This document shows positions 1 through 64,000 of a stretch of 64,000 nucleotides of DNA, piece by piece. The notes beneath the pieces were generated by a model. The model ran no database searches. It was not told the DNA's origin and saw nothing but the letters and a program-made list of their open reading frames with translations. How positions within the stretch are numbered: position 1 is the first letter of the stretch; the number at the start of each line of letters is the position of its first letter. Source of the DNA: Mesorhizobium sp. WSM4904. Lineage in GTDB: Bacteria > Pseudomonadota > Alphaproteobacteria > Rhizobiales > Rhizobiaceae. Where the stretch lies: positions 6,271,001 through 6,335,000 of the forward strand of contig NZ_CP121354.1 in NCBI RefSeq assembly GCF_029674545.1, written 5' to 3'. The position numbers were made by a program, and so were the translations under genes.

Positions 1-73
1 CGCCAGGCAGGTGAGGGGCAGCGCCGGCAGTCCGAAGAATCATCTGGCCAAGTCGAACCCTCGAGGAACTGCA

Positions 74-1399
74 TCACTCTGCCGCGACTAGCTTTCCCTC
101 CGAAAGACCTTCAGGCTTCGGGCCGCCATAGGCCCAGTCGAGCAGTTTTATCGTATGCACCACGGGCAGCCTGGCGGCGGACGCGATCTGGGTGATGCAG
201 CCGATATTGCCGGTGGCGACAACTGAAGCGCCCGTCGCCTCGATATTCTGGACCTTGCGGTCGCGAAGCTTCGCCGAAATCTCGGACTGCAGGATGTTGT
301 AGGTGCCGGCCGAGCCGCAGCAGAGATGCCCTTCGCGCGGCTCGCGCACGATAAAGCCCGCCTTGGCCAGCAGCTCCCTCGGCTGGCGGGTGATCTTCTG
401 GCCATGCTGCATCGAGCAGGCCGAATGATAGGCGACGATCGTGCCCGGTTTGCGCACAGGTTCGGGCAGGTCGAGAGCGGCGAGATACTCGGTGATGTCC
501 TTAGCGAGCGTCGAGACGCGCGCGGCCTTTTCCGCATAGGCCGGGTCGAGGCGCAGCATGAAGCCGTAATCCTTGATCGTGGTGCCGCAGCCGGACGCCG
601 TGATGATGATGGCGTCGAGCCCGCCCTGCTCGACGGCGCGCGTCCAGACGTCGACGTTCTGCCTGGCCGAGGCAAGCGCCTGATCCTCGCGGCCCATGTG
701 ATGGACGAGCGCGCCGCAGCAGCCCTCGCCTTCCGGCACCACGACCTCGACGCCGAGCCTTGTCAGCAGCGAGATCGTCGCCTCGTTGATGGCAGGATCG
801 AGCACCGACTGCGCGCAGCCGGTGAGGATGGCGACGCGGCCGCGCTTCGCACCTTGACGGGCATGCACGCCGGGCGAAGCCATCGGCGATGCCGGCGGGA
901 TAGACGACGGCGCGAGTTTCAGCATTGCCGCGACCGGCTTCAGTGCCGGCAGTGTTTCGAACAGGCCGATGAAAGGCCTGCCGAGCCCGGCCAGTCTCAG
1001 CGCGGCGCGGAGGCGGCCCGGATAAGGCAGCACGAAGGCCAACATGGCGCGCGTCAGCCGGTCGAGCAGCGGTCGCTTGTAGGTCTTGTGGATATGGCCT
1101 CGGGCGTGATCGACGAGATGCATGTAGTTGACGCCCGAGGGGCATGTCGTCATGCAGGCAAGGCAGGACAGGCAGCGGTCGATATGGGTGACGATCTCCT
1201 TGTCCGCCGGCCGTCCGTTCTCCAGCATGTCCTTGATGAGATAAATGCGGCCGCGCGGCGAATCGAGCTCGTTGCCCAATGTCACATAGGTCGGACAGGT
1301 GGCGGTGCAGAAGCCGCAATGCACGCATTTGCGCAGGATCTTTTCCGATTCCGCGACATGCGGATCGGCAAGCTGTGCGGCTGAGAAATTGGTCTGCAC
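74..1399 (-). CDS. glcF: Glycolate oxidase iron-sulfur subunit GlcF
   Basis: The 441-residue product is the Fe-S subunit of glycolate oxidase, which passes electrons from the flavin subunits GlcD/GlcE to the membrane quinone pool as glycolate becomes glyoxylate. Seen: two 4Fe-4S motifs, CxxCxxCxxxC at C25-C35 and C76-C86, and two CCG domains of the heterodisulfide-reductase type with Cys pairs at 227-228 and 360-361. Length is normal for the family. It is the last gene of the minus-strand group glcD, glcE, DUF4870-like, glcF; the gap to the membrane gene before it is 9 bp. The rest of the glycolate pathway is not visible in the window. Confidence 0.95.
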   Translation of the reverse strand: MQTNFSAAQLADPHVAESEKILRKCVHCGFCTATCPTYVTLGNELDSPRGRIYLIKDMLENGRPADKEIVTHIDRCLSCLACMTTCPSGVNYMHLVDHARGHIHKTYKRPLLDRLTRAMLAFVLPYPGRLRAALRLAGLGRPFIGLFETLPALKPVAAMLKLAPSSIPPASPMASPGVHARQGAKRGRVAILTGCAQSVLDPAINEATISLLTRLGVEVVVPEGEGCCGALVHHMGREDQALASARQNVDVWTRAVEQGGLDAIIITASGCGTTIKDYGFMLRLDPAYAEKAARVSTLAKDITEYLAALDLPEPVRKPGTIVAYHSACSMQHGQKITRQPRELLAKAGFIVREPREGHLCCGSAGTYNILQSEISAKLRDRKVQNIEATGASVVATGNIGCITQIASAARLPVVHTIKLLDWAYGGPKPEGLSEGKLVAAE

Positions 1400-1408
1400 C
1401 GTGATGTC

Positions 1409-1798
1409 CTATTGTCCGAATAGCCAGCTTTGCGGGTTCCTGACCGGCTCGCCCCGCTGCAGCGCCTGCAGGCCGAGAATGCAGCGGACGATGAACCAGA
1501 CGGCAACCGCAAACATCAGCAGGAAGCCGATCGCGAGCATCATCAGGACCACGGAGATCAACGCGTAGAGAAGGCCGATCCAGAAAGTCCTGATCAGGAA
1601 TGTGTAGTGGCTTTCGACGAAGCCGCCCGCTTTGCCGCGGTTGATGTAGGCAAGCACGATGCCGACAATGCCGGTCACGCCGATGACGAGGCTGGCGAGG
1701 TAGAGAATGTAGATGACCAGCGCGTTGGTTTGGCCAGGCTCCAGCCAGCGGTCGGTCTGACGCGGGCCCGTGTCCGGGCCTGGATCGGTATTGCTCAT
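1409..1798 (-). CDS. DUF4870-like small membrane protein
   Basis: A 129-residue protein with three hydrophobic segments (about residues 20-45, 60-85 and 85-110), preceded by a short acidic, Pro-rich N-terminus. It resembles DUF4870-type integral membrane proteins; no reaction is known. I place the start at the ATG at 1798 because it follows a GGAGGA ribosome-binding site and overlaps the glcE stop codon as ATGA, which implies translational coupling; a longer in-frame reading upstream would run deep into glcE. Lying between glcE and glcF, it is co-transcribed with the glycolate oxidase genes, but a role in that complex is only a guess from position. Confidence 0.8.
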   Translation of the reverse strand: MSNTDPGPDTGPRQTDRWLEPGQTNALVIYILYLASLVIGVTGIVGIVLAYINRGKAGGFVESHYTFLIRTFWIGLLYALISVVLMMLAIGFLLMFAVAVWFIVRCILGLQALQRGEPVRNPQSWLFGQ

Positions 1799-3063
1799 GG
1801 TGCTGCTTCCTCCGTTGACCGAGGAAGAGTAGCAGAGCCGGCATCCGGCGCCATGCGGCCGGAGTTGAGAATATGCTTCGGATCGAACTCGGCCTTGAGC
1901 CTGGCCGACAGTGCCGCCAGATGCGGCGGCTGCGGCTCGAACACCGGCAAAGCGGCGCGATGCGAGGCCGCAGCGCGCACCAGCGTCGCGTGGCCGCCGC
2001 CATGTTTGCGGACAAGTCTGCGCAGCAGCTCGGCCTCCGGATCGTCCTCGCGCATCGAGAGCCACACCAGCCCGCCCTGCCAGTCATAGAAGGCATCGAC
2101 GGCCGCATGCATGCGCAGCGCCATCACCATGTGATGCGCATGCGACGGTGCCATCGAGACGCGCCAGACCGGCCTCGCGCCGCCATCGGCGAAAGGCGCG
2201 CAATCGCGGATGTCGTGCCAGATGGCTTTCGAAGCCTCACCGGCAATTTCCTGCAGCGGACCGGCCTTGCCGAGCAGCGTCCGCAAGGCCTCGGTGCGAT
2301 AGACGACCGACGGGCCAAAGCCTTCGACGCGCAGCAGCGTCGCGGCATCGCTGCCGAGATGGCCGGCGGCGACGCGCGCCGCGATCCGCTCCGGCAGATG
2401 GGCCGCGCTCGAGACTTCGGCGCTGGAGCCCAGCGCCAGCGCCATGGCGGCGACTGCGGCATCGTCGAGCAAACCGCGGATTGCCAGGGTCACCTCGGTC
2501 TCGGCAGCAGGCAGGACCTTGAAGGTGACATCGGTCAGCACGGCGAGCGTGCCCCAGCTTCCCGCCATCAGCTTGGAAAGATCGTAGCCGGTGACATTCT
2601 TGACGACGCGGCCGCCCGACTTGAAGGCCTCGCCGCGGCCCGAAACCGCCGATATGCCGAGGATATGGTCGCGCGCCGCACCCGCCTTGAGACGCCGCGG
2701 ACCGGACAGGTTGGAAGCCAGCACGCCGCCGATGGTGCCGTTCTTGCCTCCTTGGCCCGGCTCGCCGCCGAGCAGCGGGCCGTAGTCCATCGGCTCGAAA
2801 GCGAATTGCTGGCCGTTTTCTGCGAGCAGCTTTTCGATTTCGGCGAGCGGCGTGCCGGCCTTGGCCGACAGCACCAGCTCGGCCGGTTCATAGAGGGTGA
2901 CACCGGTGAGCTTCGACAGGTCGAGCGTGTGTTCGGTCTGCAGCGGACGGCCGATGCCGCGCTTGGAACCGTGGCCGAGGATTTCCAGCGGCGCTTCTTC
3001 GGCGGCCGCCCATTGGATGGTGGAGAGGACTTCGGCGGAAGTGGATGGGGTGAAGGTGGTCAT
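1795..3063 (-). CDS. glcE: Glycolate oxidase FAD-binding subunit GlcE
   Basis: This is the second flavin subunit of glycolate oxidase, 422 residues when started at the ATG at 3063. The N-terminal half carries the PCMH-type FAD-binding fold: a conserved GHGSKRGIGRP stretch near residue 30 and GGVLASNLSGPRR near residue 105. The reading frame is open for about 280 bp further upstream, but that stretch translates a palindromic intergenic repeat and low-complexity residues, so I reject the longer start. Its last four bases overlap the next gene as ATGA. Confidence 0.93.
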   Translation of the reverse strand: MTTFTPSTSAEVLSTIQWAAAEEAPLEILGHGSKRGIGRPLQTEHTLDLSKLTGVTLYEPAELVLSAKAGTPLAEIEKLLAENGQQFAFEPMDYGPLLGGEPGQGGKNGTIGGVLASNLSGPRRLKAGAARDHILGISAVSGRGEAFKSGGRVVKNVTGYDLSKLMAGSWGTLAVLTDVTFKVLPAAETEVTLAIRGLLDDAAVAAMALALGSSAEVSSAAHLPERIAARVAAGHLGSDAATLLRVEGFGPSVVYRTEALRTLLGKAGPLQEIAGEASKAIWHDIRDCAPFADGGARPVWRVSMAPSHAHHMVMALRMHAAVDAFYDWQGGLVWLSMREDDPEAELLRRLVRKHGGGHATLVRAAASHRAALPVFEPQPPHLAALSARLKAEFDPKHILNSGRMAPDAGSATLPRSTEEAAP

Positions 3064-3104
3064 GACGACGTAGCCATCTCGAAAGTGGATACGTCGAGTT
3101 CCTT

Positions 3105-3266
3105 CGCGCCCCCCTCTGTCCTGCCGGACATCTCCCCCACGAGGGGGGAGATTAGCGGCTCCGGCGCCCCGCTCAATCCTGCAACGTCGACAATTGGCGA
3201 AAGCCGCGATGACGGCCGATCTCCCCCCAAGTGGGGGAGATGTCCGGCAGGACAGAGGGGGGCGCG
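3105..3266. repeat. Palindromic intergenic repeat, perfect 36-bp arms
   Basis: Between glcD and glcE. The left arm 3105-3140 and right arm 3231-3266 are perfect reverse complements over 36 bp, beginning CGCGCCCCCCTCTGTCCTGC. The 90-bp interior also contains CTCCCCC/GGGGGAG inverted blocks. Its sequence style matches the G/C-tract palindromes scattered through rhizobial intergenic DNA (RIME-like elements). A related but different copy lies at 4928-5080. Transcribed, it would form a very stable hairpin inside the glcDEF transcript and could affect glcE relative to glcD. Confidence 0.85.
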
Positions 3267-3298
3267 ACAGAACGCCCACGTGCGAATTTGAGCCCTCA

Positions 3299-4807
3299 TC
3301 AAAACCTCGGAATGTCCGGGAACGCCACCTGGCCGCGGTGCACATGCATGCGGCCGAGCTCGGCGCAGCGGCGGAGCTGCGGGAAGACCTTGCCGGGGTT
3401 GAGCAGATGGTTGGGGTCGAAGGCGCATTTGACCCGCATCTGCTGGTCGAGGTCGATCTGGTTGAACATCTCCGGCATCAGGTCGCGCTTCTCGACGCCG
3501 ACGCCATGCTCGCCGGTCAAGACGCCGCCGACCTCGACGCAGAGGCGCAGGATGTCGGCGCCGAAACTCTCGGCCTTGTCGAGTTCGCCCGGCACATTGG
3601 CGTCGTAGAGGATCAGCGGATGCAGATTGCCGTCGCCGGCGTGGAAGACATTGGCAACGCCGAGCCCGTATTTCTCGGAAAGGTCGCGCATGCCGGCCAG
3701 CACCCGCGGCAGTTCCTTGCGCGGGATGGTGCCGTCCATGCAGTAATAGTCGGGCGAGATGCGGCCGACCGCAGGGAAGGCCGCCTTGCGGCCGGCCCAA
3801 AAACTCAGCCGCTCCTGCTCCGATTGCGAAATGCGGCAGGTGGTCGAGCCGTTGCGGTAAGCGATCGCCTCGACGAGACCGATCAGATGATCGACCTCGA
3901 CGCTCGGTCCGTCGAGCTCGACGATAAGCAGCGCCTCGACATCGAGCGGATAACCGGCATGGACGAAATCTTCCGCCGCGTGGATCGCCGGCCGGTCCAT
4001 CATCTCCATGCCGCCCGGGATGATGCCGGCGCCGATGATGTCGGCGACGCACTGGCCGCCCTCTTCGCTGGTCCGGAAGCCGATCAACAGCGCGCGCGCC
4101 GTCTCCGGCTTCTTCAGGATGCGCACGGTGACCTCGGTGACGACGCCGAGCAGGCCTTCCGAGCCGGTCATGACGCCGAGCAGGTCATAGCCTTCCTGGT
4201 CGAGATGGCTGCCGCCGAGCCGCACCACCTCGCCATTCATCAGCACCATCTCGATGCCCAGCACATTGTTGGCGGTGAGGCCGTATTTCAGGCAGTGCAC
4301 GCCGCCGGAATTCTCCGCGATGTTGCCGCCGATCGAGCAGGCGATCTGGGAGGATGGATCGGGGGCGTAATAAAAGCCCTCCTGCTCGACGGCGGTGGTG
4401 ATGCCGAGATTGGTAACGCCCGGCTGGGCGACGACGACGCGGTTGGGGTAGTCGATCGCCAGGATGCGGTTGAAGCGGCTCATCACGAGAAGCACTGCAT
4501 CCTCGAGCGGCAGCGCACCGCCGGAGAGCGAGGTGCCGGAGCCGCGCGGCACGACGCGGATGTTACGCTCATTGCAGTATTTCACCACGCGCGACACCTG
4601 CGCCACCGTCTCCGGCAGCACCACCACCAGCGGCAATTGCCGGTAGGCAGTGAGGCCGTCGCTCTCGAAGGCGCGCATTTCGTTCGCCGTATCGACGACG
4701 CCCTCGCCCGGCACGATGATGCGCATGTCGGCGACGATCTCGGCGCGCCGACGCATCGTCTCGGCATCTGGCTTGGGCATGGCAAGGCCGGACATGGGCA
4801 GCCTCAT
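3299..4807 (-). CDS. glcD: Glycolate oxidase FAD-linked subunit GlcD
   Basis: The 502-residue catalytic flavin subunit oxidises glycolate (and possibly D-lactate) to the 2-oxo acid. Seen: an FAD-binding type-4 domain with PRGSGTSLSGGALP at about 90-105 and CSIGGNIAENSGGVHCLKYG at about 165-185, then the C-terminal FAD-oxidase domain ending in the family signature GEHGVGVEKRDLMPE. Several starts are possible (ATG at 4807, 4795 or 4780); none has a strong ribosome-binding site, and I keep the longest. It is the first gene of the glc group and is preceded by an 11-bp inverted repeat that I take as a regulator site. Confidence 0.95.
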   Translation of the reverse strand: MRLPMSGLAMPKPDAETMRRRAEIVADMRIIVPGEGVVDTANEMRAFESDGLTAYRQLPLVVVLPETVAQVSRVVKYCNERNIRVVPRGSGTSLSGGALPLEDAVLLVMSRFNRILAIDYPNRVVVAQPGVTNLGITTAVEQEGFYYAPDPSSQIACSIGGNIAENSGGVHCLKYGLTANNVLGIEMVLMNGEVVRLGGSHLDQEGYDLLGVMTGSEGLLGVVTEVTVRILKKPETARALLIGFRTSEEGGQCVADIIGAGIIPGGMEMMDRPAIHAAEDFVHAGYPLDVEALLIVELDGPSVEVDHLIGLVEAIAYRNGSTTCRISQSEQERLSFWAGRKAAFPAVGRISPDYYCMDGTIPRKELPRVLAGMRDLSEKYGLGVANVFHAGDGNLHPLILYDANVPGELDKAESFGADILRLCVEVGGVLTGEHGVGVEKRDLMPEMFNQIDLDQQMRVKCAFDPNHLLNPGKVFPQLRRCAELGRMHVHRGQVAFPDIPRF

Positions 4808-4810
4808 CTG

Positions 4811-4843
4811 GCTTCACTGGTCAAAATCTTTTACCAGTGAAGC
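4811..4843. promoter_or_regulatory. Putative GntR operator in front of glcD
   Basis: Perfect 11-bp inverted repeat (GCTTCACTGGT at 4811-4821, ACCAGTGAAGC at 4833-4843) with an A/T-rich 11-bp centre, directly before glcD. Its core ACTGGT-N11-ACCAGT (4816-4838) recurs as ATTGGA-N11-ACCAGT at 6535-6557 in front of the GntR gene, and ten bases in a row (ACTGGTCAAA) are shared between the two. TGGT/ACCA half-sites are typical of FadR-type GntR proteins. A hairpin role is the alternative. Confidence 0.6.
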
Positions 4844-4927
4844 GCGGTCGTTGCAAACCCTGCTTTGGTCGGGATCGGGCGTGGACCATAGGTACGCACT
4901 TCCGCAGCGGCAATCTGCCGCTGGCGT

Positions 4928-5080
4928 TCTCCCCCCTTGAGGGGGAGATGGCCGCGAAGCGGCCAGAGGGGGTCGTCTCACGGAAATCGCCGAGGCCTGT
5001 CGTCGAGGAAGGCGCTGGCGCTTCACGCGAGGCGACCCCCTCTGTCGCCTTCGGCGACATCTCCCCCTCAAGGGGGGAGA
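4928..5080. repeat. Palindromic intergenic repeat with C/G-tract arms
   Basis: Left part 4928-4975 (TTCTCCCCCCTTGAGGGGGA, continuing to AGAGGGGGTCG) and right part 5033-5080 (CGACCCCCTCTGTCGCC, continuing to CTCAAGGGGGGAGA) are imperfect reverse complements. Each arm has its own inner hairpin (GGCCGCGAAGCGGCC on the left, GTCGCCTTCGGCGAC on the right). It fills most of the gap between glcD and the DUF3422 gene and ends two bases before that gene's stop codon. Confidence 0.8.
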
Positions 5081-5082
5081 GG

Positions 5083-6405
5083 TTACTCGCCCGGATGCTT
5101 GGCCGGCTCGGAGTGCAGCCGCCGCACGCGGCGCACGCCCCACCAGACGAGCAGGATGGCGACCGGCACCGAAGCCGCGCTGACGACTTCCGGCGCGAAA
5201 GCGTGACCGAAGACCGACGCGCCCTTGGCGACATAGCCGATGAGGCCGACGACATAATAGGAGACGGCGGCGACCGACAGGCCTTCGACGGTCTGCTGCA
5301 GGCGCAGTTGCAGCCTGGCGCGGTTGTTCATCGAGGCCAGCAGGTCGCGGTTCTGCTTCTCGACCTCGACATCGACCCAGGTGCGCAGCAGCGTGGTGGT
5401 GCGGGTGAGTTTTCGCGAAAGATTGGCCTGGCGCTCCTCCACCGAGCGGCAGGTTCGCATGGCCGGCGCCATGCGCCGCTGCAGGAAGCCCGCCCAAGTG
5501 TCGTAGCCCTGCACCGGCTCCTCCTCCAGCGCCCCCAGCCTCTCGGTGACGATGCCGTCATAGGCGCGGCTGGCGCCGAAACGGTAGAGGCTGGAGGCGG
5601 CATCGGCCTCCAGTTCGGCGGCGAGTTCGGTGAGGTCGGCGAGCAGCGTCTGGCTGTCGCGGGTCTCGGCCGCCTTCATTTCCAGCGTCGTCTGCGCCAG
5701 CCGGTCCTCGATGCGGCGGGCGCGACCGGACAATGTCAGCGCCAGCGGCAGGCCAAGCATGGCAAGCGTCCGGTAGGTCTCAATGTCGATCAGCCGCTGC
5801 GACAGCGCGCCGGTGCTGGCAGGCGTCAGGCTGCGATCGAGCACCAGAATGCGGGTCAGCCCATCGCCATCCTGGCGGAAATCGGTGACGATGGCCGCGG
5901 CACCGCGCTCGACCAGCGAATAGCAAAGGCTGGTCGGGTCGAAATCGGCGATCAGCTTCTCGCTCGCCGGCGTCCATTTGCGGATCTCGAGCCGGATGCC
6001 GGAGATCACCGTTCCCGGCGGCGAGAAGCCGTTGCCGAAGGGCGAATCCTCCTGGCCCCGGCCGTTTTCGGCCAGCGGCCCCTCCCAAAGGTAAGTCGAA
6101 AATTCCGTATGCCGTTCCCAGCGCAGCGTGCCCTTACCCCACTTCATGGCGTGATGGCGGGCGTAATGCTCGGGCGCGGCGATGCCGAGGCGCCGCGACA
6201 ATTCGGACAGCACAGCATGATCGACGGCCGCGCCACCCTCGGTCATGAAGGAAAGCTGGATAAGCACGCGCGGCTTCTCGATCAGCGGATGCGGGCGGGC
6301 ATGGACCTCGCCCAGCGCGCCGGGGCGTCCCTCATACGCCGGAAAACCCAAGACGCTGCCCTGGGCGCGCGGCTGGAATTCGAGGTTGGACGTCTCGTCC
6401 GACAC
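5083..6405 (-). CDS. DUF3422 family membrane-anchored protein
   Basis: A 440-residue protein of the DUF3422 family, widespread in proteobacteria and without an assigned reaction. Seen: an N-terminal soluble region with HARPHPLI near residue 30 and HHAMKWGKGTLRWERHTEFS near residue 75, a long helical middle, and two hydrophobic segments close to the C-terminus (about residues 370-390 and 400-420), suggesting a cytoplasmic domain held to the inner membrane at its tail. I choose the GTG at 6405 (product begins MSDETSNLEF) because this is the usual family start; the frame is open about 500 bp further upstream but crosses the GntR gene. It lies between glcD and the divergent GntR-lldD pair, so it may belong to the same regulon. 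Confidence 0.85.
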   Translation of the reverse strand: MSDETSNLEFQPRAQGSVLGFPAYEGRPGALGEVHARPHPLIEKPRVLIQLSFMTEGGAAVDHAVLSELSRRLGIAAPEHYARHHAMKWGKGTLRWERHTEFSTYLWEGPLAENGRGQEDSPFGNGFSPPGTVISGIRLEIRKWTPASEKLIADFDPTSLCYSLVERGAAAIVTDFRQDGDGLTRILVLDRSLTPASTGALSQRLIDIETYRTLAMLGLPLALTLSGRARRIEDRLAQTTLEMKAAETRDSQTLLADLTELAAELEADAASSLYRFGASRAYDGIVTERLGALEEEPVQGYDTWAGFLQRRMAPAMRTCRSVEERQANLSRKLTRTTTLLRTWVDVEVEKQNRDLLASMNNRARLQLRLQQTVEGLSVAAVSYYVVGLIGYVAKGASVFGHAFAPEVVSAASVPVAILLVWWGVRRVRRLHSEPAKHPGE

Positions 6406-6534
6406 GGTTGGCCCCCTGGTTTCGACCCTTCGTGCAATCGGGTTTTCTTGCGGCAATCGGCAAGGCACGTAAACAGCAAATTTGAGCAGCCGTCGATGCA
6501 ACGGCGCGGCGCCAGAACCGACCGGGTCCGGTGA

Positions 6535-6557
6535 ATTGGATAAATAATTTGACCAGT
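6535..6557. promoter_or_regulatory. Putative GntR autoregulatory operator
   Basis: ATTGGA-N11-ACCAGT, matching the glcD-proximal site in half-sites, spacing and the shared run ACTGGTCAAA (read on the minus strand). It lies 57 bp before the TTG start of the GntR gene and about 130 bp from the divergent DUF3422 start, so a protein bound here could control both transcripts. Confidence 0.55.
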
Positions 6558-6613
6558 TGGCGACAGAGGCTTTAGTCTGCGCGACATCCATCCCGTTCCC
6601 AGGCGCCCCTCCG

Positions 6614-7417
6614 TTGAGCGATATCTTCTCCAGGATCGAGCATTCGCGCACCGCCGACGAGGTGGTGCAGCAGATCGAGAGCCTGATCCTCGAAGGCGTG
6701 CTGCGCACCGGCGACCGGCTGCCGGGCGAGCGCGAGCTGGCGAGGCAGTTCGACGTGTCGCGGCCGATCCTGCGCGATGCGCTGAAGGCGCTGGAGGCGC
6801 GCGGGCTGCTGACCACCAGGCCAGGCGGCGGCACGCATGTCGCCGACGTCATCGGCCAGCTTTTCACCAAACCGGTGACCGATCTGATCTCGATGCACCG
6901 CAAGGCGGTGACCGACTATCTGGAATACCGGCGCGAGATCGAGGCGATCGCGGCCGAATATGCGGCGCGGCGCGCGACGCCCGAGGACCTTGCCCTGCTC
7001 GACCGCATCATGGCGCGCATGGACGAGGCGCACCGGACCGGCGACTTCGACGACGAGGCGGAGATCGACGTCGAGTTCCATCACGCGGTCTGCGAATGCG
7101 CGCACAACATCATCCTCCTGCACACGTTGCGCTCCTGCTACCGGCTGCTGTCCGATGGCGTGTTCCAGAACCGGCTTCTGGTGTTCACCGTGCCCGGCGC
7201 GCGCGAGGCGCTGCTCGGGCAGCACCGGGCAATCCACGCCGCGATCAAGGCGGCGGACCCGATCGCGGCGCGCAAGGCGGCCATGGACCACATCACCTAT
7301 GTCGAGCGCTCCATGGCGGAAGCCGAGCGCAGCGGCGACTGGCAGCGCGTCTCGCGGCTGAGGCTGAGACAACGCTCGGAAGCCGGCGACATCGAACCCA
7401 CACGCAAACGCTCCTAA
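6614..7417 (+). CDS. GntR/FadR-family regulator (lactate/glycolate type)
   Basis: A 267-residue FCD-type GntR repressor. Seen: a winged helix-turn-helix at about residues 10-75 (GDRLPGERELARQFDVSRPILRDALKAL) and a helical FCD ligand domain with the metal-binding pattern ending in HRAIHAAIKAADP near residue 210. The product is best started at the TTG at 6614, which gives the family-like N-terminus MSDIFSRIEHSRTADEVVQQ; an earlier TTG at 6557 lies inside the putative operator. lldD starts 23 bp downstream. The function inferred from context is a lactate- or glycolate-responsive repressor of lldD, itself and glcDEF, like LldR/GlcC, but the effector is not shown by sequence. Confidence 0.85.
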   Translation: MSDIFSRIEHSRTADEVVQQIESLILEGVLRTGDRLPGERELARQFDVSRPILRDALKALEARGLLTTRPGGGTHVADVIGQLFTKPVTDLISMHRKAVTDYLEYRREIEAIAAEYAARRATPEDLALLDRIMARMDEAHRTGDFDDEAEIDVEFHHAVCECAHNIILLHTLRSCYRLLSDGVFQNRLLVFTVPGAREALLGQHRAIHAAIKAADPIAARKAAMDHITYVERSMAEAERSGDWQRVSRLRLRQRSEAGDIEPTRKRS

Positions 7418-7440
7418 GCACTGATCAAGCGGGGACCACC

Positions 7441-8577
7441 ATGAGCGACATCCTGACCATCGCCGACCTCAAGGACATGGCGCGCCGCAAGGTGCCGAAG
7501 ATGTTCTTCGACTACGCCGATTCCGGCGCCTGGACCGAGAGCACCTACCGAGCCAACGAAGAGGATTTCCAAAAGATCAAGTTCCGCCAGCGCGTGCTGG
7601 TCGACATGAGCAACCGCTCGCTGGAATCGACCATGATCGGCCAGAAGGTGGCGATGCCGGTGGCGCTGGCGCCGACCGGGCTGACCGGCATGCAGCATGC
7701 CGACGGCGAGATGCTGGCGGCGCAGGCGGCGGAAGAGTTCGGCGTGCCGTTCACGCTGTCGACCATGAGCATCTGCTCGATCGAGGATGTCGCCTCGGTG
7801 ACCAAGAAGCCGTTCTGGTTCCAGCTTTACGTGCTGCGCGACAAGGATTTCGTGCTCAACCTGATCGATCGCGCCAAGGCGGCGAAATGCTCGGCGCTGG
7901 TGCTGACACTCGACCTGCAGATCCTCGGCCAGCGCCACAAGGACATCCGCAACGGGCTTTCGGCGCCGCCGAAAATGACGCTCGCCAACATCATCGACCT
8001 AGCCATCAAGCCACGCTGGTGCCTGGGCATGGCCGGCACGCCGCGCCGAACCTTCCGCAACATCGTCGGCCACGCCAAGGGCGTCGGCGACGTCTCCTCG
8101 CTGTCGTCCTGGACGACGGAACAATTCGATCCGCAGCTGTCGTGGAAGGACGTCGCCTGGATCAAGGAGCGCTGGGGCGGCAAGCTGATCCTGAAAGGCA
8201 TCCTCGACAAGGAGGACGCGCTGATGGCCGCCGAGACCGGAGCGGACGCGATCGTGGTCTCCAACCATGGCGGCCGGCAGCTCGACGGCGCCGCGTCGTC
8301 GATCTCGGTGCTTGAAGAAATCGCCGATGCCGTCGGCGACCGGATCGAGGTGCATATGGATGGCGGCATCCGCTCGGGCCAGGACGTGCTCAAGGCGCTC
8401 TGCCTCGGCGCCAAGGGCACCTATATCGGCCGGCCGTTCCTCTACGGGCTCGGCGCGATGGGCAAGGCGGGCGTCACCAAGGCGCTGGAGATCATCCGCA
8501 AGGAGATGGACATCACGCTGGCGCTGTGCGGTAAGCGTTTGGTAACCGACATGGGCAAGGACCAGCTGCGGCGCTAG
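7441..8577 (+). CDS. lldD: FMN-dependent L-lactate dehydrogenase (alpha-hydroxy-acid dehydrogenase)
   Basis: A 378-residue TIM-barrel flavoenzyme that oxidises L-lactate (or another L-2-hydroxy acid) to the keto acid and gives electrons to the respiratory chain. Seen: the FMN-site stretch APTGLTGMQHADGE near residue 80, and the active-site block SNHGGRQLDGAASS with catalytic His276 and substrate-binding Arg279, followed by DGGIRSGQDVLKALCLGA. Length is normal for LldD. The start at 7441 follows the GntR stop by 23 bp, so the two are probably one transcript. Glycolate as alternative substrate cannot be excluded, since plant glycolate oxidases belong to the same family. Confidence 0.92.
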   Translation: MSDILTIADLKDMARRKVPKMFFDYADSGAWTESTYRANEEDFQKIKFRQRVLVDMSNRSLESTMIGQKVAMPVALAPTGLTGMQHADGEMLAAQAAEEFGVPFTLSTMSICSIEDVASVTKKPFWFQLYVLRDKDFVLNLIDRAKAAKCSALVLTLDLQILGQRHKDIRNGLSAPPKMTLANIIDLAIKPRWCLGMAGTPRRTFRNIVGHAKGVGDVSSLSSWTTEQFDPQLSWKDVAWIKERWGGKLILKGILDKEDALMAAETGADAIVVSNHGGRQLDGAASSISVLEEIADAVGDRIEVHMDGGIRSGQDVLKALCLGAKGTYIGRPFLYGLGAMGKAGVTKALEIIRKEMDITLALCGKRLVTDMGKDQLRR

Positions 8578-8636
8578 GCCTTGTTCACCGATCCGCCCTA
8601 GTTTCCCGTGATGAACGACACGGGAAGACGTACGCA

Positions 8637-9404
8637 TTGACTGAGACCGGCATTCATTTTCTCGACGCGCGCGGGCCGGACGGCATGCGGCTCTATGCCA
8701 TCGGCGACGTGCATGGCCGCCACGACCTGCTCGCCGCCATGCACCACCGGATCGAGACCGAGCTGGAGCACGCGGCGGCGTCCGATTGGCGCATCATCCA
8801 TCTCGGCGATTATACGGACCGGGGCCTGGACTCCAAAAGCGTCATCGATTTCCTGATCGAGGCACGAGAACGCGATCCGCGCAACCTGATGCTCGCCGGC
8901 AATCACGACATCGGCTTCCTCGATTTTCTCGACCGCCCGGACCCGGACGGGCTATTCATGCGCTATGGCGGCGTCCAGACCGCGGCGTCATACGGGGTCA
9001 AGCTCTCGACCGGCAGCGGCTGGTTCGGCAGGCCGGACGAGGCACTGGCGCACGGACACGCAGCCTTGGTCGAAGCGGTGCCGCAAGCCCATGTCGACTT
9101 CCTGCGCTCGCTGTCCTTTTCAGTGACCTTCGGCGACTTCTTCTTCTGCCACGCCGGCATCAGGCCCGGCATCCCGCTCGAAAGCCAGAGTCCGCAGGAC
9201 CTGATCTGGATCCGCGATGCCTTCCACGACCACCCCGGCCTCTATCCGAAGGTGATCGTGCACGGGCACACACCGGTCCCCGAGGCAGAGGTGATGGCCA
9301 ACCGCGTCAATGTCGACACCCTCGCCTGGCAATCGGGAATGCTCAGCACCCTCGCCATCAACGGCGCTGAGAAGCGCATCCTGACGGTGAAGGGAAAGGC
9401 GTAG
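8637..9404 (+). CDS. Metallophosphoesterase (PP2A-like Ser/Thr phosphatase family)
   Basis: A 255-residue calcineurin-like phosphoesterase. Seen: the three metal-binding signatures GDVHGRHD (D24, H26), GDYTDRG near residue 60 and GNHD near residue 88, with HGHTP towards the C-terminus. This set is shared by bacterial serine/threonine phosphatases and diadenosine-tetraphosphatase-like enzymes; sequence alone does not decide the substrate. The start is a TTG at 8637 with GGGAAG about ten bases ahead. It stands alone after lldD; no operon partner is evident. Confidence 0.85.
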   Translation: MTETGIHFLDARGPDGMRLYAIGDVHGRHDLLAAMHHRIETELEHAAASDWRIIHLGDYTDRGLDSKSVIDFLIEARERDPRNLMLAGNHDIGFLDFLDRPDPDGLFMRYGGVQTAASYGVKLSTGSGWFGRPDEALAHGHAALVEAVPQAHVDFLRSLSFSVTFGDFFFCHAGIRPGIPLESQSPQDLIWIRDAFHDHPGLYPKVIVHGHTPVPEAEVMANRVNVDTLAWQSGMLSTLAINGAEKRILTVKGKA

Positions 9405-9882
9405 CCAAATCCCGACTACGGGATCGGCTTTCCGCTTGTCGGGAAGGATCAGGCTTTAGCGAAGCGCGGCGGTGACGCCGTAGCCGTCGACGGCCTGATG
9501 ATTGTTGGCCGCGTCGGCGGAATAAATGCCGAGGCCGCACACGACGATTGCAGACAGCATGACAAAGGACAAAAGCGCTGCTTTCACGGACGTCATCTCT
9601 GGTTAAGCTTTCTGCATCTGTGCACGAGGCGGTTACCAATGCGTTGAAACGATAAAATGCGTCTCAATGTTTCGACGATTTCGCGCTTCTAGGCAGATTC
9701 TGTATCGCCGCTGTGTCGCATGGATCACACAGAAGGTTCATCGCGGTTGCACAGACGATACAGGGCGCGCGCCTTCTAGGATGGCGGGCGAGCACAAGCC
9801 AAGGACGAAGCAGGTTTTCCCCAGGCGGGACCGCCGTCGCGTGCCAATTATGTCACGCTTGGCGCGGCGGTCGGCGAGATGA
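9405..9882. other. Mostly non-coding gap with one small ORF
   Basis: About 480 bp between the metallophosphoesterase and the convergent amidotransferase gene. It contains the small minus-strand ORF at 9456-9596. The remainder (9600-9882) has short frames in several directions but no ribosome-binding site and no family resemblance; I see no RNA gene there. Confidence 0.5.
9456..9596 (-). CDS. Small exported or membrane-anchored hypothetical protein
   Basis: A 46-residue ORF, too short for many gene finders. The product begins MTSVKAALLSFVMLSAIVVC: a Lys near the start followed by an uninterrupted hydrophobic stretch, then GIYSADA, which could be a signal-peptidase site (after SADA), leaving a mature piece of roughly 17 residues. 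No family recognised. The ribosome-binding site is weak (CCAGAG before the ATG). Codon use is GC-rich as in neighbouring genes, which argues for a real gene. Confidence 0.5.
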   Translation of the reverse strand: MTSVKAALLSFVMLSAIVVCGLGIYSADAANNHQAVDGYGVTAALR

Positions 9883-10581
9883 TCAGATCGTCGCCACCCA
9901 AGCGCGGGCAATGGCGAGCCCGGCGGCGTCGGCATCGGGCCCGTTGCGGGCCATCTCGTCATCGAGCTTGCCGGCCCAGTCGGGATGACGGTCGGCGATC
10001 AACGTCGCGAAGGAGGTGCTCCAGTCGCGCACCAGCGGGCGATCCGCCTCGAAATGGAACTGGAAGCCGTAGACGGCGCGGCCGATGCGAAAGGCCTGGT
10101 TCTGGGCGACATCGTTGCCGGCGAGCCGCACGGCTTCCTCAGGCAGGTCGAACGTGTCGTCGTGCCATTGGAAGATCGGGAATTTTTCCGGCAAGGCGCC
10201 GAGCACCGGATCGGCCTTGGCTGAGGTCGTCAGCGACACGCCGCACCAACCGAATTCGACTGCGCCGCCAATGTGGTTCTCAGCGCCAAAGGCGCGGGCG
10301 ACGAGCTGGCTGCCAAGACAGATGCCGAGCACCGACCGGTCCTTGCCGGCGAAATCGCGCGTCAGTTGGAGCAGGGCCGGAAAATAGGGATAGTCATGAT
10401 CGTCCAGCGCATTCTGCCCGCCGCCCAGCACCACCATGGCATCGTGACCGTTCGCGTCCTGCGGCAGCGGGTCGCCCTGGTAGGGGCGGCGCAGGTCGAG
10501 CTCGGCGCCGGCCTCCGCAAGCGCGGCGCCGACCTGGCCGAGGCCGGTATTGTCGTAGTTCTGGACCACCAGCACCCGCAT
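9883..10581 (-). CDS. Type 1 glutamine amidotransferase
   Basis: A 232-residue class I glutamine amidotransferase domain standing alone, of the kind annotated as GMP synthase-like. Seen: the nucleophile elbow GICLGSQ with Cys88, the oxyanion region VLGGGQNALDD near residue 55, and the His/Glu pair in FQFHFE (His176, Glu178), so the catalytic triad is complete. Such free-standing domains hydrolyse glutamine or gamma-glutamyl compounds; the true substrate is unknown here. No partner synthetase domain is adjacent. Confidence 0.88.
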   Translation of the reverse strand: MRVLVVQNYDNTGLGQVGAALAEAGAELDLRRPYQGDPLPQDANGHDAMVVLGGGQNALDDHDYPYFPALLQLTRDFAGKDRSVLGICLGSQLVARAFGAENHIGGAVEFGWCGVSLTTSAKADPVLGALPEKFPIFQWHDDTFDLPEEAVRLAGNDVAQNQAFRIGRAVYGFQFHFEADRPLVRDWSTSFATLIADRHPDWAGKLDDEMARNGPDADAAGLAIARAWVATI

Positions 10582-10668
10582 CTAGAAACCCTGCTGACAT
10601 GAAAATGCTGGGGCGAGCGATATCATGCCGATCGCATTTCAGCCAAGCTGCGTGCCGGAGAGGAAGCT

Positions 10669-11316
10669 ATGCCACTGCAGAACCGGGTCGATCCGTTCGG
10701 CGCCATCCACGCCGTACCCCAGCGCGGGCTGTTCATGGGCAATCGCGGCATCATCCACGACCCCGAGACGAAGACGCTGCTGAAGAAGCGCTGGGCCTTG
10801 CCGGCCTGGATCATCTGCGTCTGCGAATTCCGCAACGTGCGGCGCGAGCCGATGGGCCGCAACAGGCCGGGCGGCAAGGCCGGCTGGACCGAACTGTTCT
10901 TCCTCGACGAGGTGACGGCTTTAGCCGCCGGCCACCGGCCCTGCTTCTTCTGCCGGCGCGAACGGGCGACCGATTTCGTCAGCCGTTTCGGCGAGGCCTT
11001 CGGCATTGCCGTGCCGCGCGCACCGATGGTCGACAAGCGACTGCACAAGGAGCGACTGGCTTCGGGTGGGCGGCCTCCGGCTGTCGCCGTCGAAGAGCTT
11101 GGCGCCTTTCCGAATGGGACGGTGGTGGCAGATGGCAGCACTGCTTATGCGCTCCGCGACGGCACGGCGCTAAGATGGTCGTTTGCAGGCTACGATGATC
11201 CAATCGCATTCGACGGCCTTGTCGGGAAGCTGCTGCGGCTGATCACGCCCGCCACGAGCGTTTCGGTCCTGAGACAGGGCTACGTGCCGGTCTGGCATCT
11301 CTCCGCCGATACTTGA
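10669..11316 (+). CDS. Conserved hypothetical protein with CxxC motif
   Basis: A 215-residue soluble protein I cannot place in a named family. Visible: an N-terminal segment rich in Arg and Gly, a [12 protein letters not shown] motif at about residues 84-95 that could bind a metal, and ICVCEF near residue 50. There is no signal peptide or membrane segment. The start ATG at 10669 follows GAGAGGAAG, a fair ribosome-binding site. It diverges from the amidotransferase gene and is separated from rsmE by a long palindrome. Confidence 0.75.
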
Positions 11317-11342
11317 CGCCTCCCCGCGCCTCGCCCATTGCC

Positions 11343-11380
11343 AAGCAGATATTCGTGGGATGTCCCATGAATATCTGCTT
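11343..11380. repeat. 38-bp near-perfect palindrome upstream of rsmE
   Basis: Arms AAGCAGATATTCGTGGGA (11343-11360) and TCCCATGAATATCTGCTT (11363-11380) pair over 18 bp with one mismatch and only two central bases. It could be a terminator for the upstream gene (a T-rich stretch, CCCTTGTTTTT, follows at a distance), a dyad operator, or a cruciform. It is not one of the repeat families seen elsewhere in the window. Confidence 0.7.
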
Positions 11381-11449
11381 AGATTCCCTTGTTTTTCGCA
11401 GGCTCTGATCGCAAAAACGCAGGACACTTTTGCGGAACCTGCTTGGGCC

Positions 11450-12184
11450 ATGCGCGCCAACTACAAAATGCAGCGACTGTTCGTGCCGGACGATCTCGGA
11501 CCGGGCGTCGAATTCGATGCCGGACAACAGCAAAGCCATTATCTTGCACATGTGCTGCGGCTCGGCGAAGGCGCGGAGGTCCTGCTCTTCAACGGCCGCG
11601 ACGGCGAATGGTCGGCTTCGATCGCCGCCAAATCCAAGAAGGCGGTGCGGCTCAAGGTGCTTTCCCTGCAGCGGCCGCAGCCGCCGCTGCCCGATCTCGT
11701 CTATTGCTTCGCCCCGCTGAAGCAAGGCCGGCTCGATTATCTGGTGCAGAAGGCGGTGGAGATGGGCGCCGGCATCCTGCAGCCTGTCATCACCCAGCAT
11801 ACGCAAGTGGTGAAGCCCGGCATCGATCGACTGCGCGCCAATGTCGTCGAGGCGGCCGAGCAATGCGGCATCCTGGCCGTGCCGGAAGTGCGCGAGGCGG
11901 AGAAGCTGGAGCGGCTGCTCGGCGGCTGGGACAAGGGACGGCGGCTGATCTTCTGCGACGAGGATGCCTCGACCAACAATCCGCTGCCGGCCTTGCAGAA
12001 GGTGCAAGAGAAAAAACTTGCGCTGCTGGTCGGACCCGAGGGCGGATTTTCCGACGATGAGCGCAAGATGCTGAGGGCGCTGCCCTTCGTCACCGCCATC
12101 CCGCTTGGACCGCGCATCCTGCGCGCCGATACGGCGGCGGTGGCGGCGCTTGCCGTGATGCAGGCCGCGATAGGGGACTGGTGA
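11450..12184 (+). CDS. rsmE: 16S rRNA m3U1498 methyltransferase RsmE
   Basis: A 244-residue SPOUT-fold methyltransferase that methylates N3 of U1498 in 16S rRNA using S-adenosylmethionine. Seen: the N-terminal PUA-like domain beginning [16 protein letters not shown], the [15 protein letters not shown] signature near residue 30, and the C-terminal knot with [10 protein letters not shown] near residue 195 and [16 protein letters not shown] near residue 220, which form the cofactor site. The start at 11450 gives normal length; the frame is open upstream but crosses the palindrome. In many alphaproteobacteria rsmE precedes gshA, as here. Confidence 0.93.
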
Positions 12185-12273
12185 TCAAATCCAGTTGAGC
12201 CGTGGCTCAGGATTTTTCGCTTGATCGGCTACTGACATTTCGTCCATCTAGCGCCCGGCGGTCGACCGACCTA

Positions 12274-12375
12274 CTACAGCGCCGCGCGTCCTTTCGGACG
12301 CGCAAAGGAGGCTGTAGCACTTTGATTTGGCGCATGATCCTTTCGAAAATCGAAGCCGATTTTCTGGGTCACGCG
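12274..12375. repeat. Rhizobial intergenic repeat with stem-loop
   Basis: Between rsmE and gshA. It contains an inner hairpin GCGCGTCC-TTTC-GGACGCGC (12284-12303) enclosed by CTACAGC (12274-12280) and GCTGTAG (12311-12317), then CACTTTGATTTGGCGCATGA and the inverted pair AAAATCGAAGCCGATTTT. This matches a repeat family I recognise from Mesorhizobium and Rhizobium intergenic regions. Confidence 0.7.
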
Positions 12376-12391
12376 GCGGGAGGGCTTTCTA

Positions 12392-13765
12392 ATGGCGCGC
12401 GACACAACCGATACCAGTCCCATCGAAGGCATCGACGAACTCGTCGGCTACCTGGCCGCGGGCAACAAGCCGCGCGACAAATGGCGGATCGGCACCGAGC
12501 ACGAGAAATTCCCCTTCTATGTCGACGGCAACGCGCCGGTGCCCTATGGCGGCGAGCGCGGCATCCGTGCCATACTCGAAGGCATGCAGGAAAAGCTCGG
12601 CTGGGATCCGATCATGGATGCCGGCCGCATCATCGGCCTGGTCGAGCCGACCGGCCAGGGCGCGATCTCGCTGGAGCCCGGCGGGCAGTTCGAGCTTTCC
12701 GGCGCGCCGCTGGAGTCGATCCACCAGACCTGCCGCGAGGGCAATGCGCATCTGGCGCAGGTGCGCGAGATCGCCGAGCCGCTCGGCATCCGCTTCCTCG
12801 GCCTCGGCGGCAGCCCGAAATGGTCGCTCGCCGAAACGCCGAAAATGCCGAAGTCGCGCTACGAGATCATGACCCGCTACATGCCGAAGGTCGGTTCCAA
12901 GGGCCTCGACATGATGTACCGCACCTGCACGATCCAGGTGAATCTCGACTTCGAGAGCGAAGTCGACATGCGCCGCAAGATGCAGGTGTCGCTGAAGCTG
13001 CAGCCGCTGTCGACGGCGCTGTTCGCCAATTCGCCCTTCACCGAGAGCCGGCCGAACGGGCTGCAGAGCTGGCGTGGCGACATCTGGCGCGACACCGACA
13101 ACCAGCGTTCCGGCATGCTGGAATTCTGCTTCGCGCCCGACTTCGGCTTCGCCGATTATGTCGAATGGGCGCTCGACGTACCGATGTATTTCGTTATCCG
13201 CGACGGCCACTATCACGACATGACGCGCTACACGTTCCGCCAGTTCATGGCAGGGGCCGCGCGCGCGCAAGTGCCTGATGGGCTGCCGACAATGGGCGAC
13301 TGGGCGAACCACTTGTCGACCCTCTTCCCCGATGTGCGGCTGAAGCGTTTCCTTGAAATGCGCGGCGCCGATGGCGGGCCGTGGCGGCGCATCTGCGCGC
13401 TGCCGGCCTTCTGGGTCGGACTGCTCTATGACGAGCAGGCGCTGGACGCCGCCGAGACGTTGACATCGAGCTGGACCTACGAGGAGGCGCTGGCGATGCG
13501 CAATGCGGTTCCGGAACACGGCATTTCGGCGCCGTTCCGCAACGCCACCTTGCGCGAGGTTGCCCGCGACGTGCTCGCCATCGCGCGCATGGGGCTGAAG
13601 AACCGCGGCAAGAAGAACCGCGACGGCTATGACGAGACGTCGTTCCTCAACACGCTCGACGAGGTCGTGGCGCGCGGCACCACCAGCGCCGAGGAGATGC
13701 TTTCGGCCTACCATACGCGCTGGGGCTGCTCGATCGAGCCGGTGTTCATGGAATATGCCTACTAA
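12392..13765 (+). CDS. gshA: Glutamate-cysteine ligase GshA
   Basis: A 457-residue ATP-dependent ligase making gamma-glutamylcysteine, the first step of glutathione synthesis. It belongs to the plant/alphaproteobacterial class of the enzyme, not the E. coli class. Seen: KWRIGTEHEKF at about residues 30-40 (glutamate-binding start of the fold), GGQFELSGAPLESIHQTC near residue 105, MYRTCTIQVNLDF near residue 175 and the C-terminal YHTRWGCSIEPVF. Length matches the family. The start ATG at 12392 lies just behind the repeat element. Confidence 0.93.
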   Translation: MARDTTDTSPIEGIDELVGYLAAGNKPRDKWRIGTEHEKFPFYVDGNAPVPYGGERGIRAILEGMQEKLGWDPIMDAGRIIGLVEPTGQGAISLEPGGQFELSGAPLESIHQTCREGNAHLAQVREIAEPLGIRFLGLGGSPKWSLAETPKMPKSRYEIMTRYMPKVGSKGLDMMYRTCTIQVNLDFESEVDMRRKMQVSLKLQPLSTALFANSPFTESRPNGLQSWRGDIWRDTDNQRSGMLEFCFAPDFGFADYVEWALDVPMYFVIRDGHYHDMTRYTFRQFMAGAARAQVPDGLPTMGDWANHLSTLFPDVRLKRFLEMRGADGGPWRRICALPAFWVGLLYDEQALDAAETLTSSWTYEEALAMRNAVPEHGISAPFRNATLREVARDVLAIARMGLKNRGKKNRDGYDETSFLNTLDEVVARGTTSAEEMLSAYHTRWGCSIEPVFMEYAY

Positions 13766-13864
13766 CCGTCGGGCTTCCGTCTGACGGCGGCGCGGCAAAA
13801 GCTGCTTCAATCGGGGATGGAAACGAACTAGGCTCCTGCGCGAGGATATTGCGGAGGAGATCCC

Positions 13865-14890
13865 ATGCCTTCCCTGTTCGATATGTTTTCGCAAGCCCAG
13901 AACGGCGCCGCCATGCAGGCGCTGGCCCAGCAGTATGGCCTGTCGATGCAGCAGACCCAGGCCGCGGTGCAGGCGTTGCTGCCGGCCTTCTCGCAGGGAC
14001 TGCAGCGCAACACGGCCGATCCCTACGGAATGGGCGCCTTCATGACGGCGATGGCGAGCGGCCAGCACGCCAAATATTTCGAGGACGCCAGCCGGGCCTT
14101 CACGCCGCAAGGCATAGACGAAGGCAACGGCATCCTCGGCCATTTGTTCGGCTCGAAGGATTTGTCGCGCGCCGTGGCCGCCCAGGCCGCGCAGGCGACC
14201 GGGCTCAGCCAGCAGGTGCTGCAGCAGATGCTGCCGGCGATGGCCTCGATGATGATGGGCGGGCTGTTCAAGCAGACCAACAATCAGCTGGCGGGGGGGC
14301 AGATGCAGGCCGCCGGCGGCTTTGGCGGCGGCAGCAATCCGCTCGGCGAAATCATCGAGGAGATGATGCGGCAGGCGGGCGGCGGCGCGCAGGCCCAGCA
14401 AACGCGCCAGGCGCCCAATCCATATGGCGACAACCCGCTCGGCAAGGTGTTGCAGGACATGTTCGGCGGCGGCGCGCAGCAACCGCAAAGCCAGCCGCAG
14501 CAGGCGCCCAATCCTTACGGCGACAATCCGCTCGGCAAAGTGCTGCAAGACATGTTCGGCGGCGGCGCGCAGCAGCCGCAGCAAACCCGATCGCCGCAAA
14601 CGCAGAGCCCCTATGGCGATAGTCCGCTCGGCAAGATCTTCGAGGAGATGCTGCGCCAAGGCGGCGGCTTCGGCACGCCGGGCGGACAGCCGGCGCCACA
14701 GACGCCGCAACGCCAACCCCAACAGAGTCAGCCGCCGCAGCCGCAAACCAATCCGAGCGGCCGGCCTCGGAACCCGTTCGACGATATCTTCGGCAGGATG
14801 TTCGAGACCGGCGCGCAGCAGCGCGACGAGTATCAGAAGGGCATGGAGAGCATCTTCGACCAGTTCAAGCGCGGCATGGACCGGCGGTGA
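13865..14890 (+). CDS. DUF937 protein with Gln/Pro/Gly-rich repeat tail
   Basis: A 341-residue protein. Residues 1-140 form the DUF937 domain (MPSLFDMFSQAQNGAAMQAL, then helical, Met- and Gln-rich). Residues about 155-310 are low-complexity with imperfect tandem units carrying PYGDNPLGKVLQDMFGGGAQ; two nearly identical 93-bp copies start at about 14408 and 14501, with degenerate ones before (14328) and after (14602). No signal peptide. The start ATG follows GGAGGAGATCCC, a strong ribosome-binding site. Function unknown; the repeats suggest a scaffold or binding surface. Copy number may vary between strains. Confidence 0.85.
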   Translation: MPSLFDMFSQAQNGAAMQALAQQYGLSMQQTQAAVQALLPAFSQGLQRNTADPYGMGAFMTAMASGQHAKYFEDASRAFTPQGIDEGNGILGHLFGSKDLSRAVAAQAAQATGLSQQVLQQMLPAMASMMMGGLFKQTNNQLAGGQMQAAGGFGGGSNPLGEIIEEMMRQAGGGAQAQQTRQAPNPYGDNPLGKVLQDMFGGGAQQPQSQPQQAPNPYGDNPLGKVLQDMFGGGAQQPQQTRSPQTQSPYGDSPLGKIFEEMLRQGGGFGTPGGQPAPQTPQRQPQQSQPPQPQTNPSGRPRNPFDDIFGRMFETGAQQRDEYQKGMESIFDQFKRGMDRR

Positions 14891-15025
14891 GCCCGAATAC
14901 CGCCGGAGCGACGTCCCGCTAGCAAGAGAGCCGAGCGCCGCAATCCTCGCCGCGACTGGTTGCCGGCTGGATTTTATCGATTACAACTTCACCATCGAGC
15001 ATTGTGAATCATAAGGAAAAGCGGG

Positions 15026-15376
15026 ATGCGCCCTTCGTCCTCTATGTTGCTACTGATGCTTGCCGCATCGTTGATGGGCTGCACAACAAGCCACGGAAAC
15101 GCTGGTCAAAGCTCGAAGAACGAGGCGCAATGCGTTGGCTTCGGCTTTGAAGAAGGTACGGATGCTTTCGCTAACTGCATGATGCAGCTTTCACTGCGGC
15201 AGGGGGGCCGGCAGCAGCCAGATCACGACACCCTTGTCAATCAATACAGAAGCCGCAGCAAGGCCCGACAGGGTGACGATCGTTATCCCGTATGCAGCGC
15301 CGCGAACATGGATGCTGAGTTGGATATTACGACGGGTAAGTGGGTCGGTCCTGATTGCCAGATGGCGCCAGATTAG
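15026..15376 (+). CDS. Putative small lipoprotein
   Basis: A 116-residue predicted lipoprotein: the N-terminus MRPSSSMLLLMLAASLMGC has a hydrophobic core and a lipobox LMGC with Cys19 as the lipidation site. The mature part contains three further cysteines (QCVGFGF, NCMMQLS, YPVCSAAN plus DCQMAPD), a pattern seen in small rhizobial envelope proteins of unknown role. The ATG follows AAGGAAAAGCGGG. Base composition here (15000-15470) is less GC-rich than the surroundings, a mild hint of different origin. Confidence 0.7.
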   Translation: MRPSSSMLLLMLAASLMGCTTSHGNAGQSSKNEAQCVGFGFEEGTDAFANCMMQLSLRQGGRQQPDHDTLVNQYRSRSKARQGDDRYPVCSAANMDAELDITTGKWVGPDCQMAPD

Positions 15377-15466
15377 AGCTCGCGTCCATAGATGGCTTTT
15401 ACTGTTTTCATTGATTTAAATGCGGCTGGCGGCAACCAATTCTTCCGGTCATGAGTCGAAGCCTAT

Positions 15467-15500
15467 AAAAAATGCCCGGTCCTGGAGGAGAACCGGGCAA
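15467..15500 (-). terminator. Rho-independent terminator for the DUF1127 transcript
   Basis: Read on the minus strand: TGCCCGGT, loop TCTCCTCCAGG, ACCGGGCA, then a run of six T (the AAAAAA at 15467-15472 on the plus strand). Strong stem plus T-tail, placed about 115 bp after the DUF1127 stop. The loop contains CTCCTCC, complementary to Shine-Dalgarno sequences. Confidence 0.8.
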
Positions 15501-15614
15501 TCTGCAGGCAGGCCGGCGGGGAACCGGCTGGGAGTGTGGGAGCCTGCATGAAACTTGGTCGCGCTTAGCCTTCAAAAGGTTCAAGGCGACCGAAAGGTCT
15601 GAGGCCTAAACCTG

Positions 15615-15905
15615 TCAGGCGACCTTGCGGGCGAGATCCTCTATGGTGTCGGCGCGCTCTTCTGCGATCGCGCGCAGCTTCACCGTCGGATCGCGGCCGA
15701 AAGGCACGGCGACGGCGACATGGAGATCGGCGCGGGTCAGGCCGATATCGGCAAGCTCGGCATCCGACATCTCCCCGAGGCGATAGAAGGCGCGGCGGTT
15801 TTTCCAGGCGCGAAAGGCGTCGACGACTGCATTGAGCACGCGCGTCGCAACGGCCGGACGCGTGGTGATGCGCGGGGTCTCGGAGGCGAATTCGATCGTG
15901 GTCAT
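15615..15905 (-). CDS. DUF1127 domain small protein
   Basis: A 96-residue basic protein with the DUF1127 motif FRAWKNRRAFYRLGEMSDAELADIGLTRADL at about residues 32-63; the Arg-rich helices of this domain are known in other alphaproteobacteria to take part in RNA-level regulation and stress or virulence control. The ATG at 15905 follows GAAGGAGAGACTGAC, a strong ribosome-binding site; longer frames upstream lack one. Downstream lies a long 3' untranslated region ending in a terminator with an anti-Shine-Dalgarno loop. It diverges from a LysR regulator of the VtlR/LsrB type, which in Brucella and Agrobacterium activates DUF1127 genes, so direct control by its neighbour is likely. Confidence 0.88.
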   Translation of the reverse strand: MTTIEFASETPRITTRPAVATRVLNAVVDAFRAWKNRRAFYRLGEMSDAELADIGLTRADLHVAVAVPFGRDPTVKLRAIAEERADTIEDLARKVA

Positions 15906-16085
15906 GTCAGTCTCTCCTTCAGGAGTCGAGCGGACGAAACCGGCCAAACGGCGCCTGGGAGGAGCGCCGTTCCGGATTCCATTCACATGCTTTCATGTGG
16001 ACGATGCCAATTTGCCATCACGTGATTGATTAATCCAACGAATGTTTTTAATCTGTAGCATCAACATCAATGATGGGTTTGACCG

Positions 16086-17042
16086 ATGAAAGCGCCTCTC
16101 GATCTCGATCAGTTGCAGACCTTCATCTCGATCGCGGACACCGGCAGCTTCACCCGGGCAGCCGAAGAGGTGCACCGGACGCAGTCGGCGGTGTCGATGC
16201 AGATGCGCCGGCTGGAGGAGCGGATCGGCAAGCCGCTGTTCGAAAAGGACGGCCGCACCAACAAGCTGACCGAGGAAGGCGACAGGCTGCTTTCCTATGC
16301 GAGGCGGCTGATCTACCTCAACCGCGAGACGCTCGCGGCCTTCGACGACCAGCGGCTCGAGGGCACCATCCGTATCGGCACGCCGGACGACTATGCCGAC
16401 CGCTTCCTGCCCGAGATCATGGCGCGCTTCTCGCGCTCCAACCCGCGTGTGGAGCTCACCGTCATCTGCGAGCCGACGCCCGGGCTGGTCGAGCACATCA
16501 AGCGCGGCAATCTCGATCTCGCGCTGGTGACGCACAACGACACGCGCGGCCAGTCGGAAGTGGTGCGGCGCGAGCCGCTTTTGTGGGTCACCTCGGCCAA
16601 CCACGCCACGCATGAGCAGGAAATCCTGCCGATGGCGTTCGGCCGGCCGAACTGCATCTGGCGGCGCGCGGCCGTCGACGTGCTCGACCGGCAGAATCGC
16701 GAATATCGCGTGCTGTTCTCCAGCTTCTCGGCCACCGTGATCACCGCCGCCGTGCTTTCAGGCCTCGCCATCTCGGTGCTGCCGGAATGCGCGCTCAGGC
16801 CAGGCATGCGCGTGCTTGGCGAAGCCGACGGGTTCGACACGTTGCCCGATTGCCGCATCGGCATCATGCGCGGCCAGACCTCGCAGCCGGAGATCGTCGA
16901 TGCGCTGGCCAGGCACATCGCGGAAAGCCTCGACAACATTTCCGTGCCGGTCGGCGAAGAGACGGGAAGCTTCGACTTCGCCGCCCTCGCCTATGCCAAG
17001 ATGAAGCGGACCAAGCCCAGCCAGATCCTGCCCGGCTGGTAG
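16086..17042 (+). CDS. LysR-family regulator, LsrB/VtlR type
   Basis: A 318-residue LysR regulator. Seen: the N-terminal helix-turn-helix LDLDQLQTFISIADTGSFTRAAEEV through QSAVSMQMRRLEERIGKPLF (residues 4-60), then the substrate-binding fold with GTIRIGTPDDYADRFLP near residue 95. The N-terminus resembles LsrB/VtlR of rhizobia and Brucella as I remember them; orthology is not proved, since genomes may carry several paralogues. The divergent DUF1127 gene 180 bp away supports a VtlR-like circuit. The promoter gap contains the palindrome GATTAATC (16028-16035), a candidate binding element. Confidence 0.85.
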   Translation: MKAPLDLDQLQTFISIADTGSFTRAAEEVHRTQSAVSMQMRRLEERIGKPLFEKDGRTNKLTEEGDRLLSYARRLIYLNRETLAAFDDQRLEGTIRIGTPDDYADRFLPEIMARFSRSNPRVELTVICEPTPGLVEHIKRGNLDLALVTHNDTRGQSEVVRREPLLWVTSANHATHEQEILPMAFGRPNCIWRRAAVDVLDRQNREYRVLFSSFSATVITAAVLSGLAISVLPECALRPGMRVLGEADGFDTLPDCRIGIMRGQTSQPEIVDALARHIAESLDNISVPVGEETGSFDFAALAYAKMKRTKPSQILPGW

Positions 17043-17044
17043 GG

Positions 17045-19273
17045 TCAAGCGCGAGCGGCGGCCGGCTCGACCTCGTCCGGCGAAGCCAGACCGGAGAGGC
17101 CTAGCAGTTGCACCGGATCGAGCGGAGGCGACAGGAAATAGCCCTGCAGTTGCCGGCAACCCATGGCGACCAGCAGCATCTTCTGCGCCTCGGTCTCCAC
17201 CCCCTCGGCGGTGACGTCGACCCCGAGCGCGACGGCGAGATCGATCAGCGCCTTGACGATCGCCGCCGAGTTGCCGTCGCCATCGAGAAGACGCACGAAG
17301 GAACGGTCTATCTTGAGCTTGTCGATGGCGTGGCGGCGCAGGTAGCTCAGCGACGAATAGCCGGTACCGAAATCGTCCAGAACGATGCCGACGCCTAACT
17401 GGCGCAAGCTGGCCAGAGCCGCCCTCGAAGCATCGCTGTTGTCCAAAAGCACGCTTTCGGTGATCTCGAACTGGAGGCGCTGCGGCGCCAGCCCGGTGTC
17501 GGCGAGGATCAAGGCGACCTGTTCGGGAAAGCCGGCGTCGCGCAACTGCAGCGGCGACACGTTGACGGCGAGCCACGGCAATTCGGTCCGCACGGCAAAG
17601 CGGCAGGCCTCCTGCAGCACCCATGCGCCGAGTTGGCCGATCATGCCGCGCTCCTCGGCGATGGCGATGAACTGTGCCGCCGGCAATGCGCCATGCACGT
17701 CATGCCCCCAGCGGATCAGCGCCTCGGCGCCGAGGATCGTCTTGCCGTTCGCCGCAAAGACCGGCTGGTAGGCGAGCCTGATGCCGGTCCCGCCGTCGAG
17801 GGCCTTGCGAAGCTCGGTCTCGACCTTGCGCTTGCGCAAGAGCAAGTCGTCCATGTCGCCGGCGAAGATCTGATGCCGGCCTCGGCCATTCTTCTTGGCT
17901 TCGTAGAGCGCAATGTCGGCCTTGCGCAGCAGATCGTCGGCATCGGTTTCGCCGCCGGCCGATAGCGCGATGCCGATCGAGGCGCTGACGAAGACCTGAT
18001 CCTCCATGAGCTTGAACGGCTCCTGCAACTTCTGCAACAGCCGCTCGGCGACATCCTCGGCGGCACGGACATCGCGGATGTCGACGAGGATCAGCGCGAA
18101 CTCGTCGCCGCCCAGCCGCGCCACGGTATCCACCTCGCGAACGGTGTGCTGGAGCCTGGCCGCCGTCTGACGCACCAGCTCATCCCCCGCAGGATGGCCG
18201 AGCGTGTCGTTGATATGCTTGAAGCGGTCGAGATCGAGATAGAGCAGCGCCACCCTTCCCATGTCGTGAACCGTCATGTCCTGGCTGGCCCTGAGCAGAG
18301 CCCGCCGCAAGCGGTCCTCGAACAAAGCCCGGTTGGGCAGACCGGTGAGCGTGTCGTGGAAGGCTAGATATTGCGCCTCATCCTGGCTGGTCTGCAGCGC
18401 AGACGAGGCGCGGCGGAGCCTGCGCAGCAGGAAAGTCAGAACGCCGGCCGCCACCAGCAGCGCCAAGCCCAGCGCCGGCGCCATCTCGCGCACCAGGGTG
18501 AGGCCGGGCCGTTCCTGGTCCCAGCCGATATAGCCGAGAATGACGCCGCGGGAATCGACCAGCTGAACGGCGGCCGCGCCGACCGGTTGCGACAGCGGCA
18601 TGAGGCGCGCGCCGTCGAGCAGGTATTTTTCGGCGATCTTGTTGATGACGGCGTCGCTGATGAACTCCACCGACACATGCAGATATTCGGTGCCGGGCGC
18701 CTGCGTGACCCGGTCCGTGCTCGGCACCAGCGGCATGACGCTCAGGATCGCCGGCTTGCCGGCAAACGACACTAGGTCCTCCGCGACCATGTTGGCCGTC
18801 TGACCGGACGCATCGGCCTTCGGCGGCTCAGCCAGCATGCGGCGCAGCTTCTCGATGGATGGCTGCAAGGCAGGCTCGTCATCTCCAAAGGCGGACGGAT
18901 CGACCACTTTGCCTTCCTGCATGGCGTGGATGGGACGGTCAGCGGCATCGAGAATGTAGACGCGGTTGTGACCGTAATAGGTATACATCCAGACGCTGAG
19001 GTTCTCTTCAATCCAGCTCTGATTGCCGGCCCTGACATTGGTGACGGAATCGTCCCAGACGGTTACGCTTTCCTGCTCTCGCTCGACTGCCGCGATCTGA
19101 TCCTTGAGGCCATCGGCGATGAACATCTTCTGATGTACGAGCGAGGCATTGTCGGCCTGAGAGGCGGCGTAAAAGCCGAAGCCGACGACCATGGCCAGCG
19201 CGAAAGCGGCAAGCGTCAGCACGGTCAGCGTGACTTGATGCGTCAACGGGCTGCTGTTGTTGCGTGCGCTCAT
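17045..19273 (-). CDS. Membrane CHASE4-GGDEF-EAL cyclic-di-GMP enzyme
   Basis: A 742-residue membrane protein predicted to make and/or break cyclic di-GMP. Order: transmembrane helix 1 (about residues 12-35), periplasmic CHASE4-type sensor (about 40-260, with VWDDSV and YYGHNRVYIL), transmembrane helix 2 (about 265-290), a GGDEF domain with intact LGGDEF and the FHDTLTGLPNRALFEDRL start, and an EAL domain with intact EALIRW and DDFGTGYSSLSYL. Both catalytic signatures look complete, so it may be bifunctional. I choose the ATG at 19273; the eleven codons before it are Arg/Gly-rich and lie at the end of the frame. It is convergent with the LysR gene (3-bp gap). Confidence 0.92.
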   Translation of the reverse strand: MSARNNSSPLTHQVTLTVLTLAAFALAMVVGFGFYAASQADNASLVHQKMFIADGLKDQIAAVEREQESVTVWDDSVTNVRAGNQSWIEENLSVWMYTYYGHNRVYILDAADRPIHAMQEGKVVDPSAFGDDEPALQPSIEKLRRMLAEPPKADASGQTANMVAEDLVSFAGKPAILSVMPLVPSTDRVTQAPGTEYLHVSVEFISDAVINKIAEKYLLDGARLMPLSQPVGAAAVQLVDSRGVILGYIGWDQERPGLTLVREMAPALGLALLVAAGVLTFLLRRLRRASSALQTSQDEAQYLAFHDTLTGLPNRALFEDRLRRALLRASQDMTVHDMGRVALLYLDLDRFKHINDTLGHPAGDELVRQTAARLQHTVREVDTVARLGGDEFALILVDIRDVRAAEDVAERLLQKLQEPFKLMEDQVFVSASIGIALSAGGETDADDLLRKADIALYEAKKNGRGRHQIFAGDMDDLLLRKRKVETELRKALDGGTGIRLAYQPVFAANGKTILGAEALIRWGHDVHGALPAAQFIAIAEERGMIGQLGAWVLQEACRFAVRTELPWLAVNVSPLQLRDAGFPEQVALILADTGLAPQRLQFEITESVLLDNSDASRAALASLRQLGVGIVLDDFGTGYSSLSYLRRHAIDKLKIDRSFVRLLDGDGNSAAIVKALIDLAVALGVDVTAEGVETEAQKMLLVAMGCRQLQGYFLSPPLDPVQLLGLSGLASPDEVEPAAARA

Positions 19274-19394
19274 GCGTCCCCGGCCGGCTCTCCTGCCGCC
19301 AGTCAAAGCAAATCGGGCTTAAGATCGGGTTATAATATTAGCGAGGATTGCTCCGCGCCTTGACGCAGGCCGATAAGCGTCCCCCAATCACGCG

Positions 19395-20960
19395 ATGAGT
19401 GAAGCAGCAACCGAATCACGCAGCAACGCCACCGAATATACGGTGAGCGAGATTTCCGGCGCACTGAAGCGCACGGTCGAGGATGCTTTCGGCAATGTGC
19501 GGGTGCGTGGCGAGATTTCCGGCTATCGCGGTCCGCATTCCTCCGGCCACGCCTATTTCGCGCTGAAGGACGACCGCGCGCGGATCGACGCCGTGGTCTG
19601 GAAGACGACGATGGCACGGCTGAAGTTCCGGCCTGAGGAAGGCATGGAAGTGATCGCCAGCGGCAGGCTGACGACCTATCCCGGCAAATCCAACTACCAG
19701 ATCGTCATCGACAATCTCGAGCCAGCGGGCGCCGGCGCGCTGATGGCGCTGCTGGAGGAGCGCAAGCGGCGGCTGCAGGCCGAACGCCTGTTCGATGCCG
19801 GTCGCAAGCGGCGGCTGCCGTTCATGCCTCAAGTCATCGGCGTCGTCACCTCGCCCACGGGTTCAGTCATCCGCGACATCATCCACCGCATCAAGGACCG
19901 CTTTCCGCTCACCGTGCTGGTCTGGCCGGTGAGAGTGCAAGGCGATACGACCGCCAAGGAAGTCACCGCCGCCGTCAATGGCTTCAATGCACTCACCTGG
20001 GACGGCCCCATCCGCCAGCCCGACCTGCTGATCGTGGCGCGCGGCGGCGGCAGTCTCGAGGACCTTTGGGGCTTCAACGACGAAGGGCTGGCGCGCGCCG
20101 TCGCGGCCTCGCGCATTCCAATCGTCTCGGCCGTCGGGCACGAGACCGATTGGACGTTGATCGACTTCACCGCCGACATGCGCGCGCCGACGCCGACGGG
20201 CGCCGCAGAGATCGCCGTGCCCGTCAAGGCCGAGCTCGAAGCGACGCTGGCGAGCCTCGGAGCGCGGCACAATGCCTGCACCTCGCGGCACCTGGATCGC
20301 AAGCGCCAGGCGGTGCGCGCCGCGGCGCGGGCTCTGCCCTCGCCCGACCAGCTGCTGGCGCTGCCGCGCCGCCGCTTCGACGAGGCGACCAGCCGGCTCG
20401 GTCGTGGCCTGACAGTGAGCATCGAGCGCAAGCGCGCGAGGCTGGATCGGCAGCGGCTGACGCCTGCAACCTTGTCGCGCCGCCTCAACGAGACGCGCAC
20501 GCTGACCGGCCGCGACATTGCGCGTGCTCGCGCCGCCTTCTTCGCCATCGTGCGCCAAGGCCGGGCGCGCTTCCAGCGCACATCGCTCAGACTATCGCCG
20601 GCGCCGATCGTCAGGCGGCAGAAGCTGCAGGCCGACACGCTGGCCGGGCTGACCCGCCGCCAGGAGCAGGCGATGGAGCGGCGGCTGGACCGTCTGCGCG
20701 CCGCCCTCACCCAGGCCGACCGGCTGCTCGCCACCCTCTCGCACAAGGCCGTGCTGGCGCGCGGCTTCGCGCTGGTCAAGGACGCCGACGGCGGCGTCAT
20801 CAAGAGCGTCGCGGAGTTGGCGCCGGGCGCTGCGCTGCAGCTGGAATTCGCCGACGGCAAGGCCGAGGCCATCGCTACCAGCGGCGGGGCGCGGCCGAAG
20901 CTCGCCGCCAAGCCGTCCGGCAAGGGCAAGGAGCCCGGCAACCAGGGCTCATTGTTCTGA
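19395..20960 (+). CDS. xseA: Exodeoxyribonuclease VII large subunit
   Basis: The 521-residue large subunit of exonuclease VII, which degrades single-stranded DNA from both ends together with XseB (not in the window). Seen: the N-terminal OB fold ([39 protein letters not shown]), the catalytic domain with VITSP-like [19 protein letters not shown] near residue 155 and [16 protein letters not shown] near residue 216, [26 protein letters not shown] near residue 250, and a long helical C-terminal region. It starts with ATG and is followed after 7 bp by the peptidase gene, so they may be co-transcribed. Confidence 0.95.
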
Positions 20961-20967
20961 GGACAGG

Positions 20968-22086
20968 ATGAGCACCGACGACCCGCATATTCGCACGCCA
21001 TCGGGCAAGCCGCGCCTGCGCTCGTTCAACATCGCATTGGACGGCACGCCCGGCCGCTTCAACTCAATCACCGACGTGCCGGGCGTCACGGTCGGCTACA
21101 CGACGCTGATTGCCGGCAACGGCCCGCTGCAAGTCGGGACAGGACCGGTGCGCACCGGCGTGACCGCTATCCTGCCAAGGCCGCGAGGCGAGCTTGGGAC
21201 GCCGGTGTTTGCCGGCGTATTCAGCCAGAACGGCAATGGCGAGCTGACCGGCACGCACATCATCGAGGAGACCGGCGCCTTCAACCTGCCGATCACCATC
21301 ACCAACACCCATTCCTGCGGCCTCACCCGCGACGGCACGCTGCGCTGGATGAGCCGGGTGCTGCCGGCGGCGCTCGACAGCGCCTGGGGCCTGCCGGTGG
21401 CGGCGGAAACCTATGATGGTTTCCTCAACGACATCAACGGCCATCATGTCAACTTCGAGCATGTCGCCTCGGCGCTCGACGGCGCAACGACCGGCGCCAT
21501 CGAGGAAGGCAGCGTCGGCGGCGGCACCGGCATGATCAGCTTCGGCTTCAAGGCCGGATCCGGCACGGCCTCTCGCATCGTCGAATGGCAGGACAGAAGC
21601 TACACGCTCGGCGTTTTCGTGCAGGCCAATTTCGGCAGGCGGCATAATTTCACCATTCGCGGCCGGCGCGCCGGAGCGGAACTCACCGAGCCGGCGGTCC
21701 GCGAAGCCACGCCTCGCGCCGAAAAGGGCTCGATCATCGCCATCGTCGCCACCGACGCACCGTTCCTGCCGCATCAGATGAAGCGCCTCGCCCGGCGCGT
21801 GCCGCTCGGCATAGCTCTGACCGGCGGCTACGGCTACCACAGCTCGGGCGACATCTTTCTCGCCTTCTCGACCGCCAATCCCGAGGCCGCGCTGGCGGCT
21901 TCAGGCAGCATTGCCCATGCGGATTTCATCCCGGATGTCGATATCGACCCGTTCTTCGATGCCGTGGTGCGAGGGGTGGAGGAAGCAATCCTCAACGCGC
22001 TGGTCGCCAACGAGGACATGACGGGGCGCGACGGCAATTTCGTGCCGGCGCTGCCAAAGGAGTGGCTCAAGGACAATTTCGGCTAG
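20968..22086 (+). CDS. P1-family aminopeptidase (DmpA-like)
   Basis: A 372-residue member of peptidase family S58. These enzymes activate themselves by cutting before a Ser that becomes the N-terminal nucleophile of the small subunit. Here the site is best placed in EKGS-IIAIVATDAPFLPHQ, giving nucleophile Ser255 and a C-terminal chain of 118 residues. Other family stretches are ITDVPGVTVGYTT (about 33-45), TITNTHSCGLTRDG near residue 110 and GGGTGMISFGFKAGSGTASR near residue 185. Likely role: removal of N-terminal D-Ala, L-Ala or Gly from small peptides. It follows xseA by 7 bp. Confidence 0.9.
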   Translation: MSTDDPHIRTPSGKPRLRSFNIALDGTPGRFNSITDVPGVTVGYTTLIAGNGPLQVGTGPVRTGVTAILPRPRGELGTPVFAGVFSQNGNGELTGTHIIEETGAFNLPITITNTHSCGLTRDGTLRWMSRVLPAALDSAWGLPVAAETYDGFLNDINGHHVNFEHVASALDGATTGAIEEGSVGGGTGMISFGFKAGSGTASRIVEWQDRSYTLGVFVQANFGRRHNFTIRGRRAGAELTEPAVREATPRAEKGSIIAIVATDAPFLPHQMKRLARRVPLGIALTGGYGYHSSGDIFLAFSTANPEAALAASGSIAHADFIPDVDIDPFFDAVVRGVEEAILNALVANEDMTGRDGNFVPALPKEWLKDNFG

Positions 22087-22190
22087 AGCGTTTCACCGTT
22101 TCACGGAAACGGCGAGCCGCTCTATCTCTTTGTTTTGACGCAATTCCGCACGGAAAACCGTTACACACTTTTCCTGGAATTGCTCTAAGC
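22085..22190. repeat. Rhizobial intergenic repeat (single copy)
   Basis: Starts TAGAGCGTTTCACCGTTTCA and runs through TTTTGACGCAATTCCGCACG to TTTTCCTGGAATTGCTCTAA. The same unit occurs three times in tandem at 59399-59640, so this is a dispersed repeat family. It begins at the stop codon of the peptidase gene and may act as a transcript 3' end. Confidence 0.85.
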
Positions 22191-22240
22191 CGGACGCCCG
22201 GCTGAGGTCATCGCAGAGGAATACCGGGCTCGCCGGTGTC

Positions 22241-22495
22241 TTACTCGGACGGCTTGTCCGACTTGGTTTCGTGCGCGTTCTCTTCGGCGACTTCCTCGAG
22301 CCGCGAGGCGATCAGTTCCTGGATGTCGCCGACTTCTTCCTGGATGTCTTCCAGCAGAATGCCTTCCTCGGCGGCCTTGGCGCAGCACTCCTTGGCGAGG
22401 GTTTCGGCCTGCTTCTCGATCCTGAGCGGCGAATGCTGGCACTGGACCTTCTCGCCAATCCACCCGCGCAAGAACTCGATGGCATGTTCACTCAT
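22241..22495 (-). CDS. DUF768 domain protein
   Basis: An 84-residue acidic helical protein of the DUF768 family, which I know mainly from Mesorhizobium, often in many copies per genome. Seen: MSEHAIEFLRGWIGEKV at the start and the core AEEGILLEDIQEEVGDIQELI near residues 43-63. No signal or membrane segment. Function unknown. The ATG at 22495 follows GGGAAGAAGCAGT. It is isolated between a repeat and a stretch without convincing genes. Confidence 0.85.
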   Translation of the reverse strand: MSEHAIEFLRGWIGEKVQCQHSPLRIEKQAETLAKECCAKAAEEGILLEDIQEEVGDIQELIASRLEEVAEENAHETKSDKPSE

Positions 22496-23038
22496 ACTGC
22501 TTCTTCCCTAACGGCAATGCCGGTTGGTAGTCATGAACGCCCACATCCCGCCAAGGGATACATACTGCATTCGAACCGAGTCGGCCTCGACCGGCAAGAC
22601 GTCTTGCCCGAGGTTCACACAGCCGAAGGATTGGAAAGGTTCGAGGCGCACGTTCAGATCGTTGAGGATGATGATGCTTTGGCCAGGATCGTCAAAAATC
22701 CGCGCTATTGTTTCTGTTTGCTTTTTCCCGGTTTTTCGACCGATTTCCGTCACAACACGCACCGCATTCACGGTAATCTCGCAGGCGTAGCCAGAGGGCG
22801 AGAAACCGAAAGCCGCCGGTATATAGTGATATCCTCACACAATGTCGACTCCGCTCGCGGTCCTGCTTCTTTCCGTCGCGTCAGGTGGGCGGGCAACCAT
22901 CGGGTCACACGCCCATGGCCGCGTTCGCCAGGCACAGATGGGACGCCGCCATTGGCCCTTGAACGGTCAAGTCGGGCACGCGTAACATCGCGCTGCTTCA
23001 ACTGAGTCTGCTTCATTCGCCCGGGCTAATGTTCGGAT
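22496..23038. other. Gap with no convincing gene
   Basis: About 540 bp between DUF768 and the ABC exporter. Several overlapping frames are open on both strands (for example 22508-22771 on the minus strand, 87 codons) but none has a clear ribosome-binding site or family resemblance, and base composition is lower in GC than in real genes nearby. It probably holds the exporter promoter and perhaps gene remnants. Confidence 0.4.
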
Positions 23039-24907
23039 TTGTTTGGGTATTTTCCTTTGCACACGGAAGCAAAAAACAGCGCGCCGGAGCGCGGCAGATC
23101 GTTTGCCCATGTGGCGGAAGCCTCCTGGGGAAAGGGTCTCAGCACCCTGCTGCGCATCATGCGGATGACGCTGCGCCATCCCTGGCAAGTTGCGATCACC
23201 ATCGTTTCGACCTTCATTGCCGCGACGCTGCAGCTTCTCATTCCGCGCCTGCTGGGGCGCGCCATCGATCAGGCGCAAGGCGTGATGGCCGAAGGCGCCG
23301 GCACCGCCGCGCAGCACGCGCTTTGGAACACCGCCCTGACACTTTTGGTCGTCAGCGTCCTGCGCGGTCTGTTCACCATGGCGCAGAACTACTATGGCGA
23401 GGCCGTCGGCCATCAGACCGGCTATGAATTGCGCCTGGCCTTCTATGAAAAGATCCAGCGCCTGAGCTTTGCCTTCCACGACAGGGTCCATACCGGCGAT
23501 CTGATCACGCTCGGCCTGCTCGATCTCGACGGCGTGCGCATGTTCTTTTCCACCGGCGTCTTGCGCGTGGTCCTGCTCGGCGTGCTGATCGGCGTCGGCG
23601 CCTATCTCCTGATCAGCACAGATCTCGTGCTCGGGCTGCTCAGCCTGAGCTTCGTGCCTTTCGTCGCCTGGCGATCATCCGTCACCCAACTCAGACTACG
23701 CAGCACCTGGCTGACGCTGCAGCAGCGCCTGTCGGTGCTGAGCCGGGTCATGGACGAGAACCTCGGCGGCATCCGTGTCGTGCGCGCTTTCGCGGCGCAA
23801 CGGCACGAGCTGGAAAAATTCGACCGCGCCAAGCAGGATGCGCTCGATCTCGCCAACCAGCGCGTCGATATCCGCGTCAGCAACACCAGCGCCATGAACT
23901 TCTCGTTCCTGGCGGCCATGGGCCTCGTGCTCTGGTTCGGCGGCCAGAAGGTGATATCGGGCCAAATCAGCGTCGGCACGCTGGCACAGTTCCTCACCTT
24001 CATGACCATCCTGCAGATGCCGGTGCGCCAGCTCGGCCTGATGGTCAACTCGTTCGCCCGCGCCTCGACCTGCGGCACGCGGCTGTTCGAGTTGCTCGAC
24101 ACCGAGCTCGACATCCAGGACGCGCCCGGCGCCAGGGACCTCGTCGTCACCGAAGGCGTGCTGCGCTTCGACGATGTCAGCTTCCATTATCCGGGCTCGG
24201 GACGCCCGACATTGACCGGCATTTCCTTCGAGGCCAGGCCCGGCCAGACCATCGGCATCGTCGGCCCGCCGGGCAGCGGCAAGTCGACCATCGCGCATTT
24301 GATCCCGCGCTTCTACGATGTGAGCTCGGGGACCATCACCATCGACGGCCACGACATCCGCCAGGTCACGCTGCAGTCGTTGCGCAAGGCGGTCGGCGTC
24401 GTGCAGCAGGACGCGTTCCTGTTCACGACCTCGATCGAGAACAACATCGCCTACGGCAATCCGTGGGCGCGCGAGACCCGCATCGAGAGGGCGGCCGAGT
24501 CCGCCCAGCTGCACAACTACATCATCGGACTTCCGGCCGGCTACACCACGGTCGTCGGCGAACGCGGCGCGTCGCTTTCGGGAGGCCAGCGGCAGCGCCT
24601 GACCATCGCCCGCAGCCTGATGCTGCGGCCTTCGGTGCTTGTCTTCGACGATTCCACCGCGGCCATCGATGCCGGCACCGAACAGCGGATCCGGGCGGCA
24701 ATGAAGCGCTTCGCCAAGGACCGCGTGACGCTCATCATCTCGCACCGGCTGAGCTCGCTGATGCATGCCGACCAGATTCTGTTCGTCGAGGGCGGCAGGA
24801 TCGTCGAGCGCGGCACGCATGAGGAACTGCTGGCGCTCGGCGGGCGCTACCGTGCGCTCTACGACCTGCAGCTGCGGCCCGACGATACCGCACAAGGAGC
24901 CGCGTGA
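23039..24907 (+). CDS. ABC exporter subunit, degenerate-site half
   Basis: A 622-residue type IV (ABCB-like) half-transporter: six transmembrane helices in residues about 45-340 and a C-terminal ATPase. Walker A is GPPGSGKST (from 409) and the signature is canonical LSGGQ (513-517), but Walker B reads VFDDSTAAID: the catalytic Glu is replaced by Asp538. The partner 24907-26799 carries the complementary defect, so the two form a heterodimeric exporter with one working and one degenerate ATP site. The start is uncertain; I use the TTG at 23039 (MFGYFPLHTE), no strong ribosome-binding site is seen. The substrate is unknown; drug or lipid exporters have this layout. Confidence 0.88.
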   Translation: MFGYFPLHTEAKNSAPERGRSFAHVAEASWGKGLSTLLRIMRMTLRHPWQVAITIVSTFIAATLQLLIPRLLGRAIDQAQGVMAEGAGTAAQHALWNTALTLLVVSVLRGLFTMAQNYYGEAVGHQTGYELRLAFYEKIQRLSFAFHDRVHTGDLITLGLLDLDGVRMFFSTGVLRVVLLGVLIGVGAYLLISTDLVLGLLSLSFVPFVAWRSSVTQLRLRSTWLTLQQRLSVLSRVMDENLGGIRVVRAFAAQRHELEKFDRAKQDALDLANQRVDIRVSNTSAMNFSFLAAMGLVLWFGGQKVISGQISVGTLAQFLTFMTILQMPVRQLGLMVNSFARASTCGTRLFELLDTELDIQDAPGARDLVVTEGVLRFDDVSFHYPGSGRPTLTGISFEARPGQTIGIVGPPGSGKSTIAHLIPRFYDVSSGTITIDGHDIRQVTLQSLRKAVGVVQQDAFLFTTSIENNIAYGNPWARETRIERAAESAQLHNYIIGLPAGYTTVVGERGASLSGGQRQRLTIARSLMLRPSVLVFDDSTAAIDAGTEQRIRAAMKRFAKDRVTLIISHRLSSLMHADQILFVEGGRIVERGTHEELLALGGRYRALYDLQLRPDDTAQGAA

Positions 24908-26799
24908 TGGCGGACCCGCGCGACGACGACAAGGAAGACACAAGCGGCCGGCCGGCAAAGGCGGTCGTCGGCTCGCATCGCGACGAGGAAGAGGTCTTCG
25001 GCAAGGCCTACGATCCGCGCGTCGTGCGGCGCATCTGGGGCTTCGTCAGACCGTACCGGACCCGGATCTTCATCTCGGTCGCGGCGGTGCTGGTGTTCAC
25101 GCTGACGCAACTGACGATCCCGCTGGTCATCCGCTACGCCATAGATCACGGCATGGCGGCGGGCAGGCTCGACAGGTCGGTGATGGCCGGGGCGACCGGC
25201 GCTTTCGCGGCGGTCATCCTTGTGAACTATGCAGCCAGCTATGTGCAGGAGAGCGTCGTCGGCAAGGTGGCCGAGAACGTGCTTTCCGACCTGCGCCGCG
25301 CCATGTTCGGCCATCTGCAGCGGGTCTCGCTGAGTTTCATGGACAAGACCGAGGTCGGAAGGCTGATGTCGCGCCTGCAGGGCGACGTCAATTCGATGCA
25401 GGAGTTCCTCGAAACGTCGGTCATGTCGGTGGGCGACATCGTGCTTTTGTTCGGGATCGTCAGCGTCCTTTTGTGGCTGGATTTTCGGCTCGGCCTGCTG
25501 ACGCTGTCGACCATGCCGATGCTGTTCATCGTTCGACTGTTCTGGCTGCCGCGCGCCAAGGTCGCCTTCATGGCCGCGCATGAGACCAACTCGATCGCCA
25601 ACGGGGCGCTGGCCGAAGGCATTCACGGCGTGCGCACCGTGCAAAGCCTCGAGCGCCAGCACGTCAATTTCGACCTCTATGACGAGAAGGTTGTGGCCAA
25701 TCTCAAGGCCCATCTGAGGTCGGCCAAATACGCGCAGGTGATGGTGCCGATCGTCGACACGCTGACCGGGATCGCCATGGCGACGGTCATCGTCGTCGGC
25801 GGCTCGATGGTGCTGTCGCACGGCCTCGACGTCGGCGTCATGGTGGCGTTCCTGTTCTACATCCAGCGCTTCTTCGACCCCATCCGCTCGCTCACCATGC
25901 AGTATAGCGTCATGCAACGCGCCATGGCCTCGGGGCAACGCATCTCCGAAGTGCTCGACGTGCCGGTGGACGTCAGCGACAGGCAAGGCGCGGTGGCGCT
26001 GTCGCGCGACATGGACGGCTCGGTCGAGTTCAGGAACGTCACCTTCGGCTACCGGCGGAACCAGCCGGTGCTGAAGAATGTCAGCTTCCGCGTTAATCCT
26101 GGCGAGACGGTCGCGCTGGTCGGTCCGACCGGATCGGGCAAGTCGAGCTCCATGGCGCTGGCGCACCGGTTCTACGACGTGTGGTCGGGCCAGGTTCTGG
26201 TCGGCGGACACGACGTGCGCGACCTGACGCAGGATTCGCTTGGCGAACAGATGGCAATGGTCCTGCAGGAGCCCTTCCTGTTTTCCGGAACGGTGCTGGA
26301 GAACATTCGCTATCACAAGACCGGTGCCTCCCGCGAGGACGTGGTTCGCGCGGCGAAAGCCGTTGGCGCGCACGATTTCATCGAGCACTTGCCCGACGGC
26401 TACGACACCGAGCTCGAGCAGCGCGGCGGCAATCTCTCGCTCGGCCAGCGCCAGCTGATCAGTTTCGCGCGGGCGCTGGTGGCCGACGCCAAGATCCTGG
26501 TGCTCGACGAGGCCACGGCCAGCATCGATTCCTACACCGAGATGCTGATCCAGAAGGCGCTGACAAAACTGCTGGAAGGGCGAACCGGGCTCGTCATCGC
26601 CCACCGGCTGGCCACCATCCGCGGCGCCGACCGCATCATCGTGCTGCAGAACGGCGAGATCGTCGAAAGCGGCAACCACGAGCAATTGATGGGGCGAAAA
26701 GGCCTCTACGCCCGGCTCTACAACATGAACTACGCCTCGTTCGACGACATTTCCGAGGAGGAGATGGGAATGGACGCGGTGGTCGGCAAAGCGACGTGA
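24907..26799 (+). CDS. ABC exporter subunit, catalytic half
   Basis: The 630-residue partner of the preceding exporter subunit, with an acidic N-terminal extension of about 40 residues, six transmembrane helices (about 55-340) and an ATPase domain. Walker A GPTGSGKSS (from 406) and Walker B LVLDEATASID with catalytic Glu535 are intact, but the signature is LSLGQ (510-514), not LSGGQ. The ATG at 24907 overlaps the stop of the first subunit (TGATG), so translation is coupled; a GTG one codon earlier is also possible. It ends convergently about 60 bp from the alpha/beta-hydrolase gene of the carrier-protein operon. Confidence 0.9.
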   Translation: MADPRDDDKEDTSGRPAKAVVGSHRDEEEVFGKAYDPRVVRRIWGFVRPYRTRIFISVAAVLVFTLTQLTIPLVIRYAIDHGMAAGRLDRSVMAGATGAFAAVILVNYAASYVQESVVGKVAENVLSDLRRAMFGHLQRVSLSFMDKTEVGRLMSRLQGDVNSMQEFLETSVMSVGDIVLLFGIVSVLLWLDFRLGLLTLSTMPMLFIVRLFWLPRAKVAFMAAHETNSIANGALAEGIHGVRTVQSLERQHVNFDLYDEKVVANLKAHLRSAKYAQVMVPIVDTLTGIAMATVIVVGGSMVLSHGLDVGVMVAFLFYIQRFFDPIRSLTMQYSVMQRAMASGQRISEVLDVPVDVSDRQGAVALSRDMDGSVEFRNVTFGYRRNQPVLKNVSFRVNPGETVALVGPTGSGKSSSMALAHRFYDVWSGQVLVGGHDVRDLTQDSLGEQMAMVLQEPFLFSGTVLENIRYHKTGASREDVVRAAKAVGAHDFIEHLPDGYDTELEQRGGNLSLGQRQLISFARALVADAKILVLDEATASIDSYTEMLIQKALTKLLEGRTGLVIAHRLATIRGADRIIVLQNGEIVESGNHEQLMGRKGLYARLYNMNYASFDDISEEEMGMDAVVGKAT

Positions 26800-26857
26800 C
26801 CTCCAAGAAAATCGATGACCTTGGCTGGGGTCACCTCATCGCACAATTCAGTACGTC

Positions 26858-28642
26858 CTATGGTGCCTGGAAGGACGGGCTGGCCATCGCGTGCATCGGC
26901 TCGGAACGAGCGTAGCCGTCACGCCTGACGCCATGATCGATCAGGCGGGCGATCACGGCACGCCGCGCGTGATACGGCGTCAGCGTGTGGTCGGCATTCG
27001 GCAGCGAGACCCTGGTCACGCCACGAATGCTGTCGAGCCGCTCTTCCTCGGACCCGAAATGGCGGGCGATCTCCTTCAGGCTCAGGTCGCCTTCCGAGGT
27101 CACCATGAGAACCCGCACGCCCTGGCCGCAAAGGTCGCGCATCCAGCGTTCCACCCGGTGCTGTCCCAGCAGCGCGGCCGGATGCAGCATCGACAATGTC
27201 GACTTGATCGCCTCCAGCCCGCGCCGCACAATTAGCCGGGCGCGGCGAGAAGCGATCCCGCGCCATGTCGAGGCGTTCGGCTTGCCGGTCTCCTGCATGG
27301 CGGCGTTCTGCCCGCGCACGGCCTTGGACGTCTCGTAAGTCTTCCAGACCGCCATCTCCAGCGCGTAGGAACTGTTCCAGGCGAAGCAGAGCGGGTTGAT
27401 CATGGTCAGCGTCCGCACACGCCGATCGGCCCGTGCGGCGTGAAAAGCCTGGTATGCGCCGGCGCAGGTGCCGACCAGGCCGACAGCAGGGTAGCCGGCT
27501 CGTTCCATCCAGTCGATCGCGCGGCTTACGTCATGGCGCGTACGCCGGTCATAGAGGAACAGGCGCCCTTCCTCGGTCTGATCGCTGAGGCCAAGTCCGG
27601 GCAGGTCGACGCGCAGCGAAGCGACGCCTTCCGCCGCCAGGTCTCGCGCCGCTTCCACCGTGCCACGCGCCCAACCGACATGCGGCACGCCGCCGGCGTT
27701 GAGAAAGATCACCGGCTCGGCCGCAGCCTGGCGTCGGCGTGGCCAGCAAAGCACGCCGCAGATCATCGGCTCCGGTCCGATCAGGACCGGCTTTTCGGTG
27801 TAGTGCGGACCGTCCAGGGTCTCCGACGCAGCCCGCGGCGTGGCCTTTGCCGCGACTGCTTCACCTGCATGGCCGGCCATCCAGGCTGCGCAGCGATCAA
27901 GAACGGCGGCCGGAATCCGGTTGGCGGTCGGGTCGCACATCAAGAGAGGATAGCCATCGAACTCGGCGGTGGTGATATCCGCAGGCCCCGCCCCTCCCCC
28001 ATGAATTTCGTCGGCGGCAAGCGGCTTGCCGTTTGTAAGCACCAGCATCGGCAGGGATTGAAGGCTTGCCGCAGCCTGCCGCCAGTCGAGCGTCGAGAGA
28101 TCGCCTAGCGTCTCATGCGTAATCCGGAAGCCGGCAGCCTCGCGCCCCTCGGTGAAAGCCCCTTCGCACGACGAACGGCTGGCCAGCGGCGCGTCGATCA
28201 TGCGCGACATGGCCGTGATCTCGCGGACATAGGCCTTGCCGGAGGACGGCGGCGCGAGCAATACGAGACCGGCCACGTCGTCTCGTCCGGCCGCCGCCAG
28301 CGGCGCCAGCAGAGCGCCGAGCCGGAAACCGACCAAAATGACGTCCGCCACGCCGCAATCCCGTTTCAGCCGATCGATCGCGGCGCCTATGCTCTCCGTC
28401 CACCGTTGCACCTGACCGGGCGTTGAATGATCCCCGGCGGCATTGCCGCAGCCGGGATAGTCGAACTGCAGCGCCGGCAGATCGTTTTCGGCCGACTTGT
28501 CGGCCAGCAGCCTCAGGAAACGCCGGCTGCACAGGTCCTCGTGGCCATGCGCCCCGGCGATGACGACACCCCGACCACGCCGTTCGCTGCCCTTGCCTTC
28601 ATGAAGCCAGCCGATCGTGTCGGCGAAGACTATCCCCCTCAT
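26858..28642 (-). CDS. Tandem alpha/beta-hydrolase protein with atypical nucleophile positions
   Basis: A 594-residue protein made of two alpha/beta-hydrolase domains, roughly residues 1-270 and 285-575. Domain 1 has the elbow VGFRLGA (105-110): Arg107 sits where the catalytic Ser should be, as in some exopolysaccharide-associated hydrolase-like proteins. Domain 2 has VGTCAGA (390-396) with Cys393 in that place, and a C-terminal His in [10 protein letters not shown] near 555 that could complete a Cys-His-Asp triad (dienelactone-hydrolase-like). So domain 1 looks non-catalytic and domain 2 may act as a Cys acyltransferase or thioesterase. It is the last gene of the carrier-protein operon, overlapping the GH2 gene by 4 bp (ATGA). 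No signal peptide, so it is cytoplasmic. Confidence 0.8.
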
Positions 28643-31179
28643 GCCATGCTCCCGGTGGGCTCCAGCGCCCGCGTGATCTCTGCCCCAATTTCTGAATTGT
28701 CGGCCGCTTGCGGCGCATCGTAGGCCACCTCGCGATCGCTATTCAGCGCCGTCACGATGCCGGCCGGCGTGGACGAGGCCGGCCCGTCAAGGCCAATTTC
28801 CTTCACCGCACCCGGCATCAGGTGGAAGCCGTTCTCGCGCGGGAGGAACAGCCCATCCTCGATGGCGATGTGATAGGCGGCCCGCCTGCAGGCGAGCCGC
28901 ATGCGCCAGCCGTCTTTCGCGCGCACCAACCGCGCCGACAGGCCGACATCGCGTCGCGCGATCATGGCACCGGGAAGCACATGAAAGGCTTCGGCCAGGA
29001 TCTCGCCGTCACGGCCTTCAAGCCTTGCCACGGTTACCTCGTGGCCCGCCGGACCGAAGCGATAGGCATAAGACAGATCGAAGAAGGCGCCGAGCAGCGA
29101 GAACGCCGACAGGGACCGTGCCTCGCGCGCCTGCAGGGTGACCGGCTGGCGCGCGCTCACCACAGGGGTGACGCCATCGCGCAGACAGGCAAGCGACAGC
29201 GTCGCCTCGACGGCCTTCGCCCCGTCATTGACGAGATGCACGCCCAGCCCGTTGACGCCCTCGTCGCTCAGCGTCAGCCTGAGCGGCGTGAAGGCGCGCC
29301 TCAGCGCATGCCAGACCGATTTCGGCCGACCGGTGGAATCGACGGCGCCCCACCCTGCGCCCGGGCGCAGATCCTTCCAGAAGAACAGCAGCGCACCCGC
29401 CGTCGGCGAGGCCGGTCTGCGCCATTCATCGATCGTGCGCTCGACCAACTCGGCGGTGACGGCGCGCGAGACGTCGAGATAGCGCGCCGGATCCTCCATG
29501 CGCAGCCGGCGCGCATCGACGCCGAACAGCGCCTCCAGATAATGCTCGCGCACATCCTCGAAATCCCAAGACGCACCTGCGTCGCGCGGCACGCCGGCCT
29601 TCCAGCGCGGATCGTGGCTGGGCGGAACGGGCAGATGCTCATCCAGCGTCGCCTGTTCCGGCACGTTGGCGAAGGCGAGGCATTCGCTGGCGAAACGCAC
29701 TTCTGTGCGGCGTGCGTCCTCCAGCGGCCGGCAATAGGCGCCGACGCCATAGTAATGTGTCGGGCCGCCATCCGCGGCAAAGGGCAAGCTGCCGCCGGAA
29801 GGCGACGAGGACACCAGCGCCAGATCGGGCAGGATCGCCTGCGCGACCGGACGCACGACATCGTCGAACCAGGGCGTTGGATCCATCGCCGCCGGCATGC
29901 CGAGCATCGCAGCCTGTTGCGCCACCTCGCTGCCGCCGCACAGCACCGCCAGCGACGGCGAATGCCGAAGCCGCTTCAACAGGTTGTCCACCTCGCGCGA
30001 GAGCGCCGCCCGCCAGGCCTCGCTTTTCGCCGGATAGTCGAAATTGGCGAGCATCAGGTCCTGCCAGACGAGAATGCCCATCTCGTCGCACAACTCGTGG
30101 AAGGCATCGCCTTCGTAGGCGAAGGTGCCGCCGATCCGCAGCATGTTGACGCCGGCTCGGCGCGCGAGGTCGAGGTCCGGCTCGATTTCGGTCCGCCCGC
30201 ATGGCAGCCGCACAGGATCGGACGGCGTCCAGACCGCGCCACGGCAGAACACCGGCACGCCGTTGACGACCAGGCGGAAATCACGCCCGTCGGCGCCGCG
30301 ATCGATCTCGATGCGGCGAAACCCGACCCGGCCGAGCCGGCTGCGCACCGTGCCGAGCGTCGCCATCACTTCGTGCAGTGCCGGCTCGCCATGACTGTTC
30401 GGCCACCATGGGGCGACATCGGCAATGGCCAATTCCGCCGTCAGCCGGGTGGGTGCCTCGACCTTGAGGCGCGCGCACACTCCAGCGCAGCTGACATGCG
30501 CGGTTTGCGTATCGTCGAAGCGTTCAGCGAGAGTGATCGCAACGGCAAGATGCCCGGTCGTACCGTCGAGCCTGGCGCGCATGTCGGCATCGAGGATGCG
30601 CTGCCCGCCATTCTCGCGGATCAACCTGACGGGACGCCACGGCCCGACGACATCGAAGTTCGGACACCAGCCCGGCATATGGCCGATCAGGGTCGTGCGC
30701 ACCAACCGAAGCCGCTGATCGTCGATCATGCGAGGGCGCCAGCGGGCGCGTGGACCGGTCGCCGTTTCCAGATGGCGGTCGAGGCTGCGCAAGGCGATGG
30801 CGAGACGCTCGCCGCCTGAAAGGACTACCGCTGCCTCATGGCGCTCGAACATCGAGGTCGAGGTGAGCAGCAGCCGGTCGTCAAGCCAGACCTCGGCTAT
30901 AGTCGCCAGACCCTCGAACACAAGCCGCACCGGACCAGACGCATCGAGCCTGCGGCTGTACCAGACATCGCGGTCGTGCAGCGGGGTCGGCTGCTTGCGG
31001 TCCCAGCGGCCATGCTTTTCCAGTGTGCCCGCAGCCGTGCCGGGACAGGCCGCGTCCAGCCATTCGGCATTTGCGTCGATATCATGCGGCAACGCCCAGG
31101 CGCCGGCCGCCGAGACGGCCATCCGCCAATCCCGGTCCAGCAACTCGGCAGAGCCGGCGATCGATACCGTGGCGTCCAT
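28639..31179 (-). CDS. Glycoside hydrolase family 2 protein (beta-mannosidase-like)
   Basis: An 846-residue GH2 protein: N-terminal jelly-roll sugar-binding domain ([25 protein letters not shown] near residue 80), immunoglobulin-like domain, then the TIM barrel from about residue 310 ([43 protein letters not shown]). The likely acid/base is Glu418 in [10 protein letters not shown] (usual family form has Asn before the Glu; here it is Ser), and the likely nucleophile Glu499 in RFASECLAF. No signal peptide, so it acts on an internal glycoside. Substrate unknown: beta-mannosidase is the nearest familiar type. It overlaps the hydrolase gene by 4 bp and follows DUF1839 by 36 bp. Confidence 0.85.
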
Positions 31180-31215
31180 TCCCCCCCCATGCTCAAATGC
31201 GCCTCGGCCGGTCCG

Positions 31216-32229
31216 CTAGGCCGCCTTGGAGGCGACACCCGCCATGCGGGCGTCCAGCACGTCCATCACCGTGTCGTAGGCCTGTGCCATTGGCGCGATA
31301 GCCTCGGCCAACCCGTCGAAGCGCTGCCGCGCCATCGCGCGGGCGAGCTTGAACTGCATGACCTTGGCGCCATCGGCAATGTCGCCGGCGGCTTGCGCCG
31401 CCTCGGCAAGGCAGGTTTCGCCGTGCTGCCCCAGCCATTCGAGATGACTGCCGAGGAGTTCGAAATTCGCGCCGACCTGCCGTAGCGTGTTGAAGGCATA
31501 GGTGTGGAAATAGTCCGGCGAGCGCGTCGCCAGCGTTTCAGCGTGGCGGCCGAACGCGGCCGCATAGGCGCCGAGCGGATTACGCTTCGGCCGCCGCTTC
31601 AGGTGATGCGCAAGCAGCGCCGCCGCGGTCCCGACCGCATCTCGGGCCGGGCGCGTGGCGTCGAGCTTCACGAATTCCGCATAAGGAAACAGCGGCAGGC
31701 CGCCGGCCGACACACCGTCCCCCGACATATCATCCCATTGGCCGAAGATGCCGTCATAGTCTTCGCCCTCGAGCGCAAAGTAGCCGTCATTGTGGAAGTA
31801 GCGCATCTGCCGCCCCTTGGGGTCGAGCGCATTGATGCCGACCGTGGTCTTGGAATGGCCGCTGCGATAGGTGATGCCCTTGGTGTCGGGCAGGTAGAAG
31901 GCGTCGACCTCGACCAGCGGCAGCCGGCCGAGTTCGACTTGCGCAAGCACATGCGACTCCAGCCGGTCGAAGACCGCCAGTTCCTGGATGTCCAGCCCCG
32001 CCAGCCTCTGCAGGTCGGCGGTCGGGAACTTGAAGAAGGTGAACTGATCGCCCTCGAAATCCTGCGCCACGGTGAAGCCGAGCGCCGCGACCGGATCGTG
32101 GCCGGTCGCGTGCAGCACCTCGATCAGGAGATCGACATAGCAGTTCGTCTGCGGCCAACGCCTGTTCGGATCGTGCAGCCGGTGCGGCCGGTAGCTGGCC
32201 GGATCGAGGCCCGCGATAGCGTTCAGCAT
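31216..32229 (-). CDS. DUF1839 family protein
   Basis: A 337-residue cytoplasmic protein of the DUF1839 family, without known reaction. Visible conserved-looking blocks: NCYVDLLIEVLHATGHDP near residue 28, DFEGDQFTFFKFP near residue 55, EVDAFYLPDTKGI TYRSGH near residue 100, and YFHNDGYFALEGEDYDGIF near residue 128. The start ATG at 32229 comes one base after the stop of the carrier-protein ligase, implying coupled translation; the longer open frame overlaps that gene. Association with amino acid:[carrier protein] ligases is what I recall for this family, so it probably uses or transfers the aminoacyl group. Confidence 0.8.
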   Translation of the reverse strand: MLNAIAGLDPASYRPHRLHDPNRRWPQTNCYVDLLIEVLHATGHDPVAALGFTVAQDFEGDQFTFFKFPTADLQRLAGLDIQELAVFDRLESHVLAQVELGRLPLVEVDAFYLPDTKGITYRSGHSKTTVGINALDPKGRQMRYFHNDGYFALEGEDYDGIFGQWDDMSGDGVSAGGLPLFPYAEFVKLDATRPARDAVGTAAALLAHHLKRRPKRNPLGAYAAAFGRHAETLATRSPDYFHTYAFNTLRQVGANFELLGSHLEWLGQHGETCLAEAAQAAGDIADGAKVMQFKLARAMARQRFDGLAEAIAPMAQAYDTVMDVLDARMAGVASKAA

Positions 32230-32230
32230 A

Positions 32231-33154
32231 TCACACGCTCCACAGCACGTCGCGGACCGCCGCCGGCCAGGCGTCCGCGTCCGGCCCGTGATGGCGGAAC
32301 AGCGCCAGCGCCACACGCTCCAGCCCGAAGCCGACGCAGGCCGAATGGCAGAACTCCCCGTCGGCGAACTTCAAGCCCCAGGTCCGGCCAAAATGGTCCT
32401 GGTGATAATTGAAGCTCAAACAGGCGGTCGGCTTCTCGATGCTGGTCACCGGGATCAGCAGCTCGAATTTCAGGCCCTGGTCGCGCTGGTTGTTGGCCAT
32501 CATCTTGCCGCCGCGGCCGAAGAACGGATCGTTGGCAAGATCGACCTCGCAGGGCAGGTCGAGCGACTCGATCATCGCCTTGCCGCGCTTCAGCCAGCTT
32601 TCGCGGAACGCGCGCACCTGCTCGGCCGTGCCGATCTTGACGAACTCGCGCATGCGGAAGAGCTGCATGCGCGCCGGGTCCTTCGACGGCTCGTGGCGGA
32701 AGCAATAGGACGAGAGCTCGAACAGCAGGCCCTGCGCCGGCACAGGGCCGCGCGCGGCGACGGTGGGATAGAGCGGGTAGCAGGCGGCCGGTGTCAGCGC
32801 GACGTCCGTCGCCTTCTGCAGCTCCGTCCAGTCCCCGCCGTCGGCCATCATGCCGAGCAGTTGCGCATGCTCCCGCTCGCCTCCCATGAAGGAATGTACA
32901 CAGCCGGCAAGCTGCGGGAAGCTCTTCATGTAGCCGCTCTTCTCCAGCGTCGCACGGCTCATGCCCGGCGGAAAATGGATGCGGGTGGCCTTGTCGGGCG
33001 CGCCGAGCCGGGTGACGAGACGCTCGAACCGCTCGATCACTTCCTCGAACGCGCCCGAACGGCCGTAGAGGCCGTCGATGCCGGATTCGAATAGGATGCC
33101 GTTCTCGAACAGGCTGTCGAGCAGCGACTTGGAGTCGAATGTCTTGGCGTCCAT
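32231..33154 (-). CDS. Amino acid:[carrier protein] ligase (seryl-tRNA synthetase homologue)
   Basis: A 307-residue class II aminoacyl-tRNA synthetase-like catalytic domain with no tRNA-binding arm. Proteins of this kind (first described from Bradyrhizobium) activate glycine or alanine with ATP and load it onto the phosphopantetheine of a small carrier protein, not onto tRNA. Seen: motif 2 CFRHEPS (151-157), motif 3 [12 protein letters not shown] (275-286), and zinc ligands placed like those of the family, Cys125 (AACYPLYP), Glu170 (RMREF) and Cys273 (HSACVGF); the 45- and 103-residue spacings agree with what I remember for the Bradyrhizobium enzyme. The carrier protein and an acyl-CoA-dehydrogenase-like gene precede it in the same operon. 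Confidence 0.92.
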
Positions 33155-33155
33155 C

Positions 33156-34361
33156 TCAGCCCCCCAGGCCGGTGTCGAAGCGGCTCATCAGCATGAGCGT
33201 CGCGGTATTGGAAAGGATGCGGTCGTTGGAGATCATCACCGGCGCCGAAGTCACGTCGCGCAGATGCCGGCCGACGCTGAACGGGGTGCCGTTCTTGTAG
33301 CCAAGGATGCCGTTGACCAGCATGGCCAGACGCGCCACGGCGCCGGCCTTCTCGCTGGCCGCGACCTTCAGCGCGTTGATCTCGGCAGCGAAGCCGATCG
33401 AAGACAGCGCATCGTCGTCGCCCTTGGCCGCCTCGAAACGATGGATGGCGGCCGTCAGGTGCCCTTTCATCTCCTGCAAGAGGGCTGCGGCCTCGGCCAG
33501 CCTCAGCGCGCCCGGCGGCATGGCGTCGGGCTGCTTGCGCGCCGCCGCCTTGACGAAGGCCTGCGCCCGATTGAAGGCGTCGGCGGCGATGCCGAACCAG
33601 GTCGCCGCCCAGAAGATGTGCGAGCTGGCCAGCATCGACTGCGCCGCGATCTCGGAGAACGGCTTCGGGAATATCTGCGTCGCCTCACCCGTGGCGACGA
33701 GATGAAAACCGTCGGAGCAGGTGCCGCGCATGCCGAGCGTGTCCCACACCGACGTGCGTTCCAGCGTGCGGTTGCCATCGGCCGGGATCACCACCATCAC
33801 CTGATCGGAGCTTGCCGCATCGGGGGCGCGACGCGCCGTGGCGAGGATGGCGTCGGCATAGTTGCCATAGGAGATGACGGTGGCTTCCTTGGTCAGCGCG
33901 AAGCGCCCGCCGATAACCTCGACCGCGCAGATCGAATTACGCAAGTTGCCGCCGATGCCGGCCTCCGTCGTCGCGGAGGCCATCAGAAGCTGCTCGTCGG
34001 CGATGCGCCGCATATAGGCGCGGTGCCAGTCGCTGGCGCCGCCGTGAGTGACGAAGCTCGACGTCTTGATCTGGTGCATGGCATAGATCATCGCGCTCGA
34101 GCCGCAGGCCTGGCCGAGCTGGACGATGAGATCGGCGATCTGCATCGTGCCGAGCCCCTCGCCGCCAAGCTCGACCGGGATCGCCACGCCGAGCAGCCGC
34201 TCGCGCTTCAGCGCCTCGATCGTCTCTACCGGGAAACGGCCTTCCTTATCCACGGGGTCGGCATGGCCGGCGGCGATCTCGGCGACGCGGCGCATGCGTT
34301 CGGTTGCGGCTTCCGGCGCCTGCGCGAGCGAAGCCGCCTCGATCTTTCTCAACACGTTCAT
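33156..34361 (-). CDS. Acyl-CoA dehydrogenase-like flavoprotein
   Basis: A 401-residue acyl-CoA dehydrogenase fold protein. Seen: N-terminal helical domain with [24 protein letters not shown] near residue 55, flavin-site region [20 protein letters not shown] near residue 125, and a C-terminal helical bundle. The usual catalytic Glu near the C-terminus is not obvious to me. In related carrier-protein systems such enzymes oxidise an aminoacyl group while it is tethered to the carrier. Placed between the carrier protein (4-bp gap) and the ligase (1-bp gap), it should act on the loaded aminoacyl thioester; that is inference. Confidence 0.85.
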
Positions 34362-34365
34362 GACT

Positions 34366-34611
34366 CTATGCCGCCTTGCGGGTCAATTGCGAAACGGCGT
34401 CCGCGATGCTGGCGAGCGAAGAGAAGGTGCGCCGCGTCAGCATCGTCTCGGGGAATTCGATGTCGAATTCCTCTTCGAGCGCCAGCATCATCTGCACCGA
34501 GGCGAAGGAGGTCAGCCCCGCGTCGTAGAGATTGGCGTCGTCGGCGAGCGCGCCGAAATTTAGCGGAATCATCGGATGCTGCTCGAGCAGCGAGCGAATC
34601 TGGTCGATCAT
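34366..34611 (-). CDS. Acyl/aminoacyl carrier protein
   Basis: An 81-residue acidic carrier protein with the phosphopantetheine site DAGLTSFASVQ, the modified residue being Ser35. It is the first gene of the operon and the expected acceptor for the amino acid:[carrier protein] ligase two genes on. I start it at the ATG at 34611 (MIDQIRSLLEQHP), behind an AAGGGTGGGG stretch; the 14 earlier in-frame codons add a basic tail not typical for the family. The site sequence differs from the DSL of fatty-acid ACPs, which supports a dedicated carrier. Confidence 0.9.
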   Translation of the reverse strand: MIDQIRSLLEQHPMIPLNFGALADDANLYDAGLTSFASVQMMLALEEEFDIEFPETMLTRRTFSSLASIADAVSQLTRKAA

Positions 34612-34676
34612 GGAGGCCCCACCCTTGCGTTTGCATGTTTGTGCGGGCGCCAATATTGCAGAGGCAGCGCAACCGT

Positions 34677-34688
34677 GGCGTTAACGCC
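34677..34688. promoter_or_regulatory. 12-bp perfect palindrome before the carrier-protein operon
   Basis: GGCGTTAACGCC, 66 bp upstream of the carrier-protein start. It may be an operator for an unidentified regulator; no regulator gene is adjacent to the operon. A convincing -35/-10 pair was not found. Confidence 0.35.
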
Positions 34689-34799
34689 GCCGGTCAGTTT
34701 CAACCATGCCTAAGGATCGGTAACGGACCGCAGTACAATTTTAAAGCTTCGGACACGGCAGGAAAAAGAGAATGGAGCCGTCGACCACGACGATGCCGG

Positions 34800-34915
34800 C
34801 CGCGCCTTAAAGCGCGTCGTGACCTTTCAGATTCGCTCCGTACGCTTCAGCTTTTTTGATCTTGCGCATATCTTTGTCCCGAAACCGGTTCCCACTTTCG
34901 GGAGACATGCCTCAG
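34800..34915. repeat. Rhizobial intergenic repeat
   Basis: From about GCGCCTTAAAGCGCGTCGTG through GCGCATATCTTTGTCCCGAA to CCACTTTCGGGAGACATGCC. I recognise this as a dispersed repeat of Mesorhizobium/Rhizobium intergenic DNA. It separates the carrier-protein operon from the dehydratase operon; the remaining gap (34612-34799) holds the upstream region of the carrier-protein gene and no gene I can support. Confidence 0.6.
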
Positions 34916-34934
34916 GCAGGAGGCGGAGGAAGGC

Positions 34935-36134
34935 TCAGTCGAAGAAGCCCTTATCCTCTTCCTTGAGATACTTCCCGGCTGCTTCGACGTCGATATCGAG
35001 TCCCAGCCCCGGCGCTTCCAGCAAATCCACCATGCTGTCCTTCACGATCTGCGCCGGCAGGCCGACCACCAGATCCTCCCACCACGGGTCGGAGGCGCTC
35101 GGGTACTCGAAGGCGATGTAGTTGGCCGGCAAGGTTGCGCAGACATTGATCAGCGCGCCGAGACCGAGCAGGCCGTTCGCGGTGCCGTGCGGCGCCATAA
35201 GGATCGAGTGCATGTAGGCGTGCTCGGCGACCCATTTGAGCTCGGCAATGCCGCCGATGTCGGCGGGATCGGGGCCGATGACGCGCACCGCCTGCGTCTC
35301 GATCAGTTCCTTGAAATTGTGGCGCAGATAGATCTGCTCGCCCGTGTGGATCGGCGTCGAGGTGGAGGTGGTCAGTTCCCGATAGGCCTGCGGATTGACC
35401 CACGGCACATAGTCGCCGGTCAGCATGTCCTCGAGCCACATCAGATTGTACTTCTCGACCGCGCGAGCGAACTTGATCGCATCGGGCAGCATCCAGCCCG
35501 GGCCGCAGTCGAGCGCCAGGCTGACCTTGTCGCCCAGCACTTCCTTCATCGCCGCCACGCAGTCGAGCATGTGATTGAAACCGCGCTCGCTGATCACGCC
35601 CTGATCCATGGCGCCGTGATAGCCCGCCTTCTTCTGCGTCACGCCGTAGTGGAAGCCTTCTATCGTGTCCTTCATGTTGGAGTGGAACGAGATCCCTTGC
35701 TTGACCATGAAGAAGTTCTGCGGCTGCTCCATCATCCATTTGACGTCGGCGGCGTAGTCTTCCGGCCGGTCGCCCGTGCGCTTGCGGCGGATCGAGCCGT
35801 TGTAGACGCGCACCTTGTCGCGCACCTTGCCGCCAAGCAGTTTGTAGACCGGCACGCCCGCGGCCTTGCCGGCTATGTCCCACAGCGCATGCTCGATGGC
35901 GCTCACTGCCGCGCCATAGGGCTTGAACGAACCGCGCTGGCGGATCTTAAGCATCACGCGCTCGACGTCGGTCGGGTCCTCGCCGATAAGCGCCTCGCGG
36001 AAATGCAGCACAAAAGGTTTGAGATAGGTTTTTGTAAACTCGACTTCGCCCAGGCCATAGAGGCCCTCATCGGTGACGACGCGAACGATGGGGTGCTTGC
36101 CGATGACGGCGCAGCGCAGGTCGGTGATCTTCAT
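34935..36134 (-). CDS. Enolase-superfamily dehydratase 1 (mandelate racemase/muconate lactonizing type)
   Basis: A 399-residue member of the mandelate racemase/muconate lactonizing enzyme group. Seen: N-terminal capping domain (MKITDLRCAVIGKHPIVRVV), and barrel metal ligands Asp in LALDCGPGW, Glu in WLEDML and Glu in HTGEQIY, with a possible catalytic His in MAPHGTANG. These enzymes remove water from, or epimerise, sugar acids. The exact substrate cannot be read from sequence. It is the last gene of a five-gene minus-strand operon, 9 bp after the NIPSNAP gene. Confidence 0.85.
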   Translation of the reverse strand: MKITDLRCAVIGKHPIVRVVTDEGLYGLGEVEFTKTYLKPFVLHFREALIGEDPTDVERVMLKIRQRGSFKPYGAAVSAIEHALWDIAGKAAGVPVYKLLGGKVRDKVRVYNGSIRRKRTGDRPEDYAADVKWMMEQPQNFFMVKQGISFHSNMKDTIEGFHYGVTQKKAGYHGAMDQGVISERGFNHMLDCVAAMKEVLGDKVSLALDCGPGWMLPDAIKFARAVEKYNLMWLEDMLTGDYVPWVNPQAYRELTTSTSTPIHTGEQIYLRHNFKELIETQAVRVIGPDPADIGGIAELKWVAEHAYMHSILMAPHGTANGLLGLGALINVCATLPANYIAFEYPSASDPWWEDLVVGLPAQIVKDSMVDLLEAPGLGLDIDVEAAGKYLKEEDKGFFD

Positions 36135-36143
36135 GGCGCAGTC

Positions 36144-36470
36144 CTATCTCACAGACGAGAAAGCTGTCGGCGTGAGCAGCTGGCTGCTGATATTGGCAAT
36201 GATCTGCCCGTCGCGCTCAGACTCGTCCCGGGCCCTGTGCCATGCCGGATCGGTGACGAAAGCCGCCCATTTCGCCTCACGCTCGGCCAGCGATTCCCAG
36301 GCGAGGAAATAGGTGAGGCGATTGCTGTTTTCGCCGATCGCCGTGGTGAAAAACCCGGCTTGGCGGATGCCATGCCTCTCCCAGATGGCCAGCGTTTGGT
36401 CGGAAAAGCGCTTGAGCAAAGCCGGCAGCCTGCCCGGCAGGCAGTCATAGATACGCAGTTCGTAGATCAT
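36144..36470 (-). CDS. NIPSNAP family protein
   Basis: A 108-residue dimeric-barrel protein of the NIPSNAP family (MIYELRIYDCLPGRLPALLKRF at the start, LTYFLAWESLAEREAKWAAF in the middle). Family members are common beside sugar-acid and aromatic catabolism genes but have no settled reaction. The ATG at 36470 follows GGAAGAAACGGA. It sits between two enolase-superfamily dehydratases. Confidence 0.85.
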   Translation of the reverse strand: MIYELRIYDCLPGRLPALLKRFSDQTLAIWERHGIRQAGFFTTAIGENSNRLTYFLAWESLAEREAKWAAFVTDPAWHRARDESERDGQIIANISSQLLTPTAFSSVR

Positions 36471-36573
36471 GGTTTCGTCCGTTTCTTCCTTCGCCTCTCC
36501 CCTTGGGAGAGGTCGACACGAATGGTCTGTCGTCGGCCCTGTGAGCCTGGGGGATGAGGGCAGAGGGCCCGGG

Positions 36574-37932
36574 CTAACTCCAGGTCCGGTCCCAGCTATA
36601 TTCATTGTCCCAATGCTCGGTGGATTGCCATATCCCCGTGACACCGGGCTGCAGATGCTGGCTGATCACCTCGTCGACCACATCGTCGATCCCCAGGCCT
36701 GGCTTGTCCGGAACGGTTATGAAGCCATCCTTCACCAGCGGCTTGGGGAGACCTGTGACGATGTCGTCCCACCACTCGACATCGGCGGAGTGGTATTCGA
36801 GCGCCATGAAGTTCTCGGTCGCGGTCGCGACATGCGCCGCGGCCATCGCGGCGATCGGACTTTCGGCCATGTGGATGGCCATGGCGACGCCATGGTCCTG
36901 AGCCATGTCGCCGATCTTCTTGGTCTCGAGGATGCCGCCGCTGGTGAGCAGGTCCGGGTGGATGACGGAGAGGCCGCCGCTCTTCAGCAGCGGCTCGAAG
37001 GCCTCCTTGAGGTAGATGTCCTCGCCCGTGCAGATCGGCACCGCGGTGGCCTCCTGCAACCGCCGGTACTGCTCGGTGTACTGCCAGGGGATCACATCCT
37101 CGAGCCAGGCCGGCACGTATTTCTCGATACGGCGTGACAGGCGTATGCCGTCCTGCAGCGAAATGTGGCCGACATGATCGATGGCCAGCGGGATCTCGTA
37201 GCCGATGACCTCGCGAACCTCGTGGATATACTGCTCCAGCAGGTCGATCCCTTTTTCGGTGAAATGCAGGCCCGTGAACGGGTGCTGCACGTTCTGCGCA
37301 TCGTAGGCGAGGTTGCGTGCCTTACGCTCCTCAAGCGCGCCACCGCGGCCGCGTGGATTGGCGTAAAACCCTTCGAGCGCGCCGGCGGGCGCGACCACGG
37401 CGCCCGGGATATGGGCGATCTGCATCAAGCCCAGGTCCATCTTGAGGAAGGCGAAGCCGCGCTCCATGCGCGCCTTGAGGCGCTTGCCGGTTTCGGTGCC
37501 GCTCGGCTTCTCCGCGTCGGTATCGCAGTAGACGCGCACGTGATCGCGAAACTTGCCGCCGAGCATCTGGTAGATGGGCACGCCATAGGCCTTGCCGGCG
37601 AGATCCCAGAGCGCGATTTCGACCGCCGAGACGCCACCGCCTTGGCGGCCGTGCCCGCCGAACTGCTTGATGCGGCGGAACAGGCGGTCGATGTCGCAAG
37701 GGTTCTCGCCAAGCAACCGGCTCTTCAGCATCAGCGCATAGGTGGCGCTGGCGCCGTCGCGCACCTCGCCAAGCCCGACGATGCCCTGGTTGGTGTAGAT
37801 CTTGAGCAGCGCCGAGGCGAACGGCGCGCCGACGATCTCGGCCACCCGCATGTCGGTGATGCGAAGGCCGGACGGCTTGGAATTCGTGTTGACCCGATTG
37901 AGGGCCTCGTCGGCTCCATCGGTTTTTGGCAT
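36574..37932 (-). CDS. Enolase-superfamily dehydratase 2
   Basis: A 452-residue mandelate racemase/muconate lactonizing enzyme, longer than its neighbours because of an extended N-terminus (about 22 residues) and C-terminal tail after DKPGLGIDD. Metal ligands: Asp in LAIDHVGH, Glu in WLEDVIPW, Glu in CTGEDIY; possible catalytic His in AIHMAESP. A probable sugar-acid dehydratase; the substrate is undetermined. It follows dehydratase 3 by 60 bp and is separated from NIPSNAP by 103 bp that include the hairpin CCTCTCCC-CTT-GGGAGAGG. Confidence 0.85.
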
Positions 37933-37992
37933 GGCCTATCCTCGCTTTGTTTGGCGGGGCTTGTTGCCCCGCGTGCTGGGCATGGAGGGTTG

Positions 37993-39159
37993 CTAGGCCA
38001 GCTCGATCTCGTGGGCCTGCAGATAGTCGCGGTTCATCTCGACGCCGAGACCAGGCTTCGACGTCAGCTTGAGGCTACCGTTCGAAACGTTGAGCGGTCT
38101 GTCGATGAGGTGATCGTATTTGGAGAGATCCCACTCCGACGTTTCGAGCTTGTAGAAGTTGGGAACCGTCATCATCACCTGCGCTCCCGCAACCACGTTG
38201 ATCGGTCCCGCGGCGTCGTGCGGCGAGACGGGGACGTAGTAGGCTTCGCAGAGGGCGGAAATCTTCTTCAGCTCGGTAATCCCGCCGGTCCAGGTCACGT
38301 CGGGCATGATGTAGTCGGCGAGCTTGTTCTCGAGCACCGGCACGAAATCCCATTTCGTGTGGCCGCGCTCGCCCCACGAGATAGCGGCGCTGACCTTCTC
38401 ACGCACCTGCTTGAGCGCGTTGAGGCTCTCGGGCGGGCAAGGCTCCTCGAACCAATCGATCTGGCCCGCTTCCTCGAGGCTCCGACAGAGGCGAATGGCG
38501 GTGGGAACATCGAAGCGGCCATGCGCATCGATGAGGATGTCCACATCGGGTCCGGCCGTTTCGCGGATCAGGGCCGTCAGCTCGGCCGCTTCGCGTTCGT
38601 CCTTGCGCGTCATGCCACCGTCGAGGTAGCCGTCCCGCCTTTCGCGGGCCACGCCATCGACGCTGGGGCCCTGGTGGGGAAAAGGATCGAACTTGAGCCC
38701 GGTGTGTCCGGACTCGACAATATCCCGAATCTCGCGGACCACCGCCTCCTTGCTGGTGAATTTGGCCTGGTTGGGATGGGTGTAAAGAGCGATTTCCTCC
38801 CGTACCGGTCCGCCCAGCAGCTCGTAGATCGGCTTGCCGAGAACTTTGCCGCGGATGTCCCAGAGGGCTATATCGATGGCGCTGACGCATTCGACGGCGG
38901 CGCCGCGGCTGCCCATGTAGGTGAAGCTGCGGAAAATCTTGTGCCAGAGATGCTCGATACGCGCCGGGTCCTCACCTGTCATGGCGGTACCGATCTGCCG
39001 CAGGATGGTGCACAGCGCGCGGTTGGCGAGCTTTGTCGTGGTGGTGATCTCTCCCCAACCGCTCACTCCCTCGTCGGTCGTCACTTCGACGAACAGATAC
39101 TCTCCCCAATAGGAAGCATCGGACTTGATCAGCCACGGCCGGATACTCGTGATCTTCAT
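37993..39159 (-). CDS. Enolase-superfamily dehydratase 3 (galactonate-dehydratase-like)
   Basis: A 388-residue enzyme closest in feel to D-galactonate dehydratases: Asp ligand in LIDAHGRFD, Glu in WFEEPCPPE, Glu in SWGERGHTK and His in VSPHDAAGP. The start at 39159 (MKITSIRPWLIKSD) gives the normal capping domain; the frame is open further but overlaps the regulator gene. It is the first enzyme gene after the GntR gene (56 bp), and likely a dehydratase of an aldonic or uronic acid. Confidence 0.85.
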   Translation of the reverse strand: MKITSIRPWLIKSDASYWGEYLFVEVTTDEGVSGWGEITTTTKLANRALCTILRQIGTAMTGEDPARIEHLWHKIFRSFTYMGSRGAAVECVSAIDIALWDIRGKVLGKPIYELLGGPVREEIALYTHPNQAKFTSKEAVVREIRDIVESGHTGLKFDPFPHQGPSVDGVARERRDGYLDGGMTRKDEREAAELTALIRETAGPDVDILIDAHGRFDVPTAIRLCRSLEEAGQIDWFEEPCPPESLNALKQVREKVSAAISWGERGHTKWDFVPVLENKLADYIMPDVTWTGGITELKKISALCEAYYVPVSPHDAAGPINVVAGAQVMMTVPNFYKLETSEWDLSKYDHLIDRPLNVSNGSLKLTSKPGLGVEMNRDYLQAHEIELA

Positions 39160-39215
39160 CTCAACTGCCTTTATCTGAAGTTTCCAGGGGTGCCGATGTT
39201 CTAAGATTGGGCGTT

Positions 39216-39953
39216 CTATCCGGCCCGCGCGGCGTTGCGGGCACGCATGTGTTCGAGGATGTGCCGTCCGGAGCCCTCGACATGGCGGGCGACGAGTTCG
39301 GCCGCCTTGTCGGCATCTCCCGCCTTTACGAGCGCGATGAGCTCGCGGTGCTCGCGAATGATCGCGGCACGGCGCGCGAGGGTGAAATCGAAACGCCGGC
39401 TCACGGCGCGCAGCACTTCGCGATGCTTCCACCAAAGCTCGGCGGCATGGCGGTTGTAGTGCCGCTGGTACATCACGGTATGGAAGGCGGTATCGAGCTC
39501 ACTGTGCCGGAATGTGTCGGCGAAGTTGTTTTCCTCGATCAGGCCTTGGAGACGTTCGAGTTCCGCGATGTCCTCGCCAGTGGCCATGTTCACGAACCAT
39601 CGCGTCAGGGCCGGCTCGATCAGAACGCCGATCTCGTAGATATCGCGCACGAAATCCTGATCTATGGGTCGCACGCGCGCTCCGCGGTTGGGGGCAAAGA
39701 TGACGAAGCCCTCGCCGCGCAACAGCTGCAAGGCCTCGCGCACGGGATTGGTCGAGGTGCCGTGACGCCGGGCGAGATCGCTGACCACAAGCCGTTCGTT
39801 GGCGGCCAGCCGCCCCTCGATGATGTCTTCCCTGATCAGTTCATAAAGCGAGGCGCCCTCGCTGGAGGCCCCTATGGGATCAATCCCCGCAGGTGGCTTC
39901 GCTTTAAAGTCGCTTGTTTCGGCCAAAGCCCGCTCCCCTAGGCTGATACACAT
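39216..39953 (-). CDS. GntR/FCD family regulator of the sugar-acid island
   Basis: A 245-residue GntR repressor: winged helix at about 35-100 (ANERLVVSDLARRHGTSTNPVREALQLLRGEGFV) and an FCD effector domain (FHTVMYQRHYNRHAAELWWKH near 160). It heads the minus-strand dehydratase operon and lies opposite the transporter operon, so it likely controls both from the 185-bp gap. The effector is probably the imported sugar acid or a pathway product. Confidence 0.88.
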   Translation of the reverse strand: MCISLGERALAETSDFKAKPPAGIDPIGASSEGASLYELIREDIIEGRLAANERLVVSDLARRHGTSTNPVREALQLLRGEGFVIFAPNRGARVRPIDQDFVRDIYEIGVLIEPALTRWFVNMATGEDIAELERLQGLIEENNFADTFRHSELDTAFHTVMYQRHYNRHAAELWWKHREVLRAVSRRFDFTLARRAAIIREHRELIALVKAGDADKAAELVARHVEGSGRHILEHMRARNAARAG

Positions 39954-39988
39954 TCTATCCGATTATCACGCAAAGTTTCGATAAACAA

Positions 39989-40036
39989 TGTACGATCCAG
40001 CTCGTTGACAGACAATTCACGATCTGAAAACGTACA
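39989..40036. promoter_or_regulatory. Candidate operator/promoter region for the divergent operons
   Basis: Inverted half-sites TGTACG (39989-39994) and CGTACA (40031-40036) bracket a TTGACA (-35-like, 40005-40010). Half-sites with a central GTAC are usual for GntR proteins. A good -10 at normal spacing was not found, so the promoter part is weak; the dyad is the main evidence. Confidence 0.4.
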
Positions 40037-40138
40037 AGACGGCCGATGGGGTACACAGAACAGTGTCCCGCGGCCGAACGAGGAAGGACCGCTTGCCTCG
40101 AAGCGAAGCGGCGTGGGAGAGAAACCTGGAGGATACCT

Positions 40139-41620
40139 ATGACGAGGATTACACTCGGCGGTGCCGTCCTGCGCGGCACTGTCTCAACTGCTTTAATGGC
40201 ATCGTTGATGTCGGCGCCGGCACTGGCTGCGCCGCCGGTGGACCTGAGCAAGTGGTCGCCGGAATATGTGCGCTCGATTGCCGGCACGCAGGATTTTGAC
40301 ACGGCGGCCGATTGCGCCAAGGTCACCCCGCTCGACTACAAGGGGCGACTGACTTTCTGGTATCAGGGCGTGTTCGAGGGTGACCCCGACCTTCTGCGTC
40401 AGTACTACAAGGATTTCTTCGCAAACTTCCGCAAGACCTATCCGAACATCCAGCTCGAGGAACAGGCCCTCACCTACAACGACCTTCTGGACAAGTTCCG
40501 CACGGCGCTGCTCGGCAATGCAGCGCCGATGGCGGTCCGCCTGCAGATCCTGGGCGGCACCGAATTCGCCTCGAAGGGCTATTTGCAGCCGCTCAAGCCT
40601 GAGGACGTCGGGTATTCGACCGAGGATTTCTGGCCCGGCGCCATGAAGGCGGTGACCTGGGACGGGGTGACCTACGGCATTCCAACCAACAACGAGACGA
40701 TGGCGTTCATCTGGAACGCCGACATCTTCAAACGCGCGGGCCTCGATCCTAACAAGCCCCCGGCAACCTGGGACGACGTCGTCAAGTATTCCAAGCAGAT
40801 CCATGACAAGCTCGGCATTGCCGGTTATGGCCTCGTGGCCCGCAAGAATGCCGGCAATACGCCGTACCGCTTCATGCCTCAGCTATGGGCCTATGGCGGC
40901 GGCGTCTTCGACGAAGCAAAGGCGAACCCGACCTATAAGGACATCGAGCTCAACAGCCCGCAGAGCAAGGCGGCGCTGCAGGCCTCGTACGACATGTATG
41001 TTCGCGACAAGTCGGTTCCGGTTTCGGCACTGACCAACCAGCAGGCCGACAACCAGCCTCTGTTTCTGGCCGGTCAGCTCGGCATGATGATCTCGCACCC
41101 GTCCGACTACAACGTCATGCTCGACCTGCAGAAGAAGGCGACCGGCACCGACAAGGACAAGGCGCAGACCGTCATCGACAACATGCGCTACGGCCTCATT
41201 CCGACCGGCCCCGACGGCAAGCGCGCAGTCGTGTTCGGCGGCTCGAACATTCACATCCTGAAGCCCGAATATGTCGAAGGCGGCAAGGTGGACGAGCCGG
41301 CCGCAAAGGCGATCATCTGCATGTGGACCAGCCCCGAATGGTCGCTGAAGATGGCATACGCCGGCTCGAACCCGGGCAACCTCAACGGCTTCAAGACCAA
41401 ATGGATGAAGGAGCGTCTGGACAGCATCAAGTTCCTCGATGTCACGACGTCGATGTTGCCATACGGCATCCCGTTCCCAGCCCTGCCGCAGTCTCCCGAG
41501 ATCATGAACATCATCGTTCCGGACATGCTGCAGAATGCCCTGACCGGGGCGATGACCGTCGACCAAGCGGCGGACGACGCGGCCAAGAGGGTAAAAGACC
41601 TGATGGGCGGCGGACTCTAG
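40139..41620 (+). CDS. ABC transporter solute-binding protein (sugar type)
   Basis: A 493-residue periplasmic binding protein of family 1 (sugar) type. Signal peptide: MTRITLGGAVLRGTVSTALM followed by a hydrophobic stretch and cleavage near APALAA. The ATG at 40139 has GGAGG seven bases ahead; 31 earlier in-frame codons are spurious. Mature features include LTFWYQGVFEGDPDLLRQYY and IPTNNETMAFIWNADIFKRAGLDPNKPPATWDD. It is rather long for the family, suggesting a larger ligand such as an oligosaccharide or glycoside. It is the first gene of a plus-strand operon with two permeases, an ATPase, a dehydratase and an aldolase-like gene. Confidence 0.92.
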   Translation: MTRITLGGAVLRGTVSTALMASLMSAPALAAPPVDLSKWSPEYVRSIAGTQDFDTAADCAKVTPLDYKGRLTFWYQGVFEGDPDLLRQYYKDFFANFRKTYPNIQLEEQALTYNDLLDKFRTALLGNAAPMAVRLQILGGTEFASKGYLQPLKPEDVGYSTEDFWPGAMKAVTWDGVTYGIPTNNETMAFIWNADIFKRAGLDPNKPPATWDDVVKYSKQIHDKLGIAGYGLVARKNAGNTPYRFMPQLWAYGGGVFDEAKANPTYKDIELNSPQSKAALQASYDMYVRDKSVPVSALTNQQADNQPLFLAGQLGMMISHPSDYNVMLDLQKKATGTDKDKAQTVIDNMRYGLIPTGPDGKRAVVFGGSNIHILKPEYVEGGKVDEPAAKAIICMWTSPEWSLKMAYAGSNPGNLNGFKTKWMKERLDSIKFLDVTTSMLPYGIPFPALPQSPEIMNIIVPDMLQNALTGAMTVDQAADDAAKRVKDLMGGGL

Positions 41621-41698
41621 TCCAAGCCTGACCTGCGATCCGACCGGCTGCGCCGAGCGTGCAGCCGGTTCGTTCCGAAGAACAAGGGCACGCCACAA

Positions 41699-42658
41699 GT
41701 GACGATCGTGAACAGCAGGACCGAGGCTCGCCGAAGATTGCTACCCGGCCGGCCGGGCGCGTTGCGGAGGATTGGGGAGCATCGCGCTGACTACGCGTAC
41801 GTGCTCCCTGCGATCGTCGTGATGATGATCGTCATCGCCTACCCGATCTACTACACGATCGAATTGTCGTTCTTCAATACGCCGCCTGGCCTGCAGCTGC
41901 GGGACAAGATCTTCGTCGGCTTCGACAACTACACGGCCATCCTGACAAGTGAGGTGTTCTGGAGGGTCACCTGGAACACGCTTATCTGGACGCTGGCGTC
42001 CACCTTCTTCTCCTTTGTCCTGGGGTTTGGCGCCGCGCTGGCGCTCCACCGCGACTTCGTCGGCCGCGGCGTCCTGCGCGCTATCCTGATCATCCCCTGG
42101 GTCATCAGCGCGGTCGCCGCCTCCTATATCTGGAAGTGGATCTACCATTCGGACTTTGGGATAATCGGCGCGATCCTGGTCCGCCTCGGATTGGCTGACC
42201 GGCCGCCCAATTTCATCGACAGCGTCAGCACGGTGCTGCCCTCCCTGATCGTCGTCAATATCTGGCGCGAGTTTCCGTTTGCCATGATCATGATGATGGC
42301 CGGCCTGCAGACGGTCCCCGACCAGTTGCTGCGCGCCGCGAAAGTCGACGGGGCCAATGCATGGCAGCGCTTCTGGCATGTAACTTTCCCGCATTTGAGG
42401 AACGTCTCCACGGTGACGATCCTGCTGCTGGCCGTGGCCAACTTCAATTCCTTCATCATCCCGTGGATCATGACCGGCGGCGGGCCGTCGAACGCATCGC
42501 ATATCTGGATCACCCACATTTACGAGCTCGCCTTCGGCCGCCAGCGCTGGGGGGTGGCATCGGCCTATTCGGTGCTTCTGTTCCTCATCCTGATGACGCT
42601 CGGCTACTTCTACGTCCGTGCGCTGAGCGGCAACGAGCGGAAGGATCGCGGCGCATGA
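41699..42658 (+). CDS. ABC transporter permease, sugar type (first)
   Basis: A 319-residue inner-membrane permease with six hydrophobic segments and the cytoplasmic coupling loop LRAAKVDGANAWQRFWHVTFP near residue 220. The start is GTG at 41699; AAGGGC lies a few bases before. It overlaps the next permease gene by four bases (ATGA). Confidence 0.9.
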   Translation: MTIVNSRTEARRRLLPGRPGALRRIGEHRADYAYVLPAIVVMMIVIAYPIYYTIELSFFNTPPGLQLRDKIFVGFDNYTAILTSEVFWRVTWNTLIWTLASTFFSFVLGFGAALALHRDFVGRGVLRAILIIPWVISAVAASYIWKWIYHSDFGIIGAILVRLGLADRPPNFIDSVSTVLPSLIVVNIWREFPFAMIMMMAGLQTVPDQLLRAAKVDGANAWQRFWHVTFPHLRNVSTVTILLLAVANFNSFIIPWIMTGGGPSNASHIWITHIYELAFGRQRWGVASAYSVLLFLILMTLGYFYVRALSGNERKDRGA

Positions 42659-43545
42659 GCACGATTGCCGAGACAGCTCCTCGAGACCGGACCCGTCGTC
42701 GCATGCGCATCGACGGATGGCGGTGGGGCGGGCGCATCTTCCTGGTGTTCATGCTGCTCTACACCGCGTTGCCGATGATCTGGATGCTGCTCACCTCGAT
42801 CAAGTCGGGCTTCGCGGCGATGCAATTCCCGCCGCAATGGTGGCCCGACCAGCCGACCCTCGCCAGTTACCAGAAGCTGCTCGATCCGCAGAACAGCGTC
42901 GGCCAGGACTTCCTCCGCTTCTTCTGGAACAGTCTTTTCGTCTCGACCGCCACGACGATCCTTTCGGTGATCGTGGCGGTTCCCGCGGCCTACGCGTTCT
43001 CGCGCTTCACCTTCCCGGGCCGGAACTTCCTGTTCTTCGCGGTATTGCTGCGCAACATGTTCCCGGCGGTGATCTTTCTCGTGCCGCTCTTCATCCTGAT
43101 GCGCGCGATCGGGCTGGTGAACACGCATGGGTCTCTTGTGCTCACCTACCTGACGTTTGGACTGCCGCTGGCGATCTGGCTGCTCAAGGGCTTCTACGAC
43201 AACATCCCGGTGCAGCTCGAGCAGGCGGCGCGCATTGATGGAGCGACGCGGTTCCAGGCCTTCCTCCTGATCGTGATGCCGCTCTCGGCGCCGGGGATCA
43301 TCGCCACGGCGATCTACTCCTTCATCGGTGCGTGGAACGAATACATCTACGCCTACACCTTCCTCTCCAAGAACGAACAGCTGACGCTGCCGGTCGGCAT
43401 CCAGCGCTTTTTCTCGGAAAATACGACGGACTTTCCGGGCCTGATGGCGGCCAGCTTCATGATGAGCGTACCCGTCGTAGTGCTGTTCCTCGTCCTGCAA
43501 CGATACTTCGTGCGCGCCCTCACAGAAGGCGCGGTCAAGCACTAG
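42655..43545 (+). CDS. ABC transporter permease, sugar type (second)
   Basis: A 296-residue permease of the MalG type: six transmembrane segments, and the coupling loop LEQAARIDGATRFQAFLLIVMP near residue 185. The frame starts with an ATG overlapping the previous stop; an alternative frame reading through the first permease is a shadow. It pairs with the 41699 permease to form the membrane channel. Confidence 0.92.
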   Translation: MSTIAETAPRDRTRRRMRIDGWRWGGRIFLVFMLLYTALPMIWMLLTSIKSGFAAMQFPPQWWPDQPTLASYQKLLDPQNSVGQDFLRFFWNSLFVSTATTILSVIVAVPAAYAFSRFTFPGRNFLFFAVLLRNMFPAVIFLVPLFILMRAIGLVNTHGSLVLTYLTFGLPLAIWLLKGFYDNIPVQLEQAARIDGATRFQAFLLIVMPLSAPGIIATAIYSFIGAWNEYIYAYTFLSKNEQLTLPVGIQRFFSENTTDFPGLMAASFMMSVPVVVLFLVLQRYFVRALTEGAVKH

Positions 43546-43554
43546 GAGCTGCCG

Positions 43555-44652
43555 ATGGCCCACGTGGTCCTCAAAGATCTCGTCAAGACCTATGGCGGCT
43601 TCAAAGCCGTCAACGAGGTTTCGCTGACGGTCAATGACGGCGAGTTCGTTGCGCTCGTCGGCCCTTCGGGCTGCGGCAAGACAACCACGCTCAATCTCGT
43701 CGCGGGCCTGACCCCGATCACATCGGGCGACATCTTCATCGGCGACCGGGTGGTCAACGACCTCGATCCCAAGGACCGGGACATCGCAATGGTGTTCCAG
43801 AACTACGCGCTCTATCCGCAAAAGTCGGTCTATATGAACCTCGCCTTCCCGCTGCAGATGCGCAGGCTGCCCAGGGACGAGATCGACAAGAAGGTCAGGG
43901 AAGCGGCGCGCGTTCTCGACATGACGCAGCTGCTCGAGCGCAAGCCGCGCGAACTTTCGGGCGGGCAGCAGCAGCGCGTGGCGCTCGGCCGCGCCCTCGT
44001 TCGGGATCCGGCTGTATTCCTGATGGACGAACCGCTCTCCAATCTCGACGCGAAGCTGCGCGTGCAGATGCGGTCCGAGATCAAACGGTTCCATCAGGAC
44101 CTGAAGGCGACGATCATCTATGTGACGCACGACCAGCTCGAGGCCGTGACCATGGCGGACAGGATGGCCGTGATGAACGGCGGCTACCTGCAGCAATACG
44201 ATTCGCCGGCGCAGGTTTTCGCCCATCCCGTCAACATGTTCGTCGCAAGCTTCGTGGGCAGCCCGGCAATGAGCCTTATTCCGCTGGAGGCATCCACGGC
44301 AAACGGCGATACCGCTCTGACGAGCGCCGAGGGCTGGAGCCTCGCGCTGTCGCAACCCAACGCGCGCAAGGTCCAGGCGGCGACCACCAGGAAGGTCGTG
44401 CTGGGTGCGCGCCATTCGACGATCAAGCTGCACAAGAGCGCGGTCCCCGGCGCCATTCCGGCCAAGGCCTATACGGTGGAACCAACTGGAGACCTAACCT
44501 TCGTGCAAGCGTTCCTCTCCGGCGCCATCGTCAATATCAGTGTGTCACCCAACATCACCGTCACACCTGACGAGCAGATCTGGCTCGAGTTCGATCAGGA
44601 GCGCATGCACCTTTTCGACGGCGAAACTGAAATGGCTCTCGGTGCCCACTGA
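43555..44652 (+). CDS. ABC transporter ATPase, UgpC/MalK type
   Basis: A 365-residue ATPase: Walker A GPSGCGKTTT, signature LSGGQQQRVALGRA, Walker B VFLMDEPLSNLD, then a C-terminal TOBE-type regulatory domain (about 240-365). It energises the two upstream permeases. It starts 9 bp after the second permease gene, with GGAGCTGCC ahead of the ATG. Confidence 0.93.
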   Translation: MAHVVLKDLVKTYGGFKAVNEVSLTVNDGEFVALVGPSGCGKTTTLNLVAGLTPITSGDIFIGDRVVNDLDPKDRDIAMVFQNYALYPQKSVYMNLAFPLQMRRLPRDEIDKKVREAARVLDMTQLLERKPRELSGGQQQRVALGRALVRDPAVFLMDEPLSNLDAKLRVQMRSEIKRFHQDLKATIIYVTHDQLEAVTMADRMAVMNGGYLQQYDSPAQVFAHPVNMFVASFVGSPAMSLIPLEASTANGDTALTSAEGWSLALSQPNARKVQAATTRKVVLGARHSTIKLHKSAVPGAIPAKAYTVEPTGDLTFVQAFLSGAIVNISVSPNITVTPDEQIWLEFDQERMHLFDGETEMALGAH

Positions 44653-44676
44653 GATGGGGCGGATGCGTGTGCGTGT

Positions 44677-45840
44677 ATGACGACAAAGCTTAAGATCACC
44701 GCCATCAAGCCTTATCCCGTGTGGGTGGGAACTCGCAACCAGATGCTCGTCAAGGTCGAGACTGACCAAGGCATCTTCGGCTGGGGCGAGAGCGGCTTGA
44801 GCGGCCGCGAGAAGGCCGTGGCCGGCGCGATCGAGCACTATCGCGAGTTTCTCGTCGGCCGCGACCCGATGCCGATCGGCCGGATCTGGCAGGAGGTCTA
44901 TCGCAGCCAGTATTTCGAAGGCGGGCGGGTCCTGCAGGCGGCGATTTCGGCCATCGACATCGCCCTGCACGACATCAAGGGCAAGGCGCTCGGGGTGCCG
45001 GTCTACGAGCTGCTCGGCGGCAAGCAGCGCGACCGCATCCCGACCTTCGCCTCGACCGGAGACGAGGCCGAGGGCGACGCAGCCCTCGAACGGGCCCGCG
45101 AACTGCGCGAACAGGGGTGGCAGGCGATCCGCTTCTTCCCGGTCGGGCAAAGCAGCAGGGACATCTTCGAGCCGCGCGAGTCGATCGGCGCCACGGCGAC
45201 CATGCTGAACAAGGCGCGCGAAGCGCTTGGCGACGACGTCGTCCTCGGCATCGACTATCATCATCGGCTGTCGGTGGCCGAGGCGGCGAGCTTCTGCAAC
45301 AAACTCGGCCGCGGCGTGCTCGATTTCCTCGAGGAGCCGATACGCGACGAGACGCCGGAGGCCTACGAGTCTCTTCGTACGATGACCGACATCCCCTTTG
45401 CCATCGGCGAGGAATTCGCCAGCAAGTGGCAGTTCATGCCTTACATCGAGCGCGGCATCCATCAGTTCAACCGGCTCGATGTCTGCAATGTCGGCGGACT
45501 TACCGAGGCGATGAAGGTCGCGGGCTGGAGCGAGGCGCACTACGTGGACCTGATGCCGCACAATCCCCTTGGCCCAGTGTGCACGGCCGCGACCATGCAT
45601 CTCGCCGCCGCCGTGCCGAATTTCGCGTGGCTGGAGACAAGGGCGCCGGAAAGAAAGCTGGGCTTCGACAATTCAGAGTTTTTCCCCGTGCAGCCCCGGC
45701 TCGACGGCACAGACTATCCGGTCGGCGATCTGCCGGGGCTGGGCGTCGAGATCAACGAAGCAGCGATCCAGGCGCAGAGTTTCCGCTTCTGGGAAGCGCC
45801 TCACCTCAAGCGCCGCGACGGTTCCGTCACGAACTGGTAG
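44677..45840 (+). CDS. Enolase-superfamily dehydratase 4 (DgoD-like)
   Basis: A 387-residue enzyme with the pattern of D-galactonate dehydratases: metal ligands Asp in LGIDYHHRLS, Glu in FLEEPIRDE and Glu in IGEEFASKW, and a catalytic-type His in LMPHNPLGPV. Dehydration of an aldonic acid would give a 2-keto-3-deoxy acid. It follows the ATPase by 24 bp and precedes the RraA-type gene by 23 bp, so transport, dehydration and cleavage steps are in one operon. The precise substrate is not decided by sequence. Confidence 0.87.
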   Translation: MTTKLKITAIKPYPVWVGTRNQMLVKVETDQGIFGWGESGLSGREKAVAGAIEHYREFLVGRDPMPIGRIWQEVYRSQYFEGGRVLQAAISAIDIALHDIKGKALGVPVYELLGGKQRDRIPTFASTGDEAEGDAALERARELREQGWQAIRFFPVGQSSRDIFEPRESIGATATMLNKAREALGDDVVLGIDYHHRLSVAEAASFCNKLGRGVLDFLEEPIRDETPEAYESLRTMTDIPFAIGEEFASKWQFMPYIERGIHQFNRLDVCNVGGLTEAMKVAGWSEAHYVDLMPHNPLGPVCTAATMHLAAAVPNFAWLETRAPERKLGFDNSEFFPVQPRLDGTDYPVGDLPGLGVEINEAAIQAQSFRFWEAPHLKRRDGSVTNW

Positions 45841-45863
45841 CTCAATTTCAACCGGAGTCCACC

Positions 45864-46598
45864 ATGACGCATACTCCCGACATCACCCGGCCGCCCAGAG
45901 ACCTGATCGACGCGCTAAGGGAGATCGGCGCCGCGACGGTTGCCGGCACGCTTGGCCATATGGGCTTTCGCAATCCGCATATGGTCGGTCCGGTAGCGCA
46001 GAATCACGGCAAGTCGATCGTCGGCCCGGCGCTGACGCTGCAGTTCCTGCCGCAGCGGCCGGATCTGTTCAACGAGGGAGAATATGCGGATCCGGAGACG
46101 CAGCTGCACCGGCACGTGCTCTATCACGCGCAGGAGGGCGACGTGGTCGTGGTCGACGCGCGCGGCGACATGAGCTCCGGCGTCTTCGGCGATATGATGT
46201 CGACCTATTTCAAGGGCAGAGGCGGCGCGGGCATCGTCATCGACGGATGCATGCGCGACCGGCCCAATGTCGAAAAGCTCGATCTGCCCCTCTGGTTGCG
46301 CGGCTGGACGCCCAACTACCATGTGCAAACCAGCATCTATCCCAACGCCGTCAACGTTCCGATTGCCTGCGGCGGCGTCACGGTGATCCCCGGCGACATC
46401 ATCGTCGCCGACGACGACGGGGTGGTGGTGGTTCCAGTCTCAATGGCCCCGCAAGTGATCGAGGACGCGAAGAAGCATCACGATTGGGAAGAGTTCTCGC
46501 GGGAGAAGCTGATGCAGGGCGCGCCGTTGCAACGCTATTATCCGCTGCATGACGATGCCCGCGGGGAGTACGAGGCGTGGCGCAAGACAAGGCGCTAG
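45864..46598 (+). CDS. RraA-family protein, probable class II keto-acid aldolase
   Basis: A 244-residue RraA/HMG-aldolase fold protein. Family members cleave 4-hydroxy-2-keto acids to pyruvate plus an aldehyde or acid, using a divalent metal, or inhibit RNase E in enterobacteria. Seen: ARGDMSSGVFGDMMSTYFKGRGGAGIVIDGCMRDRP (about 93-130), which holds the metal and pyruvate site (G-x-M/L-A-x-x-A-like loop and Asp in DGCMRD), and VTVIPGDIIVADDDGVVVVP near residue 178. Its place after a dehydratase makes an aldolase role far likelier than RNase control. The ATG follows GGAGTCC. Confidence 0.85.
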   Translation: MTHTPDITRPPRDLIDALREIGAATVAGTLGHMGFRNPHMVGPVAQNHGKSIVGPALTLQFLPQRPDLFNEGEYADPETQLHRHVLYHAQEGDVVVVDARGDMSSGVFGDMMSTYFKGRGGAGIVIDGCMRDRPNVEKLDLPLWLRGWTPNYHVQTSIYPNAVNVPIACGGVTVIPGDIIVADDDGVVVVPVSMAPQVIEDAKKHHDWEEFSREKLMQGAPLQRYYPLHDDARGEYEAWRKTRR

Positions 46599-46671
46599 GA
46601 GAAGCCAAGATAGCGCATGGATCACCTCGCGGCGGATAGCACGATCCAGGAAAATCAGCGCAAGAAGGCGG

Positions 46672-46748
46672 TGGTACCGTTGGCTGGGCTCGAACCAGCG
46701 ACCCCCAGATCCACAATCTGGTGCTCTAACCAACTGAGCTACAACGGC
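46672..46748 (-). tRNA. tRNA-His (GTG anticodon), alphaproteobacterial type
   Basis: A complete 77-base cloverleaf including an encoded CCA end. Acceptor GCCGTTG pairs with CAACGGT (G1-T72 wobble); D-stem GCTC/GAGC; anticodon stem CCAGA/TCTGG with loop TTGTGGA (anticodon GTG, 46712-46714 on the plus strand); T-stem GCTGG/CCAGC. The discriminator is A73 and the base before G1 is T, so the universal G-1 of other bacteria is not encoded. This is the form known from many alphaproteobacteria with their special histidyl-tRNA synthetase. Confidence 0.97.
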
Positions 46749-46897
46749 ACGTCCGCTTGAGCGCAATCGAGAAGAAATCATTCTCCGCGTCCGCTCTGTC
46801 GTCGGCGATGCGTCCCTTACGGGCTAACAGAGTCTAATTCAAGGCCTTTGATAAGGCAAAGATCGGTTCGGCGAACCGGCACCCGTTTTAGCCGGGC

Positions 46898-47016
46898 AAA
46901 AGAAAAGGCCGGCGGGAGGAGGTGCCGGCCTTTTCCTGTTACGAGCCAGCGGGAGGAGGAGCTGGCTGGTCACCCCGGAGAGCGAAGGGAGGAGGTTTCA
47001 CTCCCCGGGTATTCAT
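46898..47016 (-). ncRNA. Cuckoo-type/alpha-r14-like small RNA with three CCTCCTCCC loops
   Basis: On the minus strand, an RNA of about 119 bases made of three stem-loops, each presenting CCTCCTCCC in its loop: hairpin 1 (about 46973-47009) with stem CCGGGGAGTGAA/TTCGCTCTCCGG; hairpin 2 (about 46944-46967) AGCCAGC/GCTGGCT; hairpin 3 (46903-46934) AAAAGGCCGGC/GCCGGCCTTTT, a terminator with T-run. CCTCCTCCC is complementary to Shine-Dalgarno sequences, as in alpha-r14 of Sinorhizobium and CcsR RNAs of Rhodobacter. A good promoter lies directly upstream. Confidence 0.9.
46903..46934. terminator. Bidirectional terminator, third hairpin of the small RNA
   Basis: AAAAGGCCGGC, ten-base loop, GCCGGCCTTTT. 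A/T runs on both sides allow termination in both directions; on the minus strand it ends the small RNA before the tRNA-His gene. Confidence 0.85.
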
Positions 47017-47022
47017 CTGCTC

Positions 47023-47051
47023 AATCTATCGCACATCTATTTGTCTGACAA
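47023..47051 (-). promoter_or_regulatory. Sigma-70-type promoter of the small RNA
   Basis: On the minus strand: TTGTCA (47046-47051), 17-base spacer, TAGATT (47023-47028), giving a start near 47016 and an RNA of about 119 bases ending in the terminator T-run. Confidence 0.65.
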
Positions 47052-47084
47052 AATGCGACGTTTTGATGCAGTTCGCAGCGCGAA

Positions 47085-47546
47085 TCAGGCCGCCTTGACG
47101 TCCTTGATCGCCTTCTCGAAAGCGGTCTTGACCGGCTTGGAGACATCCTCGACGGCCTTGGAGGCAACGGTCTGGAAGTCCTTGGCCTGCTCGATGGCCA
47201 TCTCGACGCGCTTGCGCAGGAAGGAGGTCTGCAGCTCGACGACCTCGGAAAGCGTCTTGGCGCCGACCAGGGCTTCGAGATGCGAGAAGCTGGCCTCGGC
47301 GTTGGCGCGCAGGATGGCGATGGACTTGAGCGACAGGTCGCTGGAAACGGTCTTGGCGGTCTCGTAGGTCGACTCCAGAACCTTCTGGGTCTCCTCGGCG
47401 CCGTTCTTCAACTTGGCATAGGCCTCTTTCGACTGCTCGACGCCCTTCTCGGCGAAAGCGCGGATCTGGTCGGTGGCCTTGGAAGCGTCGAAGCTCGGGA
47501 ATTCGACGTTTTCGATGGTCTCAGCGGTCTTGCCAGTCTTGGACAT
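47085..47546 (-). CDS. Phasin family protein
   Basis: A 153-residue amphipathic helical protein of the phasin family, coating polyhydroxybutyrate granules. Seen: FDASKATDQIRAFAEKGVEQSKEAYAKLK (about 20-48) and ELQTSFLRKRVEMAIEQAKDFQTVASKAVED (about 103-133). The ATG at 47546 follows GAAAGGTTGGAAA. The upstream gap holds two TGC-N3-GCA dyads that fit PhaR-type operators. Transcription runs towards the small RNA gene. Confidence 0.92.
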   Translation of the reverse strand: MSKTGKTAETIENVEFPSFDASKATDQIRAFAEKGVEQSKEAYAKLKNGAEETQKVLESTYETAKTVSSDLSLKSIAILRANAEASFSHLEALVGAKTLSEVVELQTSFLRKRVEMAIEQAKDFQTVASKAVEDVSKPVKTAFEKAIKDVKAA

Positions 47547-47625
47547 TTTCCAACCTTTCAGGGGTAGCGGCTTTGACAGAAAGCCGTCTCGTTCATGTAT
47601 GATGGCAATATAAAGGCAACTTTTG

Positions 47626-47653
47626 TGCATTGCAATATCTTTGTTGCAGCGCA
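47626..47653. promoter_or_regulatory. Paired TGC-N3-GCA sites, candidate PhaR operators
   Basis: TGCATTGCA (47626-47634) and TGCAGCGCA (47645-47653), centres 19 bases apart, about 80 bp ahead of the phasin start. PhaR, the repressor of phasin genes in several alphaproteobacteria, binds TGC-rich dyads of this kind. Control of the divergent kinase gene is also possible. Confidence 0.45.
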
Positions 47654-47790
47654 CCATAAAAATCGCCATACCATTAACCACGCACCCAGAGATTTCGGCC
47701 GATACACGGCATGGCTTGTGGACCTTCGCCCCGTACGCTTTTATTAACAAAGCGTTAACCGAAAATGCCCGCTCCGGGGTTCGCCAGCAC

Positions 47791-50700
47791 ATGCCGCCTG
47801 AAAACTACTCCTTCCTCGATGTCGCCGTGCTCGATACGGTGCGCCAGCGCTTCGCCGCCGGAGACGCGCTTGCCATATTGTCGGCCGACCTCGAGCAGGT
47901 GATCTGGGCCAATGGTCCCGGCGCCGCGGTGTTCGGCTATCCTGATATCGAAGCCATCATCGGCGCCTCGGCACGGCTGCCGCTGATCACCAGGCGGCAG
48001 ATCATGGCGACCAGCGGCTTTCCGGACATCGGCAGCGACCGCACCATCACCGTCAGGCTGGCGACCGGCATGGTGAGCCGCGCCATCGGCTTGCTCGCCA
48101 GCACGGTGACGATGCCGGACGGCGAAAAGGCGATCCTGCTGGCGATACCAGCGGCACAGACCGGTTCGCGCAGTACCGCTGAAATCGCCAGCCGCGCCAT
48201 CGGCGGCTTCACCGAGGCCGGACATTTCATCGCCTTCGTCGACGCCCGCGGTCATGTCGAGGCGGCTTCGGAAGGCTTCGCGGCGCTTGGCATCAAGCCG
48301 GAAACCCTGGCTGCCCTTGTCGCGGACGTGGCATGCGCCGGAGACCGCGTCGTCAAGCGCCTTGTTCCCGGCGCAAGTACCTCCTACCCGGCCGGCTTCG
48401 CGCGACTGACCGACCAGCGCCATCTCCTGGTGGTGATCGACGAGGACCAGCTCGACGGCCAGCGGGACGACCGGCCTGGCGGCGATCAGGCGGCGGCGCC
48501 GGAAAGCGCGTCCGCCGCCCCCGAAGACAAGAGCATCGCCACCGAAGCCCAGTCGGTCCGAGAGCACGATATCTCGCCCCCGGCTGCGACCGCGGGTGGA
48601 GAGGCGGTTGCAACCCTGGCGAGCCCCGCTGATCGCGCCCAGCCAACGCAAGAGACCACGGCCGGCGCGCCGGATGCCACGAAGGCAGGCAAACGGACTG
48701 TCGATGCCGGCCCCACGCAGCACGACCACTGGTATTTCAACGCCGGCGGCGACGATGTGCCTGAGCAGGAAGCACCGGCGCGGGTCGAACCGACGGATAC
48801 CGTCGCCGAAAGCCGCCGGGATGTCGCCGAAACCGCCGCTCAGGCAGGGCCGGCCGCGGCTCGCAACATCGACCGTTCGGCGTCGCCGCTGCGTTTCGTC
48901 TGGCGCACCGACGCCGAGGGCAAATTCAGCGCGCTGTCGCCGGAATTCGCCGACATCGTCGGCAAGCCGGCCGCGGATGTGATCGGCCGCCGCTTCAAGG
49001 ATGTCGCCACGACTTTCGGGCTCGACGCATCGGGCGAGATCGCCACCCTGCTCGAGCGGCGCGATACCTGGTCGGGACGCTCGGTGCTTTGGCCGGTGGC
49101 GGGCACGGACCTGAAGATCCCCGTCGATCTTGCGGCGCTGCCCGTCTATGGCCGCAGCCGCGCCTTCGAGGGCTTCCGCGGCTTCGGCGTCGCGCGCAGC
49201 GCCGACGCCGTCGTCGATCCGGAAGCGCTGGGCATGGCGCTTGTACCCAATGGCACCGCGCCAGCCGAAGCCGAACCTGCCGCAGAGCAGCCGGCGGCGG
49301 AGCCGCCGAAGTCTGCCGACCCGTTCCGGGGCGAGGTGCCCGCGCTGGCCATCGTGCCGAAGCCAGAGCGGCGCCATGCCGACAAGGTGATCCGGCTGGC
49401 CGAGCACAGGCAGCCGGCCAACGACAAGCAGCCGGGAGCTGACAAGCCAGGAAGCGACAAGCCGGGACATGAGAGGGGCCTGTCGATCCTGGAGCGCAGC
49501 GCCTTTCGCGAGATCGGCGAGCGGCTGCGGAAGGACAGTGCCGGCCCGGCCGAGCCGCTGACGGCTGAAGTTGAAAAGCGGCCCGATGCAACCACCGCCG
49601 GCCCAGCGGCCGAACAACCGACGACCGGTGAGAGGAAGACCGGCGAATCCGATCTGGCAGCGCCTGTCGCGACCGGCCATGAGCCCGCCGCGCAGGAAGA
49701 TAACCAGCCAGACGCCGATGCCGATGAGACGGCCGAGGCACAGACCGAAGCGGAAGATCAAAAGGATCTGGCTCGGCTCGACGGCACCGACGATGCTTCC
49801 GAGGCAACCGGCGAGGAAGCCTCAACCGCGTCCGGTTCGCTGCTCGACTATGCCGGACGCGAGAAAGCCGCCGATGAAGCGCCGGGTTCCGAAACCCGCC
49901 AGACCGCCGCGACGGAAAAGGCGGCTGAGCCAAGGACTGAACGGCCGGCCGAGGCCTCTAACGCCGGCGCTGACGACGACAGCATGACGGCCGACGATTT
50001 TCGCGATGCGGAAGACAGCGAGGACTGGGCCGGACCCGACGGCGCCCTGCCCGCAGCTGAACAGCCCGGCGAAGCGAAAGCGACGCCTCCGGAACGGCCG
50101 CGCCTTACGGTGCCGCCGCTCAAGCTCGAAGGCTTCGTGCCGTCGGCCTTCTCCACCGGAGAGGAAGCGAGGGCGCCGGACACGTCCATCGTCGCCAGGC
50201 TGCCGGTGCCGCTACTCATCCATTCCGGCGATGTGCTGCACTACGCCAATGACGCCTTCCTCGAGCTCACCGGCTATGACGCGCTTGAGGACCTTACCGA
50301 TGCCGGCGGGCTTGGCGCGCTGTTCTCCGACCACTACGCCGACGACGGCGAGGCCGCCGAAAGCGACCGTTCGCTGAAGCTCACGACCCGCCAGGGCCAG
50401 GAATTCCCGATCGATGCGCTGCTGCGCTCCGTGCCGTGGCGCGACGGCAAGGCGCTGATGCTGGTGGTGCGCCGCTCCGGCGAGGACGAAGCGCCGGCGG
50501 CGCACTTCGGCGCGGCAAACGACGAGCCGAGCCAACAGCCGGACGTTTCCGAGCTCAAGTCGCGCATCGCCGAAATGCGCACCATCATCGACACCGCCAC
50601 CGACGGCGTGGTGCTGATCGGCCGCGACGGCAATATCCGCTCGATCAGCCGTCCGGCCGAAGCCCTGTTCGGCTTCGACAGCGACGAGATCGCCGGCAAG

Positions 50701-51672
50701 CCCTTCGCTTCGCTGTTCGCCATCGAGAGCCAGCGCGCGGCGCGCGACTATCTCGCCGGCCTCTCCGAGCCGGGTGTGGCCAGTCTGCTCAACGACGGGC
50801 GCGAGGTCATCGGCCGCGAGGCGCAGGGGCGCTTCATCCCGCTGTTCATGACCATCGGCAGGCTGCCCAACGACAGCGGCTTCTGTGCCGTCGTGCGCGA
50901 CATCACCCAGTGGAAGCGTGCCGAGGAGGACCTCACCCAGGCGCGCGCCGTGGCAGAGCGCGCTTCCTCGCAGAAGACGGATTTCCTCGCCCGCATCAGC
51001 CACGAGATCCGCACACCGCTCAACGCCATCATCGGCTTTTCGGAACTGATGGTGGACGAGAAGTTCGGTCCGGTCGCCAACGACCGCTACCGCGACTATC
51101 TGCGCGACATCAACCGTTCGGGCAATCACGTGCTCGACCTCGTCAACGATCTTTTGGATATCTCCAAGATCGAGGCCGGCCAGCAGGAGATGGCGTACGA
51201 AGCGGTGTCGCTCAACGACACGCTGGCCGAAACGGTGGCGATGATGCAGCCGCAGGCCAACCGCGAGCGCGTCATCATCCGCTCCAGCTTGGCCTCGCGG
51301 CTGCCGGAAGTGGTGGCGGACCTGAGAAGCGTGCGCCAGATCGCCCTCAACATCCTGTCCAACGCCATCCGCTACACCCAGGCCGGCGGACAAGTGATCG
51401 TCTCCACCGCCTACGAGGCCTCCGGCGACGTCGTCATGCGGGTGCGCGACACCGGCATCGGCATGACGCAGGCCGAAATCGAGCAGGCGCTGAAGCCATT
51501 CAAGCAGATCAACGCGCTGAAACGCGGCCGCGGCGACGGCACCGGCCTTGGACTGCCGCTGACCAAGGCGATGGTGGAGGCGAACCGCGCGCGCTTCACC
51601 ATCACCTCGACGCCCGGCGAAGGCACGCTGGTCGAGATCGCCTTCCCTTCGACGCGCGTGCTGGCCGAATAA
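47791..51672 (+). CDS. CbrA/PdhS-type PAS sensor histidine kinase
   Basis: A 1293-residue histidine kinase. Order: N-terminal PAS-like part (MPPENYSFLDVAVLDTVRQRF; about 1-220), a long Ala/Glu/Pro-rich linker with an embedded PAS-like segment (about 365-480), PAS domains from about 798 and 928 (LIHSGDVLHYANDAFLELTG; DGVVLIGRDGNIRSISRPAE), then HisKA with SHEIRTP (His1071) and an ATPase with NILSNAIRYT, DTGIGM and GTGLGLPL. The HisKA core closely resembles the PleC/DivJ homologues CbrA and PdhS, which control DivK phosphorylation and the cell cycle in Rhizobiales. No transmembrane helix, so it is cytoplasmic. The frame is open 56 codons earlier; MPPENY is the better start. Confidence 0.9.
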   Translation: MPPENYSFLDVAVLDTVRQRFAAGDALAILSADLEQVIWANGPGAAVFGYPDIEAIIGASARLPLITRRQIMATSGFPDIGSDRTITVRLATGMVSRAIGLLASTVTMPDGEKAILLAIPAAQTGSRSTAEIASRAIGGFTEAGHFIAFVDARGHVEAASEGFAALGIKPETLAALVADVACAGDRVVKRLVPGASTSYPAGFARLTDQRHLLVVIDEDQLDGQRDDRPGGDQAAAPESASAAPEDKSIATEAQSVREHDISPPAATAGGEAVATLASPADRAQPTQETTAGAPDATKAGKRTVDAGPTQHDHWYFNAGGDDVPEQEAPARVEPTDTVAESRRDVAETAAQAGPAAARNIDRSASPLRFVWRTDAEGKFSALSPEFADIVGKPAADVIGRRFKDVATTFGLDASGEIATLLERRDTWSGRSVLWPVAGTDLKIPVDLAALPVYGRSRAFEGFRGFGVARSADAVVDPEALGMALVPNGTAPAEAEPAAEQPAAEPPKSADPFRGEVPALAIVPKPERRHADKVIRLAEHRQPANDKQPGADKPGSDKPGHERGLSILERSAFREIGERLRKDSAGPAEPLTAEVEKRPDATTAGPAAEQPTTGERKTGESDLAAPVATGHEPAAQEDNQPDADADETAEAQTEAEDQKDLARLDGTDDASEATGEEASTASGSLLDYAGREKAADEAPGSETRQTAATEKAAEPRTERPAEASNAGADDDSMTADDFRDAEDSEDWAGPDGALPAAEQPGEAKATPPERPRLTVPPLKLEGFVPSAFSTGEEARAPDTSIVARLPVPLLIHSGDVLHYANDAFLELTGYDALEDLTDAGGLGALFSDHYADDGEAAESDRSLKLTTRQGQEFPIDALLRSVPWRDGKALMLVVRRSGEDEAPAAHFGAANDEPSQQPDVSELKSRIAEMRTIIDTATDGVVLIGRDGNIRSISRPAEALFGFDSDEIAGKPFASLFAIESQRAARDYLAGLSEPGVASLLNDGREVIGREAQGRFIPLFMTIGRLPNDSGFCAVVRDITQWKRAEEDLTQARAVAERASSQKTDFLARISHEIRTPLNAIIGFSELMVDEKFGPVANDRYRDYLRDINRSGNHVLDLVNDLLDISKIEAGQQEMAYEAVSLNDTLAETVAMMQPQANRERVIIRSSLASRLPEVVADLRSVRQIALNILSNAIRYTQAGGQVIVSTAYEASGDVVMRVRDTGIGMTQAEIEQALKPFKQINALKRGRGDGTGLGLPLTKAMVEANRARFTITSTPGEGTLVEIAFPSTRVLAE

Positions 51673-51705
51673 TCGCGTTTTCGGCTCGCGATCCGGGAAA
51701 GAAAA

Positions 51706-51726
51706 AAGGCGTCCAATGGACGCCTT
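51706..51726. terminator. Hairpin terminator after the kinase gene
   Basis: AAGGCGTCC-AAT-GGACGCCTT, 34 bp after the kinase stop. An A-run precedes it on the plus strand, so the T-tail faces the minus strand; probably works in both directions, more strongly for minus-strand transcripts. Confidence 0.65.
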
Positions 51727-51985
51727 GAAATGGGATTGCTGTCACAACGGGGACTTGAGCGAATCTGATCCTCAGGGGACGAGGAACGGGATTTCTCCCT
51801 CAAGTTACGTGCGACTATCGGCGCCGTCCCTTAACAAGTCCTTACCGGGGGTCGAAAAAATTTACGAATGTGTACCACTCGTGAAATCTAGGTAAATTCG
51901 ACCGCCACCTTTTGTTAACTATGCGGATGCCGTTCTACGACCTGGCGTATCGCGGACCTTGGCGATTGGCCGAAGCCCTCGTGAC

Positions 51986-52171
51986 GTCGTCATCCTTGGG
52001 CGAAGCAGGAGCGAAGCTCCGTCGCGGAGACCCAAGGATCCATGCCGTTACCTCAGCCGAAGAGTGCAGCGGGAGCAGAATTCTGTAAACGTTGCAACGC
52101 CTTAGCACACGGAATGGATCCTAGGGTCTGCGCGCGTCGCTTCGCTCCTTGCTCCGCCCTAGGATGACGAC
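51986..52171. repeat. Large inverted rhizobial repeat
   Basis: Left arm from 51986 (GTCGTCATCCTTGGGCGAAG, ending near AGACCCAAGGATCCAT at 52042) is the imperfect reverse complement of the right arm 52114-52171 (ATGGATCCTAGGGTCTGCGC, ending CCCTAGGATGACGAC). About 70 bp of A/T-richer DNA separates the arms. I recognise the arm as a dispersed rhizobial repeat. Confidence 0.75.
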
Positions 52172-52257
52172 CGCGAAGGCGTTTCGCTAATCTTGAACGT
52201 TGGGACGGGTCACTCCAACAAAGCAGGAAATCTCTGCCGGCAACAAGCCGCCTGGCT

Positions 52258-54219
<1,962 letters not shown>

Positions 54220-54481
54220 CGTTCCTCCCAAAGCGCGTCGCGATTGCGGCAGTTAAGCCTGATGTCGCCTGCGTCGTTGTCCCAAAACCGGCGTGGCGTT
54301 TGCGGGCCGGACGGGTTTATCGCTTATGCATACCGCAGCGCAGCAGAGCAAGATTTTGTTGGAATCGCCGACAAAGGATAGGGCGCAAATGCCATCGCAG
54401 GGCCATAAAGACTTGAAAAGCGTCAGCTCTCGGTTACACCCGTCGGGCGATTTGTCGGCAATGGAAGCATAACGGGGCGCG

Positions 54482-56389
54482 ATGCCATCATCTTTGATCC
54501 GGCGCGGAGTGTGGATGATCGGCGTTGCCGTGCTGGTCATCGCGCTCGCCCTTGCCGCCTTGCCGCTGATTGCCTCGACGCGCATCGTGCGCGACCGCAT
54601 CGCCTGGGAATTGAGCGCCTGGAGCGGTTTTCGCGTCACCATAGACGGCTCGCCGCGCATCGAGGTATGGCCGAAATTCCGGGCAATCCTCAGCGACGTG
54701 ACGCTGTCGCAATGGACCGAGACCGACGCGCCGCCGGTGGTCGAAGCCGAGCGCGTCGAGGTCGACCTCTCTGCCATGGCCGCCTTGCAGGGCGACGTCC
54801 AATTCTCGACGGCAAGGCTGGTGCGACCGACCATCAGGGTCGAGCGTACGGCGAGCGGCTTCTATCTGCCGCCGTTGCCGACCGGCGGCCGCATCACGCG
54901 CTCGATCGACACCGCGCGCGGCGTTGTCACCGCGAACCCGCAAAAGCCAGATCTCGGCAGACTGCCTTCCGATCCGTTCGGCACCGTCGAGTTCCGTGAC
55001 GGCCGCATCGTGACCTCGGCCGGCGGCAAGGACACCGAGATCCTGAGCAGCCTCAGCGGCCAGGTGAACTGGGCGGCGATGAACAGCGAAGCCGCGCTCA
55101 CCGCGACCGGTATATGGCGCGGCGAGAGCGTCCAGGTCGATTTTTCCTCGGCCAAGCCGCTGGTGCTGTTTGCCGGCGGCGTCGCGCCCGTCACGTTCGC
55201 CTTCAAGGCGGCGCCCGCCACGCTCTCCTTCGACGGCGTCGCCTCGATGTCGGAGAACGCCTATCTGGACGGCCAGGCGAAATTCGCCGCCCCTTCGCTG
55301 AGACGCCTGCTCGAATGGTCGCAGGCCGGCATCGCGCCCGGCGCTGCGATCGGTTCCGTCTCGGTCACGAGCAAGGTGACGGCGTCGGCCGGACGGGCGA
55401 AATTCGAGAACACGACGGTAGCGCTGGACAACAATCCCGGCATGGGAGCGCTGGACTTTTCGTTCAGCGAGGCGCTGCCCGTCATTTCCGGAACGCTCGC
55501 CTTCGACACGCTCGATCTTCGGTCGTTCCTTTCAGCTTTCACGCCGATCGCTCCGGCCGGCCAAGCGGGTCCCGGCGAGATCGACACCAGCTTCGCCGAC
55601 AAGATCAACCTCGATCTCAGGCTGTCGGCGGCGCACGCCACCGCCGGCCCGGTCCAGCTGGCCGACGTCGCCGCAACCGCGCAGGTCAAGAACGGACTTG
55701 CCGTCTTCGACATTTCCGACGCATCTGCCTTCAACGGCAACATCCAGAGCAGCCTGCGTTTCGACCGCAAGCCGGACGGCACTCAGGTCGAAATGCGACT
55801 CCTGGCGTCGGATGTCGATACCGGGGCCTTCGCCACCGCGGCGGGGATGACGCGACTGGTGCCGGCCGGCACCGGCACCGTCTCGGTCATCCTCAAGGGG
55901 CCGGGCAAGGCCTGGGATTCCATCTTCGAGAATGCCGACGGATCCTTTTCGGCAACGTTCGGACCAGGCTCGCTCAACGGGCTCAACCTGCCCGCCTTCC
56001 TCAAGCGCAACGAACAGGGCGGATTCTTCGCGCTCGACGACGTCGCCGACGGCTCGCTGCCGATAGAGGGCGCCGAGATCAAGGCGAGCATCTCGAAAGG
56101 CGTGGCGCGGCTGGACAAGGCGGAGGTCAATTCACAGAAGTACAAGATCTGGCTTTCGGGCATCGCCTCCTATAGCGGACGCGGGCTGGCGCTCTCCGGC
56201 GGCGTCATCCCGAACGGGCAGCCTGCGCAGCAACAGCCCGCACAGCAACAGCCGGCGCAGCAACCGGCCGCCGGCGGTCAGGCGGCCGTGCAGGCGCCGC
56301 CGCCACCAAAGCAGTCGCTGTTCTTCGTCGGCGGCAACTGGAGCACGCCGTTCATCTCGCCAATCAGCCGGGGCGTTTCAGGCCAGTAA
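54482..56389 (+). CDS. AsmA family protein
   Basis: A 635-residue AsmA-like envelope protein: one N-terminal transmembrane helix (about 8-32, GVWMIGVAVLVIALALAALP), a long beta-rich periplasmic region, the AsmA C-terminal block (KGPGKAWDSIFENADGSFSATFGPGSLNGLNL near 470-500), and a Gln/Pro/Ala tail with the repeated unit QPAQQ (about 578-600). AsmA-like proteins are thought to move lipids between membranes. The ATG lies after GGGGCGCG; the upstream 260 bp contains no supported gene. It is the only gene between two minus-strand groups. Confidence 0.88.
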   Translation: MPSSLIRRGVWMIGVAVLVIALALAALPLIASTRIVRDRIAWELSAWSGFRVTIDGSPRIEVWPKFRAILSDVTLSQWTETDAPPVVEAERVEVDLSAMAALQGDVQFSTARLVRPTIRVERTASGFYLPPLPTGGRITRSIDTARGVVTANPQKPDLGRLPSDPFGTVEFRDGRIVTSAGGKDTEILSSLSGQVNWAAMNSEAALTATGIWRGESVQVDFSSAKPLVLFAGGVAPVTFAFKAAPATLSFDGVASMSENAYLDGQAKFAAPSLRRLLEWSQAGIAPGAAIGSVSVTSKVTASAGRAKFENTTVALDNNPGMGALDFSFSEALPVISGTLAFDTLDLRSFLSAFTPIAPAGQAGPGEIDTSFADKINLDLRLSAAHATAGPVQLADVAATAQVKNGLAVFDISDASAFNGNIQSSLRFDRKPDGTQVEMRLLASDVDTGAFATAAGMTRLVPAGTGTVSVILKGPGKAWDSIFENADGSFSATFGPGSLNGLNLPAFLKRNEQGGFFALDDVADGSLPIEGAEIKASISKGVARLDKAEVNSQKYKIWLSGIASYSGRGLALSGGVIPNGQPAQQQPAQQQPAQQPAAGGQAAVQAPPPPKQSLFFVGGNWSTPFISPISRGVSGQ

Positions 56390-56448
56390 TTTCCGAACAG
56401 CGCGCAACCGACAGGAAGGCAAGTCGCAGGTCGCGCCCGTCCTTTTCC

Positions 56449-57267
56449 TCACCCACGCTGCGCCGCCTGCTCGTCGCGCTGGCGCTGGACCTCGCGGCGC
56501 TTGTTGGCGATCGAGGCGATGATGACGCCGACCGCGACCACGGCGATCAGGATGGTGCAGGCGGCGTTGATCTCCGGCGTCACGCCGAGACGCACCTGGC
56601 TGTAGATCTTCATCGGCAGCGTCGTGGCCCCCGGGCCAGAGGTGAAGCTGGCGATGACCAGGTCGTCGAGCGAAAGCGTGAAGGCCAGCATCCAGCCCGA
56701 GATGATCGCCGGCAGGATCACGGGCAAGGTGATCTGGAAGAAGGTCTTCACCGGCGGCGCGCCGAGGTCCATGGCCGCTTCCTCGAGCGAGCGGTCGAAG
56801 GAGACCAGGCGCGACTGCACGACGACGGCCACGAAGCACATGGTGAAGGTGATGTGGGCGAGCGTGACCGTGAAGAAGCCGCGATCGAGCCCAACGGCTA
56901 CGAACAACAGCAGCAGCGACAGGCCGGTGATGACTTCCGGCATGACCAGCGGCGCAAAGACCATGCCGGAAAATAGCACCCGCCCCTTGAAGCGCGTGTA
57001 GCGCGTCAAGGTGATCGCGGCCAGCGTGCCGAGCACAGTCGCCACGGTGGCCGAGATGACGCCGACGCGCGCCGTCACCCAGGTGGCGTCCATCAGGCCC
57101 TGGTTGTGGAACAGCGACACATACCATTTGGTCGAGAAGCCGCCCCAGACGGTAACGAGCTTCGATTCGTTGAAGGAGAAGACGATGAGCAGCACGATCG
57201 GCAGATAGAGAAAGGCAAAGCCGAGCACGATCGAGGTGATGTTGAAGCGGCTCCAGGTGGCGTTCAT
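56449..57267 (-). CDS. potI: Polyamine ABC transporter permease PotI
   Basis: A 272-residue permease with six transmembrane helices and coupling loop LEEAAMDLGAPPVKTFFQITLP near residue 155. The ATG at 57267 overlaps the stop of potH as ATGA. Together with PotH it forms the channel of a putrescine/spermidine importer; last gene of the operon potF-potG-potH-potI. Confidence 0.92.
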   Translation of the reverse strand: MNATWSRFNITSIVLGFAFLYLPIVLLIVFSFNESKLVTVWGGFSTKWYVSLFHNQGLMDATWVTARVGVISATVATVLGTLAAITLTRYTRFKGRVLFSGMVFAPLVMPEVITGLSLLLLFVAVGLDRGFFTVTLAHITFTMCFVAVVVQSRLVSFDRSLEEAAMDLGAPPVKTFFQITLPVILPAIISGWMLAFTLSLDDLVIASFTSGPGATTLPMKIYSQVRLGVTPEINAACTILIAVVAVGVIIASIANKRREVQRQRDEQAAQRG

Positions 57268-58229
57268 TTGCCTTGCTCCTGTGCACGAGCCTGAGCCTGC
57301 TGGAAGAACATGATCGGGACGGTCAGCACCAACAGCAGGATGACCGCCACCGCCGACGAGACCGGCCAGTCGCGGTTGGCGAAGAACTCGTTCCACAGCG
57401 TCTTGCCGATCATCAGCGTCTGCGAACCGCCGAGAAGATCCGGGATGACGAACTCGCCGACGGCCGGGATGAACACCAGCAGGCAGCCGGCGATCACACC
57501 CGGCAGCGACAGAGGAAAGGTGATCTTCCAGAAGGCGCCGGTCGGCGGGCAGCCGAGATCCTGCGCCGCCTCGATCAGCGAATAGTCCATCTTCTCCAGC
57601 GACGAATAAAGCGGCAGCACCATGAAGGGCAGGTAGGAATAGACGATGCCGATGAAGATCGCGGCGTAGGTGTTGAGAATGACCAGCGGCTGGCTGATGA
57701 GATGCAGCGACAAAAGCACCTGGTTGAGCAGCCCCTCGGGCTTGAGGATGCCGATCCAGGCATAGACGCGGATCAGGAACGAGGTCCAGAACGGCAGGAT
57801 CACCAGCATCAGAAGTGTCGGCCTGACCGTCGCCGGCGCGCGCGCCATGCCATAGGCGATCGGATAGCCGACGATCAGCGTCAGCACCGTCGAGATGGCC
57901 GCGATGATCAGGCTGGTCACATAAGCATTGAAGTAGAGCGCATCCTGGGTGAGCCAGGTGTAGTTGTCGAAGTTGAGCTCGCGGAATCCGGCGAAGAATC
58001 CGGACACGCCATCGCTGAAATCGAGCACGGGCGTGTAGGGCGGCATGGAGATCGCCGTCTGCGACAGCGAGATCTTGAAGACGATGACGAACGGAACGAG
58101 GAAGAAGAACAGCAGCCAGAGATAGGGGACGATGATGACGAGGCGGCTGACGAATCCCTTCGCCAGCCTGGTCGGCAACTGAGCGGCGGTCTCGGCCGAT
58201 GAGGAGGCGGTGGCGGCGATTTGGGTCAT
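57264..58229 (-). CDS. potH: Polyamine ABC transporter permease PotH
   Basis: A 321-residue permease: six transmembrane helices, coupling loop LIEAAQDLGCPPTGAFWKITFPLSLPG near residue 225. A 35-residue N-terminal cytoplasmic tail precedes helix 1. It starts 9 bp after potG. Confidence 0.92.
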   Translation of the reverse strand: MTQIAATASSSAETAAQLPTRLAKGFVSRLVIIVPYLWLLFFFLVPFVIVFKISLSQTAISMPPYTPVLDFSDGVSGFFAGFRELNFDNYTWLTQDALYFNAYVTSLIIAAISTVLTLIVGYPIAYGMARAPATVRPTLLMLVILPFWTSFLIRVYAWIGILKPEGLLNQVLLSLHLISQPLVILNTYAAIFIGIVYSYLPFMVLPLYSSLEKMDYSLIEAAQDLGCPPTGAFWKITFPLSLPGVIAGCLLVFIPAVGEFVIPDLLGGSQTLMIGKTLWNEFFANRDWPVSSAVAVILLLVLTVPIMFFQQAQARAQEQGK

Positions 58230-58238
58230 GGCCCGCTC

Positions 58239-59378
58239 CTACCTGGTCAGCACGACGCCGGCATCAGGCCGGAAGGAAACCCAGGCGCGGTCGTTCCAGG
58301 TCAGCGGGTCCTCGGTGACGCGGGAGGCATTCAACGCGCTCGCCCGCACGATCTGACCGTCATCGAGCTTGATATGGTAGACGGTCATGTCGCCGAGATA
58401 CGCGACGTCATAAACCTCGCCCTCGAGGGCGTTGACGGCATCCGCCGGCTTCTTCGACGAGACTTTGATCTTCTCCGGCCGGATCGCGAAGACGATGTCG
58501 GCGCCCTTGGCGGTATCGGCGGCATTCTCGACGACTATCTGCGCGCCGGTCGTGCCGGTGATGCGCGTCGTATTGGCCGCCCGCTCGGCGACCTTGCCCT
58601 CGAACATGTTCACGTTGCCGACGAAATGCGCCACGAAGCGCGAGGTCGGCGCCTCATAGATTTCCGCCGGTGTGGCGACCTGCATCACCTCGCCCTTGTC
58701 CATGATGGCGATGCGGTCGGCCATGGTCATGGCTTCCTCCTGGTCGTGGGTGACGACGACGAAGGTGAGGCCGAGTTCCTGCTGCAGATCCATCAATTCG
58801 AACTGCGTCTCCTCGCGCAGCTTCTTGTCGAGCGCGCCGAGCGGCTCGTCCAGGAGAAGGACCTTCGGCCGCTTGGCGACCGAGCGGGCAAGCGCCACAC
58901 GCTGGCGCTGGCCGCCGGAAAGCTGATGCGGCTTGCGCTTGGCGAACTGCTCGAGCTTGACCAGCCTCAGCATCTCGGCAACACGCTTTTCGATGTCGGC
59001 GGCCGGCATGCCTTCCTGCTTGAGGCCGAAGGCGATGTTCTTCTCCACCGTCATATGCGGAAACAGCGCATAGGACTGGAACATCATGTTCACCGGCCGC
59101 TTGTAGGGCGGGATACCGCGCAGGTCCTGGCCGTCGAGCAGGATGCGCCCCGCGGTCGGCTCCTCGAAGCCGGCGAGCATCCTCAGCAAGGTCGACTTGC
59201 CGCAGCCCGAGGCGCCAAGCAGCGCAAAGAACTCACGCTCGAAGATGGTCAGCGACAGATTGTTGACGGCGGTGAAGTCGCCGAACTTCTTGGTCACCTT
59301 GTCGAATTGGATATACGGCTTGGCGTTCGGATCATTCCATGGCGCGAAATCCCTGCGGATGCTGCCAAGCGATTTCAT
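58239..59378 (-). CDS. potG: Polyamine ABC transporter ATPase PotG
   Basis: A 379-residue ATPase: Walker A GASGCGKSTLL near residue 55, signature LSGGQRQRVALARS, Walker B VLLLDEPLGALD, and a C-terminal TOBE domain. Typical of the PotA/PotG line. It is separated from potF by 305 bp of repeats, so expression of potF may be higher than that of the rest. Confidence 0.93.
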   Translation of the reverse strand: MKSLGSIRRDFAPWNDPNAKPYIQFDKVTKKFGDFTAVNNLSLTIFEREFFALLGASGCGKSTLLRMLAGFEEPTAGRILLDGQDLRGIPPYKRPVNMMFQSYALFPHMTVEKNIAFGLKQEGMPAADIEKRVAEMLRLVKLEQFAKRKPHQLSGGQRQRVALARSVAKRPKVLLLDEPLGALDKKLREETQFELMDLQQELGLTFVVVTHDQEEAMTMADRIAIMDKGEVMQVATPAEIYEAPTSRFVAHFVGNVNMFEGKVAERAANTTRITGTTGAQIVVENAADTAKGADIVFAIRPEKIKVSSKKPADAVNALEGEVYDVAYLGDMTVYHIKLDDGQIVRASALNASRVTEDPLTWNDRAWVSFRPDAGVVLTR

Positions 59379-59398
59379 ATCCCCACTCCGGTTCTGTT

Positions 59399-59640
59399 TC
59401 TTTCAGCTAGAACCGCTCATCGTTTCAAGGAAACGCAGAACCGCTTTAGCTTTTTGTTTTGACGCAATTCCCGGACGGAAAACCGCCAAGCACTTTTCCC
59501 GGAATTGCTCTGTCTCTTTGCTTTGACGCAATCCCGGACGGAAAACCGCTACGCACTTTTCCTGGAATTGCTCTGTCTCTTTGTTTTGACGCAATTCCGG
59601 ACGGAAAACCGCTACGCACTTTTCCTGGAATTGCTCTAAG
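59399..59640. repeat. Three tandem copies of a rhizobial intergenic repeat
   Basis: A head (TAGAACCGCTCATCGTTTCA) followed by three copies of about 63 bp, each with TTTGNTTTGACGCAAT, then GGACGGAAAACCGC and CACTTTTCC[TC]GGAATTGCTCT. The same unit occurs singly at 22085-22190. Units contain inverted CCGGAC/GTCCGG-like pieces and differ at few positions, suggesting recent tandem duplication. Confidence 0.9.
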
Positions 59641-59673
59641 AAAGCGACCCCGGTAATTGGCTGCCGGGGTCGC
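59638..59673 (-). terminator. Terminator after potF
   Basis: On the minus strand GCGACCCCGG, ten-base loop, CCGGGGTCGC followed by TTTCTT, 11 bp after the potF stop codon. Read-through would be needed for potG, so it may attenuate rather than stop the operon. Confidence 0.75.
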
Positions 59674-59683
59674 TTCTCAGTGC

Positions 59684-60781
59684 CTATTGGCCGGTGACGA
59701 TCTTGGTCCAGGTGCGCGTGATGACGCGCTGTGTCTTGGGATCGTATGGCTGCACGGTATAAAGCTTCTTGGTCGTCTCCTCGTCCGGGTAGACCGAGGT
59801 GTCTTCAAGCAGGGCCTTGTCGACGAACTGCTGCGAGGCCTTGTTGCCGTTGGCGTAGAGCACGTAGTTCGACGACTTGGCGATGACTTCCGGCGTCATC
59901 ATGTAGTTGATGAACTCGAGCGCCTCGGCGACATGCGGCGCATCGGCCGGAATCGCCATCTGATCGAACCACATCTGGGCGCCTTCCTTCGGCACCGAAT
60001 AGCCGATCTCGACGCCCTGCTTGGCTTCCTCGGCGCGGTTGCGCGCCTGGAACACGTCGCCCGACCAGCCGACCGCCAGGCAGATGTCGCCATTGGCCAA
60101 AGCGTTGATGTATTCGGACGAATGGAACTTGCGGATATAGGGTCGAACCTTCAGCAGCGCTTCCTCGGCCTTGGCGATGTCGTCAGGCGAAGTGCTGTTC
60201 GGGTCGAGGCCGAGATATTTCAGCGCCGCCGGAATGATGTCGGCAGGCGAATCCAGCACATAGACGCCGCAGTCCTTCAGTTTGGCCAGGCTCTCCGGAT
60301 TGAAGAACACGTCCCAACTGTCGACCTTGTCGGTGCCGAGCGCGGCCTGCACCTTCTTGACGTTGTAGCCGAGGCCGACCGTGCCCCACATGTAGTTGAC
60401 CGAATACTCATTGCCCGGATCGTACTTGCCGGTGCGCTCGGTGATGACGTCCCACATGTTGGAGATGTTCGGCAGCTTCGACTTGTCGAGCTTCTGGAAG
60501 ACGCCGGCCTGGATCTGACGCGCCAGGAAGTTGGCGCTGGGCACGACGACGTCGTAGCCGCTGCCGCCGGCGAGCAGTTTCGTCTCCAGGATCTCGTTGG
60601 AATCGAAGGTGTCGTAGACGACCTTGATGCCGGTTTTCTTGGTGAAGTCGTCGATGATCGAGCTGTCGATGTAGTCCGACCAGTTATAGACATTGACGAC
60701 GCGATCGTCGGCATGGCCGCCTACGCTAAAGAGCGTCAGGAATGCCGAGGTCGCCGAAAGCAAAAGCGCTTTGCGGATCAT
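59684..60781 (-). CDS. potF: Polyamine ABC transporter substrate-binding protein PotF
   Basis: A 365-residue periplasmic putrescine/spermidine-binding protein: signal peptide MIRKALLLSATSAFLTLFSV with cleavage near GGHA, then VNVYNWSDYID (typical PotD/PotF start), and WDVFFNPESLAKLKDCGVYVLDSP and AVGWSGDVFQARNRA further on. The ATG at 60781 follows AAAGGAGAACATC, a strong ribosome-binding site. First gene of the pot operon. Confidence 0.94.
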   Translation of the reverse strand: MIRKALLLSATSAFLTLFSVGGHADDRVVNVYNWSDYIDSSIIDDFTKKTGIKVVYDTFDSNEILETKLLAGGSGYDVVVPSANFLARQIQAGVFQKLDKSKLPNISNMWDVITERTGKYDPGNEYSVNYMWGTVGLGYNVKKVQAALGTDKVDSWDVFFNPESLAKLKDCGVYVLDSPADIIPAALKYLGLDPNSTSPDDIAKAEEALLKVRPYIRKFHSSEYINALANGDICLAVGWSGDVFQARNRAEEAKQGVEIGYSVPKEGAQMWFDQMAIPADAPHVAEALEFINYMMTPEVIAKSSNYVLYANGNKASQQFVDKALLEDTSVYPDEETTKKLYTVQPYDPKTQRVITRTWTKIVTGQ

Positions 60782-61122
60782 GATGTTCTCCTTTGGTGAA
60801 TGTTCCCCTGCCGGCTCGGCGCGATATGGGCGCGGGACGGCGTTTGGTTCGGATTGTTGAGCTTTCCGGAGGGCAATGAGCGCGACCCGCTGGAACCGCG
60901 CTGGATCGTTGAGTAGCGGTTCCGGCCCTTGCACCCCCTCCGGAAGGGTATCAGGGCGGCGTCAGCGGCGTTCGCCGCGGCGTAGTCAGAAATATGACGT
61001 TGCGGTCCGGCCCCGGTGAGGCCGGCAGAGACACTTGGCAAGATACGCCTGTCTTGTTGTTGCCGTAATCGCAGCCTGCCCGCCCGGCGACACGGTTGTC
61101 AATGGCAAACGCTTATGTAGCA
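60782..61122. other. 341-bp gap, no gene supported
   Basis: Between potF and the EamA permease gene. It should hold the pot promoter. I see inverted GC-rich pieces near 60910-60950 (CCGCTGG and CCGGAGG types) but no convincing small ORF or RNA. Confidence 0.4.
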
Positions 61123-62073
61123 TCAATTAGGGGATGGCAGGCCTGTAATGCCCGGCCGCTCGGGCCGGGTCTGCCGCTTGAACTCGAATGCGATATGGAC
61201 GAGCAGCGCCGTGACCACGACCGCGCCACCGATGATGGTGCGCACCGACGGCACCTCGGAATGGACGAGCCAGACCCAGATCGGGCCGAGGATCGGCTCG
61301 AAGGTGCCGAGCAGTGCCGCGATGGCCGCCGGCACCAGCCGCGCGCCCATGGCGAAAAAGGCAAGGCCAACGCCGAGATTGATCACGCCGAGGGCGAAGA
61401 GAAAGCTCATATCGCGCGCGGAGACGACGAATTCCGTGGCCTGCGAGGCGGCAAAGGCACCGGCCAGCAGCGCGCCGAGGCACGTGGCCGGAACCATGCG
61501 CACATGGGCGAAGCGCCGGGTGATCACGGTCGCGAACGAAAACATCACCGCGATCAGCAGCGCCAGCCCGTCGCCGATCGGCGAGACGGCGCCGCCCAAA
61601 GATTCCGAGACCATGATGGCGACGCCGGTGATGACGGCGGCAATTGCCGCCCAGGTCCCCGGGCTCACACGTTCGCGAAACAGCACCCAGGCGAGCAAGG
61701 CCGCCAGAAGCGGCACGCCTGCCTGCATCAACAAGATGTTCGCGACCGTCGTGTAGGCGAGCGCGACGATGAAGCTCGTCGAAGCGGTAGCGAAGCAGAA
61801 GGCGACGCCAAGCCCGGGCAGCCCCATGTCGCGGAACAGTTTCGAGGTGCCGCGCCAGCCGTCGCGCCAGACCATGAAGGCGACGAGGAAGGCCACCGCC
61901 CAGAGCGAGCGCCAGAACACCACTGTCCAGCTGTCGCCGACATGGATGAAGCGGGCGATGGTGCCGCCAAAACTCCACATCAGCGCCGACAGGAAGACCA
62001 GCAGCATGCCGATCCGCTCCTCGCGCGGCGAGACGGCAGGCAAGGCAATGCGGGGCGAAGCGGTATCGGACAT
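61123..62073 (-). CDS. EamA/DMT family transporter
   Basis: A 316-residue integral membrane protein with ten predicted helices in two repeated EamA halves (about 22-150 and 165-300; second half starts near WAAIAAVITGVAIMVSESLGG). Members export amino acids or metabolites; substrate unknown. I choose the ATG at 62073; the 57 earlier in-frame codons are not hydrophobic and lack family features. Confidence 0.88.
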   Translation of the reverse strand: MSDTASPRIALPAVSPREERIGMLLVFLSALMWSFGGTIARFIHVGDSWTVVFWRSLWAVAFLVAFMVWRDGWRGTSKLFRDMGLPGLGVAFCFATASTSFIVALAYTTVANILLMQAGVPLLAALLAWVLFRERVSPGTWAAIAAVITGVAIMVSESLGGAVSPIGDGLALLIAVMFSFATVITRRFAHVRMVPATCLGALLAGAFAASQATEFVVSARDMSFLFALGVINLGVGLAFFAMGARLVPAAIAALLGTFEPILGPIWVWLVHSEVPSVRTIIGGAVVVTALLVHIAFEFKRQTRPERPGITGLPSPN

Positions 62074-62240
62074 GGGCACGACTGTCAGCGAGTTGCAGGC
62101 GGTACGATCCACCACGGACGACAACTCCATGTCCCAATCGCGTAGCGCAAAGGCGAAAGCCACGCGTGATCCAGCATCCACTGAAATATGGGACAAAGTC
62201 GTCTGTGCCTCGCAGGACCGCTGAGGCTCGGCGGCAAGCA

Positions 62241-63689
62241 TCATCCCTGGAAATCGAAAGCGCTGAGGCCCGTCACCATCTCATCGAGGCCGAGCGGCCG
62301 CGTCACCGGCGGCTCGGCGCGCGCCAGGCAGCCGACGCGCTCGCAGAGCCTGCAGGCCGGACCGACCGGCGTGGCGAAGGCCGTGCCGTGCGCGGTCTTG
62401 CCGGCGGCCGGCCCAGGCAGCGCCGCGCTGTAGACGATCTCGTCGCGAAAGCCGATGTCGCAGCCGAGCAGAAGCGCCGTGCGCCGCGGCCGCTCGGAGA
62501 AGGCGCCTTGCGGCCCTTCGAGCGTGCGGGCGATGCAGAGGAACTCGGCGCCGTCGGGCATTTCCACCGCCTCGACCAGGATCCGGCCGGGCTGCGAAAA
62601 GGCCGCATGTACAGGAAGCTTCGGACAAGCGCCGCCGAAACGGCTCTGCGGATAGCCGTGGCTGCCCGCCTTGCGGAAGCGGTTGCCGGCATTGTCGACC
62701 TCCAGCATGAAGAACGGCACGCCCGCCGCGCCCGGCCGCTGCAGCATGGTCAGGCGGTTTGCCGCCTGTTCGAAGGACACGCCGAAACGCGAGCGCAGAA
62801 CGTCGATATCGTAGCGGGCACGGACGGCCGCCGCGTGAAAGGCCTGATAGGGCATCATCAGGGCGTGCGCGGCATAGCGGCCGAGCTCGAAGCGGGCGAG
62901 CCGGCGCGCCTCGTCGGTCGCCAGCTTCAACGCCTGGATCTCAGCGGCCACGGCGACGGTCATGCGCATCAGGCTCGCCTCCATGGCGACCTCGCGCAAC
63001 TGGTCGAAGGGAGAGAGCCGCTCGGACAGGAACAGGCGTTGCGAATGGCGGTCATAGCGCCTGCGCCAGTTCGGCATGGTGGCGACCGGCAGCACCTTGA
63101 CCACGATGCCGTGCTCGCGCCTCAGCCAAGCTTTCAGCACCCCGAACAGGTCGTCTCCAGGATCGAGCAGCGAAATGAAGGCTTCCGCTTCCTCCTCCAG
63201 CGCGGCGAAATGGTTCGGCCGACGCTCGAAGGTCTCGTGCACTTCATCGACAGGCAGCCGCGTGCCGGACAATGCGGTCGCCCTGCCTTCGCGCGCCAGA
63301 AGCTCATTGAGATCCGATAGCCGCTCGGCCTGCTCGCGATAGGCGCGAAACAGCTTAACCATGGCCGTGGAGGCGTTCGGCGCGATTTCGGCGAGATCGA
63401 TCAGTTCCTGGTCCCCCGGCAATTCGCCGGCCAGCAGCGGATCGCCGAACACTTCCTTCAGCGCCGCGATCGACCCTTTGGTCTCGCCCTGCAGCTCGTG
63501 CGGGTCGATCTTGTAGACGGACGCCAGCTTGAGGATCAACTGAACCGTCAGCGGCCGCTGGTTGCGCTCGATGAGGTTGAGATAGGACGGCGAGATGGCC
63601 AGCCCTTCGGCCATCGCCGTCTGGGTCAGCCCCTTGGCATTGCGAAGCCGCCGGATGCGCGGCCCGGCAAAGATCTTCTGGTCGGCCAA
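62241..63689 (-). CDS. ScfR-like XRE-family regulator of short-chain acyl metabolism
   Basis: A 482-residue regulator: N-terminal XRE helix-turn-helix (IRRLRNAKGLTQTAMAEGLAISPSYLNLIERNQRPL, about 12-47), an ImmA/IrrE-like middle (about 160-290), and a C-terminal DUF2083-type region ending in a Cys cluster CRLCERVGC near residue 445 that may bind a metal. Proteins of this architecture (ScfR of Rhodobacter, RamB of Corynebacterium) control isocitrate lyase and acetate metabolism. It is divergent from aceA across a 247-bp gap with three ATTTACA motifs. Confidence 0.9.
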   Translation of the reverse strand: MADQKIFAGPRIRRLRNAKGLTQTAMAEGLAISPSYLNLIERNQRPLTVQLILKLASVYKIDPHELQGETKGSIAALKEVFGDPLLAGELPGDQELIDLAEIAPNASTAMVKLFRAYREQAERLSDLNELLAREGRATALSGTRLPVDEVHETFERRPNHFAALEEEAEAFISLLDPGDDLFGVLKAWLRREHGIVVKVLPVATMPNWRRRYDRHSQRLFLSERLSPFDQLREVAMEASLMRMTVAVAAEIQALKLATDEARRLARFELGRYAAHALMMPYQAFHAAAVRARYDIDVLRSRFGVSFEQAANRLTMLQRPGAAGVPFFMLEVDNAGNRFRKAGSHGYPQSRFGGACPKLPVHAAFSQPGRILVEAVEMPDGAEFLCIARTLEGPQGAFSERPRRTALLLGCDIGFRDEIVYSAALPGPAAGKTAHGTAFATPVGPACRLCERVGCLARAEPPVTRPLGLDEMVTGLSAFDFQG

Positions 63690-63707
63690 TCATCTATCCT
63701 TGACAAG

Positions 63708-63862
63708 AATTTACACGGAAGCGCGTGGTCGCCGCCCATCCGCCTTTTACAATCATGACAAATTTACAGCACCAGCCTGTCAAACACAACACAGTTTTTC
63801 TCTTATTTTTGGCAAGAACCCTTGGTTTTTCTGGCTCTTTTTGCGTCGCAGTGTAAATGCTG
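63708..63862. promoter_or_regulatory. Three ATTTACA motifs between the ScfR-like gene and aceA
   Basis: AATTTACAC (63708-63716), AATTTACAG (about 63761-63769) and, inverted, GTGTAAAT (63851-63858, read as ATTTACAC on the minus strand). They share ATTTACA[CG] and fall in the divergent promoter region, the expected place for binding by the ScfR-like protein. Confidence 0.45.
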
Positions 63863-63936
63863 TCACACACCAGCGGCGCCGAAATGACTTCCGCGAAAGC
63901 GCCATCCGAAGAAGCAGAACCGATCTGGAGCAACCG

Positions 63937-64000
63937 ATGACTGATTTTTACAACCTCGTCCCGTCCGCGCCGGAAGGCCGTTTCGACGGCATCGAACGGC
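63937..64000 (+). CDS. aceA: Isocitrate lyase, N-terminal fragment (cut by window end)
   Basis: Only the first 21 codons are in the window, cut at 64000: MTDFYNLVPSAPEGRFDGIE. This start matches rhizobial isocitrate lyase as I recall it, the first enzyme of the glyoxylate shunt. The ATG follows GGAGCAACCG. Its divergent ScfR-like neighbour supports the identification, since that regulator type commonly sits beside aceA. Confidence 0.8.
   Translation, partial: MTDFYNLVPSAPEGRFDGIER

Follow-up and report, generated by a model that had tools for sequence, protein, structure and literature searches.

An amino acid:[carrier protein] ligase operon with a constant GH2 glycosidase in Mesorhizobium: a candidate system for aminoacylation of surface amino sugars

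Aminoacyl carrier proteins and related transfer systems

Ligases of the amino acid:[carrier protein] family activate a small amino acid, either glycine or alanine, and Bll0957 and Atu2573 are reportedly the members described by Mocibob in 2010 and 2013. Transfer of carrier-bound groups to the hydroxyls of glycans is known from the Dlt and Alm systems. CtaG forms an amide in a small-molecule product, while AziU2/U3 is aziridine-forming and not an amide synthase. The amide made by CcbD involves an amino sugar, and the product is likewise a small molecule. As late as 2022, a review listed as unknown what purpose is served when tRNA-synthetase relatives aminoacylate carrier proteins. Among the matches listed from the open-licence literature, none was a paper on the function of the ligase; DUF1839 is mentioned in one paper, and the locus tags Atu2571, Atu2572 and Atu2574-Atu2577 in two.

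The closest published account is a note in proof to Aravind, de Souza and Iyer (2010, Biol Direct 5:48), the relevant lines of which place an ACP, a redox enzyme, the conserved ORF Atu2574 and a glycosidase beside the ligase in Agrobacterium, and predict that this neighbourhood aminoacylates a cell-surface amino sugar. An earlier note on the DNA considered here had named its operon as the best candidate for an undescribed pathway. The word "undescribed" has to be withdrawn, since those lines already report these neighbours of the ligase and propose the same scheme. The link to CcbD, the coupling to a GH2 glycosidase and the flippase fusion outlined below are additions to the 2010 proposal.

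Layout and conservation of the operon

The window, a stretch of 64,000 nucleotides from Mesorhizobium sp. WSM4904, contains six minus-strand open reading frames (Table 1), whose coordinates and spacing agree with the earlier note and whose families were matched by profile. In operon order, gaps of 4, 1, 1 and 36 bp are followed by a 4-bp overlap of the GH2 and hydrolase genes. Scans for promoters (1 found, 1.0 expected) and terminators (7 found, 4.9 expected, sd 2.4) gave results near chance. The hydrolase gene faces two convergent ABC exporter genes, which are not conserved beside relatives, with one weak partial match among 13 loci.

Table 1. The six open reading frames of the operon, in operon order
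Product	Length (aa)	Position in window	Strand	Profile matches
Carrier protein	81	34366-34611	minus	PP-binding PF00550; PRK07081/NF005480, 97.7 bits (cut-off 72)
ACAD-like flavoprotein	401	33156-34361	minus	PF02771/PF00441
Amino acid:[carrier protein] ligase	307	32231-33154	minus	PRK07080/NF005479, 493.5 bits (cut-off 357)
DUF1839 protein	337	31216-32229	minus	PF08893, 411.5 bits (cut-off 22.5)
GH2 glycosidase	846	28639-31179	minus	GH2 N-terminal domain PF22666
Tandem alpha/beta hydrolase	594	26858-28642	minus	alpha/beta hydrolase matches, both halves

The genes for the carrier protein, flavoprotein, ligase, DUF1839 and GH2 keep a collinear order in 76 of the 80 named loci, and three of the four exceptions are cut by contig ends. 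Within a sample of 249 genomes, DUF1839 lies directly downstream of the ligase gene in all 36 genomes that bear it; GH2 is found in the same 36 genomes (in G186 on a separate contig) and in none of the 12 ligase genomes that lack DUF1839. The first five genes are a real unit, beyond chance, and the gene set stays together across other genomes, the comparison that the earlier note had called for. The tie which it drew between an aminoacyl carrier-protein system and a glycosidase is borne out by the same counts. The tandem hydrolase often accompanies them: a profile from alignment A4 detects it in 62 of the 80 loci, and it is absent from the examined DNA of the other 18, as well as from that of all four loci of family f243. 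A single invariant unit of six genes was therefore rejected, and the "six-gene operon" is better described as a conserved five-gene core with an accessory hydrolase.

Active sites of the encoded proteins

The phosphopantetheine site of the carrier, Ser35, is Ser in 70 of 70 aligned carriers, and the protein also matches DltC-type models weakly. The ligase belongs to the class II, SerRS-derived or SerRS-related enzymes, as judged by its NF005479 score and a match of 348 bits to solved 4h2w. Its Cys-Glu-Cys set (C125, E170 and C273), which we take to be the zinc-ligand positions, is invariant in an alignment of eight ligases (8/8) and aligns with the solved Bll0957 ligase; like the carrier serine, it had been correctly read in the earlier note. 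While the solved ligase resembles the window ligase in this set and in its match of 348 bits, the L029 ligase, which stems from a second context devoid of DUF1839 and GH2, is closer to Bll0957: the solved protein (3mey) scores 400.6 bits with L029 compared to 332.7 bits with the window ligase. Bll0957 may therefore act in another pathway.

In a profile alignment to solved ACADs, Ile377 of the flavoprotein falls on the catalytic Glu of 8i4p, and Ile or Val occupies this position in 84 of 84 sequences with a letter there. The canonical SCAD/MCAD-type catalytic Glu is not present at this site, and a canonical acyl-CoA dehydrogenase was rejected for this reason. Fold comparison places the AF2 model (pLDDT 91.4) at much the same distance from dehydrogenases as from monooxygenases. 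The amino-sugar N-oxygenases KijD3 and DnmZ appear among the profile-alignment and fold matches, and a comparison of mechanism with them is no more than suggestive.

A sequence search up to an E value of 1 retrieved no solved-structure relative of DUF1839. Its AF2 model (pLDDT 89.7) matches the folds of CcbD, CtaG and AziU2-U3, with CcbD the nearest, and conforms to the overall fold of the carrier-dependent amide synthases CcbD and CtaG. Cys30, the predicted N-terminal nucleophile, is found in 67 of 67 sequences, and Thr/Ser129 together with His146 in 66 of 66. By its model, DUF1839 is likely a papain-like, carrier-protein-dependent amide synthase (C30, T129, H146), although a fold shared with CcbD is no proof of function. 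CcbD uses a Cys-His-Glu triad, whereas published modelling assigns Cys-(Thr/Ser)-His to DUF1839, with His and Thr/Ser swapped relative to the CcbD order; due to this difference, the chemistry of the two enzymes could diverge. The suggestion that DUF1839 and/or the Cys-type hydrolase transfers the amino acid gains ground for DUF1839, which the fold matches and the invariant Cys30 mark as the likely transferase.

The best solved relatives of the GH2 protein are beta-mannosidases. The doublet Ser417-Glu418, aligned to Asn-Glu of 2je8, occurs in 73 of 73 sequences with letters at these positions, the nucleophile Glu499 in 73 of 73 and the loop-2 residue Trp317 in 72 of 73 (solved 2je8 has Tyr there and 5n6u Trp). 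The Asn-Glu acid/base doublet of GH2 beta-mannosidases (GH2_13) is replaced by Ser-Glu throughout; a plain beta-mannosidase was rejected on this ground, and the doublet points to an amino sugar. No signal peptide was seen by eye, and the enzyme is probably cytoplasmic. The CLUSS subfamily SF_22, as outlined in PMC1976428, lies in the beta-mannosidase branch; an A. tumefaciens protein is among its members, and its catalytic doublet is given as different. The window GH2, with Ser-Glu in place of the Asn-Glu of the beta-mannosidases, may be a member of SF_22.

The hydrolase was described earlier as double, and alpha/beta hydrolase matches indeed extend over both halves; yet a nucleophile is confined to the C-terminal half (Cys393 in 24 of 24; Cys393/Asp519/His552 set in alignment A4), while at the corresponding position 107 of the N-terminal half 12 of the 24 have Arg, 11 have Gly and one has Ser. 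The best named relatives of the N- and C-terminal halves are the exosortase-A-associated hydrolases 2 (TIGR03101) and 1 (TIGR03100), respectively. In the window the two halves are fused into one ORF and score far below the curated cut-offs for hydrolases 1 and 2 (73.5 versus 168.45 and 72.9 versus 202.75 bits). Similar to the window operon, the exosortase-A hydrolases adjoin a carrier-like ORF and a ligase: a profile search placed such an ORF beside the hydrolases clearly in three of four exosortase loci and weakly in one (a motif search for carriers in these loci gave no acceptable candidate), and TIGR03098 ligases occur in 14 of 14 exosortase genomes, within 8 kb in eight and on different contigs in the other six.

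Proposed pathway, alternative products and known systems

The best explanation of the whole, and a reasonably probable one, is an aminoacyl-transfer pathway similar to lincosamide synthetase, albeit with a tRNA-synthetase-derived ligase. Building on the gene order, co-occurrence, folds and active-site residues observed, we infer the amino acid, its oxidation, the acceptor and the roles of GH2 and hydrolase as follows. The ligase would activate a small amino acid and load the carrier protein, and oxidation of the carrier-bound aminoacyl group would fall to the ACAD-fold flavoprotein, for which a monooxygenase role is more likely than a dehydrogenase role. DUF1839 would then accept the acyl group on Cys30 and form an amide with the amine of an amino sugar. 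GH2 may recognise a glycan that contains a 2-amino sugar, and trim, recycle or proofread it; the Cys hydrolase pair may edit the acylated carrier or, close to the membrane, act on the acylated glycan. In at least many relatives the acceptor would be a unit from which an exported polysaccharide is built, and the operon probably decorates a cell-surface sugar chain. A sugar as the likely acceptor, as proposed in the earlier note, is favoured by the CcbD-type fold and the Ser-Glu doublet of GH2; nothing was found for the role of a mere protecting group, which the same note had considered for the glycoside.

The genomic surroundings bear on the nature of this acceptor. Clusters for glycosyltransferases, flippases, GumK-type and GH5 proteins occur in 34 of the 80 loci, and flippase-hydrolase fusions in 12 loci. 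In locus L115 of family f243, the gene immediately upstream of the carrier gene encodes a sugar transferase, whose cluster is found in three of four f243 loci. The best explanation is weakened by the 45 of 80 loci devoid of any scored polysaccharide cluster in the examined DNA, including the closest relatives (L034-L041), by scored clusters in none of the four f243 loci, by the lack of a glycosyltransferase among the 28 window proteins scanned, and by a flippase in just 3 of 12 genomes tried and not in the window's own genome; if the Wzz cluster is included in the scoring, 3 of the 7 control loci are scored positive as well. The unlike triads of DUF1839 and CcbD, the aziridine-forming nature of AziU2/U3 and the equivocal fold of the flavoprotein weaken it further. 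The same enzymes might instead produce a soluble aminoacyl-amino-sugar pseudo-glycoside of the mycothiol or lincosamide kind, and no polysaccharide. Such a product, which we regard as unlikely, would agree with the small molecules made by CcbD and CtaG, with the absence of scored polysaccharide clusters beside the operon in the window's own lineage and of a glycosyltransferase among the 28 window proteins scanned, and with a GH2 lacking a visible secretion signal, but it leaves the polysaccharide clusters, the flippase fusions and the sugar transferase of f243 unaccounted for.

It is improbable that DUF1839 esterifies a hydroxyl of the sugar, in the manner of teichoic acid D-alanylation or lipid A glycylation: Dlt and Alm are precedents and the carrier weakly matches DltC-type models, but CcbD, the nearest fold relative, and CtaG both make amides, and the GH2 doublet indicates an amino sugar. 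Equally poor prospects attend the view that GH2 and the hydrolase are unrelated passengers of a pathway made up of carrier, flavoprotein, ligase and DUF1839; the patchy hydrolase and the detached GH2 of G186 would fit, whereas the strict coupling of GH2 to DUF1839, which holds even in G186, speaks against it. Modification of elongation factor P, a frequent gene neighbour, is most improbable. EF-P, a class II synthetase and a radical-SAM protein, the latter two presumably EpmA and EpmB, occur in 30, 26 and 21 of 108 clustered loci, respectively (one member of each neighbour cluster was scanned). An EF-P cluster member is missing from the examined DNA of 78 of these loci, and the idea was rejected on this count; moreover, EpmA and EpmB already account for EF-P modification, a glycosidase would have no obvious role, and the synteny is attributed to shared ancestry.

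Within the preferred aminoacyl-transfer pathway, a more specific version can be put forward tentatively, and is doubtful in its full detail: after loading by the tRNA-synthetase relative, an N- or C-oxidised amino acid would be amide-linked by a CcbD-type synthase to a sugar of the 2-amino-2-deoxy-mannose type within an exported polysaccharide; the matching Ser-Glu GH2 would remove or proofread this sugar. The result would be a widespread, unrecognised modification of surface glycans, in Agrobacterium on a glycan linked to phenazine tolerance. The analysis points to an amide synthase of the CcbD type, with an amino sugar as substrate, as the likely next step after the ligase; the glycosidase is its constant companion in the sampled genomes. 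The open question is reduced to an assay with two or three proteins.

The neighbourhood outlined in 2010 agrees with the operon in its ligase, carrier, redox enzyme, conserved ORF and glycosidase; the lines concerned (Biol Direct 5:48) call the ORF uncharacterised, assign it no fold and contain no GH2 residue analysis, coupling count or hydrolase. In the lincosamide synthetases (LmbC/LmbN/LmbD and CcbC/CcbZ/CcbD) an NRPS adenylation protein takes the place which a class II tRNA-synthetase relative occupies here, and none of the six operon proteins has an AMP-binding (NRPS-type adenylation) Pfam match. The operon further differs from these synthetases in the triad order of the published model and in the presence of GH2. 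If the proposed pathway is true, lincosamide-type condensation reaches beyond antibiotics into a module that is common among plant-associated bacteria.

Conservation of the gene set

The six open reading frames of the operon have the coordinates and gaps that the earlier note had read from the sequence, and family searches bore out its label for each of them: carrier protein, acyl-CoA dehydrogenase-like flavoprotein, amino acid:[carrier protein] ligase, DUF1839, GH2 glycosidase (together termed the module) and tandem hydrolase. The window comprises bases 6271001-6335000 of a one-contig genome of 6.65 Mb, which contains one DUF1839 match and one ligase match. Among the matches listed, the closest named relatives are two Mesorhizobium loci (L034 and L035; ligase identity 97 and 96%), which makes the host probably a member of Mesorhizobium or a near relative of that genus. 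The exporter genes beside the operon (see table) are not conserved as neighbours of the module among the relatives' loci.

Coordinates of features in the window and in a relative's locus
Feature	Sequence	Coordinates	Strand
Two overlapping MsbA-type ABC exporter genes, convergent with the hydrolase gene	window	23039-26799	+
Ligase	window	32231-33154	-
Island next to the upstream end of the operon, probably for sugar-acid catabolism: GntR/FCD regulator, binding-protein ABC importer and four genes of the enolase superfamily (mandelate racemase type)	window	34935-39435; 44677-45840	-; +
Second DUF1839 ORF near a complete module	locus L117	15732-16952	opposite to module

Eight ligases were aligned, the named genomes were scanned, and the best 80 of at least 576 ligase-relative stretches were kept, a set biased to ligases close to that of the window. 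In 76 of these 80 loci, carrier, flavoprotein, ligase, DUF1839 and GH2 follow each other in the same order on one strand; contig ends fall inside the module in three of the misses (L052, L066 and L108), and the fourth (L048) has carrier and ligase only.

A less biased test is provided by a sample of 249 genomes of the window's order. The ligase occurs in 48 of them and DUF1839 in 36, all of which fall within the 48 (hypergeometric p = 2e-33, relatedness ignored). In all 36, DUF1839 shares the strand of the ligase and follows it downstream, with 32-455 bp between the matched stretches. GH2, which was sought in the 48 ligase genomes and five extra ones, is present in all 36 genomes with DUF1839, in none of the 12 ligase genomes without it (Fisher p 1.4e-11, relatedness ignored), and in all five extra genomes. 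The gene is split across two contigs in G504 and lies on a different contig in G186, and some genomes carry a stop inside the GH2 match. The ligase as such is sparse, exceeding the cut-off in 5/240 genomes of the class and 28/398 of the phylum. The five-gene module is also found in four genomes of f243, a family of the same phylum outside the window's class.

Near the module, genes for EF-P, EpmA-like and EpmB-like proteins were observed in 30, 26 and 21 of 108 loci, respectively, mostly just upstream (at positions of about 5-8 kb in L059, L069, L073, L126 and others). In locus L026, carrier, flavoprotein, ligase and DUF1839 are followed by PPIase and ArgJ genes; this genome carries its GH2 on a different contig.

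Active sites of GH2 and the flavoprotein

The best solved relatives of GH2 are beta-mannosidases. The enzyme looks active, since both the acid/base (Glu418) and the nucleophile (Glu499) are retained in 73/73 lettered rows of the alignment (2 of 75 rows are gapped). The acid/base is preceded by Ser in all 73 rows, and Trp317 of loop 2 is found in 72. According to a 2025 GH2 subfamily paper (PMC12243196), the usual motif is Asn-Glu, the Ser of the glucosaminidase Ser-Asp relieves a clash with the C2 amino group, Ser-Glu appears again in GH2_14, and the Trp is a mark of beta-mannosidase subfamilies. The combination of Ser and Trp suggests a 2-amino sugar of manno configuration as the putative substrate. 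A 2007 clustering (PMC1976428) placed within the beta-mannosidase branch a subfamily that includes an Agrobacterium protein and in which “a different catalytic doublet” goes with a new substrate; this subfamily is a likely candidate identity for the window's GH2 family.

The flavoprotein is related to DnmZ, KijD3, a nitrososynthase and many dehydrogenases, the last of which give the best scores. Its profile reads RD-x6-MI, aligned with RD-x6-YE of the dehydrogenases; the position of the dehydrogenase Glu is Ile or Val in 84/84 sequences, and His248, Trp251 and Trp255 are likewise found in all 84. A monooxygenase is favoured, with low confidence.

Hydrolase, flippase and the nature of the acceptor

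The hydrolase was found in the DNA around 62 of the best 80 of at least 576 loci; the other 18 include several short contigs. In 14 loci it shares the strand of the ligase and in 29 it is on the opposite one, in both cases no more than 6.5 kb downstream; nine loci have it further downstream on the same strand, and ten have it upstream. None was found near the module in the four f243 genomes. The C-terminal half keeps Cys393, Asp519 and His552 in 24/24 sequences, and the N-terminal half has lost its nucleophile in 23/24. In 12 loci the hydrolase ORF exceeds 1000 amino acids; in all 12 the first ~500 residues match the flippase of locus L131 (45-47% identity), and the rest matches the hydrolase pair. 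Pfam labels the flippase PF13440 in the two proteins scanned (the fusion of L126, the separate protein of L131). Fourteen further loci encode the flippase as an ORF of its own; in L131 and L059, for instance, it overlaps the hydrolase or sits at most 40 bp away.

Whether the amino sugar to which DUF1839 would join an amino acid belongs to a polysaccharide or a soluble molecule was approached through neighbouring gene clusters, each annotated on one member. Members of glycosyltransferase, flippase, GumK-type or GH5 clusters occur around 34 of the best 80 of at least 576 loci, 0/7 loci of the second ligase context (below) and 0/4 f243 loci; with a Wzz cluster added the counts are 35/80, 3/7 and 0/4. 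At 3/4 f243 loci another cluster, annotated in L115 as bacterial sugar transferase, adjoins the carrier or sits a few kb off. In Agrobacterium the ligase, which we take to be Atu2573, is followed by DUF1839, GH2, hydrolase, an ABC exporter and, further along, a UDP-sugar dehydrogenase. The gene count, with doubtful small ORFs omitted, fits exporter Atu2577 and UDP-GlcNAc dehydrogenase Atu2582. PMC9790009 assigns both to a glycan that is as yet uncharacterised and has been connected with phenazine tolerance. The product may still be soluble rather than polysaccharide-bound, because 45/80 loci, including those nearest the window, have none of the scored clusters around them, and the flippase was found in 3/12 genomes searched, the window's own not among the three.

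Ligase contexts and known systems

In a second context, read at seven loci (L028, L029, L120, L125, L127-L129), ligase and flavoprotein are paired without DUF1839 and GH2, and the carrier match is weak or absent. The one annotated (L028) is flanked by AMP-binding, SDR, esterase, PLP-enzyme and homoserine succinyltransferase-like genes. At L027 a hydrolase accompanies ligase and carrier, and DUF1839 is missing; L030-L033 contain distant ligase relatives only and were excluded from the counts. The solved ligase Bll0957 is nearer to the second-context ligase of L029 (400.6 bits) than to that of the window (332.7 bits). Carrier, ligase and flavoprotein thus resemble a front end of general use, with DUF1839 and GH2 as the apparent hallmarks of the window's branch. 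Solved chains 4h2w and 3mey (Bll0957) differ at ligase residues ~216-226, perhaps an engineered carrier-recognition swap; the window ligase is nearer to 4h2w there.

The best named relatives of the hydrolase halves are exosortase-A hydrolases. Exosortase-A hydrolase 1 occurs in 14/143 genomes of the class of genome G719, all 14 of which also have ligase TIGR03098, within 8 kb in the eight with both on one contig. At four exosortase loci an ORF resembling a carrier lies before hydrolases 2 and 1, clearly in three and weakly in one, and the hydrolase pair therefore accompanies carrier-tethered chemistry twice over. The essence of the scheme was already predicted by Aravind et al. 2010 (Biol Direct 5:48); as far as our searches of the open-licence literature show, the relation of DUF1839 to CcbD, the GH2 coupling, the two ligase contexts, the hydrolase-flippase fusion and the exosortase parallel are new.
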